Below, in pieces: positions 1-64,000 of a stretch of DNA of 64,000 nucleotides. The notes under the pieces were generated by a model, which saw only the letters and a program-made list of their open reading frames with translations, did not search any database and was not told the origin of the DNA. This stretch comes from Lactarius indigo. Its lineage: Eukaryota; Basidiomycota; Agaricomycetes; Russulales; Russulaceae. Position numbers and translations under genes: made by a program. The stretch spans positions 124,001 through 188,000 of the forward strand of contig JAFKAC010000099.1 of assembly GCA_025766275.1 (NCBI GenBank), in the 5' to 3' direction. The number at the start of each line of letters is the position of its first letter. Within the stretch, counting starts at the first letter, position 1.

Positions 1-165
1 CTAGTACAGCTATCCTAGGAATGAGTCATACATGAGTCGCAATCACATGCGAACTGCTATGCTGACTGATGCGATGTAAGAGTCCATGACTAATATCAAT
101 ACCGGACCGTAGTCATAACCGGTCATGAGTCGTATGTGATGAGTCACCGAGTCCGTACCGTAACA
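1..165 (-). mobile_element. G2-family LTR, 5' part, cut by window edge (G2c)
   Basis: The reverse complement of this stretch matches the first ~165 bp of the G2 LTRs at 38066 and 45361 (TGTTACGGTACGG start, TGACTCA-rich U3) almost base for base. The LTR terminus (TG on the minus strand) falls at 165, exactly where the minus-strand pol frame of the G1c element is interrupted after the FPPARP motif that precedes WDHAIDF in related copies. It is therefore a G2 element inserted into G1c, with the rest beyond the window. The other end and its target duplication are not visible. Confidence 0.9.
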
Positions 166-863
166 CAGGGCCTTGCTGGGGGGAAACGATGCGAAGCTTG
201 TTCATTGAAAAGTTTGCTAAACTCCCCGTATACTGGCGGTAGCACGGCTGCCGTCTGTTGTTGCTTCGCTGATATTGCCAACTCTGTTGAGGTAGTGGCG
301 CATGCGAAGGTTTCCTCGGTCAATTCCTGTAAAATGGCTTCCTTTTCGGTCGTAATTAGGGCCCAAATGGCGGGCACGGTGAGTAACTCTTCGGTGGTAG
401 CAAGTACCACAGGCTGCATGTCAGGGTGTATTGTTGCCGTTGCCCAACAGATGGTGGGCTCGAAGGCACCCAACCATGGGTAGCCAAGTACCATGTCCTC
501 GCTTCCGAGGTCGGTGACCAGGAAGGTCATCTTCTTTATCTGTCCTCGTGTTTTCACCTCTAGGTTAACGTAATGAGTGATTAACCCAGCTTTGTTTTCT
601 GTATTATCTATGTTCCATATTTTGCATGGTGTTTCTAGCTGCTGCACCGGGACGCCAGCCCGTGCTGCCATACTTGGTCGGATAAAGTTGTCGGTCGCTC
701 CAGAGTCGACCAACGCGTTGGTTTCAGTCGTTTGGTAATTCGTGCGGACAGTCACTGGGATTCGTAGAGATCGATAGTGCGTTGTCACAATTACAGAATT
801 ACATTGCAGAGCCCTCACCCAGACTGACGGGTTCAGGCGTCCCAAAAACCCTCTTTCCCCCAC
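166..863 (-). pseudogene. G1c pol, N-terminal fragment (aspartic protease and linker)
   Basis: The minus-strand frame matches the start of G1b pol: a GFLGRLNPSVWVRALQ opening, the protease motif ALVDSGATDNFI, and the GYPWL and ATIHPDMQP segments, ending at FPPARP where the G2 LTR enters. The protease active-site DSG is intact. The frame overlaps the end of gag (833-863) in the -1 register, as in the other copies. Reverse transcriptase, RNase H and integrase are not in the window. It is non-functional because it is truncated. Confidence 0.88.
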
Positions 864-2608
864 AGATCTTGAAGTATGAGGTCTTTTACCTCATCCATGC
901 TGTTGGCCACCTGCGTGAGCCATTCCTTCGCTTGTTCTCCTGCTGTCTTCGTGCTTGCTGCGTTAATTTGGGGCATGGGTGTCGTGCTGATTGATGGCAT
1001 CGCATAGCCAGGCAACGATGGTTCGTATTGCGACACTGGCCCCGGGGGCCACGCAGTCTCGGTCATCCTGCTGCTTGATGGGGCGTTTTGCCACTGTCTC
1101 TGCTGTCGCGGGTGTGGGCAATTTCATGAGAGGTGTCCCGGAGCGTTACAGTTGTAGCAGAGGACGTTCCTTAAGTCTCTCTGAGACCCCCCTCTTCCTC
1201 ATCCCCTAGCCCCGGGCCCCCCTCACGGCGGGAATGGGGGTGGAGACCACGTATGAGGTAGCTTGTTGAAGTCGATGTCCTCAGACCCTGCTAGTCTTAC
1301 CTTGGCACGATCGGCAGAGGTGTCCATGGCCCATGGATTACTCTGCGGTAGGTTCTGTGGCAATGCCCATCCTGCGTTGCCACTCTGTTTCTTCGGCTGT
1401 GTGGTCGTATTTTTGTACTCGTTAAGCCTTGCTTTGAGGTGTATGTAATTCTTTTGTTGTTTGAGAACGGCCCTTTTCCAGTCGTTGAACGTGATCGGGT
1501 CGTCGAACTGGAATGCGTTCTTGAATAGTTCTCTCGGCAAACCCGATGTGAAGAGGTCGATGGTTTGTGGTTCGTTGAGGCGGTAGTGAGCCTTCCGTGC
1601 TAGCTGTTCGAAGTCATTGACGTACTTGTCAATGTCTTCTCCTGTCATCCTGAAACCTTTCCGTAATATTGCCTGTGCTTGCTCTTGTTCCAACGTGTTT
1701 TCAAACCGCTGGCTGAATCCGTCAGCCACGGCGTCCCACAGGTCCCGCGTGTAGGGGCTAATTCCTCGTTGTATTTGCCTATTGAGCCAGTTCAGGAAGG
1801 ATAGGACCCATTCGCTGACTGCTCCGCCTTTGATGTAGGACAGGAACAGGAGACACCTCCTGTAGTCGTTTCGCATGATGGGGGCATCCAAATTCATCCC
1901 CCAGTACACATGCCACTGTGTCAGAAATTGGTCAACTTTAAGTCTGTCGCCATCAAAAATGGAAGGTGGCTCGCCAGTGAGTTTCTCATTATGACTTTCT
2001 CCTCCAGCGCTTCCTCCATCCCCATGGCCTCCACCGCCTCCTCCCGGAGGTCCCGCGGGCGGTCCTCGTGAAGGTTCGGTTCTTCTTATGTCGAAAGGGA
2101 CTCCTCCATCTGGTGGTGGTGGTGGATCTCCGCTCGGGCCTCCTACTCCCGGTGGCAGTTCTATTCCTAGAGGTCCTCCCGATGGTGGGTCTCCTCTGTC
2201 GGACCCTATGGCTCGAAATATTGCGGCGTCGTCGGCTGTCATTCGTCGCCTGGTTTCTGGGTTGATGGGCATGAGAATTGCCCTTGCTTCTTCTCAGATT
2301 GCGCGCGATTCTTCTATCGCAACTTCTTCCATTGCTTGTGTTAGAGTTGCCATGATAGCTGGCGATCGAATGTGAATTGGTTCTGGTTCTGTAATGTGCG
2401 CGGACTCAGCTCGTTCGATGAGGAAGTCTTGTATGGCTCCTCCGCTAGTCTCCGTCTGATCTGGTTCTCGCCCTTGGCTTTCTTCTTGGCTTTGCTGGTC
2501 TTCTTCTGATACTACTTCTCCCATGGAGTGTTCTCGTATTTCTCCGTCGATAGGGCCCCAATCTGCTCGACTATTGAGCTCTCGTGCGTCGATGTCGCAC
2601 TGGTACCT
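833..2608 (-). pseudogene. G1c gag, middle and C-terminal part, degenerate
   Basis: This is the continuation of the G1c gag that begins at 17096. It holds the IHIRSPAIMATLTQ segment, the proline/glycine-rich linker, the retrotransposon gag core (segments GGAVSEWVLSFLNWL and DIDKYVNDFEQLARKAHY) and the C-terminal AKEWLTQVANS...LILQDLWGKEGF block. An in-frame TGA lies at 2294-2296. The reading frame is lost near 1223 (after KLPHTW), and the zinc-knuckle region between about 1066 and 1210 is out of frame. The G1a element entered at the TACCT site (2604-2608). Confidence 0.85.
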
Positions 2609-3136
2609 TGTTACGTTTCGGACCAGTAGTGGCTGACTTGGATGCGCACTCGGACGTGGACCCTTACTGTACCGGTTGCGATTACGGCGGTAAGGTATAT
2701 TAGTCGCGGACTTACTTACGGTGATATGGTAGTGCGATAGGCGATAGGGTACGATAGCTGACTGATGAACGACGCCACTAGTACTAGCACTAGTAGTATT
2801 AGGGTTCGAGATGTTTCTGCGATACGTTGGACGCTACCTTACTGTGACTCATAGCAGTGCTTGAAAGCCTGCTTGATTTGTATTTAAACCGTCTTGTGAA
2901 GACCAAGATACGCCATCTTGGTCTTCTTGAATCGTCACTTGTTTCTTCTCTCTCTTTATCAATTCGACTCGCATCCAATCTTCTATCACCAAGTAATAGG
3001 ACTTGTCGGTGTGCCTCCGTGCATTCACTAAGATGAGAACACGGGCCTTTGTGCCGTCGTGCCAGAAGCAAGATTACTCGCTAAGTAGTTACCGCCTCTC
3101 GAGCTCAAGTCGAGCTAACGTCGTGACAATGTTACA
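2609..3136 (+). repeat. 5' LTR of G1a
   Basis: 528 bp, TGTTACG...GTTACA. It contains a TATTTAA box (2881-2887) and, 34 bp from its first base, the stretch ATCTTGGTCTT (2915-2925) complementary to the primer site. Two ATGs in its transcribed part (about 3033 and 3129) are absent from the 3' LTR copy, so they look like later mutations. Confidence 0.95.
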
Positions 3137-3138
3137 TT

Positions 3139-3149
3139 AAGACCAAGAT
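3139..3149 (+). other. G1a self-primer binding site
   Basis: AAGACCAAGAT lies two bases after the 5' LTR and is the exact reverse complement of LTR bases 2915-2925, the inferred start of the transcript. This is the arrangement of the Tf1/sushi self-priming retrotransposons. The sequence does not resemble the 3' end of a tRNA complement (no TGG next to the LTR). Confidence 0.8.
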
Positions 3150-3155
3150 ACCACC

Positions 3156-5216
3156 GTGGCCGTAACAACAAGAGATCAGTGGACGAGCTTCCGTCCTTAT
3201 TCGCTCCCAAGAAGAGGAGAACGCAACGTCCCTACGCGCTTTCTACAAGCTGCCAGTTGGAGGGAAAGACAAGAAGAAACCGGATACTTCGTAGAATTCA
3301 ACGGACCTAGCAGGTTCCGACCAGTTGAGTTTAACTTCAACCACCTTTGCTGGGTAGAAGTTACGTGGAACCCCATAGAATCTCAGTGGGATGTCATACG
3401 ACCAACAGGACCAAGGTATCGGTGCAACATCGACGCACGAGAACTCAATAGCCGAGCAGACTGGGGTCCCATCGACGGGCAGATACAAGAACATTCCACT
3501 GGAGAAGTAGTATCAGAAGGGACTGAAGAAGATGAACAGAGCCAAGAAGAAAGCAACGGACGAGAACCGAATCAAACGGAGACTAGCGGAGGAGCAATAC
3601 AAGACCTCCTCATTGAACGAGCTGAGTCTGCGCACATTACAGAGCCAGAGCCAATTCACATCCGATCACCAGCCATTATGGCAACACTAACGCAAGCAAT
3701 GGAGGAAGTCACCATCGAAGAAGCATGCGCAATACGGGCTGAGGCAAGAGATATCCTCATGCCCATCAACCCAGAAACAGGAGTACGGATGACAGCAGAC
3801 GACGCCACCATCTTCCGAGCCATAGGATCTGATAGGGGAGACCCTCCATCAGGGCGACACCCCATAATGGAACTCCCTCCAGGCGTAGGAGGGCCGAACG
3901 GGGACCCGCCACCGCCACCGGGAGGAGGAGTCCCATTCGACATACGAAGGAACGAACCACCAAGAGGACCACCCGTTGGACCGCCAGGCGGAGGCGGAGG
4001 CGGTGGGGGAGGCGGCGGAGACGCAGGAGGGGGAGGGCATCATAACAAAAAATTAACCGGCGAGCCACCTTCCATCTTTGACGGCGACAGACTCAAAGTA
4101 GATCAATTCCTAACACAGTGGCACATCTACTGGGGCATGAACTTGGACGCCCCCATCATGCGCAACAACTACAGAAGATGCCTTCTGTTTCTTTCTTACA
4201 TCAAAGGCGGAGCGGTCAGCGAATGGGTGCTATCATTCCTGAACTGGCTCAACAGACAAATACAACGAGGGATTAGTCCCTATACTCAGGACTTATGGGA
4301 CGCCGTAGCCGACGGTTTCAGCCAGCGGTTCAAAAATACGCTAGAGCGAGAACAGGCACAGGCGATATTGCGAAAGGGATTCAAAATGACGGGAGAGGAT
4401 ATTGACAAGTACGTCAATGATTTCGAGCAGCTTGCGCGGAAAGCTCATTACCGCCTCAACGAACCACAAACAATTGACCTCTTCACATCAGGTCTGCCCA
4501 AGGAACTTTTCAAAAATGTGTTCCAATTTGACGACCCGATCACGTTTGACAATTGGAAGAGGGCCGTACTCAAACGGCAGAAGAATTACATCCACCTCAA
4601 GGCGAGGCTCAATGAGCACAGAAATACCCCGACCCAACCGAAGAAACAAAGCGGCAACGTGGGATGGACACTCCTGCAAAACTTACCCCAGAACAACCCC
4701 TGGGCGATGGATACTTGGGCTGACCACGCCAAGGTGAGGCTCGCAGGTTCAGAAGAGATTGACTTCAACAAACTGCCTCACCACGACTGGCCAACACCAC
4801 CGTTCCCGCCACGAGGGGGCCCCGGAGCAAGAGGGCGAGGAAGAGGGGGGTCTCGAAGAGACTTAAGGAACGTCCTCTGTTATAACTGTCACGCTCCGGG
4901 ACATCTCTCACGGAACTGTCCACACCCCCGCGTTCAGAGGCAATGGCAAGCCACCCCATCAAGCAGCCGGATGACTGAAACATGGCATCCCCAATGGCCC
5001 ACCCAGGGACCCATATCGCAATACGAACCCTCGCTGCCAGGGTATGCGACGCTGGCACCAAGTGCAACGCCAATGCCACAAATAAACGCGGCAACAACAA
5101 AAATGGCCGGAGAACAGGCGAAGGAATGGCCCACACAGGTCACTAACAGTACAGATGAGGTAAAAGACCTCATACTTCAAGATTTGTGGGGAAAAGAGGG
5201 TTTTCAGGACGCCTGA
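3156..5216 (+). CDS. G1a gag (capsid/nucleocapsid polyprotein), GTG start
   Basis: Open for 686 codons from a GTG with A at -3 and G at +4. It has an N-terminal domain shared with the G2 family (TRDQWTSFRPY, RFRPVEFNFNHLCWVEVTW, DIDARELNSRADWGPIDG in parts), an acidic linker, the segment around the first gag-frame ATG (MATLTQAMEE), a Pro/Gly-rich linker, the retrotransposon gag core (about residues 310-480) and a CCHC zinc knuckle CYNCHAPGHLSRNC near residue 575. The product packages element RNA into virus-like particles. It ends inside the -1 frameshift window that leads into pol. Unlike G1b, the N-terminal part of this copy has acquired out-of-frame ATGs, consistent with decay. Confidence 0.88.
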   Translation: MAVTTRDQWTSFRPYSLPRRGERNVPTRFLQAASWRERQEETGYFVEFNGPSRFRPVEFNFNHLCWVEVTWNPIESQWDVIRPTGPRYRCNIDARELNSRADWGPIDGQIQEHSTGEVVSEGTEEDEQSQEESNGREPNQTETSGGAIQDLLIERAESAHITEPEPIHIRSPAIMATLTQAMEEVTIEEACAIRAEARDILMPINPETGVRMTADDATIFRAIGSDRGDPPSGRHPIMELPPGVGGPNGDPPPPPGGGVPFDIRRNEPPRGPPVGPPGGGGGGGGGGGDAGGGGHHNKKLTGEPPSIFDGDRLKVDQFLTQWHIYWGMNLDAPIMRNNYRRCLLFLSYIKGGAVSEWVLSFLNWLNRQIQRGISPYTQDLWDAVADGFSQRFKNTLEREQAQAILRKGFKMTGEDIDKYVNDFEQLARKAHYRLNEPQTIDLFTSGLPKELFKNVFQFDDPITFDNWKRAVLKRQKNYIHLKARLNEHRNTPTQPKKQSGNVGWTLLQNLPQNNPWAMDTWADHAKVRLAGSEEIDFNKLPHHDWPTPPFPPRGGPGARGRGRGGSRRDLRNVLCYNCHAPGHLSRNCPHPRVQRQWQATPSSSRMTETWHPQWPTQGPISQYEPSLPGYATLAPSATPMPQINAATTKMAGEQAKEWPTQVTNSTDEVKDLILQDLWGKEGFQDA

Positions 5217-8200
5217 ACCCGTCAGTCTGGGTGAGGGCTCTACAATGTAATTCTGTAATCGTGACAACACGCTATCGATCTATGCGAGTTCCAGTGACTG
5301 TCCAAACGGAATACGAAACGACTGAAACAAAAGCCCTGGTGGATTCCAGGGCGACCAATAACTTTATCCGACCAAGTATGGCATCCCGGGCTGGCATCCG
5401 GGTGCAACCATTAGAAACACCCCGCAAGATATGGAACATAGATAATATGGAGAACAAAGCTGGGTTAATCACTCATTACGTTAACCTAGAAGTGAAAACA
5501 CGAGGACAGGCACGAAAAATGACCTTCTTGGTCATGGACCTTGGAAGCGAAGACATGGTGCTGGGATATCCATGGCTTAGCGCCTTCGAACCGATCATTA
5601 GCTGGGCTACGGCAACAATGCATCCAGATATGCAACCAATAATACTGGCAACCACAGAAGATCTGCTAAACGTAACAACTGTGCGTGCCCTAATCATTGC
5701 AGAAAAAGAGGATATTGCAAGGGAACTAGAAGAAGAAGAAATCCTCGCCAGGGCTACCACCTCGATGGAATTGGCCATACAAGCGAAGCAACAATCGACA
5801 GTCAACCTGCCGCTGATATACGCGCAGTTCGCCAAACTTTTCAACGAGCAGGCCTCACACCGTTTTCCCCCAGCAAGACCTTGGGACCACGCAATCGACT
5901 TCAAACCAAATGCGCCGTCGTCGATCGACTGCAAGATATATCCCATGACGCAGAAAGAAGAAGGGGAACTGAAGGAGTTCCTCGAAGAAAAGCTGAAACA
6001 GGGGTATTTACGCCCTTCCATCTCCCCATACGCATCTTCTTTCTTTTTCATCAAAAAGAAGGACGGGAAACTGCGGCCAGTACAGGACTATCGAGTTATC
6101 AACTCGTACACGATCCGCAACCAGTACCCCCTGCCACTCATCCAAGACCTCATTCTCGACCTCAGCAATGCACATATCTACACCAAACTCGACATTCGCT
6201 GGGGTTACAACAATATTCGCATCTGCGACGGCGATCAAGAAAAAGCAGCGTTCAAGACCAAATTCGGCCTCTTCGAACCCACCATCATGTTCTTTGGCCT
6301 CACCAACTCCCCCGCCACCTTTCAGGTGATGATGAATCACATCTACCAGGACACAATAGCAAAGCACGAGCGCTTGGGCACCACGATACATGTTTACATG
6401 GACGATATTGGCATCGCCACTCACTTTGACCGTGACTTAGCGGCCCACACCAACGCGGTCAAAGATGTTTTACGTGTGGCGGAGGACCACGACCTCTACT
6501 TCAAACTCGAAAAATGCCTATTTCACCAGCCGCGAATGGATTACCTGGGGGTAATCCTTGAAAGGGGGGTAACTCGCATGGACCCCGTAAAAGTTCAAGG
6601 TATCAAGGACTGGCTGACACCAATGAAGGTCAAGGATGTCCGATCCTTCCTAGGTTTTTGCAACTTTTACTGACTCTTCATTCACAGCTTTGCAACACAC
6701 GCCAAACCGCTCAACAAACTAACACGCAAGGATGAGGAATGGAGATGGACCGAAGAAGAAGACAAAGCATTCAGAACGCTGAAACAACTAGTAACCGAAG
6801 AACCAGTGCTAGCACACCCAGTCCTCCAAGACCCATTTGAACTCGAAGTCGACGCTTCGGGATACGCGGTGGGAGCAGTACTGCTACAGAAAAAGTCTGA
6901 TGGAAAGCGACACCCTATAGGTTATTATTCCGCGACGCTCTTGGAGGCAGAATGGAACTACGACATCTATGACTTGGAACTACTCGCAATAGTGAAAGCG
7001 CTACGAAACTGGAGACCGCTTCTCGCGGGAGCCCCACACAAAATCAAGATCTATTCAGATCACTTGAACCTGCAATACTGGAAGTCGCCACAAAAGATCA
7101 GCAGAAGGGTTGCAAGGGAAGTACTTGAGCTCTCCGAATACGACTTCGAAATTCACCACATCAAAGGGAAGAACAACAGGAGAGCAGACGCCTTGTTGAG
7201 GCGGCCCGACTACGATCAAGGGATTGAAGACAACAGCGAAGTCATCGTCCTCCCCCCAGAAGTCTTTGTACGAACCCTGAATACAGTAAGAATGCTCACC
7301 GTTAACCCAAACCTGCTACAACCTCGACACCAGCAAGACGCAGAGGTCATTAAACTGTGGGTCGACCCCCATCACCTGAAGAAAATAGACGGAGAATGGT
7401 ACAAGGACGGCAGGTTTGTGATCACTGGCCCAGCATCCACGCAACGCGTGCTAATACATGACCACCACAACCTACCAATACACGGACACCCGGGGATCGC
7501 GAGAACACAACGAATCTTGGAAAGACACTATTGGTGGCCACGACTCCGAAAGGATGTATACGAGTACATGCAAGGGTGCGTGGAATGCCAGCGGAACAAG
7601 GTCAATACAAGGCCGATCCGTGCGGCCCTGCATCCCATAACACCCATTCTCGAAGCTACACCGTTTCAAATGGTGGCACTGGACTTTATCACCAAACTAC
7701 CCGTGTCAAGGGGGTATGACAGCATACTGACGGTAACCGACCACGACTGCAGCAAAGCATCTGTCTTCATACCTTGCAAGGAAGAAATCACCGCCGAAGA
7801 AACGGCAGCCCTGTATGTCAACCACGTCTTCAAACGCTACGGACTGCCGCACAAAATCATTAGTGACCGAGATCCCCGATTCACATCCAAGTTCACCAGA
7901 GAGGCGTGCCGTATCCTCGGGATTCAACAAAACATATCCACAGCATACCACCCACGCACTGATGGTCAGTCGGAGAGAACCAATCAGTGGCTGGAACAGT
8001 ATCTACGCTTCTGGGTAAATGAGCGTCAAGATAACTGGACCACTTATCTGCCAATCGCTGAATTTGCGCACAACAACTGGCCCCATGAGCACACAAAATG
8101 CTCGCCGTTCCACCTCCTGATGGGATATGACCCGCAAGCAGATTGGACCAATAAGCCTTCACCCATTCCCCAAGTCACCGCGAGACTGACACAGCTAAAA

Positions 8201-9928
8201 GAAGCAAGAAACGACGCCCAACACCTGATGAAGAAGGCACAGGAAGCCTGGGTGCGCAACAAAGATACACCCAAATTCCACGTCAACGACCTCATATGGC
8301 TCAAGGGGAAACACTTGCGGACCAATCAGCCTACAGCAAAATTAGTGGCGCAACACCACGGCCCTTTCAGAGTGACTCAGGTGATGTCACCCTATAATTA
8401 TCGACTCGATCTCCCCACGCAGTGGAGCATTCACCCAGTGTTTCACATCAATCTTCTCACGCCCTACAAACAAACCCCCTTCCACGGCGAAAACTTCTCA
8501 CAACCACCACCAGAGTTGATTGATGGAGAAGAGGAATACGAAGTCGAGGCCATTCTAGACTCCCGACATTTCGGAAGGAAGAAGCGCCTCCAGTATCTTG
8601 TCAAATGGAAGGGCTACTCCGACTCGGAGAACCAGTGGGTCGACAAGAATGACGTCTTCGCGCCAGAAGCAGTCCGCCTGTATCAGGAAATGCAAGCACA
8701 TGGACATCAGGTTAAAATGAGTGGGGTCAAGGTCGAAGGAAGTCATTCCTCCTCATCTCTTCGTTCTATCACCACTCTTATGCCTACTTCCCCACTGCGA
8801 CATGTCACACAAGCGCAGCTCCTCGACTCCCTTGCAGAAGACGCCAGGGCCCTCCTCGCCAACAACAACGAGACTGAGATTCCCAACGCCCAAATCACCC
8901 CGTACACACCTATCGGCCAACCAGAGGGCCGCATCACCGCGCAAGAGTGGGTGAACGTGCTCGCCCGATTCCCAGACCCTACTCAGCAACCCGACAACGA
9001 ATCCGCCGTCGTCCACGTCCTCCAAAACAACAGCAGTGAGCGTGAACCCATCGCCATCATCCCCCCAAGCGACGACCTCATTGGCGTTCATGGAATTTTC
9101 CTGTGCAATGACGAGCGTTCAAGCTCTCCTGGAGTACAAATTGGAGGGTTGGAGGAGGGTAGCAGCGGAGTGGCAGAGGGAGCAGCTCGACTCAGCCACG
9201 GCCCGACTGAGAGAGATGTGCAAGCAGCGGCAGCGATGGCGGCAGCTGAGGCTGGCCATGACGACGAGGATTACTACCTGGCGAGACATCCCTTCTTACG
9301 AACGAAGTGCGACCCTGATCATCCCCTCATCACACCATGGCTCGTCAACTCCAACGGGTCCCCCATGTATCAAGGACGTGTGCGCGTGCCAGGCGCCGCT
9401 GATCACCGTCCATTCACCGCCGCCGAGGATCCCGCGCATGTCATTGCGCCTGAAGGGTTCAGGGCGAACAGACGACCCCATTATATTCGATACCCCATCA
9501 CCGGGCCCGACGGAGTAGAGAGGGACGCGTCCCACGTACAGATCATTGGGGGGGCAGACCCCATGATACTGGGGGTCATACCGGGCTCACCCCATGTGTA
9601 CGGTAAGCCCCTCTATGCAGAACCCCACGTAAATGCCGCGCTACGCCCCACGTACCCCCACGAAGACCTCGTGATCTTTGCCGCGGACCGTATCACGGAC
9701 CGCGCCCTCAACCGCATCAATGACGAGACACTCACCGCGGAGGTCACGCGCTACCGTGCGGCTAGCTTCGAGCTAGAGTGACTCCGGGCAAGGGTGGCAC
9801 AGCTCTGCGATATGATCGCGTGCGCACAGAGCGACAGGAGCGACTCCATCTACCGACTGGAGCGTGCTACCGCACTAGAGCGCATCGCCGATGAGCAGTG
9901 CGACTGGCCGGCAAGAGACTTTCGGTGA
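5186..9928 (+). pseudogene. G1a pol with two nonsense codons and altered protease motif
   Basis: The -1 frame relative to gag. Domains in order: protease, RT (FFIKKKDGKLRPVQDYR, YMDDIG), RNase H (EVDASGYAVGAVL), integrase with HHCC finger and D,D35E residues, GPY/F module, chromodomain (EYEVEAILDSRHFG to LVKWKGYSDSENQWV) and a long C-terminal module. Three faults are visible against G1b. The protease DSG reads DSR (DSRATNNF). TGA at 6671-6673 replaces the Arg codon after NFY. TGA at 9779-9781 replaces a CGA. No frameshift is seen, so only point changes separate it from an intact gene. Confidence 0.9.
6545..6575 (+). other. Candidate central polypurine tract in G1a pol
   Basis: Two G runs followed by TAA (GGGGGTAA at 6547 and GGGGGGTAA at 6564) lie in the RT coding region. 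The surrounding ~45 nt is almost identical at nucleotide level in G1a, G1b and both G2 copies, more so than the neighbouring pol sequence. The runs resemble the terminal tract next to the 3' LTR. Confidence 0.5.
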
Positions 9929-9958
9929 GTCGGGGCCTCACGCTAAAGAAGGGGGTGA

Positions 9959-10486
9959 TGTTACGTTTCGGACCAGTAGTGGCTGACTCGGATGCGCACT
10001 CGGACGTGGACCCTTACTGTACCAGTTGCGATTACAGCGGTAAGGTATATTAGTCGCGGACTTACTTACGGTGATACGGTAGTGCGATAGGCGATAGGGT
10101 ACGATAGCTGACTGATGAACGACGCCACTAGTACTAGCACTAGTAGTATTAGGGTTCGAGATGTTTCTGCGATACGTTGGATGCTACCTTACTGTGACTC
10201 ATAGCAGTGCTTGAAAGCCTGCTTGATTTGTATTTAAACCGTCTTGTGAAGACCAAGATATGCCATCTTGGTCTTCTTGAATCGTCACTTGTTTCTTCTC
10301 TCTCTTTATCAATTTGACTCGCATCCAATCTTCTATCACCAAGTAATAGGACTTGTCAGTGTGCCTCCGTGCATTCACTAAGACGAGAACACGGGCCTTT
10401 GTGCCGTCGTGCCAGAAGCAAGATTACTCGCTAAGTAGTTACCGCCTCTCGAGCTCAAGTCGAGCTAACGTCGTGACGACGTTACA
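9959..10486 (+). repeat. 3' LTR of G1a
   Basis: 528 bp copy of the 5' LTR, preceded by the purine tract AAGAAGGGGGTGA. Its transcribed part contains no ATG. It is followed by the second copy of TACCT and then by the continuation of G1c gag (minus strand). Confidence 0.95.
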
Positions 10487-10588
10487 TACCTGGGTCCTGC
10501 TGGTCGTATAGCGTCCCACTGCGAATCTATGGGGTTCCACGTAACTTCCACCCAGCACAAGTGGTCGAAGTTGAACTCAACTGGACGG
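10487..10588 (-). pseudogene. G1c gag fragment between G1a and Cop1
   Basis: The minus strand encodes RPVEFNFDHLCWVEVTW followed by the AIRPAGPRY region, the N-terminal extension domain of G1 gag. It joins across G1a to the fragment ending at 2608, and across Cop1 to the fragment starting at 16931. Bases 10487-10491 are the TACCT duplication and 10584-10588 the GACGG duplication. Confidence 0.88.
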
Positions 10589-11199
10589 TGATGAACAGCA
10601 CACATAGATAGCTTACTCACAGAGGGACAAAGTGTTCTGTGGTGAGACAAGCTGGGTGGCTGGAAGCAGCAACAGGGAAATCTAGCAAGGTAAAGCAAGG
10701 TGTCTGGCACACAGCAGTGAGAGAACTGATCATGTTATTACAGGGAAGAAGACATACCTGGCACACAGCAGTGAGAGAACTGATGTGGACCAGGGCGTAC
10801 AAGCAGTCTACTTATACTGTACAGAGGCGTGACACTAGTACAAGGAAAGTAACTATGGGTCACAGAATACAAGGAGCGCATTGTTCTACAACAGGACAAA
10901 GGAGTGTGCATATGGAGAACAAGGCGTTATAGAACAAGAAGTGTCCAGACTAAGATGATATCACAATGACATCACAATAAAGATATATCTAAAGAACAAA
11001 GACGTAGTACAATGACAAGTCCAGAGGAGTCCGCATGATGTCATAGTATATGATGTCATAGGTGACGCAATGATAAGTAATAGATTGTACAGATCAAAAG
11101 GTATCTAATCTACAAGTCCTGTATATCTAATCTACAGCAGTCCATGCTGCAAGTCCGGTCCGTATGAGCCGCTAAGTGCGCAAGGGTCACTTATCAACA
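10589..11199 (-). repeat. 3' LTR of Cop1
   Basis: 611 bp, same sequence as 16320-16930. It contains an internal direct repeat of 27 bp beginning CTGGCACACAGCAGTGAGAG at 10704-10730 and 10758-10784, and two TGATGTCATAG motifs. Just inside the element (11200-11207 on the plus strand) the minus strand reads CGGGGAGA, the polypurine tract. Confidence 0.95.
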
Positions 11200-11218
11200 T
11201 CTCCCCGTGATCTACAAT

Positions 11219-14200
11219 CTAAGTACACACAAGTCCCATGTCATCATTGTGCTTCTGCAGCAGGACACGCGGTAGTGACTTTGTAAAGCCGTCCGCAACC
11301 ATATCCACAGTAGGAGTTCTAATGAGGGTGATGGTCCCCTTTTCGATGTACTCCCTAATGACATGATGCCGTATGGCAATGTGCTTAGACCGTCTCCCAG
11401 TGACAGGGTTTAAAGCCAAGTCAATGGCACCCTTATTGTCACCATGAAGTGGGATGGGGTCGTCGACCTCGTACCCGAGTTCCATGAGGAAGCTCTGATA
11501 CCACGCAGCTTGGTTAGCCGCGTCGGTCATGGCCATGTATTCCGCTTCCGTTGTGTTTTGGGCAACAGTCTTTTGCTTGCGCGAAGACCAGCTTATTGCA
11601 CCGTTAGCTAGTAGGAACACATAACCAGAGGTGGAGTGGCGGTCATCAGTCTGATCAGCCAGACTGGAATCAGTGTAGCCGTGAAGGCCATCGCCATTGG
11701 CGCCATCGTAGACAACGCGCATATCCATAGTTCCCACTAGGTAGGATAGGACATATTGCGCAAGTCGCAGATGTTGTGGTGAAGGGTTCGCTGTGTACTG
11801 CGCCAAACGTGACACAGCGAAGGAGATATCTGGCCTAGTGCCAATCTGCACATAAAGCAGACTCCCAATCAAGGATTGGTAGTGGGAAATATCTGAGGCA
11901 GTTGCCTGCGACGTATATTTAACCAGGTGCTCGTCAGCACCAGCGGGCAAGGGTGTGTTGTGTGGTGTGGCATCAGACATGCCAAAGCGTTCAAGGACAT
12001 CCTTGATGTAGCCAGACTGATCTATTTCGATGCGTCTAAGGGAGCGGTCGCGCACAATGCGCATACCAAGATAAGACTCTATCTCCCCGAGATCTGTCAT
12101 CTCATAGCGTTCAGACAAGTCCGACTTCAAACGCTTGATACCACTCAGCGAGGGACCCAGTATAGTGATGTCGTCAACGTAGACAATAACGAAGAGTGGA
12201 TCATACCCCTCCCGTTGAGGCATCACATATATGCCAGCATCAGCAAACGTCCGCTTAAAGCCGAGTGCAGTGAGCACTCCATGGAATTGCAAGTTCCATG
12301 CGCGGGAGGCCTGTTTGAGACCATAGATCGCCTTGACTAGGCGACACACCTTCGTCTCAGAGCCAGTGACAGTGAAACCTTGTGGCTGCTCCATGTAAAT
12401 CTCTTCGTCAAGCACACCATTGAGAAAAGCAGACTTAACATCCATCTGATGGATGTGCCAGTCCTCCAGCGCGGCCAACGCCAGAAGTAAACGTAGCGAC
12501 TCAAATCGTGCGACGGGAGAGAAGGTTTCATCAAAATCTACGCCAGGGATCTGCGTGAATCCCTTAGCCACCAAGCGAGCTCTGTAGCGGCCATCCGCTT
12601 TGAGCTTAAAGACCCATTTGGATTTTACTGCCTTGCGATTAGGCGGGAGATCCACTAACTCCCAAGTCCCATTCTTAGCTAGGGCGTCCATTTCATACTG
12701 ACACGCCTTAGTCCACTCATCTGCAGCTGCAGACCGCATGGCCTCTGCATAAGTTGCAGGGTCTCGGCCCACAAAGGCAGCAGCCAATAACTCCGCATAC
12801 CCCAGACGCCTGCCGCGCCATGCCGCATTGTCCGCATTGAAGTATCGCGGATTAGGGACAGGGGCACGAGCACTGCGTCTTGGTGCATTGTCCATTTCGC
12901 GCAACAGCTGACTACGCTGTGCACGATCCTCAAATCCCCCAGGCATTTCTGGTGAGGGAGGAGGGACATGGCGCATAATGCGCGTTGCACTAGGACGCGG
13001 CGGGGGTGAAGTGGGAGTGACTTGCTCACGCTTAGGTGTGGTGGGCGGAGCCGGCAGAGCAGGTGGTGGAGTGGTGGGGCGTGGTTGGACTTGTGGGGGG
13101 TCTAGGAGCTTTTCAACATCCTCCTCCTCACTACTACTGGAGTGTGCAGGGGAGGGGGCTCGCATTGGTGGTAACGCCGGCGGGTGAGGCACGGCAGTCA
13201 CTGTTGTGCTAGGCACGACTGGTGGTGAAGGTGTGGGGTGTGTCTCAACACCCTGGAGGGACGGGAAGCTACTCTCGTCGAATGTCACATCCCTGGACAC
13301 TTGAACGGAGCGGGTTGAGCGGTCCCAGAGCTTATAGCCCTTAGATTCGGGCTCAAACCCGATAAGCGTGACCTCAATGGCCTTCGCATCCAATTTGCGA
13401 CGCTTATCAGCGGGTACATGCATATACCCCTTGCATCTGAAGACGCGAAGATGTGAGACATCGGGCACTTTGCCAGAGTACCAGAGCTCATAGGGAGTGC
13501 GCCATTTAAGCCCACGGACTGGAGAGCGGTTATAGATGTGCACAGCTGCGCACACTGCATGCTCCCAGAAGCCTTTAGACATGCCAGCTGTGTGAAGCAT
13601 GGACATTGCCTTATCCATAATGGTGCGGTTAAACCGCTCGGCCTTTCCATTGGACTGTGGTGAACCTGGCATCGTAAGGTGATGCTCTATCCCTTTCTGC
13701 TTAAGAATGTCCTGCGTGACACTCGACATGTATTCGCCACCGCGGTCAGAGTGCAGAGCGCGCAGTTTATGGCCAGACTGGGTTTCACCCCAAGCCAAAT
13801 ACATCTGCAGCGACTTAGCAAACTGGTCCTTCGACTTAAGGAAGTGGACCACAGTGAACTTAGTGTGGTCGTCTATGAAGGTGGCTGTATACGTCGATCC
13901 TTGCAGGGACTGAGTTTGCATAGGACCGGCGAGGTCACTGTGCACAATCTCAAATTGACGAGTTGTCCTCTTGGTGGAGGACGCAGAAAAGGGTTGGCGA
14001 GTGGATTTACCCATCTCGCACCCACGGCAGACTGTGTGGGCCGTGGTGGAGCTATCTATGTCCATGCCAGTAGTGGCAGAGGGACCATGCGCCTTCAGCG
14101 CCGCAGAGGATATGTGTCCCATGCGTTGATGCCAGATATCAAGTGTGGCAGCACTTGATTTTGTGTGGGCGTTGAGGCCGACGCTGGCTGCGTCTAACCA

Positions 14201-14590
14201 ATACAGGTTGTCCTCAAGGTAGCCTTTGGCCACACACTTTTGGTTGACAGATATTTTAAATGAGCCACTGTCAAAGGCAATCTCAGCACCTTTTTGTGCT
14301 AGGGCGCGCGTAGACAGGAAGCGCGTCTTCACCTGTGGTAGGTGTAGCACATTACTGAGGGTGATGGAAATACCCTGGCTCGTTGTAAAGATGACAGACC
14401 CAACACCCACTTGGTCTATAGTGGACTTGTCCCCTAGGCGTACGGTGCCTTTGGTTGGGGTATAGTCCTTGAAGTCAGACCGATGTGGTGTAATGTGGTG
14501 TGTAGCACCACTGTCCATCATCCAACGCACACGCGAGGCAGCATACAAGGCAACACCAATTGATTCAGAGGCCCAGTCTATGGCGGGCTC
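11219..14590 (-). CDS. Cop1 pol (protease, integrase, RT, RNase H)
   Basis: Open from directly after the gag stop, in the same frame as gag. Protease MDSGATHHI. Integrase with an HHCC finger (HQRMGHIS, CRGCEMGK), catalytic segments HSDLAGPM and HSDRGGEY and the downstream GKAERFNRT. Serine/proline-rich linker. RT with KSKWVFKLK, the FDETFSPVA segment and the YVDDI active site. RNase H with GYTDSSLADQ, TEAEYMA and the terminal KHIAIRHHVIREYI and VADGFTK motifs. Residue order and length are those of a complete copia Pol. It makes, integrates and copies the element's cDNA in particles and nucleus. No frameshift is visible. Confidence 0.93.
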   Translation of the reverse strand, partial: EPAIDWASESIGVALYAASRVRWMMDSGATHHITPHRSDFKDYTPTKGTVRLGDKSTIDQVGVGSVIFTTSQGISITLSNVLHLPQVKTRFLSTRALAQKGAEIAFDSGSFKISVNQKCVAKGYLEDNLYWLDAASVGLNAHTKSSAATLDIWHQRMGHISSAALKAHGPSATTGMDIDSSTTAHTVCRGCEMGKSTRQPFSASSTKRTTRQFEIVHSDLAGPMQTQSLQGSTYTATFIDDHTKFTVVHFLKSKDQFAKSLQMYLAWGETQSGHKLRALHSDRGGEYMSSVTQDILKQKGIEHHLTMPGSPQSNGKAERFNRTIMDKAMSMLHTAGMSKGFWEHAVCAAVHIYNRSPVRGLKWRTPYELWYSGKVPDVSHLRVFRCKGYMHVPADKRRKLDAKAIEVTLIGFEPESKGYKLWDRSTRSVQVSRDVTFDESSFPSLQGVETHPTPSPPVVPSTTVTAVPHPPALPPMRAPSPAHSSSSEEEDVEKLLDPPQVQPRPTTPPPALPAPPTTPKREQVTPTSPPPRPSATRIMRHVPPPSPEMPGGFEDRAQRSQLLREMDNAPRRSARAPVPNPRYFNADNAAWRGRRLGYAELLAAAFVGRDPATYAEAMRSAAADEWTKACQYEMDALAKNGTWELVDLPPNRKAVKSKWVFKLKADGRYRARLVAKGFTQIPGVDFDETFSPVARFESLRLLLALAALEDWHIHQMDVKSAFLNGVLDEEIYMEQPQGFTVTGSETKVCRLVKAIYGLKQASRAWNLQFHGVLTALGFKRTFADAGIYVMPQREGYDPLFVIVYVDDITILGPSLSGIKRLKSDLSERYEMTDLGEIESYLGMRIVRDRSLRRIEIDQSGYIKDVLERFGMSDATPHNTPLPAGADEHLVKYTSQATASDISHYQSLIGSLLYVQIGTRPDISFAVSRLAQYTANPSPQHLRLAQYVLSYLVGTMDMRVVYDGANGDGLHGYTDSSLADQTDDRHSTSGYVFLLANGAISWSSRKQKTVAQNTTEAEYMAMTDAANQAAWYQSFLMELGYEVDDPIPLHGDNKGAIDLALNPVTGRRSKHIAIRHHVIREYIEKGTITLIRTPTVDMVADGFTKSLPRVLLQKHNDDMGLVCT

Positions 14591-15541
14591 TTAGACCTCC
14601 TTAATGGAGGCGGTGGTAGGTACAAGAATGTGACTATTTGCGGCCTTGTTGCCTGCCTTCTCCTTCTCCTTTGCGTCAGCCTCATCCTTCTTTTTCTTCC
14701 TGCAGTCAGGCTTGATGTGGCCCTTTTTGTTGCAATAGTGGCAAGTTAGACCAGAGTGGTCCTTCTTGCCCTTTTTGCCCGTCGACTTGACGGGGGCCAC
14801 CTTGTTGAGGGAAGAGCCAGAGGGCCCGGCGCGGCGAGCTTCTTCCGACACTATGCGCGCAATTATTTCAGCGTGCTTGAGTGCGGAGGGGGCCCCACTG
14901 GCAAGGATGGTTGAGGCCAACACCTCATAAGAGGGCGGCAGCGCGTGGAGGAGAATGAGGCAGTATTGGACGTCAGAGACACCCATTTGCGCGTTGGAAA
15001 GGGCAACCCTTAGCTCATTGAGCTTGGCCAGCTGAGCGGCCATGGGTGCAGAGTCGTCGAGGCGGGCTTGCGTTAACTGGATCCACAAGTTAAAGATGGT
15101 GGTGCTGCCCGAAGCACCAGCGTATACGTCTCTCAGCTTGTCCCACTTCGCTTTGAAGGTGGCATAGACAATATTGTCTGCCACAAGGGAGTAGACATCT
15201 GGCTTTAAGTAAAGGCGGAGGTACGCCTTGGAGCGACGCTGTACTGAATCCCACTCATCGGTAGTGATGCCAGATGGGGGTGTGTCCAGGGTGAACACGT
15301 CTTCAGCCTCATGCAGCGTGAGGATAGCCTCAATGGTCCCAGACCATTCATTCCAGCCAGTGCCGTCAAACTGAGTGAGGTGGATGCCAGATGGCATGCC
15401 GAAGTTGGAACTGTGGGCCTGAGAGAGACGTGTGGAGGGTGTGGACCCAGAAGGAGGAGGGAGTGAGCCTCCTGCAGAGCCACCAGTGGGGCTGGGAGGA
15501 GCACCAGCACCGGCAGCAGGGGTAGATGAAGAACCAGACAT
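14591..15541 (-). CDS. Cop1 gag
   Basis: 316 codons from an ATG (15541-15539) with a Ser/Gly/Pro-rich start, a UBN2/copia-type gag core (GTGWNEWSGTIEAILTLHEA, TFKAKWDKLRDVYAG, LNELRVAL) and a CCHC zinc knuckle CHYCNKKGHIKPDC followed by a lysine-rich tail. It ends in TAA (14593-14591), and pol continues in the same frame with no intervening stop. Either a readthrough stop sets the Gag:Pol ratio or this is one recent nonsense change in a single gag-pol ORF. Confidence 0.9.
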   Translation of the reverse strand: MSGSSSTPAAGAGAPPSPTGGSAGGSLPPPSGSTPSTRLSQAHSSNFGMPSGIHLTQFDGTGWNEWSGTIEAILTLHEAEDVFTLDTPPSGITTDEWDSVQRRSKAYLRLYLKPDVYSLVADNIVYATFKAKWDKLRDVYAGASGSTTIFNLWIQLTQARLDDSAPMAAQLAKLNELRVALSNAQMGVSDVQYCLILLHALPPSYEVLASTILASGAPSALKHAEIIARIVSEEARRAGPSGSSLNKVAPVKSTGKKGKKDHSGLTCHYCNKKGHIKPDCRKKKKDEADAKEKEKAGNKAANSHILVPTTASIKEV

Positions 15542-16304
15542 TGGGATGATTTATCTATCGCCGAGGAGCAGTCAGCGACAGTGCTTCATAGTTGCAAAAA
15601 GATGGAGGGGGATACCACTCCTGTCTGTGATTCTGTAAGGCCAGAACGCTAACGCGTCCTGCCTCCTGATAGTATGCCAGTGATACAAGGGCTAGGCCCA
15701 GGTTGAAGGAATCCCTTTGCCATACCATGAGCTAGCTGCCAGCCAGGATGTGTCTAGGACACAGCTCAAATGGTTTGCGTCAGGGGGAAGGTGAAGGGAA
15801 TGCTTTCAGAGCCCAAGGCTGTCTACCTCAGCCTCCTCGGCCTGTTGGTTGCCTCATCGCCACAAGTGGCTTTACTGAATCCTTTCCCATTGCCGCTACA
15901 AGGCAGGTATCTGGTTGCAGAACACCATAGTGGTGAACACCCCCCAGAGCCTGAACCAGGTTTTATACTCCCATGGTGAGGAGATCCTGCGCCCAGTGTG
16001 GAGCACCAGAGACAGCTGGCGCTAAGCTCCACAATACACAGCCCAGTGGGCCATGCACGCCTGGATATTTTGAAGTTAAGGGGCTACCAGACCCAGTCTC
16101 CTTGCGCATAGCGCAGGGGCTAGGAAAACAGTAGGGGTGAAAGTAGGACTACTGGGCAGTACATACACAGGAGGTTCCTTAGCAGAGACAAGTGGCGCCC
16201 CACTGCTCTCTGCCTTGGGCAAGGCTGGTAAGGCCCCAGACAGACCTTAGCCTGGTGTGTCCTCCTAGGAAGACAGTGACCAGCCAAGTGGAGTGGCTAG
16301 GGCA
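15542..16304 (-). other. Cop1 5' untranslated leader
   Basis: About 760 nt between the primer site and the gag ATG on the minus strand. No homology or long ORF on the element's strand is recognisable. It probably carries packaging signals, though none can be identified by eye. Confidence 0.6.
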
Positions 16305-16319
16305 CCAGGGCCCATAACC
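16305..16319 (-). other. Cop1 primer binding site (initiator-tRNA anticodon arm)
   Basis: The plus strand reads CCAGGGCCCATAACC up against the 5' LTR (starting 16320). That resembles the anticodon stem-loop of initiator tRNA-Met (CAU anticodon in GGGCYCAUAACC), not a tRNA 3' end. Drosophila copia is known to prime with the 5' half of this tRNA, so the same half-tRNA mechanism is inferred. Confidence 0.65.
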
Positions 16320-16930
16320 TGATGAACAGCACACATAGATAGCTTACTCACAGAGGGACAAAGTGTTCTGTGGTGAGACAAGCTGGGTGGCTGGAAGCAG
16401 CAACAGGGAAATCTAGCAAGGTAAAGCAAGGTGTCTGGCACACAGCAGTGAGAGAACTGATCATGTTATTACAGGGAAGAAGACATACCTGGCACACAGC
16501 AGTGAGAGAACTGATGTGGACCAGGGCGTACAAGCAGTCTACTTATACTGTACAGAGGCGTGACACTAGTACAAGGAAAGTAACTATGGGTCACAGAATA
16601 CAAGGAGCGCATTGTTCTACAACAGGACAAAGGAGTGTGCATATGGAGAACAAGGCGTTATAGAACAAGAAGTGTCCAGACTAAGATGATATCACAATGA
16701 CATCACAATAAAGATATATCTAAAGAACAAAGACGTAGTACAATGACAAGTCCAGAGGAGTCCGCATGATGTCATAGTATATGATGTCATAGGTGACGCA
16801 ATGATAAGTAATAGATTGTACAGATCAAAAGGTATCTAATCTACAAGTCCTGTATATCTAATCTACAGCAGTCCATGCTGCAAGTCCGGTCCGTATGAGC
16901 CGCTAAGTGCGCAAGGGTCACTTATCAACA
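16320..16930 (-). repeat. 5' LTR of Cop1
   Basis: 611 bp, same sequence as the 3' LTR; its minus-strand end abuts the primer site. It is followed at 16931 by the second GACGG and the remaining N-terminus of G1c gag. Confidence 0.95.
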
Positions 16931-17115
16931 GACGGAACCTGGTAGGTCCGTTAAATTCTATGAAGTATCCGGTTTCTTCTTGTCTTTCCCTCCAACTGGT
17001 GGCTTGTAAAAAGCGTGTGGGGATGTTGCGTTCTCCTCTCCTTGGGAGCGAATAGGGACGGAAGCTCGTCCACTGGTCTCTTGTTGTTATGGCCACGATG
17101 GTATCTTGGTCTTAA
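16931..17115 (-). pseudogene. G1c gag N-terminus with self-primer site
   Basis: The minus strand starts GTG GCC ATA ACA at 17096 (A at -3, G at +4) and encodes TRDQWTSFRPYSLPRRGER and on to NGPTRFR, where Cop1 enters. Upstream on the element, 17103-17113 is the reverse complement of AAGACCAAGAT, the same primer site as in G1a and G1b, two bases from the LTR (17116). Confidence 0.87.
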
Positions 17116-17449
17116 TGTAACGTCGTCACGACGTTAGCTTGACTTGAGCTCGATAAAGGCGGTAACAACTTAGCGAATATCCTGACACGACGACACGAAG
17201 GTCTGTGCTCTTGCCTTAGTGAATACGTGGAGGTACACCGGCAAGACTTGCTATCTCTGTACTAGGTCACGACAGGAGTCGGACGCGATCTTGAAGACTC
17301 GAGAAGGAGAGAAAGAAGAGAAATAAGTGACGATTCAAGAAGACCAAGATGGCGTATCTTGGTCTTCACAAGACAGTTTAAATACATATTCAGCAGGCTT
17401 TGAAGTGCTGCTACGAGTCACCGTAAGTAAGCGTCCAACATATTGCGTA
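17116..17449 (-). repeat. 5' LTR of G1c, inner part
   Basis: Minus-strand G1 LTR with the GAAGACCAAGATACGCC-type inverted repeat (around 17340-17368) and a TATTTAA-like box. It is split by G3 at the GCGTA site (17445-17449); its other part is 33155-33338. Combined length is about 518 bp. Confidence 0.88.
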
Positions 17450-18016
17450 TGTTACGATTTTCTTGGACTCGTTTCTTTCCTTACCATTATTTCCTTCCCA
17501 CACTATACGAGCCCTGTACGACTACGCGGACTTTACGATTACCCGGTTTCTATCACGCGCCTTGCTTATCGACGCTTTCTTTTGATAAAGCTTGACATGT
17601 GCCAGTTTCCGACCTGCTTCCTTTCACGCGCAACCCCGCGTGATCCTCCCTTGTTCCCGATATATCCCTGCTTTGTTCCCTTTATGCCCATTCCTTTCTT
17701 CCCTGGTTTGGCGATGGCACCATCTGTTTGTGATGGCCATACAATACGATTTCTATTTAACTCTAGTCATACCTAGCTTGTACGGTAGACTAGACTTCTT
17801 GTGTAATACTACACTCGTCTACGCGAAGTCTCCCTGACCCCGATCCTTGTTTCTGCTAGACCTTCGAGTCTTAGCTCTCCTCTATAGCCCAAGTGACACG
17901 CGTCCTTGTGGCTCTTGTGCATCATCTCTACTGAAGTCGAGCCTTTGAGCTTTGACTACCGCGCGATTGACTGACTTAGTACAGGTCGTACTTAACGCCC
18001 CTGTAGTGGCGTTACA
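17450..18016 (+). repeat. 5' LTR of G3
   Basis: 567 bp. TATTTAA at 17754-17760; 33 bp from its first base lies AGACTAGACTT (17787-17797), complementary to the primer site at 18019. From there to the GTG at 18035 I find no ATG in any frame. Confidence 0.95.
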
Positions 18017-18018
18017 TT

Positions 18019-18029
18019 AAGTCTAGTCT
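18019..18029 (+). other. G3 self-primer binding site
   Basis: AAGTCTAGTCT, two bases after the LTR, is the exact reverse complement of LTR bases 17787-17797. It differs from the G1/G2 site (AAGACCAAGAT) at several positions, and the LTR partner differs in the compensating way. Confidence 0.82.
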
Positions 18030-18034
18030 CCACA

Positions 18035-19636
18035 GTGGCTCTCACCAGCCGAAGCCGAACACAGTTCGTCAAAGAGTACCTGGAGCGGCATCCCTACGAC
18101 GACCTAAGACCGTCTATTAAAGGAACCGCTCTTTGGAGGAACACCCCACACGACGAAGGGTACTACGTCTACGACCCCGACAAACTCACATACGAACCAA
18201 TCGAGTATATCGAAGATCAACACATTTGGGCCTACGTTGCCTACTCCGATTCAAAACACTCCTGGTACTCCTATAAACCCGTCCCTGCACACCTAGGCCT
18301 AGGACCAGGAAAAGGACAAATCAGCGCCATCGAGGCTGACTCCGACATCGAAGAACCATCTTCCGAACCCGATTTAGACAACCCAACACTCACGCCTACC
18401 ATCCAACGACCCGTGGACTTCGCATCATATGCCAACATGTCCACCACCCAACTCTCCACCACCCTCACCTCCTCGCAACCAGCCGCAGGGTCCTCGACAG
18501 CGAATCCTGCAAGTAGTGGAGGACATCCTGTGGGAGGAAGTATGTCGACAAGCGGAGCAGGCGCTGCGGGAGGCACAGGAAGCCATCATGGAGGCGGTGC
18601 GCCTGGAGGTGGAGGCGGCGGAGCAGCAGCAGGACCCGCCGCTGGAGGACCTCCCCCACCAAACGGACGACTCGGAGGGAATCCTCCACCAGAATTCACC
18701 GGAGATCGAGAAGCCAGCAGAGCTTTCCTAAACGCCTTCGCACTCTACCGAGGAATGAACCCAAATGTCCAACAATTGACCCTCCCTTACTCACGCGCCA
18801 TGACCCTCCTCTCGTACATCCGAGGGCCATTAGTAGATGACTGGGTCGAAGAACAAATACAGTGGCTAGCCGACCAATTGGCGGGAGGAGTGGCCATGAA
18901 CGCCAAAAACCTATGGAACACTATCGAAACAAGGTTTATTCAGGCGTACACCGACACCACTCAACAACAAAAAGCCCGCCACGCCATTCAAACTTTACGA
19001 ATGGACAAAGAAGACATCGACACCTACATAGCCAAGTTTTTTAACTTGGCCAATAAGGCAGGATACAACAAGGACGAGGCCACCACCCTGGAAATTTTCC
19101 AGAAAGGCCTCCCAAACGCACTAGTCATAAACGCAATCAAATTCCACCACCCTGTAGACTGGGACGACTGGAAAACAGCGGTTACGCTCCAACAAGCGGA
19201 GTATCTCCTTCTCAAAGACAGACTTACCAAAGGAAGGACAGACAAAAAGGGAGGAGCCTCCCGCGACCAATGGCTGAACGCCCTCAACAAAACTAGGGAC
19301 CCAAACGCAATGGACGTCAGCCGAACCCGCGCCAGAGCAGCAATAACGGAGGACGAAAAGAAGCTACTCCAAAAGGAAGGAAGATGTTTCCGATGCCGAG
19401 GGCAAGGACACATCTCCAGATTCTGCCCTCAAAAGACAACCACTACTGTTAAAACCGCAAGTACGAACGACCCTACTCCAACCACCGCCACTATCTCAAT
19501 GACCGCGTCACGCCCTCTTTCCAACGAGGAGCAAGCCGACGCCCAAGTAGCGGCCTTGTTCGCCCAAACTCCGGAAGTACGAGAACTAATGGTGGATAAA
19601 CTCTTCGGACAAAAGAAGGATTTTCTGAACGCTTGA
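18035..19636 (+). CDS. G3 gag, GTG start
   Basis: 533 codons from GTG (context ACAGTGG). An N-terminal extension of 134 residues precedes the first gag-frame ATG (18437). Then come a Gly/Pro-rich linker, the gag core (GPLVDDWVEEQIQWLADQL, MDKEDIDTYIAKFFNLANKAG, FQKGLPNALV) and a CCHC knuckle CFRCRGQGHISRFC near residue 450. It ends VDKLFGQKKDFLNA at the frameshift window. It forms the element's particle. The extension keeps coding character despite lacking any ATG, so GUG initiation or an undetected upstream exon must be invoked. Confidence 0.87.
   Translation: MALTSRSRTQFVKEYLERHPYDDLRPSIKGTALWRNTPHDEGYYVYDPDKLTYEPIEYIEDQHIWAYVAYSDSKHSWYSYKPVPAHLGLGPGKGQISAIEADSDIEEPSSEPDLDNPTLTPTIQRPVDFASYANMSTTQLSTTLTSSQPAAGSSTANPASSGGHPVGGSMSTSGAGAAGGTGSHHGGGAPGGGGGGAAAGPAAGGPPPPNGRLGGNPPPEFTGDREASRAFLNAFALYRGMNPNVQQLTLPYSRAMTLLSYIRGPLVDDWVEEQIQWLADQLAGGVAMNAKNLWNTIETRFIQAYTDTTQQQKARHAIQTLRMDKEDIDTYIAKFFNLANKAGYNKDEATTLEIFQKGLPNALVINAIKFHHPVDWDDWKTAVTLQQAEYLLLKDRLTKGRTDKKGGASRDQWLNALNKTRDPNAMDVSRTRARAAITEDEKKLLQKEGRCFRCRGQGHISRFCPQKTTTTVKTASTNDPTPTTATISMTASRPLSNEEQADAQVAALFAQTPEVRELMVDKLFGQKKDFLNA
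18429..18731 (+). CDS. Possible overlapping small ORF at the first AUG of the G3 transcript
   Basis: The first ATG of any frame downstream of the inferred start site is here, eight bases before the first gag-frame ATG, in a weak context (C at -3). It opens a 100-codon +1-frame ORF through the Gly-rich gag linker, predicted to be strongly helical (AEQALREAQEAIMEAVRLEV). It may be translated by leaky scanning or may be a by-product of the repetitive GGN/GCN linker. No counterpart starts at this point in the other families. Confidence 0.25.
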   Translation: MPTCPPPNSPPPSPPRNQPQGPRQRILQVVEDILWEEVCRQAEQALREAQEAIMEAVRLEVEAAEQQQDPPLEDLPHQTDDSEGILHQNSPEIEKPAELS

Positions 19637-22600
19637 ACCCGGCGGCCTGGGCTAGAGCATTAAAACTTAGCGTGTACAATAGCAGATTCCGATCCATGCA
19701 AATTCCAGTACTTTTCAAATCTGCTCACGCGATGGCCGAACGAAACGTTCTGGTAGACTCAGGCGCAACAGACAACTTCATAAGCGCGAACCTCCTAAAA
19801 CAACTCAAGATAGCCTGGCTACCCACCGAACGCTCCATCAAAATATGGAACGTAGATGGAACCCACAACCAAGGAGGAGAAATCACGTCTTTTACCGACC
19901 TTGTCACGTTTTGGACTTTCTGTGTTATGGTACGACAGTGATTAGGACCCTTACTGTACCGGTTGCAACTACGGCGGTAAGGTAGATTAGTTGCGGACTT
20001 ACTTACGGTGATACGGCGGTGCGATAGGTGATAAGATACGATAGCTGACTGATGACCGACGCCACTAGTACTGGTACTAGTAGTATTAGGGTTCGCGTTG
20101 TTTCTGCGATACGTTGGACGCTTACTTACTGTGACTCATAGCGGCGCTTCTAAGCCCGCTCGAATTGTATTTAACCTGCCTTGTGAAGACCAAGATACGC
20201 CATCTTGGTCTTCTTGAATCGTCACTTGTTTCCTTTTTTATTTGCGACTCAATCTCTCTCATCTCTGAACCATAACTTGGTGTCCAACTTCGTTTGTGAC
20301 AAGATAAGACTAAAGCCTTGCCGGTGTACCTTCGCGTATTCACTAGGGCAAGCACACGGACCTCCGCGTCGTCGTGTCAAACGCTAAGTTGTTATCGCCT
20401 CCCCCGAGCTCAAGTCGAGCTGACGCTGTGACGGCGTTACATTAAGACCAAGATCCCATCGTGGCTGTAACAACCAGAGACCAGTGGACCAGTTTCCGTC
20501 CATATTCGCTCCCAAGAAGAGGAGAACGCAACGTCCCCACGCGCTTTTTACAAGCCGCTAATTGGAGGGAAAGGCAAGAAGAGACTGGATACTTCGTCGA
20601 GTTTAACGGACCTAGCAGGTTCCGTCCAGTTGAGTTCAACTTCGATCATTTGTGCTGGGTAGAAGTTGCCTGGAACCCCGTAGACTCCCAGTGGGACGCT
20701 ATACGACCAGCAGGACCCAGATATCGGTGCGATATCGACGCACGAGAACTCAATAGCCGCGCCGACTGGGGCCCTGTTGACGGGCAAGTACGAGAACATT
20801 CCACCGGAGAAGTAGTGTCGGAAGAGGAAGAACGAAGCCAAGAAGAAGACGAAGAGAGCGAAGGACGAGAGCCAAATCAAACTGAGACCAGCGGAGGAGC
20901 AATACAGGACCTCCTCATCGAACGAGCTGAGTCCGCACATATTACAGAACCCGAACCAATTCACATTAGGTCGCCAGCTATTATGGCAACCTTGACGCAA
21001 GCTATGGAGGAAGTCGCCATTGAAGAAGCACGTGCCATAAGAGCAGAAGCAAGAGACATCCTTATGCCCATCAATCCGGAGACCGGAGTACGAATGACCG
21101 CGGACGACGCCGCAATCTTTCGCGCCATCGGATCGGACAGGGGAGACCCCCCGTCCGAACGACGACCAGCTATGGAACTACCTCCCGGGGTAGGAGGACC
21201 CAACGGAGATCCGCCACCCCCGCCGGGAGGAGGAATACCATTTGACTTACGAGGAACCGAACCACCGCGAGGACCACCCGCTGGACCACCAGGAGGCGGG
21301 GGCGGCGGAGGAGGAGGAGGTGGCGGAGACGCTGGAAGGGGAAGCCATCATAACGAGAAATTAACCGGCGAGCCACCCTCCATTTTCGATGGAGACAGAC
21401 TTAAAGTAGACCAATTCCTGACGCAGTGGCACGTCTACTGGGGCATGAACTTGGACGCCCCTATCATGCGCAACGACTACAGAAGATGCCTTCTGTTCCT
21501 GTCATACATCAAAGGCGGAGCGGTCAGCGAATGGGTCTTGTCCTTCCTGAACTGGCTCAACAGACAAATACAACGGGGAATCAGTCCCTACACCCGTGGT
21601 CTATGGGACGCCGTAGCGGACGGTTTCAGCCAGAGATTCGAAAACACGCTGGAACGCGAACAAGCACAAGCAATATTACGGAAAGGGCTTAGAATGGTAG
21701 GAGAGGACATTGACAAGTACGTCAATGATTTCGAACAGCTCGCACGGAAGGCTCATTACCACCTCAATGAACCACAAACCATCGACCTCTTCACATCGGG
21801 TCTGCCGAAGGAACTGTTCAAAAACGCGTTCCAGTTCGACGACCCGGTCACCTTCGACGATTGGAAGAGGGCCGTACTCAAACGGCAGAAAAACTACATC
21901 CATCTCAAAGCGAGGCTTAACGAGTACAAAAACACCCCTACACAACCCAAGAAACAGACCGGCAACGCAGGATGGACGCTTCCCCAAAACCTACAACAAA
22001 CCAACCCCTGGGCCATGGACACCTCGGCCGATCGTGCCAAGGTACGACTGGCAGGATCTGAAGACGTCGACTTTAACAAGCTACCCCATCGTGATTGGCA
22101 AACGCCACCGTTCCTGCCAAGAGGAGGACCGGGCGCGAGAGGACGAGGAAGAGGGGGATCGAGAAGGGACCTAAGGAACGTACTCTGTTACAACTGTCAC
22201 GCTCCGGGACACCTCTCACGAAATTGCCCCCATCCGCGCGCACAAGGACATTGGCAAAACGCGCCATCCAGCAGTCGGATGACCGAAACCACGTGGCACC
22301 AGGGACCCGTATCACAATACGAGCCCTCTCTGCCCGGGTACATGACCCCGGCACTGAGCGCAACACCAGCCCCTCAAATTAAAGCGGCAAGTACGAAGAC
22401 GGCAGGAGAACAAGCAAAGGAATGGCTCACACAGGTGGCCAATAGTACGGATGAAGTAAAGGACCTTATCCTCCAAGATTTGTGGGGGAAAGAGGGTTTT
22501 CGGGACGCCTAAACCCGTCAGTCTGGGTGAGGGCTCTACAATGTAATTCTGTAATTGTGACAACGCGCTATCGATCTCTACGAATTCCAGTGACTGTCCG

Positions 22601-25600
22601 AACGAATTACCAAACGACTGAAGCAAACGCACTGGTCGACTCCGGAGCGACCGATAACTTTATCAAACCAAGTATGGCAGCCAAGGCAGGAATCCCGGTA
22701 CAGGCGCTGGAAACGCCCCGCAAAATATGGAACATAGACAATACGGAAAACAAAGCTGGGTTGATCACTCATTACGTTAACCTAGAAGTGAAAACGCGTG
22801 GACAGGTGAAGAAAATGACCTTTCTGGCCACCGACCTCGGAAGCGAGGACATGGTGCTCGGCTATCCCTGGCTGAGCACCTTCGAACCCACCATCAGCTG
22901 GGCTACGGCCACCACACACCCCGACGTACAACCCGTAGTGCTAGCCACTACGGAGGAACTACTTACCGCATCCACGGTGCGAGCCCTAATCACCGCGGAA
23001 AAGGAGGAGATCTTACAAGAACTGCATGAGGAAACTTTCGCACGAGCCACGACCTCGACGGAGTTGGCCATATTAGCGAAACAACAGCAGACGGCAGCCG
23101 TGTTGCCACCCGAATACGACGAGTTCAGTAGACTCTTTAACGAGCAGGCCTCACATCGTTTTCCCCCAGCTAGACCGTGGGATCACGCAATTGACTTCAA
23201 ACCTTCAGCTCCGACGGCCATAGACTGCAAGATATACCCCATGACACAAAAGGAAGAAGGCGAACTCAGGGAGTTCTTAGACGAAAAACTGAAACAGGGC
23301 TACTTGCGCCCCTCCATATCCCCGTACGCGTCTTCCTTCTTTTTTATTAAAAAGAAGGACGGAAAACTACGCCCTGTGCAGGACTATCGAGTTATCAACT
23401 CACACACCATCCGCAATCAATACCCGCTACCGCTCATCCAAGACCTCATTCTGGATCTCAGCAACGCTCACATTTATACCAAACTAGACATCCGGTGGGG
23501 CTACAACAACATACGCATCCGCGACGGAGATCAAGAGAAAGCGGCGTTCAAGACCAAATTCGGTCTCTTCGAACCAACGGTCATGTTCTTTGGCCTCACC
23601 AACTCTCCGGCCACCTTCCAAGCGATGATGAATCACATCTATCGCGACACGATCGCGAAACACGAGCGCCTCGGCACTACGATACGTGTCTATATGGATG
23701 ATATTGGTATCGCGACTCATTTCGACCATGATTTAGCCGCTCATGTCTCGGCCGTCCGAGACGTCCTACGCGTCGCCAAAGAACACGATCTCTACTTCAA
23801 ACTTGAGAAGTGCCTTTTCCATCAACCGCGAATGGATTACCTGGGGGTAATCCTTGAAAGGGGGGTAACTCGCATGGACCCTGTAAAAGTTCAAGGCATT
23901 AAAGACTGGCCAACGCCCACGAAGGTCAAGGACGTTCGATCCTTCCTGGGCTTCTGTAACTTTTACAGACTTTTCATTCGCGGTTTCGCAAACCACGCAA
24001 AGCCGCTGACCAAACTAACACGGAAGGATGAAGAGTGGAGATGGACGGAAGTAGAAGAAGAGGCATTCAACACCCTGAAACGCCTCGTAACAGAAGAACC
24101 GGTACTCGCACATCCAGTCCTCCAGGACCCGTTCGAATTAGAGGTCGATGCCTCGGGATACGCGGTGGGAGCCGTACTCCTCCAGAGAAAAGCTGACGGA
24201 AAGCGACACCCAATAGGATATTACTCCGCAACGCTTTCGGAAGCCGAGCGCAACTACGACATCTACGACCTAGAACTACTGGCCATAGTCAAGGCGTTGC
24301 GGAACTGGAGACCGCTACTCGCAGGAGCCCCACATAAGATCAAAATTTACTCGGATCACCTCAACCTGCAATACTGGAAGTCACCGCAGAAAATCAGCAG
24401 ACGTGTCGCAAGGGAAGTATTAGAACTTTCCGAATACGACTTCGAGATTCACCACATCAAAGGGAAGAACAATGGACGAGCAGACGCGTTGTCGCGTCGA
24501 CCGGACTACGACCAAGGAGCGGAGGACAATAGCGAAGTGGTGGTACTGCCACCGGAAGTCTTTGTCCGAGCCACTAATACGGCAAAGACGCTCACCCTCG
24601 ACCCGAACCTGTTGCAGCCGCGACATCAACAAGACGAGGAAGTGATTAAGGTGTGGGTAGACCCCCACCAATTGAAGAAAATACAAGGAGAGTGGTATAA
24701 AGACGGCAGGTTCGTAATAACCGGACCAGCATCGACGCATCGCGTATTGATCCATGACCACCATGACTTGCCAATACATGGCCATCCCGGGATCGCAAAA
24801 ACACAACGAATCCTGGAGAGGCATTATTGGTGGCCGCGACTGCGCAAGGATGTATACGAATATGTCCAAGGGTGTGCGGAATGTCAACGAAACAAGGTAA
24901 ACACGCGTCCTATACGAGCGGCACTACACCCCATCACACCAGTACTCGATGCGCTGCCCTTTCAAACGGTGGCAATCGACTTCATTACCAAGCTGCCGAC
25001 ATCCGAAGGGCACGACAGCATCCTCACCATCACCGACCATGACTGCAGCAAAGCCTCAGTGTTTATACCATGCCGAGAGGAGATAACCGCCGAAGAAACC
25101 GCCGCGTTGTACGTCAATCATGTGTTTAAACGATTCGGACTACCGCGCAAAATCATCAGTGACCGAGACCCCCGCTTCACATCCAAGTTTACAAGGGAGG
25201 CATGCCGAATTCTAGGGGTGCAGCAAAATATATCCACAGCGTATCACCCACGCACCGACGGACAGTCGGAAAGGACCAACCAATGGCTGGAGCAATATTT
25301 ACGCTTTTGGGTGAATGAACGCCAAGACAACTGGACCACGTATTTGCCAATAGCGGAGTTTGCACACAACAATTGGCCCCACGAGCACACGAAACAGTCG
25401 CCGTTCCAACTCCTGATGGGATACGACCCGCGAGCTGATTGGACCGATAAGCCATCCCCTATTCCCCAAGTAACCGCGCGACTGACACGGCTGAAAGAAG
25501 CTAGACAGGACGCCCAACGCCTCATGAAAAAGGCGCAAGAGGCATGGGTGCGCAACAAAGATACGCCCAAATTCCGTATCAATGACCTCGTGTGGTTAGA

Positions 25601-28600
25601 AGGGAAGCACCTTCGAACCAATCAACCCACGGCGAAATTAGCGGCGCGACGCCACGGACCTTTTAGGGTGATCCAGGTGATGTCGCCCTACAATTATCGA
25701 TTGGAACTTCCCACACAATGGAGCATCCATCCAGTGTTCCACATCGATCTTCTCACGCCGTACAAGCAAACTCCCTTACACGGGGAAAACTTCACGCGCC
25801 CACCACCAGAACTGATTGATGGAGAAGAGGAATACGAGGTCGAGGCCATTCTGGACTCTAGGCATTTCGGCAGGGGCAAACGCCTGCAATACCTTGTGAA
25901 ATGGAAGGGGTATCCAGACTCGGAGAATCAGTGGGTCAACAAGGATGACGTCTTTGCGCCAGAAGCGCTCCGTCTATACCAGGAAGCACAAGCGCGGGGG
26001 CAACAAGTTAAAACGAACAGCGCAAAGGTCGAAGGGAGTCAACCCTCTTTCCTCCGCTCTCTCACCTCTCACATGCCTACTTCCCCTCTACGCCATGTCA
26101 CCCAAGCAGCGCTCCTCGACTCCCTCGCACAAGACGCCCACGCCCTCTTGGCTGAGGACGACGACACCGAGGTACCCAACCCTCAAATCACACCATGGAC
26201 GCCTCTTAGACCAGCCGAGGGGCCTATCACCGCGCAAGAGTGGGCCCACGTCATCACCAGATTCCCAGACCCCACTACTACCCCCGATGACGAATCCGCC
26301 GTCGTCCACGTCTTCAGAAACGACCGTGGAGAACGCGAGCCGATCGCCGCTATCCCCCCAAGCGACGACCTCATCGGCATTCGCGGAGTTTTCCCGAGCA
26401 ACGACCAGCGTTCAAGCGCTGATGGAGTACGAGCTGGAGGGGTGGAGGAGAGTAGCGGCGGAGTGGCAGAAGGAGCAGCTCGACTCCGCAGCGGCCCGAC
26501 TGAGGGAGATGCGCGAGCGGCGGCAGCGATGGAGGCAGCTGAGGCTAGCCATGACGACGACGATTACTACCCGGCACGCCACGCCTTCCTTCGAACGAAA
26601 AGCGACCCTACTAATCCCCTCATCACGCCTTGGCTCGTCTACTCCGACGGGTCCCCCATGTATCGAGGACGTGTGCGCGTGCCTGGCGCCGCCGATCATC
26701 GTACGTTCACCGCCGCCGACGACCCCGCGCATGTCATTGCGCCTGAAGGGTTCCGGGCAAATCGACGACCCCATCACATTCCATACCCCATCACCGGGCC
26801 CGACGGAGTAGAGCGGGACGCGTCCCACGTCCAACTCATCGGAGGGGCTGACCCCCTCATTCTAGGGGTCATACCGGGGTCACCGCACGTCTACGGTAAG
26901 CCCTTCTACGCTGAGCCGCACGTGTCCGCCGCTCTCCGCCCCACATACCCCCACGAAGACCTGGTCGTCTTCGAGGCGGACCGCATCACCGACCGAGCCC
27001 TCAACCGAATCAACGACGAGTCACTCACGGCTGAGGTTACGCGCTTCCGCGCGGCCAGCTACGAGTTAGACCGACTCCGCGCTCGAGTGGCCCAGCTCCG
27101 CGCCATGATCGAATGCGCGCAGGACGATCGCCGCGACTCCATTTATCGTCTGGAGCGCGCCACGGCACTCGAGCGTATCGCCGATGAGCAACGCGACTGG
27201 CCGGCGAGGGACTTTCGGTGAGTCGGGGTCTCACGCTGAAAAGGGGGTGATGTCACGTTTTGGACTTTCTGTGTTATGGTACGACAGTGATTAGGACCCT
27301 TACTGTACCGGTTGCAACTACGGCGGTAAGGTAGATTAGTTGCGGACTTACTTACGGTGATACGGCGGTGCGATAGGTGATAAGATACGATAGCTGACTG
27401 ATGACCGACGCCACTAGTACTGGTACTAGTAGTATTAGGGTTCGCGTTGTTTCTGCGATACGTTGGACGCTTACTTACTGTGACTCATAGCGGCGCTTCT
27501 AAGCCCGCTCGAATTGTATTTAACCTGCCTTGTGAAGACCAAGATACGCCATCTTGGTCTTCTTGAATCGTCACTTGTTTCCTTTTTTATTTGCGACTCA
27601 ATCTCTCTCATCTCTGAACCATAACTTGGTGTCCAACTTCGTTTGTGACAAGATAAGACTAAAGCCTTGCCGGTGTACCTTCGCGTATTCACTAGGGCAA
27701 GCACACGGACCTCCGCGTCGTCGTGTCAAACGCTAAGTTGTTATCGCCTCCCCCGAGCTCAAGTCGAGCTGACGCTGTGACGGCGTTACAGACCTCACCG
27801 TTAAAACCGGAGGAAAGACCCAGAACCTTCGATTCCTTATCACAGATTTAGGAAACGACGAAGTCATACTGGGATACCCCTGGTTTACAGCTTTTGAACC
27901 CAAGTTCCACTGGCGAGATGCCACACTCGATGAAGAGTTCCAACCAGTGGTCATCACCAGTCTGCATCTGTCCGACGAAGCCGTGCCTCTTGAAGCAACT
28001 ATCAAGGCATTGGAGACGTATCAACTGGACGAATCAGCCTGGGAACAGCTACAAGAAGAGGATGAACCTCATATCCGACTGCGAAAAACAACCACAGCAT
28101 CCGAACTAGCGCAGCAAGAAGCGGCCAAAAAACCCCAGAAGACCTTCGAAGAGATGGTCCCAGAAGAATACCGGAGACATCAGAAAGTTTTCAGTGAGGA
28201 AGCGTCCCAGTGCTTTCCCCCTTCACGCCCGTGGGACCATGCCATCGATCTAGTCCCAACCGCCCCTGAAACAATGGATTGCAAAGTGTACCCACTCACA
28301 ATCCCAGAAAACGAAAAATTAACAGAATTTGTAACCGAACACCTGGAAAAGAAGTACATCCAACCGTCCAAGTCCCCTTACGCATCTCCCTTCTTTTTCA
28401 TCAAAAAGAAGGACGGGAAGCTACGCCCGGTACAGGATTACCGCCGCCTCAACGAACTAACCATAAAAAATCACTATCCACTCCCCCTAATCCCCGAACT
28501 TATTGACAAGATCCGAGAAGCAAGGCTTTACTCAAAGCTTGACATCCGATGGGGATACAACAATGTCCGAATCAAACAAGGGGACGAATGGAAGGCGGCG

Positions 28601-31060
28601 TTCAAAACAAATCAGGGGTTATTCGAACCGCGAGTCATGTTCTTTGGCCTCACTAACTCTCCCAGCACCTTCCAAACCATGATGGACACCATCTTCCGGG
28701 AGTTAGTGTTGACAGGAGAAGTAATCGTCTACATGGACGATATCCTGATCGCAACCTCGGACGATCGCACCCACCACAGAATGATACTACACCAAGTCCT
28801 CGATCTGTGCGACAAACACGACCTATACATCAAACCGGAAAAATGCGTGTTCGAGGTCTATGAGGTGGAGTACCTGGGGCTAATCATTGGGTACGGACAA
28901 CTGCGAATGGACCCAGTCAAAGTGCAAGGAGTCCGAGAATGGAAGGCGCCAACATCACTTAAAGAAGTACGAGCCTTCTTGGGATTTTGCAATTTCTACC
29001 GGCGGTTTATACGGGGATTCTCCACGATCGCGAGGCCCCTCCACGACCTTACAAAAAAGGACGTTCCCTGGGAATGGACGGAAGCCAGACAAAAAGCCTT
29101 CGACACCATCAAAGAGCGAATCAGTTCAGAACCGGTCTTGCTATTCCCGAAACTAGATCAACCTTTCGAAATCGAAGTCGATGCTTCAAATTACGCCCTG
29201 GGGGCTGTCCTAAATCAGAAGGGGGAAGACAACAAAATGCACCCGGTCGCATTCTATTCCGAATCCCTATCAGAAGCTGAACGCAATTACGACATTTACG
29301 ATAAGGAACTACTAGCAATTGTCAAAGCGTTACGCACTTGGCGAACATATCTCATAGGATCCCCCCACCTAATAACGATCCATACAGACCACGCCAACCT
29401 GCAATACTGGAAAGAACCCAGAAAAATCAGTCGACGAGTGGCGCGGGAGTTCCAAGAACTGTCGGAGTACAACTTCATACTCAAACATATCCCGGGTACC
29501 AAGAATACGCAAGCAGACTCCTTATCAAGAAGACCTGATTACAATGACGGCACCAGCGACAACGACCACGTCATAGTACTCCCAGATGAGGTATTTCTTA
29601 AAGTCACCCAAATGTCCATGCACGACATGGATATATGGACTCAAATCGCACAAAACATGGACGAAGCCGCACTCCTCCCGTGGATAGAACCCCACAACCT
29701 AAAGAAACATGATGGGCTGTGGTGGAAAGGCGACGCTCTCGTTGTTGTGGGAAACAACGAACTTAAACGGGGGGTAATCACCTTTTTCCACGATACTCCA
29801 AGCGCGGGACACCCAGGAATTGCAAACACCCTAGAGCTATTACGACGCGACTTCTGGTGGCCTAACATGCGCAAAGATGTGGAAGCCTACGTCAAGGGGT
29901 GTGCAACGTGCCAGAGCAACAAGATCAACCATCACCGACAGAAGCCCCACTTATTCCCTATCACTACCGAACCATCGGCTGAACCGTTTGAGGTGGTAGC
30001 CATGGACTTCATAGTCAAACTCCCGATATCAAAAGGATTTGACTCAATCCTCACCGTCACAGACCACGACTGTTCAAAAGCGGCAATATTCATACCGTGT
30101 AACGAAGCCATAACGTCGGAAGGAGTGGCAAAACTTTATCTCTGGCATGTCTACCCCCATTACGGCTTACCCCGAAGGATCATATCCGATCGAGATCCAA
30201 GATTCGCGTCGACGTTCATGCGACAATTATGTAAAACGTTGGGGATACAGCAAAACGTATCATCAGCGTATCACCCGCAAACAGATGGTCAATCGGAACG
30301 AACAAACCAATGGTTAGAACAATACTTACGACATTGGTGTAACGTGCAACAGGACAACTGGGCGGAAATTCTACCCATGGCGCAATTTGCTCACAATTCT
30401 TGGAGAAACGCCACCACCAAGCACTCCCCCTTTTCTCTTATCATGGGGTGGGAACCACGAACTGCGTGGACACCAAAACCATCACACAGCCCCACAGTGG
30501 ATCAGAGATTAGAAGAATTGCAGATACTCCGGCAACACGCGCAAGATAGTATCAAGCACGCGCAACACCTCATGGCCCAACGAGGAAAAACAGGGTTCAC
30601 ACCTTATCAGCAAGGGGATCAAGTATGGTTAGAAGGGACCAATCTCCGCACCTTCCACCCCACAAGCAAACTAGCCCCGAAGCGGTACGGACCCTTTAAA
30701 ATCGCCAAGGTTCTATCAGACATTTCGTACGAACTGGAACTTCCGGCATCGTGGAAAATACACCCAGTATTCCATGCGAACCTTCTGACACCATACAAGG
30801 AAACGGAGATGCATGGCGCAAACTATACCCGACCTCCACCGGACCTTATTGATGGAGAAGAGGAGTATGAAGTGGAACGGATCGAAGATGCCCAGGAACG
30901 AGGAAGGGGGCGTAAACTCCACTACCTAGTAAAGTGGAAGGGATTCCCACCAAGCGATAACACATGGGAACCCGCAACAAACATGACCCACGCCACAGAC
31001 GTCATCAAAGACTTCTATCAACGACATCCGACCGCCAAGGGGGCTGGACGAACGATATAA
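19612..31060 (+). CDS. G3 pol, interrupted by G1b at 19902-27795
   Basis: The -1 frame entered at GGATTTT (19618-19624), opening KEGFSERLNP. Part one (to 19901) has the protease LVDSGATDNFI. Part two (from 27796) has the GYPWF segment, RT (FFIKKKDGKLRPVQDYRR, YMDDILIAT), RNase H (EIEVDASNYALGAVL), integrase HHCC finger (HPGIANTLELL to CATCQSNK), D,D35E (MDFIVKLP, SDRDPRFAS, GQSERTNQWLEQ), a GPF module and a chromodomain (EYEVERIEDAQERG to LVKWKGFPPSDNTWEP). It stops 30 residues later at 31060, unlike G1 and G2 where Pol runs on. The inserted length plus duplication shifts phase; without it the frame is continuous. Confidence 0.92.
19902..20441 (+). repeat. 5' LTR of G1b
   Basis: 540 bp. TATTTAA at 20168-20174. 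A 12-bp perfect inverted repeat GAAGACCAAGAT / ATCTTGGTCTTC (around 20186-20213) has its right arm 34 bp from the box. No ATG occurs from 20202 to the LTR end. Confidence 0.95.
20168..20212 (+). promoter_or_regulatory. G1b TATA box and inferred transcription start
   Basis: TATTTAA at 20168-20174 is followed after 34 bp (first base to first base) by ATCTTGGTCTT (20202-20212), the complement of the primer site. The same spacing (31-34 bp) recurs in G1a, G2, G3 and G4. This supports RNA 5' ends at the primer complement, as self-priming requires. Confidence 0.65.
20444..20454 (+). other. G1b self-primer binding site
   Basis: AAGACCAAGAT, two bases after the LTR end (20441), pairs over 11 bases with 20202-20212. 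An in-frame TAA at 20443-20445 closes the gag frame just upstream, leaving the GTG at 20461 as the first plausible start codon. Confidence 0.82.
20461..22512 (+). CDS. G1b gag, GTG start, intact
   Basis: 683 codons. The frame is closed 15 nt upstream by TAA, and the first codon resembling a start is GTG in context ATCGTGG. Residues 1-174 form an extension conserved in G1 and G2 (segments TRDQWTSFRPY, NGPSRFRPVEFNF, DIDARELNSRADWGP); no ATG occurs in any frame until 20983 (MATLTQ, A at -3). Then an acidic and Pro/Gly linker, the gag core (about 300-470) and the CCHC knuckle CYNCHAPGHLSRNC near 575. It ends EGFRDA just past the slippery GGGTTTT. Function: particle and nucleocapsid protein, probably in two forms. 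Confidence 0.9.
   Translation: MAVTTRDQWTSFRPYSLPRRGERNVPTRFLQAANWRERQEETGYFVEFNGPSRFRPVEFNFDHLCWVEVAWNPVDSQWDAIRPAGPRYRCDIDARELNSRADWGPVDGQVREHSTGEVVSEEEERSQEEDEESEGREPNQTETSGGAIQDLLIERAESAHITEPEPIHIRSPAIMATLTQAMEEVAIEEARAIRAEARDILMPINPETGVRMTADDAAIFRAIGSDRGDPPSERRPAMELPPGVGGPNGDPPPPPGGGIPFDLRGTEPPRGPPAGPPGGGGGGGGGGGGDAGRGSHHNEKLTGEPPSIFDGDRLKVDQFLTQWHVYWGMNLDAPIMRNDYRRCLLFLSYIKGGAVSEWVLSFLNWLNRQIQRGISPYTRGLWDAVADGFSQRFENTLEREQAQAILRKGLRMVGEDIDKYVNDFEQLARKAHYHLNEPQTIDLFTSGLPKELFKNAFQFDDPVTFDDWKRAVLKRQKNYIHLKARLNEYKNTPTQPKKQTGNAGWTLPQNLQQTNPWAMDTSADRAKVRLAGSEDVDFNKLPHRDWQTPPFLPRGGPGARGRGRGGSRRDLRNVLCYNCHAPGHLSRNCPHPRAQGHWQNAPSSSRMTETTWHQGPVSQYEPSLPGYMTPALSATPAPQIKAASTKTAGEQAKEWLTQVANSTDEVKDLILQDLWGKEGFRDA
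22482..27221 (+). CDS. G1b pol (protease-RT-RNase H-integrase-chromodomain-C-terminal module), intact
   Basis: 1579 codons in the -1 frame. Protease DSG at about residue 53; RT with YMDDIG near 404; RNase H EVDASGYAVGAVL near 555; integrase HHCC finger (HGHPGIAKTQRI to CAECQRNK) near 765-800; D,D35E at about 831, 893 and 929 (IDFITKLP, SDRDPRF, GQSERTNQW); GPF module; chromodomain EYEVEAILDSRHFG to LVKWKGYPDSENQWV near 1115-1155. Then ~420 residues with no match in a standard chromovirus: a low-complexity stretch, a conserved block (RHAFL, APEGFRANRRP, YPITGPDGVER, ASHVQLIGGADP, YGKPFYAEPH) and a terminal coiled coil. The chromodomain is expected to steer insertion to heterochromatin. No damage seen. 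Confidence 0.93.
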   Translation: MGERGFSGRLNPSVWVRALQCNSVIVTTRYRSLRIPVTVRTNYQTTEANALVDSGATDNFIKPSMAAKAGIPVQALETPRKIWNIDNTENKAGLITHYVNLEVKTRGQVKKMTFLATDLGSEDMVLGYPWLSTFEPTISWATATTHPDVQPVVLATTEELLTASTVRALITAEKEEILQELHEETFARATTSTELAILAKQQQTAAVLPPEYDEFSRLFNEQASHRFPPARPWDHAIDFKPSAPTAIDCKIYPMTQKEEGELREFLDEKLKQGYLRPSISPYASSFFFIKKKDGKLRPVQDYRVINSHTIRNQYPLPLIQDLILDLSNAHIYTKLDIRWGYNNIRIRDGDQEKAAFKTKFGLFEPTVMFFGLTNSPATFQAMMNHIYRDTIAKHERLGTTIRVYMDDIGIATHFDHDLAAHVSAVRDVLRVAKEHDLYFKLEKCLFHQPRMDYLGVILERGVTRMDPVKVQGIKDWPTPTKVKDVRSFLGFCNFYRLFIRGFANHAKPLTKLTRKDEEWRWTEVEEEAFNTLKRLVTEEPVLAHPVLQDPFELEVDASGYAVGAVLLQRKADGKRHPIGYYSATLSEAERNYDIYDLELLAIVKALRNWRPLLAGAPHKIKIYSDHLNLQYWKSPQKISRRVAREVLELSEYDFEIHHIKGKNNGRADALSRRPDYDQGAEDNSEVVVLPPEVFVRATNTAKTLTLDPNLLQPRHQQDEEVIKVWVDPHQLKKIQGEWYKDGRFVITGPASTHRVLIHDHHDLPIHGHPGIAKTQRILERHYWWPRLRKDVYEYVQGCAECQRNKVNTRPIRAALHPITPVLDALPFQTVAIDFITKLPTSEGHDSILTITDHDCSKASVFIPCREEITAEETAALYVNHVFKRFGLPRKIISDRDPRFTSKFTREACRILGVQQNISTAYHPRTDGQSERTNQWLEQYLRFWVNERQDNWTTYLPIAEFAHNNWPHEHTKQSPFQLLMGYDPRADWTDKPSPIPQVTARLTRLKEARQDAQRLMKKAQEAWVRNKDTPKFRINDLVWLEGKHLRTNQPTAKLAARRHGPFRVIQVMSPYNYRLELPTQWSIHPVFHIDLLTPYKQTPLHGENFTRPPPELIDGEEEYEVEAILDSRHFGRGKRLQYLVKWKGYPDSENQWVNKDDVFAPEALRLYQEAQARGQQVKTNSAKVEGSQPSFLRSLTSHMPTSPLRHVTQAALLDSLAQDAHALLAEDDDTEVPNPQITPWTPLRPAEGPITAQEWAHVITRFPDPTTTPDDESAVVHVFRNDRGEREPIAAIPPSDDLIGIRGVFPSNDQRSSADGVRAGGVEESSGGVAEGAARLRSGPTEGDARAAAAMEAAEASHDDDDYYPARHAFLRTKSDPTNPLITPWLVYSDGSPMYRGRVRVPGAADHRTFTAADDPAHVIAPEGFRANRRPHHIPYPITGPDGVERDASHVQLIGGADPLILGVIPGSPHVYGKPFYAEPHVSAALRPTYPHEDLVVFEADRITDRALNRINDESLTAEVTRFRAASYELDRLRARVAQLRAMIECAQDDRRDSIYRLERATALERIADEQRDWPARDFR
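22494..22500 (+). other. G1b gag-pol -1 frameshift site GGGTTTT
   Basis: In the gag frame this is G GGT TTT, fitting the X XXY YYZ pattern for -1 slippage, within the 22482-22512 overlap of gag and pol. The same heptamer occurs at the same place in G1a (5198-5204) and G2b (40535-40541); G3 and G4 have GGATTTT. I did not identify the downstream stimulatory structure. Confidence 0.65.
23841..23869 (+). other. Candidate central polypurine tract in G1b pol
   Basis: GGGGGTAA (23843-23850) and GAAAGGGGGGTAA (ending at 23868) lie in the RT region, identical to G1a over the flanking bases and very close to G2. The terminal tract of G1b (27237-27250) reads TGAAAAGGGGGTGA. Confidence 0.5.
26095..26811 (+). 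CDS. Overprinted +1-frame ORF inside G1b pol C-terminal module
   Basis: 238 codons from an ATG (26095) at the same aligned place as the ATG of the G2 counterpart (44175). Function unknown. Proline/serine-rich start; a helical segment (EGWRRVAAEWQKEQLDSAAA) matching G2's (QEWKETAARWQREQLHIAA); a basic tract; and an end block LRLKGSGQIDDPITF...SPGPTE matching G2's LRGSGSIEDPITF...SPTD. In the helical part this frame is better conserved between families than the pol frame, and many differences fall on its third codon positions. How it would be translated is not evident. It could be a by-product of pol constraint. Confidence 0.4.
   Translation: MSPKQRSSTPSHKTPTPSWLRTTTPRYPTLKSHHGRLLDQPRGLSPRKSGPTSSPDSQTPLLPPMTNPPSSTSSETTVENASRSPLSPQATTSSAFAEFSRATTSVQALMEYELEGWRRVAAEWQKEQLDSAAARLREMRERRQRWRQLRLAMTTTITTRHATPSFERKATLLIPSSRLGSSTPTGPPCIEDVCACLAPPIIVRSPPPTTPRMSLRLKGSGQIDDPITFHTPSPGPTE
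27251..27790 (+). repeat. 3' LTR of G1b
   Basis: 540 bp, read as identical to 19902-20441; preceded by TGAAAAGGGGGTGA (polypurine tract) and followed by GACCT and the rest of G3 pol. Confidence 0.95.
29767..29778 (+). other. Candidate central polypurine tract in G3 pol
   Basis: ACGGGGGGTAAT in the integrase coding region is identical over 12 bases to the terminal tract plus first LTR base of G3 (32572-32583). G4 has a similar tract at the equivalent integrase position (47184-47193). Confidence 0.55.
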
Positions 31061-31099
31061 AGACACCCTGTTCGCATCCCCATATCCCTCAGCCCAAAG

Positions 31100-32548
31100 A
31101 TGACCAACACCCCAGTATCCGACACCACCCTCGTCAACATCCTCAGCAACCCCCAACTCGAGGCCGCCCTCGAACGAGGGATTGTTACCATCAATATCAC
31201 CGACATTCCTCGCCTGTCACCACCACCGTCCCCCCAACATGTCACCATCACCGCCCATATTCCTATCAAACGAGAACCTGGGGAACTCACCCCGTCAACA
31301 CCGGAGGAAGGGCAATACTCTCCAACACCACCCCCTCAGCAACAGTCGACCCCACCACCTGAGCCACAACATCAATCACCACCATCGTCCCCATCATCTA
31401 CCCCACCTCCACCTCTAGAACCGTTTACCCCGGTTCGCGTCCACACCCCCATTGACTACAACCGACCCGATTCCCCTCCTGACGACACAGACGACCCTGG
31501 TGCCCCATTCTTTCCGAATACCCCTGGTACCCCCAAGTACTACCCATTACAGATCCCGCTACCAGACGGTGGATCTAATCCAGCGAAGTATATTTACTAT
31601 CGCAAGGGGTTCACCGAGGTAGTGGGGACAATGGGTGCGGGACAACCCCACTACGGTGAGGAGGTCTACCTCTCGTCACTCAGGCCGAATGTCTCGGCGC
31701 CACCTTTTACCGCGGAACAACTACAGTTCTTTGATCCTCACGACATCCGCGCCTGTGCTCTGGACGAAACACTCATAGAGCTTAACTCGCCTCGTCTCAC
31801 GGCTGAGATTACTAGGTTGAGGACAGGACTTTTAGCGCTCAAGGAGCTTGACGAGAAGTACGAGAAGCTGGAGGAGGACACACACAAACTACGAGCGGAA
31901 CGACTCACGGTCGACTTGATGCTAGCCAGCACCAAGAGACGCCTTCAGTACGCGGGGGCATTGGCTACCATCGGCAACGAATATGTACGTATGATGGCCC
32001 TACCAGCCCCACTTCGCCACTCCCGTTACGCCATTCCATTCTCCCCACGACGCGGAGGACCATTAGAATTCCCCCGCCTCGCCGACAAACCCCACCGCCG
32101 ACGCTGCTATCATTGCAACAGCCCCCACCACATCGTACGCGATTGTCCCACCAGACCGCGACCTGCCTGCCGACATTGCCAAAGCCAGGAACACCAATCC
32201 CACCGGTGCATATTCCGCCGTGCGGGTATGGTCGAAGAAGTGATCACGACCCATCAGGCAGATGAACGCATACGGCAAGCAGTGACTACGGAGGCCACCA
32301 CCTCTTTTACCATCCCCGAACCACCCACGATCGCGGCCCACACTCAAGGGAGATGGTGTGGGCGATGCTTCCGTACTGATGCCAATCATGACGAGATTCG
32401 ATGCCCACAGTACGAAATGTGTCGCAAGTGTGGCAAGCGCGGACCCTTCCTCTTCCTTAAAACGCATTACTGTCGACTCGACATTTCTCCGTGGCCGGAG
32501 AATGACCTCGACGCTGACATCTATGACCTCATAGATCCGGAGTCCTGA
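31100..32548 (+). CDS. G3 third ORF: zinc-knuckle/coiled-coil protein downstream of pol
   Basis: 482 codons from an ATG 40 nt after the pol stop. Function unknown. Layout: disordered Pro/Ser-rich N-terminus (to about 130); a block YYPLQIPLPDGGSNPAKYIY...GQPHYGEEVY; a coiled coil LNSPRLTAEITRLR...LDEKYEKLEED (about 230-285); two CCHC knuckles CYHCNSPHHIVRDC and CRHCQSQEHQSHRC (about 338-375); then a Cys/His cluster (CGRC, CRKCGKRG, HYC) before an acidic end. The middle aligns with the C-terminal module fused to Pol in G1 and G2 (LPNG...YGKPLY, SLTAEVTRFR). No signal peptide or membrane segment is seen, so an envelope-like protein is unlikely; RNA binding is inferred. Confidence 0.85.
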   Translation: MTNTPVSDTTLVNILSNPQLEAALERGIVTINITDIPRLSPPPSPQHVTITAHIPIKREPGELTPSTPEEGQYSPTPPPQQQSTPPPEPQHQSPPSSPSSTPPPPLEPFTPVRVHTPIDYNRPDSPPDDTDDPGAPFFPNTPGTPKYYPLQIPLPDGGSNPAKYIYYRKGFTEVVGTMGAGQPHYGEEVYLSSLRPNVSAPPFTAEQLQFFDPHDIRACALDETLIELNSPRLTAEITRLRTGLLALKELDEKYEKLEEDTHKLRAERLTVDLMLASTKRRLQYAGALATIGNEYVRMMALPAPLRHSRYAIPFSPRRGGPLEFPRLADKPHRRRCYHCNSPHHIVRDCPTRPRPACRHCQSQEHQSHRCIFRRAGMVEEVITTHQADERIRQAVTTEATTSFTIPEPPTIAAHTQGRWCGRCFRTDANHDEIRCPQYEMCRKCGKRGPFLFLKTHYCRLDISPWPENDLDADIYDLIDPES

Positions 32549-32582
32549 AGTCGAGGCGTCTTCAGACCAAGACGGGGGGTAA

Positions 32583-33149
32583 TGTTACGATTTTCTTGGA
32601 CTCGTTTCTTTCCTTACCATTATTTCCTTCCCACACTATACGAGCCCTGTACGACTACGCGGACTTTACGATTACCCGGTTTCTATCACGCGCCTTGCTT
32701 ATCGACGCTTTCTTTTGATAAAGCTTGACATGTGCCAGTTTCCGACCTGCTTCCTTTCACGCGCAACCCCGCGTGATCCTCCCTTGTTCCCGATATATCC
32801 CTGCTTTGTTCCCTTTATGCCCATTCCTTTCTTCCCTGGTTTGGCGATGGCACCATCTGTTTGTGATGGCCATACAATACGATTTCTATTTAACTCTAGT
32901 CATACCTAGCTTGTACGGTAGACTAGACTTCTTGTGTAATACTACACTCGTCTACGCGAAGTCTCCCTGACCCCGATCCTTGTTTCTGCTAGACCTTCGA
33001 GTCTTAGCTCTCCTCTATAGCCCAAGTGACACACGTCCTTGTGGCTCTTGTGCATCATCTCTACTGAAGTCGAGCCTTTGAGCTTTGACTACCGCGCGAT
33101 TGACTGACTTAGTACAGGTCGTACTTAACGCCCCTGTAGTGGCGTTACA
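32583..33149 (+). repeat. 3' LTR of G3
   Basis: 567 bp, one difference seen from the 5' LTR; preceded by ACGGGGGGTAA (32572-32582) and followed by GCGTA. Confidence 0.95.
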
Positions 33150-33154
33150 GCGTA

Positions 33155-33338
33155 AGTATCTCAAACCCTAGTACTACTAGTACTAGTATCGGTGGCGTCC
33201 GTTCTCAGTCAGCTATCAGTACCGTATCTCCTATCGTATCACCGTATCACCGCGTTATTGTAGGTAAGTCCGCAACTAATATACCTTACCGCTGTAGTTG
33301 CAACCGGTACAGTAAGGGTCCTCAGCAGAAACGTGACA
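33155..33338 (-). repeat. 5' LTR of G1c, outer part
   Basis: Minus-strand G1 LTR start, TGTCACGTTTCTG, with the ACTAGTACTAGTAGT-type palindrome and TACTGTACCGGTTGCAAC segment shared with G1b. It continues across G3 to 17449. The element's outer boundary is at 33338. Confidence 0.88.
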
Positions 33339-33704
33339 AGTGTCTTGATGCTGGATAGCTGTTGGAGAATGACATAGGACCATCTCACATGCACAAGATC
33401 CAGTGAGCACAAGAGTCATGAATTGGGCAATATGCTCAACATACAATCATCAACCCTCTGATACTTCACATGGTCGTAATACATCATCTTTGACACCAGG
33501 TGAAGTATCTTGCAGTGTCTTAAGCATCCACATTTATAGGTACATGCCCATGGGTCACCTGATGTTGGCATCAGATCAGTCCAGAGTTACAGAGTACATG
33601 GAGAGTGACAATGCCAAGAAGTCTCCAGAAATACAATATCAGAAAGAAAGAAAGAAACAGACACAGATAGCAGCTGAGGGTCAAGACAAGAGCCAGAGCC
33701 AAAG
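33339..33704 (+). other. Unique DNA between the two element nests
   Basis: 366 bp outside both nests. No recognisable gene: a 106-codon open frame spans it but resembles nothing known and includes a low-complexity GAAAGAAAGAAA run (33653-33664). Its right end carries CAAAG (33700-33704), the target duplication of G2a. Confidence 0.6.
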
Positions 33705-34211
33705 TGTTACGGTACGGACTTGATGACTCATTACATACGACTCATGACCGGTTATGACTACGGTCCGGTATCAGCATTAGTCATGGACTCTTACATCATA
33801 TCAGTCAGCATAGTAGTTCACATGTGATTGTGACTCATGTATGACTCATTCCTAGGATAGCGATACTAGGGTTCGAGCTAGTTACGCTATTGGTTGCTTA
33901 CTATTCCAGCAGCGCTTTAAAGCCCGCGCGTATCTGTATAAGTAGTAGACTCGGAAGACCAAGAGTCCCCATCTTGATCTTCTTCAATCCACCACTTGAC
34001 TTGTCTTCTATCTGCCTTAATCTCTGACTAAGTGTGTTCCCACTTCTATCCACCAAGGGATAGTACTTCTTTGTCTTTGCTGCAGCGTGTGCCAGTGTGC
34101 CCCTGTTCAGCTTGTGTTGGGTTGATACGGAATCCCCATTCACCTGATCTTCGCTAAGTCGATTACGCCTTCTCAGAGTCCAAGTTGGACTAACGCCAGT
34201 GGAGCGTAACA
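33705..34211 (+). repeat. 5' LTR of G2a
   Basis: 507 bp, TGTTACGG...GTAACA. The primer complement in this copy has a change (ATCTTGATCTT) that breaks pairing with the site at 34214-34224; the 3' LTR (ATCTTGGTCTT) keeps it. Confidence 0.93.
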
Positions 34212-34812
34212 TTAAGACCAAGATCCTCATCGTGGCATACTCGACCAGAGACCAGTGGACGTCCTTCCGTCCCTATCATATTGAATGACGAGGAGATCGC
34301 AACGTACCAACAAGATTCCTAGGAGCAGCTCAGTGGAGAGAACGAGGAGAAGACACTGGATACTTTGTAGAATTCAACGGTCCCAACCGTTTTCGACCTG
34401 TTGAGTTTAATTTCGAACACCTCTGTTGGACCGAGGTTACTTGGAACCCCATATATCATCGCTGGGACATCGTATGACCAGCAGGAAGAAACTACAATTG
34501 TGATATCGACGCACGAGAGCTTAACAGTCGTGCAGACTACGGTCCCATCGACAGACAAGCACAAGAACACACAGACGAAGGAATTAGTGGAGAAGAAGCC
34601 TCCGAAAGCCAATCACCAAGTAGAGGAACGACGCCAGCTAGCCTAGGAGCTATTGGTGATTGTATCATACAACAAACTGAGTCTTTAACCATTCACCAAC
34701 CCAAACCAGAAGTAATACACGTCCACAGCCCAGCAGTCGCAATGGCAACAACCACCATCACACAAGAAGAAGCACAGCTTACCGCTGAAGCAAGGGATCA
34801 AATAGCCCTAGA

Positions 34813-35224
34813 TGTCATGAACGCCCCTATCTTTTCTCATCTTTCCCCTCTTTCTTCTTCTCGCACTTCTCAGTTCCGCTGGCATTTGCTCTGCTGGCAT
34901 CTGCCCTGTTGGCATCTGCCTTGCTGGCATCTGCTTTGCTGGCATCTGCCTCGCTGGCACCCCTGAACACTAGCTATATAAGCCCCGTAATGTACACTGT
35001 ATTTCCTTAGCTTTGGCTTCGTCAATATACTGTCTAGTTCCTCAGCACTTTCCTCTCATCTCTACCACAGTCCTCTTCTCTGAAGCCTTGTTGCCTTGAG
35101 CTATATCAAGGAACACCCAACTGACTTAGGTGCCGTTCTGCTCAGCAGCGGACCAACTCAGTGCCCTTTGCCTCAGGCAGGGACTGTTACAGAACAGGAC
35201 GCACGCCCCGACAGTGGCGTGACA
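34813..35224 (+). repeat. 5' LTR of G4
   Basis: 412 bp. U3 holds six tandem ~15-bp units (TGCTGGCATCTGCCT type, about 34880-34965). TATATAAG at 34975-34982; TAGCTTTGGCTT (35008-35019) is complementary to the primer site. No ATG between 35008 and the GTG at 35259. Confidence 0.95.
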
Positions 35225-35225
35225 T

Positions 35226-35237
35226 AAGCCAAAGCTA
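35226..35237 (+). other. G4 self-primer binding site
   Basis: AAGCCAAAGCTA, one base after the LTR, is the exact 12-base reverse complement of LTR 35008-35019, which starts 33 bp from the TATATAAG box. It is the third distinct primer sequence in the window with its own matching LTR partner. Confidence 0.82.
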
Positions 35238-35258
35238 CAGACCTCAGAACTAGTCACC

Positions 35259-36965
35259 GTGGCTAGCATCGAACTCGACCTCCTCTCGGACGATCAGTGG
35301 ACCGAAGTCTTTCGTCGTTGGAACGACAACCTCCCGATACACGTATTAGGCACCGCCTACTGGAATACCTCACACACTGACAGACGCGGAGGCTACCGAG
35401 CTCTCCTTAACGAACGCATCTACAACCTCGAATTTATAAACCATCGGTGGCACGTTCTCGAGAAGCGCGGAACTGAATTCTTCACTAGGACATCCCTAGT
35501 CATCCCCCGAAACAACAACGTCAGTCTTGGCTGGTGGAATCCAGAAGACGACGAGAACCCTGAGCGGTATCACCTCGACCATCCCGAAACCCTTCCCGAA
35601 CCAACTGCACCAGCCCGCGTGGACTCTCCTGTTGAGGAGAACCATCCTATCGAAAGCGAAGACGTACCTGCTGAGACATCAGCACCAGACGACCTCACCA
35701 CCGCACTAGACAACGTACCCATCGACGCCCCAGACTTTTGGCAACAGATCGCAGCTGCCTCGACACCCGTCTCACCCGTATTCCCACCTCTTCTTACTAC
35801 CATCACCGCACCACCCATCATCACCCCATCAGCACCCGCCATGTCCTCAGGATCCGCAGCCAATGCCTCTTCGGGAGGGAAGCTCAGCGGCAACGCCCCG
35901 GCCATATTTGATGGCTCCCGCGATAAGTCGAAAAAGTTCTTGCAAGAATTCGACCTATATCGCGGCATGAACGAAGACTCGTCCGTTATCAGATCGCCCT
36001 ATCAACGCGTATTCCTCGCGCTATCCTTCATCCGAGGACCCAATGTCGACGATTGGGTCGACACCCAGCTCGAGGGACTCCGAGCAAAAGTTAGTGGTAC
36101 GACGACGACGGCCGCTATCCCAAAAACAGAGGAATCGTTGTGGAACGACTTCGTCACCGGCTTTAAATCAGCTTACACCAACGTTACCGAAAAGCAGGAT
36201 GCTTACCAGCTCCTGAAAGCGCTCCAAATGAAAGGAGCAGACCTCGACACATATACCGCCACGTTCCAGAACCTTGCCGCGAAGGCAGGATACGCCCTTG
36301 ACGCCGCAGCCACAGTCGACCTCTATTCGGGAGGATTGCCGTGTGGCCTCTTATCGGCCATCTTGAAACGCGACACTGTACCAGAGACATTCGCCCAGTG
36401 GGTCGAATCGGCACAAAAGGAACAGCGCAAGTACGCAATGCTCCGCGCCCGCGTTGGCCTCAACGACGGAGGCAAAAAGATCGGTGGAAAGACTAGGCAG
36501 GAATGGTCCCAGCTGTTTAATTCGAATAGCAACCACGGGGGAGGACGACGCACCAATAACCAACCCGTTCAGCAGACCACAACACCAATCCGCGATCCCG
36601 ATGCGATGGATGTCGATCGCGCTCGCATCGCATTAACAGACGAAGAAATGCAACGCTGCCGCTCAGAAGGCCGTTGCTTCCGCTGTTTCAGTAAAGGCCA
36701 CTTGTCGCGCGATTGCCCGAAACGATCAACTGGCCAAGCTAGTGGCGGGACGACAACAATCCTCCAAAACGACAACCGTCGCGGAAACACGCCTTCCGCG
36801 CGCATCGCCGAGGTCGAACCCACACCAGCAGCAACTGCCCCCAGCCCAGCCGCGCCGACCCCACAGAAGAAGAACGGCGACAGTTTCGTCGCCCAAGTCC
36901 GCACCATGAAAAACGACGAGAAAGAGGCCATCCTCGACGCCCTCTTCACAGACAAGGATTTTTAG
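35259..36965 (+). CDS. G4 gag, GTG start
   Basis: 568 codons from GTG (context ACCGTGG). A 194-residue extension has no ATG in any frame until 35841 (MSSGSAANASSGGKL). Then the gag core (GPNVDDWVDTQLEGLRAKV, MKGADLDTYTATFQNLAAKAG, YSGGLPCGLL) and a CCHC knuckle CFRCFSKGHLSRDC near residue 472. Ends ALFTDKDF at the GGATTTT shift site. The extension is unlike that of G1/G2 in sequence but has the same position, start context and ATG absence. Open throughout, unlike pol. Confidence 0.87.
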   Translation: MASIELDLLSDDQWTEVFRRWNDNLPIHVLGTAYWNTSHTDRRGGYRALLNERIYNLEFINHRWHVLEKRGTEFFTRTSLVIPRNNNVSLGWWNPEDDENPERYHLDHPETLPEPTAPARVDSPVEENHPIESEDVPAETSAPDDLTTALDNVPIDAPDFWQQIAAASTPVSPVFPPLLTTITAPPIITPSAPAMSSGSAANASSGGKLSGNAPAIFDGSRDKSKKFLQEFDLYRGMNEDSSVIRSPYQRVFLALSFIRGPNVDDWVDTQLEGLRAKVSGTTTTAAIPKTEESLWNDFVTGFKSAYTNVTEKQDAYQLLKALQMKGADLDTYTATFQNLAAKAGYALDAAATVDLYSGGLPCGLLSAILKRDTVPETFAQWVESAQKEQRKYAMLRARVGLNDGGKKIGGKTRQEWSQLFNSNSNHGGGRRTNNQPVQQTTTPIRDPDAMDVDRARIALTDEEMQRCRSEGRCFRCFSKGHLSRDCPKRSTGQASGGTTTILQNDNRRGNTPSARIAEVEPTPAATAPSPAAPTPQKKNGDSFVAQVRTMKNDEKEAILDALFTDKDF

Positions 36966-38065
36966 CCAGCTCGAATCCCACGGCCTGGGTTCGAGCCTTC
37001 AAAGTAGACAGCATGTACATATGCCGACGGAATAGCCTGCAAATATCAGTCATTTTCCAATCTACTTGCGAAACGGCCGAAATCGCGCTTGTTGACAGTG
37101 GTGCAACCGAAAATTTCATCCATTCCCGAGTTGCTCAACGACTAAAACTTCCTACACGACGACTTGCCACGCCTCGAACAATTCGGAACGTCGATGGCAC
37201 CGAGAATCGAGCAGGACGAATCGATAAATATATCGCATTGAAGGTACAGCTTGGAAATCGACACGCGACTCAGCGCTTCTACATCACCGACCTAGGGAGC
37301 AATGACATCCTGTTAGGATATCCGTGGCTTCAGCAATTCGAACCAATAATTGATTGGAAACAAGGAATACTCACCCCGGAGCCCCTCTACCTCTCTACCC
37401 TCCTCGTACCCATAACACGTCGATCCACCACGATCCAAGTCGAAGCCCCCGACGGGGGAGACGCATTCGTGGTCCAGGACGACCCCTGCAGCCCAGAAAC
37501 AAACCCGATCGACGATCAGGCGCAAAGACCGAACCCTGCAGTAGAGAAGAGTCAACACCAGACGCTATCCCCTTACCTGGTCGTAAGGGCGGCCGCTTTT
37601 AACGAATGGCGGTCGCTTGTAGACGCCATCGACCCCTGGGAAGCTGGAGACGAGTTACATATCAGAATACCAGGAGAGGAGGCGATCCGAGGAACGAACA
37701 TAGCCCAGCAGTGGGCTATAGAGGCGAATAAAGACAAGGCAAAGCTAACTGAAGATTCGATCCCCGCCGAATACCGCCGCCACATCAAAGTATTTTCCGA
37801 AGCGGAATCTCAACGCTTCCCACCATCACGTGACTGGGATCATGCAATCGAGCTTGCCCCGGACGCGCCTGCCACCCTTGATTGTAAGGTGTATCCCCTG
37901 ACTAAGGATGAGTGTGGGGCACTACGAAAATTCTTAGATGAACATCTGGCAAAGCAGTACATCTGCCCATCACACTCCCCCTATGCCAGCCCCTTTTTCT
38001 TTATTAAGAAAAAGGACGGAAAACTACGGCCAGTCCAAGACTATCGACGCCTAAACCAACATACC

Positions 38066-38574
38066 TGTTACGGTACGGACTCGGTGACTCATCACATACG
38101 ACTCATGACCGGTTATGACTACGGTCCGGTATTGATATTAGTCATGGACTCTTACATCGCATCAGTCAGCATAGCGGTTCGCATGTGATTGCGACTCATG
38201 TATGACTCATTCCTAGGATAGCTGTACTAGGGTTCGAGCTAGTTACGCTATTGGTTACTTACCATTCCAGCGGCGCTTTAAAGCCCGCGCGTATCTGTAT
38301 AAGTAGTTGACTCGGAAGACCAAGAGTCCCCATCTTGGTCTTCTTCAATCCACCTTTGAATCGTCTCTTGTCTGCCTTAGTCTCGGACTAAGTGTGCCTC
38401 CACTAGTATCTACCAAGGATACTCTCTCTCTTACTCCTTTCGCTGCAGTGTGTGCTAAGGAGCCCCTGTTCAGCTTGCGTTGGGTTGACACATGTTCCCC
38501 ATTCGCCTAACTTTCGCTAAGTCGATTACGCCTTCTACAAGTCCAAGTCGGACTGACGCCGGTGGAGCGTAACA
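38066..38574 (+). repeat. 5' LTR of G2b
   Basis: 509 bp. U3 carries perfect TGACTCA sites at 38085-38091 and 38203-38209 plus several CGACTCATG near-matches. TATAAGT at 38298-38304 and ATCTTGGTCTT at 38332-38342 (34 bp apart). The single ATG downstream (38492) is CGTG in the 3' LTR. Confidence 0.95.
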
Positions 38575-38576
38575 TT

Positions 38577-38587
38577 AAGACCAAGAT
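38577..38587 (+). other. G2b self-primer binding site
   Basis: AAGACCAAGAT, two bases past the LTR, pairs over 11 bases with 38332-38342. The U3 arm of an 11-bp inverted repeat lies just upstream of the inferred start. Confidence 0.82.
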
Positions 38588-38594
38588 CTTCATC

Positions 38595-40553
38595 GTGGCG
38601 TACTCGACCAGAGATCAGTGGACGTCTTTCCGTCCCTATCATATTGAACGACGAGGAGATCGCAACGTACCAACAAGATTCTTAGGAGCGGCTCAGTGGA
38701 GAGAAAGAGAAGAAGACACCGGATATTTCGTAGAGTTCAACGGTCCTAACCGCTTCCGACCCGTTGAGTTTAATTTCGAACATCTCTGTTGGGTCGAGGT
38801 TACTTGGAACCCCATAGATCATCGCTGGGATATTGTACGGCCAGCAGGAAGAAACTACAACTGCGATATCGACGCACGAGAGCTCAATAGTCGCGCAGAC
38901 TACGGTCCCATCGACGGACAAGCACAAGAACATACTGACGAAGGAGTCAGCGGAGAAGAAACTTCTGAAAGTCAGTCCCCAAGTAGAGGGACCACGCCAG
39001 CAGAAGAAACCAGTTTGGGAGCAATCGGAGATCATATTATACGACGAACTGAGTCCCTTACTATTCATCAACCCGAACCTGAAGTAATCCACGTCCGCAG
39101 CCCAGCAGTTGCAATGGCAACCGCCACCATTACACAAGAAGAATTGCAACTCACTACCGAAGCAAGGGATCAAATAGCCCTGGAGGAACAGAGACGTATC
39201 GCAGAAGAATCGCGAGCCAACTTGGCTCCTATCAACCCATATACCGGTCATCGAATGACTGACGACGACGTAGCAATCCATCGCGCAATCGGACCCGATG
39301 TAGCTGACCCTCCCAGCGGAGGAGGCGGACCTCCCGGCGATCTACCCGGAGGAGGAGGACCACCACCAAGAGGACCCGGGTTTCAAGGATTCCCTGGAGG
39401 GTTCCCAGGAGGACCACCAGGAGGAGGACCTCCGGGAGGAGGATTACCAGGTGCAGGACCTATTATTCCTCCTCCAAGTAATAAATTAGCTGGCGAAGCA
39501 CCCACAGTATTCGACGGAGAGCGTGCCAAAGTCGAAGCATTTCTCACTCAATGGCATGTCTACTGGGGCATGAATGCCGACGAAGGTATCATGGCGACCC
39601 CGTATCGGCGTGCCTTACTCTTTCTCTCCTACATCAAGGGCGTCAATGTTAGCGAATGGGTATTGGCTATGCTCACTTGGCTTAATGGCCAGATACAAGC
39701 AGGAATACCCCGTACGAGTGAAGGGTTATGGAACGAGATAACGCGCAGCTTCATGCAGCGCTTCCGCAACACGATGGAACAGGAGCAAGCTCAATACGAG
39801 CTCAAGAAGGGGGTCAAAATGATCGGAGGCAATCTAGATGAGTATTGCACTCAGTTCGAGCAACTAATACGCCGCGCTCAATACCGACTCGACGATCCCC
39901 AGACGTTGGATCTATTTGCAAGTGGACTACCAAAAGACCTATATGAAAAGGTCTATACCCTCGATAACCCCCGCAACTACCGAGAATGGAAGGAGGCAGC
40001 GACTACTCGCCAACAGCAATACCTCCATCTTAAAGCAGTATTAAACAAAGGGGTACCACCGGGACAAGGACAAGGACGTCCGCGCCAGCAACGACAATGG
40101 CAGGGACCGCCAAGAAGTTCATGGCAGCCAAGAAATCTACGAGATCCAAACGCCATGGATACTTCGGCAGATCGAATTCGAGGGCGACTCGCAGGAGCCG
40201 AGGACATACTCGCCCCTCGTCCCCCATACCGACCAAGGGGAGGATTTTTGCAAAGAGGAGGAGGGCGTAACAACCCAAGGCCAGTCACCTGTTATAACTG
40301 TAGAAAGGACGGACACATGGCCCGCGATTGCAGACAACCAAGAGAAGGGTACCAACCCCAAGCATCAACTAGTCGGTATGTAGATACCGACTACCATCAA
40401 CAAGAGCCAGAAGTCGCTACCAGGGCGGTCCAAGACGTACCCCCTCAACAGCGCGCCAGCGACTGGCTTAACGGAGTAGCAGGAGAATCAGATGACGTAA
40501 AGGACATTATCCTCCAACAGTTATGGAAAAAGGAGGGTTTTCAGGATGCCTGA
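38595..40553 (+). CDS. G2b gag, GTG start, intact
   Basis: Begins GTG GCG TAC TCG (context ATCGTGG), aligned with the G1 start; an earlier in-frame GTG (38562) lies inside the LTR and is not shared. Extension of 173 residues (TRDQWTSFRPYHIERRGDR, NGPNRFRPVEFNFEHLCWV), then the first ATG of any frame at 39114 (MATATITQ). Gly/Pro linker, gag core (NVSEWVLAMLTWLNGQI, IGGNLDEYCTQFEQLIRRAQY), CCHC knuckle CYNCRKDGHMARDC, and a C-terminal block DWLNGVAGESDDVKDIILQ. Ends in the GGGTTTT shift window. Confidence 0.9.
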   Translation: MAYSTRDQWTSFRPYHIERRGDRNVPTRFLGAAQWREREEDTGYFVEFNGPNRFRPVEFNFEHLCWVEVTWNPIDHRWDIVRPAGRNYNCDIDARELNSRADYGPIDGQAQEHTDEGVSGEETSESQSPSRGTTPAEETSLGAIGDHIIRRTESLTIHQPEPEVIHVRSPAVAMATATITQEELQLTTEARDQIALEEQRRIAEESRANLAPINPYTGHRMTDDDVAIHRAIGPDVADPPSGGGGPPGDLPGGGGPPPRGPGFQGFPGGFPGGPPGGGPPGGGLPGAGPIIPPPSNKLAGEAPTVFDGERAKVEAFLTQWHVYWGMNADEGIMATPYRRALLFLSYIKGVNVSEWVLAMLTWLNGQIQAGIPRTSEGLWNEITRSFMQRFRNTMEQEQAQYELKKGVKMIGGNLDEYCTQFEQLIRRAQYRLDDPQTLDLFASGLPKDLYEKVYTLDNPRNYREWKEAATTRQQQYLHLKAVLNKGVPPGQGQGRPRQQRQWQGPPRSSWQPRNLRDPNAMDTSADRIRGRLAGAEDILAPRPPYRPRGGFLQRGGGRNNPRPVTCYNCRKDGHMARDCRQPREGYQPQASTSRYVDTDYHQQEPEVATRAVQDVPPQQRASDWLNGVAGESDDVKDIILQQLWKKEGFQDA

Positions 40554-43500
40554 ACCCATCGGCCTGGGTGAGGGCAGTTAATTGTAACAGTGTAATCATG
40601 ACTCGCTATCGTTCTATGAGAGTTCCAGTATCGATTCGCACCAGTTACGCAATGGCCGACATACGCGCATTAGTCGACTCAGGAGCAACCCATTGCTTCA
40701 TGAAACCATCATTCGCAAAGAGGATGGGGCTTGGAACCAAACTCCTCGACGTCCCAAAGAAAATATGGAACATCGATAATACGGAAAATAAATCGGGGCA
40801 TATCACTCACTATACCGACGTTGATGTCCAAACTAAAGGCATTCACAAGGAGATCCGCTTCCTTATCACGGACATTGGAAACGAAGATATCGTGCTAGGC
40901 TACCCCTGGCTCGCTATTTATGACCCTCATATCAAATGGTCACAAGCAGCCATACACGAGGACATGCTCCCTATCATTATCCGATCAACTAATCCCTATA
41001 TCAAAACAACGCCAGTGGTAGCAGCAACCACAGTTCAGAACAACGATTATGAAGTCGTACATTCCTGCGTCATCACTGACGAACAACGACAACAATTTGA
41101 GGAAGGATGCCGAATCAGGGCCACCGCCACTGACCTCGCCATAGCCGCTCAGCAATACGTCACGAAAGCTGAGTTACCTCCTGAATACCGTGAATTTGAA
41201 CGCCTCTTCAGTGAAGAGGCATCGGACAGGTTTCCACCCAGCAGGCCCTGGGATCACGCCATTGAATTCAAACCAGGAACAGCCGACGCAATCGACTGCA
41301 AAATATACCCCATGACGCAAGAGGAAGACAAGAAATTACGCGAATGGATTGACGAGCAGCTCAAAAAGGGTTATATAAGACCCTCCAAATCTCCTTACGC
41401 GTCATCCTTTTTCTTCATCAAGAAAAAGGATGGAAAATTACGACCCGTCCAAGACTACCGAAAGATCAACGCCGTTACCATTCGCAACCAATACCCTCTT
41501 CCCCTCATCTCCGACCTCATTACTGACCTCAGTAACGCCCACATCTACACCAAGCTCGACGTTAGATGGGGGTATAACAACGTACGCATTAAAGAGGGAG
41601 ATGAAGAAAAGGCGGCGTTCAAAACGCGCTACGGCTTATTCGAACCCACGGTGATGTTTTTCGGCTTAACCAATTCCCCGGCAACGTTCCAGACTATGAT
41701 GAACTTCATCTTCAGGGACATCATTGCAAAACACGAAAAACGCGGCACCGTTATTCGCGTCTACATGGATGACATCGGTATCGCCACAGGACTTAGTCAC
41801 TCACTACAGGACCACATCGAAGCTGTTAAAGACGTGCTCCGTGTATCCGCGGAGCATGATTTGTATTACAAACTTGAAAAATGCCTCTTCCACTCCCCAC
41901 GTATGGATTACCTGGGGGTAATCCTTGAAAAGGGGGTGACACGCATGGACCCGGTCAAAATTTCAGGCATTAAGGACTGGCCTACACCAACCAAAGTTAA
42001 GGACGTCCGCTCTTTCCTCGGTTTCTGCAATTTTTACCGTCCCTTCATACGAGGTTTCGCGACTAAAGCACGACCCCTCAACAAACTTACTCGCAAAGAC
42101 ACTGAATGGCACTGGGGAACCGAAGAAGAAAAGGCGTTCCAAGATCTCAAAACCCTTGTCACTAGCGAGCCGGTCCTCGCGCACCCCGATCTTACACAAC
42201 AATTCGAGTTAGAAGTCGACGCATCGGGTTTTGCCACGGGAGCAGTCCTCCTTCAACGCAAAGCAGATGGCAAACGACACCCTATCGGCTACTACTCATC
42301 CACCCTCAATGAAGCCGAACGAAATTACGACATTTACGACCTCGAACTCCTGGCAATTGTTAAAGCCTTTCGCCACTGGAGACCCCTCCTAGCAGGCTCC
42401 CCTCACAAGATCAAGGTATTCTCCGATCACCTCAATCTACAATACTGGAAATCGCCGCAAAAGATTAGCAGACGCGTAGCCAGGGAAGTACTCGAACTCT
42501 CAGAATACGACTTCGAGATTCACCACATTAAAGGTACCTCCAATGGACGTGCCGATGCACTATCCAGAAGACCAGACTACGATCAAGGAGAAAATGACAA
42601 CGAGGGCATAACGGTGCTACCAGAAAGCGTCTTCGCACGCGCCACTACGCTAGAAGAACCACGACATCCCCACTGGAGACCCGAAATTCTACCAGTGGAA
42701 ATGACACCGGAACATCCCATTTACGAACAGGACGCAGCTAAGTTGAAACCCTGGGTTGATGCTCACAAGCTAAAAGACATCGAAGGGACATGGTACAAGG
42801 ACGGACGCCGAGTAGTCACCGGCGGCATCCATGACAAGCGTACTATCATTGCTGCTCATCATGACTCCCCCGTCTATGGTCACCCTGGTATCAAGCGTAC
42901 TCTCCAGCTTACTGAACGACATTATTGGTGGCCGCAGATGAAGAACGATGTTACGGACTATGTCAAAGGTTGTGCGGAGTGTCAGCGGCACAAAGTCAAC
43001 CTTCGACCAATCAGGGCATCCTTACAGCCCATCTACCCTAAACCGGAAGCCCTGCCATTCGAGACCATCGCAGTGGACTTTATTACCAAACTTCCTGTCT
43101 CCCGCGGTTACGACTCTATCCTCACGGTGACAGACCATGATTGCACCAAAGCCGCTGTCTTCATCCCTTGCAATGAGGAAATAACAGCCGAAGGAACAGC
43201 CGCCCTGTACGTCTCTCATGTCTTCCCACGATTCGGACTCCCCTCGCGTGTTATCAGTGATCGAGATCCCCGCTTCGCATCCAAGTTTATGCGGGAGATA
43301 TGCAAAATTCTTGGCATCAGCCAAAACATCTCGACTGCTTATCACCCCAGAACTGATGGTCAATCGGAGCGAACGAATCAGTGGCTAGAACAATATCTCC
43401 GCTTCTGGGTAAATGAGCGGCAAGACGACTGGGTTCGCTATCTACCTATGGCGGAATTCACGCATAACAACTGGCCCAATGAAACCACGCGGGAGTCCCC

Positions 43501-45328
43501 TTTCTTTCTCTTATCTGGGTTCAACCCTCGCGCTGATTGGACTGATAGGCCTTCCCCTATCCCACAAGTGTCGTTGAGGCTAGACCAGTTTAAACAGGCG
43601 CGACAGCGCGCCTTCTCCTGCATGCTCCGGGCGCAAAAGTCATGGGTTAAGCACAAAGATACGCCCAAATTCAAAGAAGGAGATCTCGTGTGGCTAGAAG
43701 GACGCCACTTACGCACTCATCAACCAACCGCGAAATTAGCGGCCAAACGACACGGACCATTTAAGGTCATCCAGGTGATGTCCCCTGTCAATTATCGCCT
43801 CGAACTTCCCACGCAGTGGAGCATCCATGATGTCTTCCACATAGATCTTCTCACACCTTATCGCGAAACACCCACGCACGGACCTAACTATCAGCGCCCA
43901 CCACCTGATTTGGTCGATAACGAAGAAGAATACGAAGTCGAGAAGATTCTAGACTCGCGGCGATTCGGCAGAAGACGTCGACTTCAGTACCTTGTCAAAT
44001 GGAAGGGCTATCCTGACTCAGACAATCAGTGGATAGATAAGGATGACGTATTTGCCGACGAAGCCGTTCGGGAGTTCAAACATTCCAACCCCGACAGAGA
44101 AACGCATATAAGGATGGCTTCTTGTCGTGATAAGTCCCCATCTCCCATTCACTCCATGTCATCTACTCGACGCAATGACCAGCTCGCACTCCTCTCTACC
44201 CTTGTCAACGACTCCTCCGCCACGCTTGTCGACCCCGACTCCACCAACAACACCGCAACCGATAGAACTACAGATGGAGGCCGTACCTCCGTGCAGCATG
44301 AGGAAGACGGCCCTATCACTGGCGAAGAACTGCGCCAGACATTGCAACGATTCCCTCTGCCCCTACAGGGAACTGTCGACGACGATCCAGCAACAACTCA
44401 ACCAGCACCTCCGCCAATGTACGCCCTCACAAACCCCGATACCGGTGAGCCCGAAGCCTTCATCACCGAAGACGAGCTTTTTCGGCTTCAAGCAGCTGTC
44501 CCGCGCGGTGAAACCACCCGACGCCATGAAGAAATACGAACAAGAATGGAAGGAGACGGCGGCGCGGTGGCAGCGGGAGCAACTGCATATCGCCGCCTGC
44601 CGACGCCGGATGATGAAGGAGAGGAAAGAGTACTGGACGAGGATGAGGATGAAGACGAGCTTGGAGACCACTACCCCATCAGGCACGCATTCCTTAACCA
44701 TGCATTCTACGCTGAAGATCCAGCCGCCACTCCCTACCTCGTCGACGCAGCGGGGGGGCCTTTACACCGAGGACGAGTCGCCGTGGCACAAGCGGCTCGT
44801 TATACACCAATGGGCGAACGAGACCCCGCAACCAGGGCCGTCGTCCCTGAGGGGTTCCGGGTCAATCGAGGATCCGATTACATTCCGTTCCCGATCAAAC
44901 TCCCCAACGGACCGACGGTACAAGCCTCCCACGTACAGGTTATCCAAGGAGGAGACCCCTTCGTACTCGGACTAGCTCCGGGGTCGGGCTTCCTCTATGG
45001 GAAACCCCTTTACGCCACCCCTCACCTTCCAAAGAACAATCGTGCCTTCATCCCGCACGAGGAGTATTTCATGCTCCGCGACCGACACCCCACCGACTTG
45101 CTGCTTATGCGCATTGGGGATGTTACCCTCATTCAAGAGCTGCGACGGTTCCGGCAATTCGCCTTCGCCGAGGACCAACTAGAGAGGCGGATACGGCAGT
45201 TGCAGATGGAAAAGGAGATGGTAGTCGCGGACAAAAAGGACAGTCTTTATCGACTGGAACGTGCTAACATATTGGCGAGGATGGAAGATGAGGCTGAACG
45301 TATGAGGCAGGAATCGGTAGCGGACTAG
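40523..45328 (+). CDS. G2b pol, intact, with C-terminal module
   Basis: 1601 codons in the -1 frame. Protease ALVDSGATHCFM; RT with FFIKKKDGKLRPVQDYRK and YMDDIG near residue 414; RNase H EVDASGFATGAVL; integrase HHCC finger (HPGIKRTLQLTERHYWW, CAECQRHK) and D,D35E (VDFITKLP, SDRDPRFAS, GQSERTNQW); GPF module; chromodomain EYEVEKILDSRRFG to LVKWKGYPDSDNQWI. Then ~400 residues ending in a coiled coil (LRRFRQFAFAEDQLERRIRQ), with blocks HYPIRHAFLNH, VVPEGFRVNRGSDYIPFPI, LPNGPTVQASHVQ and YGKPLYATPH shared with G1. Nothing visibly broken. Confidence 0.93.
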   Translation: MEKGGFSGCLNPSAWVRAVNCNSVIMTRYRSMRVPVSIRTSYAMADIRALVDSGATHCFMKPSFAKRMGLGTKLLDVPKKIWNIDNTENKSGHITHYTDVDVQTKGIHKEIRFLITDIGNEDIVLGYPWLAIYDPHIKWSQAAIHEDMLPIIIRSTNPYIKTTPVVAATTVQNNDYEVVHSCVITDEQRQQFEEGCRIRATATDLAIAAQQYVTKAELPPEYREFERLFSEEASDRFPPSRPWDHAIEFKPGTADAIDCKIYPMTQEEDKKLREWIDEQLKKGYIRPSKSPYASSFFFIKKKDGKLRPVQDYRKINAVTIRNQYPLPLISDLITDLSNAHIYTKLDVRWGYNNVRIKEGDEEKAAFKTRYGLFEPTVMFFGLTNSPATFQTMMNFIFRDIIAKHEKRGTVIRVYMDDIGIATGLSHSLQDHIEAVKDVLRVSAEHDLYYKLEKCLFHSPRMDYLGVILEKGVTRMDPVKISGIKDWPTPTKVKDVRSFLGFCNFYRPFIRGFATKARPLNKLTRKDTEWHWGTEEEKAFQDLKTLVTSEPVLAHPDLTQQFELEVDASGFATGAVLLQRKADGKRHPIGYYSSTLNEAERNYDIYDLELLAIVKAFRHWRPLLAGSPHKIKVFSDHLNLQYWKSPQKISRRVAREVLELSEYDFEIHHIKGTSNGRADALSRRPDYDQGENDNEGITVLPESVFARATTLEEPRHPHWRPEILPVEMTPEHPIYEQDAAKLKPWVDAHKLKDIEGTWYKDGRRVVTGGIHDKRTIIAAHHDSPVYGHPGIKRTLQLTERHYWWPQMKNDVTDYVKGCAECQRHKVNLRPIRASLQPIYPKPEALPFETIAVDFITKLPVSRGYDSILTVTDHDCTKAAVFIPCNEEITAEGTAALYVSHVFPRFGLPSRVISDRDPRFASKFMREICKILGISQNISTAYHPRTDGQSERTNQWLEQYLRFWVNERQDDWVRYLPMAEFTHNNWPNETTRESPFFLLSGFNPRADWTDRPSPIPQVSLRLDQFKQARQRAFSCMLRAQKSWVKHKDTPKFKEGDLVWLEGRHLRTHQPTAKLAAKRHGPFKVIQVMSPVNYRLELPTQWSIHDVFHIDLLTPYRETPTHGPNYQRPPPDLVDNEEEYEVEKILDSRRFGRRRRLQYLVKWKGYPDSDNQWIDKDDVFADEAVREFKHSNPDRETHIRMASCRDKSPSPIHSMSSTRRNDQLALLSTLVNDSSATLVDPDSTNNTATDRTTDGGRTSVQHEEDGPITGEELRQTLQRFPLPLQGTVDDDPATTQPAPPPMYALTNPDTGEPEAFITEDELFRLQAAVPRGETTRRHEEIRTRMEGDGGAVAAGATAYRRLPTPDDEGEERVLDEDEDEDELGDHYPIRHAFLNHAFYAEDPAATPYLVDAAGGPLHRGRVAVAQAARYTPMGERDPATRAVVPEGFRVNRGSDYIPFPIKLPNGPTVQASHVQVIQGGDPFVLGLAPGSGFLYGKPLYATPHLPKNNRAFIPHEEYFMLRDRHPTDLLLMRIGDVTLIQELRRFRQFAFAEDQLERRIRQLQMEKEMVVADKKDSLYRLERANILARMEDEAERMRQESVAD
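41912..41939 (+). other. Candidate central polypurine tract in G2b pol
   Basis: TGAAAAGGGGGTGA at 41926-41939 in the RT region is identical over 14 bases to the terminal polypurine tract at 45347-45360. A second run GGGGGTAA (41914-41921) lies just before it. Confidence 0.6.
44175..44975 (+). CDS. Overprinted +1-frame ORF inside G2b pol C-terminal module
   Basis: 266 codons from ATG 44175, same relative frame and start position as the G1b ORF at 26095. Function unknown. Ser/Thr/Pro-rich N-terminus, helical middle (KKYEQEWKETAARWQREQ, then HIAACRRRMMKERKEYW), end block SSLRGSGSIEDPITFRSRSN followed by SPTD. The helical part matches the G1 ORF better than the overlying pol frames match each other. 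Its start context is A at -3. Conservation could still partly reflect pol. Confidence 0.4.
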   Translation: MTSSHSSLPLSTTPPPRLSTPTPPTTPQPIELQMEAVPPCSMRKTALSLAKNCARHCNDSLCPYRELSTTIQQQLNQHLRQCTPSQTPIPVSPKPSSPKTSFFGFKQLSRAVKPPDAMKKYEQEWKETAARWQREQLHIAACRRRMMKERKEYWTRMRMKTSLETTTPSGTHSLTMHSTLKIQPPLPTSSTQRGGLYTEDESPWHKRLVIHQWANETPQPGPSSLRGSGSIEDPITFRSRSNSPTDRRYKPPTYRLSKEETPSYSD

Positions 45329-45360
45329 TGAGGTGGGCCTCACTCCTGAAAAGGGGGTGA

Positions 45361-45869
45361 TGTTACGGTACGGACTCGGTGACTCATCACATACGACTCA
45401 TGACCGGTTATGACTACGGTCCGGTATTGATATTAGTCATGGACTCTTACATCGCATCAGTCAGCATAGCGGTTCGCATGTGATTGCGACTCATGTATGA
45501 CTCATTCCTAGGATAGCTGTACTAGGGTTCGAGCTAGTTATGCTATTGGTTACTTACCATTCCAGCGGCGCTTTAAAGCCCGCGCGTATCTGTATAAGTA
45601 GTTGACTCGGAAGACCAAGAGTCCCCATCTTGGTCTTCTTCAATCCACCTTTGAATCGTCTCTTGTCTGCCTTAGTCTCGGACTAAGTGTGCCTCCACTA
45701 GTATCTACCAAGGATACTCTCTCTCTTACTCCTTTCGCTGCAGTGTGTGCTAAGGAGCCCCTGTTCAGCTTGCGTTGGGTTGACACGTGTTCCCCATTCG
45801 CCTAACTTTCGCTAAGTCGATTACGCCTTCTACAAGTCCAAGTCGGACTGACGCCGGTGGAGCGTAACA
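45361..45869 (+). repeat. 3' LTR of G2b
   Basis: 509 bp, preceded by TGAAAAGGGGGTGA and followed by ATACC and the remaining G4 pol. No ATG in its transcribed part. Confidence 0.95.
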
Positions 45870-48486
45870 ATACCATTTGCAACACGTACCCTCTTCCCCT
45901 CATTAAAACCCTCACAGAGGGCCTCAGAGGCAGCCGCCTCTACACCAAATTTGACATCAGATGGGGGTATAATAACGTGCGAATTAAGGAAGGCAATGAA
46001 TGGAAAGCAGCCTTTAAAACAGAGGAAGGACTGTTCGAACCACGCGTTATGTTTTTTGGGCTAACCAATTCACCCTCGACCTTCCAAGCCATGATGGACA
46101 CCATCCTGCGTACCCAGTTAAAGGCAGAAAGCCGCCACTATGTCTTTGATTACATGGACAACATTCTTATTGCGACCCCAGATGACCTCTCTCTCCACCG
46201 TGCCATTGTCCATGAAGTACTTGACATCTTGGAACGTGAGAGTCTCTTCCTCAAACCAGAAAAGTGCACCTTTGAAGCACGATGAGTGGAGTATCTGGGG
46301 CTCATCCTCGAAGGTGACAAAATCGAAGCTGACCCTACAAAACTTGCTGGACTCAGAGACTGGCCTCGCACCCTTAAAACAGTTAAACAAGTACGCAGTA
46401 CCTTAGGCGTCTTTGGATACCAGCGACCCTTCATTCCAGGCTTTGCCAACATTGCTCGACCACTCACTAACCTCCTAAAGAAGGACTGCCCCTTTGTCTG
46501 GACACCTGAGTGCACTGCTGCCATCGACAAACTTGTTACCATCCTCACCAGCACTCCAGTCCTCTGGCAACCTGACCTAAGCGCCCCCTTCGAAGTGGAA
46601 GTTGACACTTCTGCCTTTGCCACTGGTGGTATCCTATATCAGCGTGATGCCAACCACAAACTCCGCCCAGTCACCTATCACTCCAAAACATTCAATGAGG
46701 CAGAGCGCAACTATGACATCCACAACCGAGAACTCCTTGCAGTTATCACTGCCCTTAAGGAGTGGCAACACTTCCTCCTCAGCTCCCCACACCCTGTCAC
46801 TATCTATACCAATCACGCGAACCTCCAGTACTACAAACAACCCCACAAGATCAACCGGCGTGTTGCCCGCTACATCCCCTTGCTTGGGGAATACAATCTC
46901 AAACTTGTCCACAAACCAGGTGCCACTAACCGTGCTGATGCTCTCTCTCAACGACCTGACCACGATAATGGTTCCGCTGACAACCAAGACGTCACCGTCC
47001 TCCCCACACAACTGTTCGCCCGCGCTACTCAGCTCCCCGCCCTTGAGCAGGATGTTCGCGCCCTCCAATTATCGCATATCCCCACGATTCTGCGCTGGAA
47101 AGCCACTTACGGTCTCTCCTTTTCTGACGACTCCTGGTGGCATGATGGCCGCCTCATGGTCGTGGAAGACCCTGGTCTTAGGAGGGGGGTAATTTCCCTC
47201 TATCACGACTCCCCCAGTGCCGGTCACCCAGGAATTGCCAATACACACGCCCTTATTGCACGCGACTACTGGTGGCCAGGAATGCGAAACACCATTATAG
47301 CCTATGTCAGAGGATGCGCTGCCTGTCAGGCGAATAAAGTTGTCTCCCATCGACCTCGACCCCCGCCCTTCCCTATCACCACCAATCCTGTGGCGCGACC
47401 ATTCGAAACAGTAACAATGGACTTCATCACCAAGCTTCCCCCTTCCCACAGGTTCGATTCCATCCTAACAATCACGGACCACGACTGCACCAAAGGAACG
47501 CTGTTTATCCCCTGTAAGGAATCGATCGATGGCCCTGGGGTGGCAGCACTTTATCACCGACACGTCTATCCCCACTTTGGATTGCCAATGCGCATTATCA
47601 CAGATAGAGACCCTCGTTTCGCCTCAGCCTTTTCCCGACAGTTATGCAAATCCTTGGGCATCACACAGAACATTTCCACTGCCTATCACCCACAGACAGA
47701 TGGCCAATCTGAACGATCTAACCAATGGCTAGAACAGTACCTGCGCTTCTTCTGTAATGGACGACAGACAGATTGGGTAGATTGGCTCCCCTCGGCCCAA
47801 TTTGCGCATAACAGTTGGCCGAATGCCACTACACGCCAAACGCCATTTGACCTCCTTATGGGTCACACTCCCCGCACTCCTGGTGCCCACGTCACAAATC
47901 ACGATGCCCCATCTGTCAGTGAACGACTTACAACCATCACAGATGCATGTATGCTAGCACAACGAGGTATCAAAGCGGCTCAAGAAGCAACTACTAAAGC
48001 CCCCTCTTCCTTCGTTCCATACAAGGAAGGCGATCTGGTCTGGCTAGAAGCAAAGAACCTTGCTACGTCACACCCCACCGCCAAACTAGCCCCGAAGCGC
48101 TATGGTCCATTCCCCATCACTAAGGTCATTTCCCATGTCATTTATCAACTCGCGCTCCCGCCAACGTGGAAGATTTATAATGTCTTCCATGCATCTCTCC
48201 TTCTCCCTTATCAAGAAACCACAGAGCATGGCCCGAACTTCTCACGACCAGCCCCTGACCTTATTGATGGAACGGAAGAGTACAAAGTTGAAGAAATTTG
48301 TGACTCACGTAGACGGCGCCGCCAACTTCAGTACCTCGTCAAGTGGAAAGGGTATCCCGATGCGGACAACACCTGGGAACCCCACGGTAACATCCACGCC
48401 CCTGACCTTGTACAGGCGTTCCACGACATGCATCCAGATGCCATTCGACTTGGTGACGTGGAAGTCACCCCTTAGAACGGGGGTAA

Positions 48487-48898
48487 TGTCATGAACGCCC
48501 CTATCTTTTCTCATCTTTCCCCTCTTTCTTCTTCTCGCGCTTCTCAGTTCTGCTGGCATTTGCTCTGCTGGCATCTGCCCTGTTGGCATCTGCCTTGCTG
48601 GCATCTGCTTTGCTGGCATCTGCCTCGCTGGCACCCCTGAACACTAGCTATATAAGCCCTGTAATGTACACTGTATTTCCTTAGCTTTGGCTTCGTCAAT
48701 ATACTGTCTAGTTCCTCAGCACTTTCCTCTCATCTCTACCACAGTCCTCTTCTCTGAAGCCTTGTTGCCTTGAGCTATATCAAGGAACACCCAACTGACT
48801 TAGGTGCCGTTCTGCTCAGCAGTGGACCAACTCAGTGCCCTTTGCCTCAGGCAGGGACTGTTACAGAACAGGACGCACGCCCCGACAGTGGCGTGACA
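48487..48898 (+). repeat. 3' LTR of G4
   Basis: 412 bp with the same six tandem ~15-bp units; preceded by AACGGGGGTAA and followed by CTAGA and G2a gag. Confidence 0.95.
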
Positions 48899-50226
48899 CT
48901 AGAAGAACAAAGACGCATTGCAGAAGAATCCCGAGCTAACCTAGCTCCCATTAATCCTTACACCGGTCACCGAATGACCGATGACGATGTAGCAATCCAT
49001 CGTGCCATTGGACCAGACATAGCTGACCCCCCCAGTGGAGGAGGTGGACCCCCTGGCGACTTACCAGGAGGAGGACCCCCATCGAGAGGACCAGGGTTCG
49101 GAGGATTCCCTGGGGGATTCCCAGGCGGACCACCAGGAGGAGGATTACCAGGTGCAGGTCCCATCATTCCCCCTCCGAGTAACAAATTAGCTGGCGAAGC
49201 GCCAACAGTATTCGATGGAGAACGCGCAAAAGTCGAAGTGTTTCTCACTCAATGGCACGTATATTGGGGCATGAATGCAGACGAAGGCATAATGGCTACA
49301 CCATATCGTCGTGCACTACTCTTCCTATCCTACATCAAAGGCATCAATGTCAGCGAGTGGGTACTGGCAATGCTTACCTGGCTTAACGGCCAGATACAAG
49401 CCGGCATACCCCGCACCAGCGAAGGACTATGGAACAAAGTCATGTGCAGCTTCATGCAGCGCTTCCGAAATACGATGGAACAAGAGCAAGCTCAATATGA
49501 GCTCAAAAAGGGAATCAAGATGATCGGGGGCAATTTAGATGAGTATTGCACCCAATTCGAACAATTAATACACCGCACTCAGTACAGGCTTGATGATCCC
49601 CAAACGCTGGATTTATTTGTGAGTGGACTACCAAAAGACTTATATGAAAAGGTCTACACTCTCGACAACCCTCGTAATTACCGCGAATGGAAGGAAGCAG
49701 CCACCACTCGTCAACAACAATATCTCCACCTTAAAGCGGTATTGAACAAGGGAGTTCCACCAGGACAGGGACAAGGATGACCACGTCAACAACGACAATG
49801 GCAAGGACCACCAAGGAGTTCCTGGCAACCGAGGAACCTACCCCGAGACCCAAACGCAATGGACACCTCCACAGACCGAATTCGAGGGCGACTTGCAGGG
49901 GCAGAAGATATACTTGCTCCTTGTCCCCCATACCAACCAAGAGGAGGATTCCTACAGAGAGGAGGAGGACGAAATAACCAAAGGCCAGTCACATGTTATA
50001 ACTGTGGAAAGGACGGACACATGGCCCGTGATTGTAGACAGCCACAAGGAGGCTACCAACCTCAAGCATCAACCAGTCGCTACGTCAACACCAATTACCA
50101 TCAGCAAGAACCAGAGGTCGCTACCAGGGCAGTTCAAGACATACCCCCTCAACAGCGCGCCAGTGATTGGCTTAACGGAGTAGCAGGAGAATCAGACGAC
50201 GTAAAGGACATCGTCCTCCAACAATT

Positions 50227-53200
50227 ATGGAAAAAGGAGGGTTTTCAGGACGCCTGAACCCATCGGCCTGGGTGAGGGCAGTTAATTGTAACAGTGTAAT
50301 CATGACTCGCTATTGTTCTATGAGAGTTCCAGTATCGATTCGCACCAGTTATGCTATGGCCGACATACGAGCATTAGTCGACAGTGGAGCAACCCACTGC
50401 TTCATGAAACCCTCCTTCATTAAAAGGATGGGGTTGGGCATCAAACCACTTGATGTCCCCAAAAAGATATGGAATATTGACAACACCGAAAACAAAGTGG
50501 GGCATATCACTCATTGTACTGACGTTGACGTACAAACTAAAGGAATTCATAAAGAAATCTGTTTCCTCATCACAGATATAGGAAATGAAGATATTGTGCT
50601 GGGATACCCCTGGCTTGCTACATACGACCCTCACATCAAATGGTCGCAGGCCGCCATACACGAAAACATGCTTCCCATTATCATCCGATCAACCAATCCC
50701 CGTATCAAAACTACACTAATGGTTGCCGCAACAACAGTCGAAAACGACGACTATGAAGTTGTGCACTCCTGCGTCATTACTGATGAACAACGACAGCAAT
50801 TTGAAGAAGGATGTCGAATTAGAGCAACCGCTACCGACCTCGCCATTGCAGCACAACAATATGTCACTAAAGCTGAGTTGCCACCCGAATATCGCGAATT
50901 TGAACGCCTCTTCAGTGAAGAAGCATTGGACAGGTTTCCACCAAGCAGGCCTTGGGATCACGCCATTGAGTTCAAACCAGGAACAGCCGACGCAATTGAT
51001 TGCAAAATATACCCCATGACTCAAGAAGAAGATAAAAAACTACGCGAATGGATTAACGAACAACTCAAGAAAGGGTATATACGACCCTCTAAATCTCCAT
51101 ACGCTTCATCCTTCTTCTTTATTAAGAAAAAAGATGGAAAATTGCGACCCGTCCAGGACTACCGGAAGATTAACGCAGTCACCATCTGCAACCAATATCC
51201 ACTCCCTCTTATCTCTGACCTCATTACCGACCTTAGCAATGCCCATATCTACACCAAGCTCGATGTCAGGTGGGGGTATAATAATGTACATATTAAAGAA
51301 GGAGATGAAGAAAAAGCGGCGTTCAAAACGCGCTATGGATTGTTTGAACCAACGGTGATGTTTTTCAGCCTAACAAATTCCCCAGCAACATTCCAGACGA
51401 TGATGAATTTCATCTTCAGGGACATCATCGCAAAGCATGAAAAGCGTGGAACGGTTATTCGGGTTTACATGGACGACATTGGCATTGCTACGGGACTTAA
51501 CCACTCTTTACCAGATCACATTGAAGCAGTCAAAGACGTTCTCCACATATCTGCGGAACATGATCTATATTACAAGCTCGAGAAATGTCTCTTCCACTCC
51601 CCGTGTACGGATTACCTGGGGGTAATCCTTGAAAAGGGGGTGACACGCATGGACCCCATTAAAATTTCGGGCATTAAAGACTGGCCAACACCAACCAAGG
51701 TTAAGGACATCCGCTCTTTCCTTGGTTTTTGCAATTTTTACCAACCCTTTATACGAGGATTCGCAACCAAAGCACGACCACTCAACAAACTCACACGTAA
51801 GGACACCGAGTGGCACTGGGGAATGGAGGAAGAAAAGGCGTTCCAAGACCTCAAGGCCCTTGTCACCAGCGAACCCATTCTCGCACACCCAGACCTTATG
51901 CAACAATTCGAACTAGAAGTTGATGCATCCGGATTCGCCACTGGAGCCATTCTCCTCCAGCGTAAAGCAGATGGCAAACGACACCCCATTGGCTATTACT
52001 CATCTACTCTCAACAAAGCCGAACGAAATTACGATATCTACGACCTCGAACTCTTGGCGATTGTCAAAGCCTTCCGCCACTGGAGACCCCTCTTAGTGGG
52101 TTCCCCCCACAAGATCAAAGTATTCTCCGACCACCTCAACCTACAATACTGGAAGTCACCACAGAAGATTAGCAGACGCGTAGCCAGGGAAGTACTCGAA
52201 CTCTCAGAATATGACTTCGAGATTCACCACATCAAAGGCACCTCCAACGGACACGCCGATGCACTATCGCGAAGACCGGATTACGATCAAGGAGAAAACA
52301 ACAACAAAGGCATAACGGTACTACCGGAAAGCGTCTTTGCGTGTGCCACCACAATAGAAGAACCACAACACCCACACTGGAGACCCAAAATCCTACCGGT
52401 GGAAATGACTCCAGAACATCCCATTTACAAACAAAACATAGCTAAGTTAAAACCCTGGGTTGATGCTCACAAGCTAAAAGATGTCGAAGGGATGTGGTAC
52501 AAGGATGGGCGTCGAGTAGTCACCGGCGGTATCCATGACAAGCGCACCATCATCACTGCTCATCACGATTCCCCTGTCTATGGTCATCCTGGTATTAAAC
52601 ACACTCTCCAGCTCACTGAACGACACTACTGGTGGCCACAAATGAAAAATGATGTCACAGACTACGTCAAAGGCTGTGCAGAGTGCCAGCAACACAAAGT
52701 CAACCTCCGTCCCATCAGGGCACCTTTGCAACCCATCTATCCCAAACCAGAAGCCTTACCATTTGAGACCATTGCAGTGGATTTTATTGCCAAACTCCCC
52801 GTCTCTCGTGGTTACAATTCTATCCTAACAGTAACCGATCATGACTGCACTAAAGCTGCCGTCTTCATTCCCTGCAATGAAGAAATAACGGCTGAAGGAA
52901 CGGCTGCTCTGTACGTCTCCCATGTCTTCCCACGCTTTGGGCTCCCCTCGCGTGTTATCAGTGATCGAGATCCCCACTTCGCGTCCAAATTCATGCAGGA
53001 GATATGCAAAATCCTGGGGATCAGCCAAAATATCTCAACTGCTTACCACCCTAGAACCAATGGCCAATCAGAACAAACAAATCAGTGGTTAGAGCAATAT
53101 CTCCGTTTTTGGGTGAACGAACGGCAAGACGACTGGGTTCGTTATCTGCCTATGGCAGAATTCACACATAACAACTGGCCAAACAAGACCACATGGGAGT

Positions 53201-55032
53201 CACCCTTCTTTTTCTTATCAGGGTTCAATCCTCGCGCTGATTGGACCGATAGACCTTCCCCTATTCCACAAGTGTCCCTGAGACTAGACCAGTTCAAGCA
53301 AGCACGACAACGCACGTTCTCATGCATGCTCAGGGCACAGAAGTCATGGATTAAGAACAAAGATACGCCCAAATTCAAAGAAGGAGACCTCGTGTGGCTT
53401 GAGGGACGCCACCTACGTATGCACCAACCAACCACAAAACTAGTGGCCAAACGACACGGACCATTTAAGGTCATCCAGGTGATGTCCCCTGTCAATTACC
53501 GCCTCGAACTTCCCACACAGTGGAGCATCCATGATGTATTTCACATAGACCTTCTCACACCTTATCGCGAGACACCCACACACGGACCAAACTATCAGCG
53601 CCCACCACCAGATTTGGTCGATAACAAAGAAGAATACGAAGTCGAGAAGATTCTAGACTCTCGGCGATTCGGCAGAAGATGTCGGCTCCAATACCTTGTG
53701 AAATGGAAGGGCTATCCGGACTCTGATAACCAATGGATAGATAAGGATGACGTATTCGCCAATGACGCTGTTTGGGAGTTCAAACATTCCAACCCCGACA
53801 AGGAGACGCATATAAGGGTGGCATCCCATCGTGCTAAGTCCCCATCACCCACTCATCCCATGTCCTCTACTCGACGCAATGACCAGCTCGCACTCCTCTC
53901 CACTCTCATCAACGACTCCTCCACCACGCTTGTCAACCCCAACTCCTCCAATGACGCCGCAGCCAATGGAACTACGACCAGAAGCAGTACCGCCGTGCAG
54001 TATGAGGAAGACAGCCCTATCACTAGTGAAGAATTGCACCAGACACTGCAACGATTCCCTTTGCCCCTATAGGGAGTTATCAACGACGATCCAGCAACAA
54101 CTCAACCAGCACCTCCGCCAATGTACGCCCTCACAAACCCTGACACCGGTGAGCCCGAAGTCTTCCTCACCAAAGACAAGCTTTTTCAGCTTCAAGCAGC
54201 TGTCCTGCGCGGTGAAGCCACCAGACGCCATGAAGAAGTACGAACAAGAGTGGAAGGAGATGGCGGTGCGGTGGCAGCAGGAGCAACTGCATATCGCTGC
54301 CTGCCAACGCCGAATGATGAAGGAACAGAAGGAGTACTGGACGAGGATGCAGATGAAGACGAGCTTAGAGACCACTACCCCATCAGGCACGCATTTCTTA
54401 ACCATGAATTCTACGCTGAAGATCCAGCCGCCACTCCCTACCTCGTTGACGCAGCGGGGGGGCCTTTACACCAAGGACGAGTCGCCGTGGCACAAGCGGC
54501 TTGTTATACACCAATGGGCAAACGAGACCCAGCCACCAGGGCTGTTGTCCCTGAAGGGTTCTGGGTCAATAGAGGACCCGATTACATTCTGTTCCCGATC
54601 AAGCTCCCCAACGGACCGACGATACAAGCCTCCCACGTACAGGTTATCCGAGGAGGAGACCCCTTCGTACTCGGACTAGCTCCAGGATCGGGTTTCCTCT
54701 ACAGCAAACCTCTCTATGCCACCCCTCATCTCCCAAAGAACAACCGCGCCTTCATACCCCACGAAGAGTATTTCATGCTCCAAGACCGACATCCCACTGA
54801 CCTGTTACTAATGCGCATCGGGGATGTCACACTCACTCAAGAGCTACGCTGGTTCCGGCAATTTGCATTCGCTGAGGAACAACTGGAGAAGCGGATCCGG
54901 CAACTACAGATGGAGAGGCAAATGGTGGCGGACGATAAAAAGGACAGTCTTTATCGTCTAGAGCGTGCTAACATACTGGAAAGGATGGAAGATGAGGTGG
55001 AGAAGATGAGACAAGAATCGGCAGCAGACTAG
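50227..55032 (+). pseudogene. G2a pol with one stop and many CpG-type substitutions
   Basis: Same domain order as G2b pol. TAG at 54070-54072 replaces a CAG after FPLPL; the frame then continues to 55032. Compared with G2b, many Arg codons have become Cys, His, Gln or Trp (RYRS to RYCS, DPRF to DPHF, QSERTNQ to QSEQTNQ, TTRES to TTWES), and Gly to Ser in FFGLTNS. The YMDD and protease DSG motifs persist. Not likely to make full-length Pol. Confidence 0.9.
53879..54679 (+). CDS. Overprinted +1-frame ORF in G2a pol, still open
   Basis: 266 codons, the counterpart of 44175-44975, still uninterrupted although the same element has four nonsense codons in gag and pol, one of them (54070) inside this overlap. 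The helical segment and the LKGSGSIEDPITF block are retained. Survival may be chance. Confidence 0.3.
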   Translation: MTSSHSSPLSSTTPPPRLSTPTPPMTPQPMELRPEAVPPCSMRKTALSLVKNCTRHCNDSLCPYRELSTTIQQQLNQHLRQCTPSQTLTPVSPKSSSPKTSFFSFKQLSCAVKPPDAMKKYEQEWKEMAVRWQQEQLHIAACQRRMMKEQKEYWTRMQMKTSLETTTPSGTHFLTMNSTLKIQPPLPTSLTQRGGLYTKDESPWHKRLVIHQWANETQPPGLLSLKGSGSIEDPITFCSRSSSPTDRRYKPPTYRLSEEETPSYSD

Positions 55033-55064
55033 TGAGGTGGGCCTCACTCCTGAAAAGGGGGTGA

Positions 55065-55571
55065 TGTTACGGTACAGACTTGATGACTCATTACATACGA
55101 CTCATGACCGGTTATGACTACTGTCCAGTATCAGCATTAGTCATGGACTCTTACATCGTATCAGTCAGCATAGTAGTTCACATGTGATTGTGACTCATGT
55201 ATGACTCATTCCTAGGATAGCGATACTAGGGTTCGAGCTAGTTACACTATTGGTTGCTTACTATTCCAGCGGCACTTTAAAGCCTGCGCGTATCTGTATA
55301 AGTAGTAGACTCGGAAGACCAAGAGTCCCCATCTTGGTCTTCTTCAATCCACCACTTGACTTGTCTTCTATCTGCCTTAATCTCTGACTAAGTGTGTTCC
55401 CACTTCTATCCACCAAGGGATAGTACTTCTTCGTCTTTGCTGCAGTGTGTGCCAGTGTGCCCCTGTTCAGCTTGCGTTGGGTTGATATGGAATCCCCATT
55501 CGCCTGATCTTCGCTAAGTCGATTACGCCTTCTCAGAGTCCAAGTCGGACTAATGCCAGTGGAGCGTAACA
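55065..55571 (+). repeat. 3' LTR of G2a
   Basis: 507 bp, preceded by CTGAAAAGGGGGTGA and followed by CAAAG. It marks the end of the retrotransposon nest. Confidence 0.94.
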
Positions 55572-55576
55572 CAAAG

Positions 55577-55890
55577 ATACACAGGATAAGAAGAGGAGAA
55601 CGACAACTTGATACTCATTTCAGATATGTTGCAGCTCACAGGTATCAAATGTGGCATTCACATATTCACACATGCAATGTCCCACAACAAGGGCAGCACA
55701 AAGAGCAGCACAATGAGGGCATCCATGTTGTGGGTGCAGCAATATTCAAGATTATTCATTTGCATTGAATTGTATGGAATAATTCAAATCTGTAGGCAAT
55801 ATAATTCAAGCGGAGTCAACAGAATTCACCCACCACCAATCTTGGTCATTTTCATTCAACTCAATTCATTGGGATTCATTGGGATTTTGA
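55577..55890 (+). other. Low-complexity flank right of the nest
   Basis: Continues the DNA left of 33705 after removing G2a. Rich in ATTCA/TTCATT words (ATTCAAG, AATTCAT, GGGATTCATTGGGATT around 55740-55890). No gene recognised. It may be the degraded 5' part of the LINE-like fragment that follows. Confidence 0.5.
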
Positions 55891-56402
55891 CTGGGGGTCA
55901 GGCCCTGGCTGTCAAGAGGACACCTGCTGATATCTGTGCCCACCTCAACTCCACCCTGCTGGACTCACCCCACCAGGTGACTCTGTCTGCCACCCAATGG
56001 ACCCCTAAGAACAACCTTGTGGTGATCAGAGGACCCAACACCACAGCTCACCACCTCAACACTGCTTCTGCTTTCATCTCCAACACCCTCTCTTTCTTCC
56101 TGTCACACAACCCTTCCACACCCCTCCCCATCCAGACTCACAAGAATGTTCACTGGTCTTGCCTCACCATCAATAGCATCCCTACTGGAGCCACCTCCAC
56201 CCATGCACCTCACTCTCCTGCAGAATGTCACAATACACTAGTGCATGATAATCCATTCTACCACACCCTCTGCCTCACCAACCTCCCCTCCTGGGTCAGG
56301 GCCTTAAGCTCATATGCTCTGGGATCCCTCTCCTCCCTAGTCATCACATTTGAGGACCCCAACAGGTCTGTGCTCTGGGCTTTGCTTGAGCAGCAGACCT
56401 GA
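55891..56402 (+). pseudogene. Fragment resembling ORF1 (gag) of a fungal non-LTR retrotransposon
   Basis: The open frame ending at TGA 56400-56402 contains SATQWTPKNNLVVIRGPNTT, then NVHWSCLTINSIPTGA, then AECHNTLVHDNPFYHTLCL, then PSWVRALSSYAL and SLVITFEDP. From memory this order (a W...KGNLV-like strand, W..L.I..+PTG, S-W-V-R, L-V-AFEDP) resembles ORF1 products of basidiomycete LINE elements. Only the middle of such a protein is present, with no zinc knuckle and no reverse transcriptase nearby. A host protein cannot be excluded. Confidence 0.45.
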
Positions 56403-57689
56403 CTTAGAAATCAGGTGGCTGTAGTGGCTAAGGAATCCAGTAAGCAAGTATGGCCAAAACAGGTGAAAATAGGTGATTTTGGGCCCAGAGCCCAAGGTAT
56501 CCTTACAACATCTGTCAAGTAAAAGTCAACCAACTTTTGAATGACTTTTGGATAACTTTCTTTTTTATAGAGTGTCACATGTGAGTGTGTGTGCCAAGTG
56601 TTCAAAAATGAGGAAATCAAGTTGAAACAAAGAGATTTTGAGAGTGCAAGAGACAAATGAGCAGTCAGAAGAATTTGAGAATGATTGGATGATTCATTAC
56701 AGTCGAATCCCATACATTTTATACTACTAGTTTTTCTGCTTATTTGTAAATCTAAATTATAAGTAATCATGAGCCATCAGAAGTATATGAATGTGTCATA
56801 TCAAAAGCAAGTCATAAGGCCTCTTAATCAAGGTGAGAATTGTAACAGTGAATCAGGGATCATAATTTGACAGTGACTGAAGCCAATACTAAGAGTGAAT
56901 AGCAGCAATTGAGGCTGCAAGCTATGGTGATGTGTGGCCACTACCCTCATATTGTTAGGCTCAGCACACTCTCACTTGATCTTAAAAGGTATCCTAACAA
57001 CAATCACAACCAATCAGACACAAAACCAGGAACATAATATAGTAGTGGCTGAAGGCTGTAGTCCAAAACTAGAGCAAAGGATTATCTGTGCTGAGGCAAG
57101 ATGAATCCTTTAGGCTACTGGCCTGATCCAGTTCTGACAGGACCCTGGTGCCAGATGCTCCCCCACAAGTTGAGTTCACAGCATATTTCAGCACAAACCA
57201 AGTGCAAGATGGCAAGTGAAATGAACTTGCCAGTGGAACTGAGGAGGTTGCATTGGCATTGTACATGCTTACCAAGCCAATTGCTGTATTTAGTAGCCAT
57301 GAGAATGTAATGCCATATCCAGACAAGTGCCTGCTTATGTAAATACCTCCCCCCCTATCCCAATTGGCCTTATGAGAAAATTGTACCCCCTATATCTGAC
57401 TACAGTTCCACAAGCCCCTTGCTGTTAAACTGGAGGACCAACATCAGGGACATGTCACCTTGGTGCTAGTGGAGCAATTGATATCATACTAACTACTTCT
57501 AGTGAAGTCCGAGCTCTTTAAAAGCCTATCTGATGCCTGCGCAAAGACCCATATTCCATGAAAACTGTAAATATGGACATGGTCTGTACCTGTGGCAGAC
57601 AGTTGTGCCGACTGTGTCTTAATCCCTAAGTGTATTCACACGTACCTCAAGCATAAGTGAGTCGCCCATCATTCGGAAATACACGGTAC
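56403..57689. other. No recognisable gene
   Basis: About 1.3 kb of AT-richer sequence with short open frames only (for example 57101-57310) and no conserved motif that I can recognise. The right end includes the 3' flank of GPI1. Confidence 0.5.
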
Positions 57690-59705
57690 CTATCCAAAAA
57701 GGAGGTCAGTCGACTCAAAGAGGACACCCGAAGACCGCAAATACAGACCGGGTAATCTTCTTGGATCCTTGATTCTGAGTAATAATGGGAATAGCGGGAA
57801 TTGGTTCATCAAATCAGTAGCAATACTCATAGCGCTGCAGGTCATGACAATGCCCGTTCTCATCTACAGGCGCGAGTTGAGGTGAACCCATTGTTAATCT
57901 CGATACCAAGAATTCCGTACCAAGGAGAAGAGGAGAGCATAAGACAATAAGGTAGGAAGGCTGAACGTGAACAACGTGAACAAGAGCGTCCCAAGGATGA
58001 GTTGATCCACTTCGTAGTGCCAAGAATCGGTGCGCTGATGAAGGACATTAAACCGTTTTCCTACAACCCCTGTGAACAATTATTGGATTCAGAGAAATCA
58101 GCGCTGACCTCTGAATAGGTTCCATAATGAGCGCAAGGCAAATGTCTGGTACGATAGTGCCCTCTTCAATACGAGGTAGCTCAATGAGACATGTAAGGTG
58201 AGGGCGTTGAAGAGGTCCGAGAATAGCGACAACGGAACGGTCAGACCTCCGTACCCAGAAAGGCCAATCGCGTAAACAATCATGGGAAAATGAGGAGACA
58301 GTGAACGTAGAATATCTGGCGGCGGCGCAAACTTAACTTCGAAGGTAGCCAAAGTGTTGAATGTACTCACAAGCCCATAATTCTAACACCCCCAGGAACA
58401 CGTGTAAGAGGAAGGAACTCAGCTCCGTGTTCAGCTTAAGGCCCTCAGGCCAATTATCCAACCAGAGTAGAGCATCACGCGTGAAGTCGACGAAGGCGGT
58501 CTACGTCTTTGATTATCATCCAGAAGGGCGCCTATCAGGGGGTAAAGGGACAAACCTTGAGCCAATCGTGTAACGAAGTACCGATGACATCACGATTATC
58601 ACATACAAACGCCCCAACAACACTACCTAGTATCACGTCGTTCATCACGAGCCATATAGCGTTATTGAAGCTACAGGAGGCCTAGTGAAACGAGATTAGA
58701 AGGGCGTCATTAAAGATGCTCACCGAACGTATTCTGCGGACGTTTCCAGCTTTCCATAGACATAAGATAGTCTCCGATACAACACTAGACCTTGCACCAG
58801 GCTTGATCGCGCCCATAATTGGTCAACTGGCGCGAAGATTAGGGGTCGAGAAGACTACTTGAACGGGGTGGCGCTCACTCAATTTCGAGTACACTCTCCC
58901 AAGCGCCACCCATGGAAGGCATTGCCGAAGGAACCCCTCTATCAGCCTGAGAATGGACCTGAGACCCAAGGATAAATATGGGAATGCGCGCTCCGGACGG
59001 GCGGCACATGTGTCATGTACGTTGCGTGCGACTTTGTCCAGGAGCTTGAAATTCGCCAACCATGAATCGGAGAGATTCAGTAAGGAGTGCAGGCGATAGG
59101 TCGCGTTTAGCTACAATTACAGACGATCAACATGTCACCGGCCACGTGCTCAAAGAAGCGGACCTGTGCGAGTGCCGTTGCGTCCAGTCCGATTGCATCG
59201 AAGATTGGGTGGTTGTCTGGAATAGCAACATTGCGGCGCGAAACGATGTCTTCAGGAGTATGGAAGCGGGCGGAACCTAGAGCGGTCCTACGGTATGTCA
59301 CGATGGTATATGAGGGTCCTGTTCTGGATCGAAGTAAGCCTTGAACCAGCATGCGTACTGATCGAGACATACATGGACGAGGGTGGCCCCACCCCACGAA
59401 GAAATTGGATGCTAGGGGTATAACCTGACGAGCTGGACGAGCATTCTCCCAGTATCACCGGATCATCTGTAGAAGACACCTCTGTGAACCGAGGATTCTC
59501 ACCAAGAAAGTCATTTAAGAGGGCATTCGCGTGTTCTGTGTATCGATATTCATTAAGAGCTCCGCAAATAGCGCAAGGTCTTACCAAGTGACCCAACCTG
59601 AAGCACACCAGCTACGCATATCACTCTGGAGTTTACCCAGCCGTAGCAGTATCCACTTTTCCCCCGGTCTTCGATGGGCCAGAAGGTGGACCATTTTGCG
59701 ATCAT
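57690..59705 (-). CDS. GPI1: GPI1/PIG-Q homologue, GPI-GlcNAc transferase subunit, about ten exons
   Basis: Subunit of the ER complex that adds GlcNAc to phosphatidylinositol, the first step of GPI-anchor synthesis. Exons read from the sequence: 59705-59585, 59535-59373, 59323 to about 59.12 kb, about 59.08 kb to 58.9 kb, 58854-58724, 58670-58556, 58500-58371, 58315-58109, 58060-57921, 57863-57690. Introns are 48-57 nt and phases agree. Family motifs: FWPIEDRGKSGYCYGW near the start; YVRFNNAIWLVMNDVILG; WLDNWPEGLKLNTELSSFL; GLTVPLSLFSDLFNALTLH; RSLWNLFRGKRFNVLHQR; DQLILGTLLFTLFTF; FPLFPLLLRIKDPRRLPG near the C-terminus. Several hydrophobic helices. The third-fourth exon junction is unresolved, the fourth intron has two possible donors, and the true start could be upstream of the ATG chosen (59705). 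Confidence 0.88.
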
Positions 59706-60008
59706 GACATGACCGTACGGAAGGGACCCGTGCAAAAGTGACAGACCGGTGGGTGGCGGGCCGGCGGGTGCATCGTCTGTGCTGAACCACGTCGTAGCAT
59801 CATCCTCGACCGTCCTAATTGCACACAATATTCGATCCGATATATCTCCATCTAACTCATACCTCGTCTCTTGAAAATACTTGCTGCCTGCTAGTGCACT
59901 CAATCCGCTCGTCGTCTTTCTTTGTGAGTGTCTGCTTTGTCTATGTAAGGCCAGGTCTGACTAGCACTATCCAGTATTACATATCAGACATTATCCTGAC
60001 TACACAAC
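59706..60008. promoter_or_regulatory. Divergent intergenic region GPI1 / Rho GTPase
   Basis: About 300 bp between two outward-facing start codons, presumably holding both promoters. The GPI1 frame stays open for ~65 codons upstream of its chosen ATG, so part of this may be GPI1 coding sequence. No clear TATA box is seen. Confidence 0.45.
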
Positions 60009-60792
60009 ATGAGTAACCATTATGAACTCGGACCTAACGAAAGACCCGACATGAAGAGAAAGATTGTCGTAGTCGGGGATGGTGAGTGTAGACCCTCTTG
60101 TCAACTGCTCTCTCACCTATCTCGGGTACCCTGTTGACAGGTGGGTGTGGAAAGACGTGTCTGTTGATCGTGTATGCACAGAATAGGTTTCCAGAGGTAC
60201 GTCTCTGCAACATCTTGATTTACGGGGCGGCGGTTCACGGAACCCAGGCGTACATCCCCACCGTGTTCGAGAACTATGTGACAAACCGACAGTTCGACGG
60301 CAAAATCATCGAGATTGCGTTGTGGGACACGGCAGGGCAGGAGGAGTACGATCGTCTGCGACCATTGAGCTATCCAGAAAGCCACGTCATTCTCATCGTC
60401 TTTTCCGTCGACTTCCCCGTTAGCCTCGCGAACGTCCAGGACAAGGTGCGCGTTCAGCTCAGCTTTGTGGTTCGTGTCTGATGGGAAGGACGCGGCGCAA
60501 GTGGTACCCTGAGGTGGCCCACTTCTGCGAGGGCACACCACTCATCCTCGTCGCAACCAAGACGGACTTGCGTCGGGACGACAACACACGACGAATGCTC
60601 GGCGCGCAGGGCCAGAAGCCCGTCACGCCAGAACAGGGCGCGGAGGTCGCGCAGGAAATCGGTGCCAAGTATATCGAATGCTCCGCGAAGACAGGCAGTG
60701 GTGTGCAAGAGGTGTTTGCGCTTGCACTACGGGAGAGTATGAAGGGCAAGTGGGGGAAGATCGCGCGGCAGCGGCAGTGTGTCGTAACCTGA
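60009..60792 (+). CDS. Rho-family small GTPase, four exons
   Basis: Molecular switch controlling actin and polarised growth at the plasma membrane. Exons 60009-60081, 60141-60196, 60248-60445 and 60502-60792, with introns of 59, 51 and 56 nt; 205 residues. G1 loop GDGGCGKT is split by intron 1; switch [12 protein letters not shown]3 [18 protein letters not shown]4 TKTD; G5 ECSAKTG; C-terminus CVVT is a CAAX-type prenylation signal. The Rho insert helix ([18 protein letters not shown]) is present. [16 protein letters not shown] wording suggests Rho2/Rho3-like rather than Cdc42 or Rac, but I do not assign a symbol. All catalytic motifs look intact. Confidence 0.93.
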
Positions 60793-62001
60793 TCGCCCTG
60801 TTTTGATATTCTTGCTCCTAGATAGTCATCTGCACGTCCATGGACAGTTATCGCTCTGCGAGCGCCGCCAAAGAGTCTCCATGGAGAAGTTCTGGCGTCA
60901 CTCGGAGTGTATGGTATTTCAGTGCTACGTTTTACTACGGAAGCTAGGACCTCCCTGCTCTGGCCAGGGATAGGATCCTGGAGCCTACATTCTGGAACTC
61001 CTTACCACATGTGTGACGGTACGAAGCAATCTTCTATTCTCGTTACTGTAAGCGAGCGCAAGGCAACATCGTGGTATGTACCCGGCGAATAACACAATCG
61101 TGCGTCTGGGTATCACCGTCCTGCCTCGTTGCGCGCCTCCCAGTCGCACCATTGTTTACCCAATGCTGGCCGGAGTGATTCCGCTGGCGCGTAAAAGAAA
61201 GAAAGATTGAATTACATGCGCCACACAAGGAAAGCCCGCCCCAACGGGCGGCCTTACAAAGGGTCCGTGATGTACTGCACAGAACTTAGATTCAGAGTTT
61301 AGCCGATGTGCGCCGGTTGCGCGCTTTGCACACCCAGTCCAGCTGATGTTCCGGATGCACGTAAGACATGTGTCTAGATGATGTCTGGGCACCCTGCACG
61401 CGAGCTTCCCGCGCCTTACGCTGACTACATTATTTGAGCGGAGGGAGGAGCCGCTCCAATCACACATCTCCGCTTTAAGATTTGGGGGTGGGGCGAAGAT
61501 GGGGGGACCGAAAGGGCTCCAGGCCAAAGTCCGGACTGCAGGAAACCAGTACGGTACCTCGAAGCGGAGCTTACAGGAATTCCGCGAGGTGCCCGCGTGG
61601 TTTGATGGACTAGTACATGGCCCTGCCATTGACTACGAGCACGTCACCAGGTCCCCACCAGTCCACCGTCCTGGAACCTTTTGAGTAGCCTTTGCCGCTC
61701 CTACTGCCGGCAGCGTAATTCGCCTCGTCTGAGAACATCCGCCTATCATCTCCTAGACCCACGGGTCTCCAGACAATGGGTCTCAACCAACCCATGTATT
61801 TTCAGCCCAAGTCTGATGACTCCAGTCTCAGATTCTCAGTTCTGCTGCATACAATGAAATATAGACACTGAATTAGAGGAACCAACCATTACTATGGGGT
61901 GAGTAAAGAGCATAAGAGTGGAGGCGGAGACATTGTGGTCCGTAAGAATTTGTGGAATACAAATACAAAGGACGATATCTTACAAGACTTTCAGGCATTG
62001 C
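60793..62001. other. Intergenic, no recognised gene
   Basis: 1.2 kb between convergent genes. A 157-codon minus-strand frame (61156-61629) has no recognisable motif and is not supported. Contains the 3' flanks of the Rho and Zn2Cys6 genes. Confidence 0.5.
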
Positions 62002-62990
62002 CTACGTGCTTCGCCCTTCTATACCCGCAAGTCCCTCACGACCGTCTGCATGATCTTCCCTCCTGGTGCTGCCGTTCACGCCGACAGTGACGTCAACTCC
62101 TGCGTTACCGGCAGATGGCGGCTTGGAGTAGGGCATATGGTGACCATTCGGAAGATATCCAGGGTACTGGGCATGAGGCTGTATCATAACCTGCATATCA
62201 GGGCGGTGGTGCGGTACAATATAAGGAGTAGGATACGGCACGGTGCCATAGGGGAGGTATGGTCCTGGGTAATATTGAGGGTGATGGGGAAGGTAGCCTG
62301 GGCCCTCATGCTCCTGACCCGGATGAGACGACGGGGGAGGCTGCACCGGCATGTAATAAGGGGGATGGTAAGGGGAGGCCTCACCGGGCTTATGCGCAGC
62401 TGGAATAGGAGGATACTGCCCATAGATCGGAAGCGGGTATCCGATCGGCCCCATAAACGAGGTACCCGGCGGGGTTCCACCCGTCGTAGGGACACCATGA
62501 AGAGGCATACCCATCGTTGGCGGCGGCGCTGGGTCGGGTTGAGTCTCGGCGGCAGAAGTTGCGCGACCAGTTGGAGACAAAGGTAAGATTACACGTGTCG
62601 ATAAGCGAGATAAATGCTTAATGAGAGCTCACTCTTTCCATCGCGCTTCTTGTAAGGGCCTCTCTTGATACCCTTTTTTCTTTCCTTACGCTGGGAATCG
62701 ACACACTCTTCGCCGATACCGTACTTGACGCAGCGCAGGCAGGGGCGCGCATCGTCGCACTTCTTGCATGCCTTTTGACAGTTCGTACAGGCGTTCTTGA
62801 CTTGACGCCGCTTGGAGCGAATCTGAGGCTGGGAGGTGCTGACCACACCGGGAGCAAACGGGTACATGTGCATTGGCAGACCGGTATAAGGCACGGAATG
62901 GATGGTCAACTGAGACTGGACAGAGTCAGAAGCGGATTCGGGGGATTGATCAATTCGGTCATCGTCTGAGTGAGTACGGACGGAAGCCAT
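62002..62990 (-). CDS. Zn2Cys6 (Gal4-type) transcription factor
   Basis: Nuclear DNA-binding regulator. Exon 1 starts at ATG 62990 (MASVRTHSDDDRIDQSPESA) and carries the zinc cluster C-X2-C-X6-C-X5-C-X2-C-X8-C in the CTNCQKACKKC...CLRCVKYGIGEEC segment, with an extra Cys between the second and third ligands, followed by a very basic stretch RKERKKGIKRGPYKKR. The second part (to the stop at 62002) is Pro/Tyr/Gly-rich (YGQYPPIPAAHKPGEASPYH), as expected of an activation region. The joining intron near 62632-62545 is uncertain: a GTGAGC donor at 62632 lacks a phase-matching acceptor, whereas GTGTAA to CCGAG (about 50 nt) keeps the frame. Target genes unknown. Confidence 0.78.
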
Positions 62991-63858
62991 AACTGAGGAA
63001 GAAAAAAAGAGGGGAGGGAGGGTGAGCGGGCGGACGAGCGGAGGATGTGGCGGTAGAGAAGAGAGGATGAAGGGGCAGCGGGCTATTGAACTTCGGGTCA
63101 ACGGCAGAGGCACGTGGCATCAATGCCGTGTGCACTCTCAGATGTGTACATCTGAAGGTGGGCGGCCCCTAGCGCCGGTAAGGAGGAGAAAAGGGAGGGT
63201 GGGAACAAAAAATCGGGAATAGGAGACAGGGAAAGAAGAAAAACATGGTTGTTTGATGGGGAGAATCCCCGAATACAACAAACGATAGATGGCAACGAAG
63301 AGGGGGAAGAGGACGTACAGAGGATGTCGGTTCGCTGAGATTGCGGGGATTGATTGAAGAGAACAGCGGAGAGGCGGAAAGGACGAAAAACGCGGGGTTA
63401 CAACTCGACCTCCGGGGCTCCCTTTATCTTCTCAGCTCGAGATAGGCTGGGGTCCAGGAACATGGCTGTGGAGCAAATGACCGGTTCATCTCCGATCGAA
63501 CTAAAAATGTTCCCGTCATAGGGGTCTGGTCGACCACACCTGACCAACGAGTTTTGTGTCGGAATAATAATAAAAATTCATTATTAATTGGTAACCAAAT
63601 AGGAACAAATCATTCGACACGAGGGCTGTGTCCTCGGGGCGCACTTGCGGGCCATCCACGTCGGACACGCTCTTGGCTGCAGCCCGTTTCGTCGAGCTCG
63701 CCATAGTGCTCGCTCTATCTATCACAATCGACTCCAACACGGTAACAACGATTCGAATCATTTAGTTTTTTTTTTTTTTACGGTTTTTTCTTTTCTTTTT
63801 TGTCTCTCTACGTCGCTCTGCCGTTCCTCTGCCCTCCTTTCGTCTTTCATTAGCTTCC
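62991..63858. promoter_or_regulatory. Divergent promoter region, pyrimidine-rich
   Basis: About 870 bp between outward-facing starts. It contains a T run (about 63767-63780) followed by CT-rich sequence up to the ATG at 63859, typical of fungal core promoters without a strong TATA box. No gene seen inside. Confidence 0.45.
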
Positions 63859-64000
63859 ATGTCCTCACCCCCACCTCATTCCCTTCTGCTCCCTCATGAC
63901 AAGAGTCCACCGAAGCGAAAGGACCGGCCTCCTGCTCTCGAGATTCCCAATACATCCACTTCCCCGTCACATTTACCCGATCGTCATCCGTCTGCGGAAG
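63859..64000 (+). CDS. Start of a proline-rich protein, cut by window end
   Basis: ATG after a CT-rich tract; open for 47 codons to the edge: MSSPPPHSLLLPHDKSPPKR, then KDRPPALEIP and a Ser/Pro stretch. Disordered and basic (KSPPKRKDR could be a nuclear localisation signal). Nothing in the visible part identifies the protein, and a chance open frame is possible. Confidence 0.4.
   Translation, partial: MSSPPPHSLLLPHDKSPPKRKDRPPALEIPNTSTSPSHLPDRHPSAE

Follow-up and report, generated by a model that had tools for sequence, protein, structure and literature searches.

The analysed window is a stretch of 64,000 nt from the genome of Lactarius indigo (contig JAFKAC010000099.1, positions 124,001 to 188,000) and contains a nest of LTR retrotransposons, in which G1b lies within G3 and G2b within G4, itself within G2; an older G1 copy is also present. 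On the forward strand, G1b is bounded by a 5′ LTR at 19902..20441 and a 100% identical 3′ LTR at 27251-27790, and the surrounding G3 has its LTRs at 17449-18016 and 32582-33149. The long form of the G1b gag (20461..22512, + strand) encodes a Retrotrans_gag domain, which scored just under the Pfam cut-off, and a CCHC motif, both located 3′ of the first ATG. The pol frame (22455..27221 from stop to stop, + strand) overlaps gag in the -1 frame and encodes protease, RT, RNase H, integrase and a chromodomain. According to this gypsy domain order and a C-terminal Pfam Chromo match (E 6e-13), G1b is a chromovirus; among G1b, G2b, G3, G4 and a family G5 described below, the scan for the chromodomain and pol domains covered G1b. 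The slippery-type heptamer GGGTTTT, found in the gag/pol overlap of G1b (22494-22500), G2b (40535-40541) and G1 (5198-5204), fits -1 frameshifting. In G1b, about 410 pol residues past the chromodomain (25986-27218) were without a Pfam match, and G2 also has an ORF after pol (54073-55032). On the minus strand, 10589-16930 was recognized by eye as a Ty1/copia-like element, whose LTRs are 100% identical and which has two separate frames from stop to stop (14591-15550 and 11219-14590), while inverted G1-like and G2-like remains occupy 1-2506 and 16931-17175 of the same strand.

Behind its 5′ LTR, G1b carries a predicted self-priming primer binding site (PBS) at 20444..20454 (+ strand), complementary over 11 nt to the putative RNA 5′ end at 20202. 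In G1b, G2b, G3 and G4, the PBS was found to match one site of the element's own LTR as a perfect complement of 11-12 nt, at 20202, 38332, 17787 and 35008, respectively; for G3 and G4, the own LTR was the only match at this length, and G1b and G2b share one motif. For G5, a PBS/LTR complement of 10/11 or better was found in six of seven copies. Elements of the Tf1/sushi group are self-priming, with a PBS complementary to the 5′ end of their own RNA (PMC6317226), and by this pairing all five appear to be of the same type. The complements support the RNA starts proposed by the initial annotation, which nevertheless stay putative. From these starts, the leaders on the + strand would span 20202..20460 (G1b), 17787..18034 (G3) and 35008..35258 (G4), all ATG-free, and 38332..38594 (G2b), which has one copy-specific ATG (38492) that is absent from its own 3′ LTR. 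Over all fetched loci, the leader was ATG-free in 29/30 (G1), 24/30 (G2), 13/16 (G3) and 15/16 (G4).

Directly behind the PBS, gag is predicted to open with a GTG codon. The initial annotation had described this start as GTG-GCN with A at -3 and G at +4, which proved right at all six places: G1 3156, G1b 20461, G2 34232 (codon 34232..34234, + strand; G2 is interrupted later by the nested G4), G2b 38595, G3 18035 and G4 35259. The G1b extension between this codon and the first ATG (20461..20982, + strand, start CATC-GTG-GCT) comprises 174 codons and is ATG-free in every frame; the ATG itself (20983..20985) is in frame, has A at -3 and G at +4, and is the predicted start of a short Gag. The extensions of G2b (38595..39113, CATC-GTG-GCG) and G4 (35259..35840, CACC-GTG-GCT), both on the + strand, are likewise ATG-free and lead to in-frame ATGs at 39114 and 35841. 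That of G3 (18035..18436, + strand, CACA-GTG-GCT) contains an out-of-frame ATG in weak context at 18429 and leads to an in-frame ATG at 18437. Absence of ATG from the extension held for G1b, G2b and G4, but not for the older G1 copy (3156..3677, + strand, GTG start, in-frame ATG at 3678), which has two ATGs inside, at 3391 and 3532. Recomputed extension lengths agreed with the 134-194 residues given before.

The AUG desert from the RNA start to gag was recounted directly. A single ATG was present in G1b 20202-20985, at 20983, and in G4 35008-35843, at 35841, as had been claimed. G2b 38332-39116 has two, at 38492 and 39114; the counterpart of 38492 in the 3′ LTR is GTG, and among 31 aligned rows this ATG occurred only in the window and in L031, which is the same copy. 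In G3 17787-18431 there is indeed one ATG (18429), but it is the out-of-frame one and not the start of the short form. In the five families, the in-frame gag ATG lies 650-833 nt from the putative RNA start. Pooled over five representatives (3762 nt), two ATGs were counted versus 33.3 in dinucleotide shuffles (Poisson P 2e-12), and each of the remaining five orderings of A, T and G occurred 33-66 times in the same sequence. At 60 G1/G2 loci we counted 7 ATGs in 15,933 nt of leader and 17 in 30,815 nt of extension, versus 283 in 16,987 nt of U3 of the same LTRs and 519 in 31,467 nt after the start ATG, a density of about 0.5 per kb for leader and extension combined, compared with 16-17 per kb for U3 and the following gag. 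With the protein sequence kept fixed by synonymous shuffling, out-of-frame ATGs were depleted in G1b (P = 0.002), G2b (0 of 2000 shuffles), G4 (P 0.02) and G5 (P 0.003), whereas G3 was not significant on its own (P 0.13); since the families are related, these tests are not fully independent. Methionine was found at none of 827 extension codons versus 38 of 1849 downstream, the 38 including five start methionines. Per locus, the extension was ATG-free in 25/30 (G1), 22/30 (G2), 0/16 (G3) and 8/16 (G4), the G3 value resulting from the out-of-frame ATG in weak context that precedes the in-frame one by 8 nt and is kept in 17/17 rows. These counts confirmed that the AUG desert is real and far beyond chance.

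Copies of the start codon were then considered across the whole assembly (90.3 Mb, 291 contigs). A PBS-anchored G1/G2 pattern matched 957 sites, with GTG at 917, ATG at 39 and TTG at one, and a reversed-pattern control gave 0 matches. Because A at -3, a pyrimidine at -2 and TGGC are prescribed by this pattern, only the first base of the codon is put to the test, and sites with a changed PBS or changed neighbouring bases are uncounted. Among the matches listed, loci were fetched for 30 of 40 places (G1), 30 of 43 (G2), 16 of 41 (G3) and 16 of 42 (G4); the 957 pattern sites do not depend on this selection. GTG was kept in 90 of these 92 loci, which include two copies from the window itself; L055 has ATG, and the start region of L030 is truncated, this locus being counted as a miss. 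The initial annotation had regarded copies with a conserved ATG in place of GTG as evidence against its reading. Such copies exist at 39/957 sites, but at 38 of the 39 the base at -1 is C, which is what a CG-to-CA change leaves, versus 666 of the 917 GTG sites (244 T, 7 other; binomial P 6e-5). Within the following 382 nt, additional ATGs were found in four of the five ATG-start copies fetched, versus 18 of 83 GTG-start matches (Fisher P 0.013, from five copies only); L055 is otherwise clean. Among seven G3-like copies, three have ATG at the start.

Upstream of the start, copies differ in the frame that follows the LTR. Between LTR end and start lie 18, 19 or 20 nt in 3, 29 and 33 of 65 G1/G2 matches (61 distinct, four being duplicates). 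In all 29 members of the 19-nt class, an in-frame stop begins 18 nt upstream, so the protein cannot begin further upstream and must begin at or close behind the GTG; the G1b sequence does contain the in-frame TAA noted earlier, 15 nt ahead of the GTG. An in-frame upstream ATG was seen in only 3 of the 65 matches.

A fifth related family, G5, lies outside the window and was reached via a weak match and then locus L106. Its PBS is TTAAGTCGAGTCT, and a pattern that left the first base of the codon and the upstream context free gave CTG in the context CCACC_TGGC at 37/37 sites. In the seven of these 37 copies that were fetched, an in-frame ATG stands at +456 in every case, and the roughly 718 nt before it are free of ATG in five. 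A change from V to L with the start context unchanged is predicted by a start codon, not by a conserved valine, so this family, which the initial annotation did not know, strengthens the reading of two Gag starts as judged from sequence.

Relatives beyond this assembly gave a mixed picture. Val-Ala occurs at the homologous place in five NCBI Lactarius models (P0002, P0004, P0028, P0029 and P0032) from L. indigo, L. pseudohatsudake and L. deliciosus, in each case inside a chimeric exon. A different upstream exon is fused to the Gag extension each time, apparently due to the missing ATG. Metagenome proteins (JGI) P0003, P0006 and P0012, with 33-50% identity, have Val-Ala as their first residues. 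Methionine stands at the start place in P0024 (Met-Ala, aligned) and P0051 (beginning with Met-Ala, by eye), and upstream of it in P0011, P0013, P0014, P0015, P0018 and P0019, and the protein P0020 begins with methionine at about codon 4; such methionines in some relatives mean that a start other than AUG may not be a universal trait. The ENA proteins P0010, P0030, P0040, P0044 and P0046 also begin with Met-Ala and were counted neither way, since M may be entered by a gene caller whatever the start codon. In P0001, P0005, P0026 and P0027 a foreign exon is joined behind the start place, which makes them unreadable there. Two scans of IMG/VR with single proteins found no relatives.

The extension behaves as coding sequence. 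Its conservation as protein between G1 and G2, claimed before, was borne out by dN/dS values of 0.091 (G1-G1b) and 0.186 (G1b-G2b). Between the window copy and other intact copies, medians were 0.057 (G1), 0.056 (G2), 0.013 (G3) and 0.186 (G4), with single G4 pairs up to 0.31; these values are biased downward, because only rows with intact frames (29/31, 29/31, 15/17 and 11/17 for G1 to G4) and pairs with dS above 0.03 (22, 25, 14 and 10) were used. For G3 against G5, saturation prevented a ratio from being calculated. Judged by these ratios, the extension is under purifying selection. An AlphaFold2 model of extension residues 1-120 predicted a beta-rich domain (pLDDT 85.6, pTM 0.77), for which no match of weight was found among PDB folds. 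Sequence searches with the extension gave nothing above the Pfam cut-offs (a sub-cut-off POM121 match, E 0.014, covers G1b residues 118-167 in the linker) and matches touching it in PDB at E 0.19 only. In the four window families, no hydrophobic stretch was detected in the first 40 residues by a simple Kyte-Doolittle measure (best 15-residue means -0.65 to 0.12).

Taken together, the layout has a conserved, predicted near-cognate start in good context, a conserved in-frame extension, and a stretch free of AUG leading to a conserved AUG downstream, G3 with its single weak out-of-frame AUG being the exception; the downstream in-frame ATG was kept in 91/92 loci. We therefore consider it likely, with a probability of about 0.77, that two Gag proteins are made from one RNA by leaky scanning. 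The 40S subunits would scan the AUG-free leader, and a minority would start at GUG (CUG in one family), in good context directly behind the PBS, yielding a long Gag with an extension of about 130-195 residues headed by the predicted beta-rich domain. Most subunits would pass this codon, traverse coding sequence devoid of AUG and initiate the short Gag at the first in-frame AUG. The second start may remain accessible because other AUGs are selected against, and counter-selection of AUG at the first start may preserve its leakiness. Both Gag forms could be extended into Pol by -1 frameshifting. For the long Gag, a role as a minor particle subunit or a matrix-like role would be a guess.

The avoidance of AUG behind the GUG is useful only if ribosomes still scan there, and this points to leaky scanning to the in-frame AUG. 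It also bears on the idea that initiation takes place only at GUG or CUG, with help from the context or from a special factor, so that only long Gag is made and the downstream methionine is kept for protein reasons. Such a single start would agree with the strong purifying selection on the extension and with the fact that several methionine codons past the start ATG are kept among copies as well as the ATG itself. We consider it unlikely, because AUGs after a sole start would be harmless, and their avoidance in all frames between GUG and the in-frame AUG, down to the lack of any methionine codon, would have no explanation. Internal ribosome entry or another non-scanning route to the GUG would suit a start directly behind the PBS, at a near-fixed place in the RNA, but would make the AUG-free leader needless, whereas scanning needs exactly this; we regard it as very unlikely. 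Folding covered +11 to +75 only; in this stretch, no significant hairpin was found in the five families (z -0.99 to 1.61), and assistance of the GUG by a hairpin downstream of the start was not supported for these positions.

Two further explanations deny the GTG its function. If a spliced upstream exon provided the AUG, the GTG would be an internal valine codon, and the five Lactarius models do join upstream exons to the extension, but different ones. We judge this highly improbable: the upstream frame varies with the 18/19/20 spacing, G5 has CTG with the nucleotide context kept, and AG directly precedes the start in 0 of the 65 G1/G2 matches. Moreover, the genomic RNA of LTR elements must stay unspliced to be copied. 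A desert arising from composition or chance, with a functionless GTG, could at best appeal to the weak depletion in G3 on its own; the frequent other orderings of A, T and G, the normal U3 and downstream gag, and GTG at more than nine tenths of the pattern sites leave it almost no probability. The proposal of a GUG-started long and an AUG-started short Gag thus fits the sequence evidence better than its rivals and was supported.

Comparable arrangements have been described elsewhere, and the following comparisons refer to the accessible parts of the cited reports. In the pararetrovirus rice tungro bacilliform virus (RTBV), ORF I starts at AUU with about 10% use, and about 900 nt without AUG allow leaky scanning to an AUG (PMC5902531). 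The likeness lies in the minority near-cognate start (proposed here), the AUG-free coding stretch and the downstream AUG reached by leaky scanning; RTBV differs as a plant DNA virus with separate ORFs, an AUU start, and a ribosome shunt with a structured leader, in contrast to the one in-frame Gag proposed here. The initial annotation had compared the extension with the glyco-Gag of murine leukaemia virus (MLV), which starts at CUG with a ribosome density of about 6.7% of gag, and gammaretroviruses generally lack AUGs in this extension (PMC5778647). The comparison stood for the layout, an in-frame N-terminal Gag extension opened by a non-AUG codon in good context, but not for the N-terminus: the MLV extension has a signal peptide (PMC5778647), whereas that of Lactarius is longer, predicted to be beta-rich, and not hydrophobic at its N-terminus in the four window families, where the Kyte-Doolittle measure gave no indication of an MLV-type signal peptide.

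Two mammalian genes are also comparable. In PEG10, CUG and AUG are both used experimentally, a -1 frameshift follows, and no in-frame AUG is located upstream (PMC2800197). The order of near-cognate start, same-frame AUG and -1 frameshift resembles the one proposed here, while PEG10 has a 34-aa extension and is no retrotransposon. CCDC8, a domesticated metaviral gene of the PNMA family, has a conserved CTG start that adds an N-terminal domain of 70 aa (PMC11011659); it shares with the arrangement proposed here the addition of such a domain to a metaviral Gag-type protein by a non-AUG start, and an AUG-free leaky-scanning layout is not part of its description as far as accessible. In fungi, near-cognate starts for N-terminal extensions are known from Neurospora cpc-1 and dual-isoform genes of Cryptococcus (PMC5487733, PMC7049704). 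A at -3 and G at +4 are also conserved at one cpc-1 near-cognate start, although these are host genes, and cpc-1 is regulated through uORFs. Searches of open-licence literature showed no non-AUG gag start in an LTR retrotransposon, the cases found being MLV, PEG10 and CCDC8.

PEG10 is derived from a sushi-type Ty3/gypsy element. One could speculate that a non-AUG long Gag with its own domain is old and general in self-priming metaviral elements, with AUG counter-selected at the first start; the CUG starts of PEG10 and CCDC8 would then be inherited and not acquired after domestication, and the long Gag would serve in small amounts as a structural or regulatory subunit, with the start codon fixing its proportion relative to the short Gag. 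We consider this unlikely. If translation confirms the dual start, the CUG starts of PEG10 and CCDC8 would have a counterpart among retrotransposons, and hundreds of copies with GTG, CTG or ATG in a near-fixed context would form a natural test of the start codon against the ratio of two proteins. Likewise, a conserved Gag domain would have been overlooked, and gene finders would have misplaced the Gag N-terminus in a large group of fungal retrotransposons, as in the Lactarius NCBI models, which fuse unrelated exons or begin at the second methionine (P0007).
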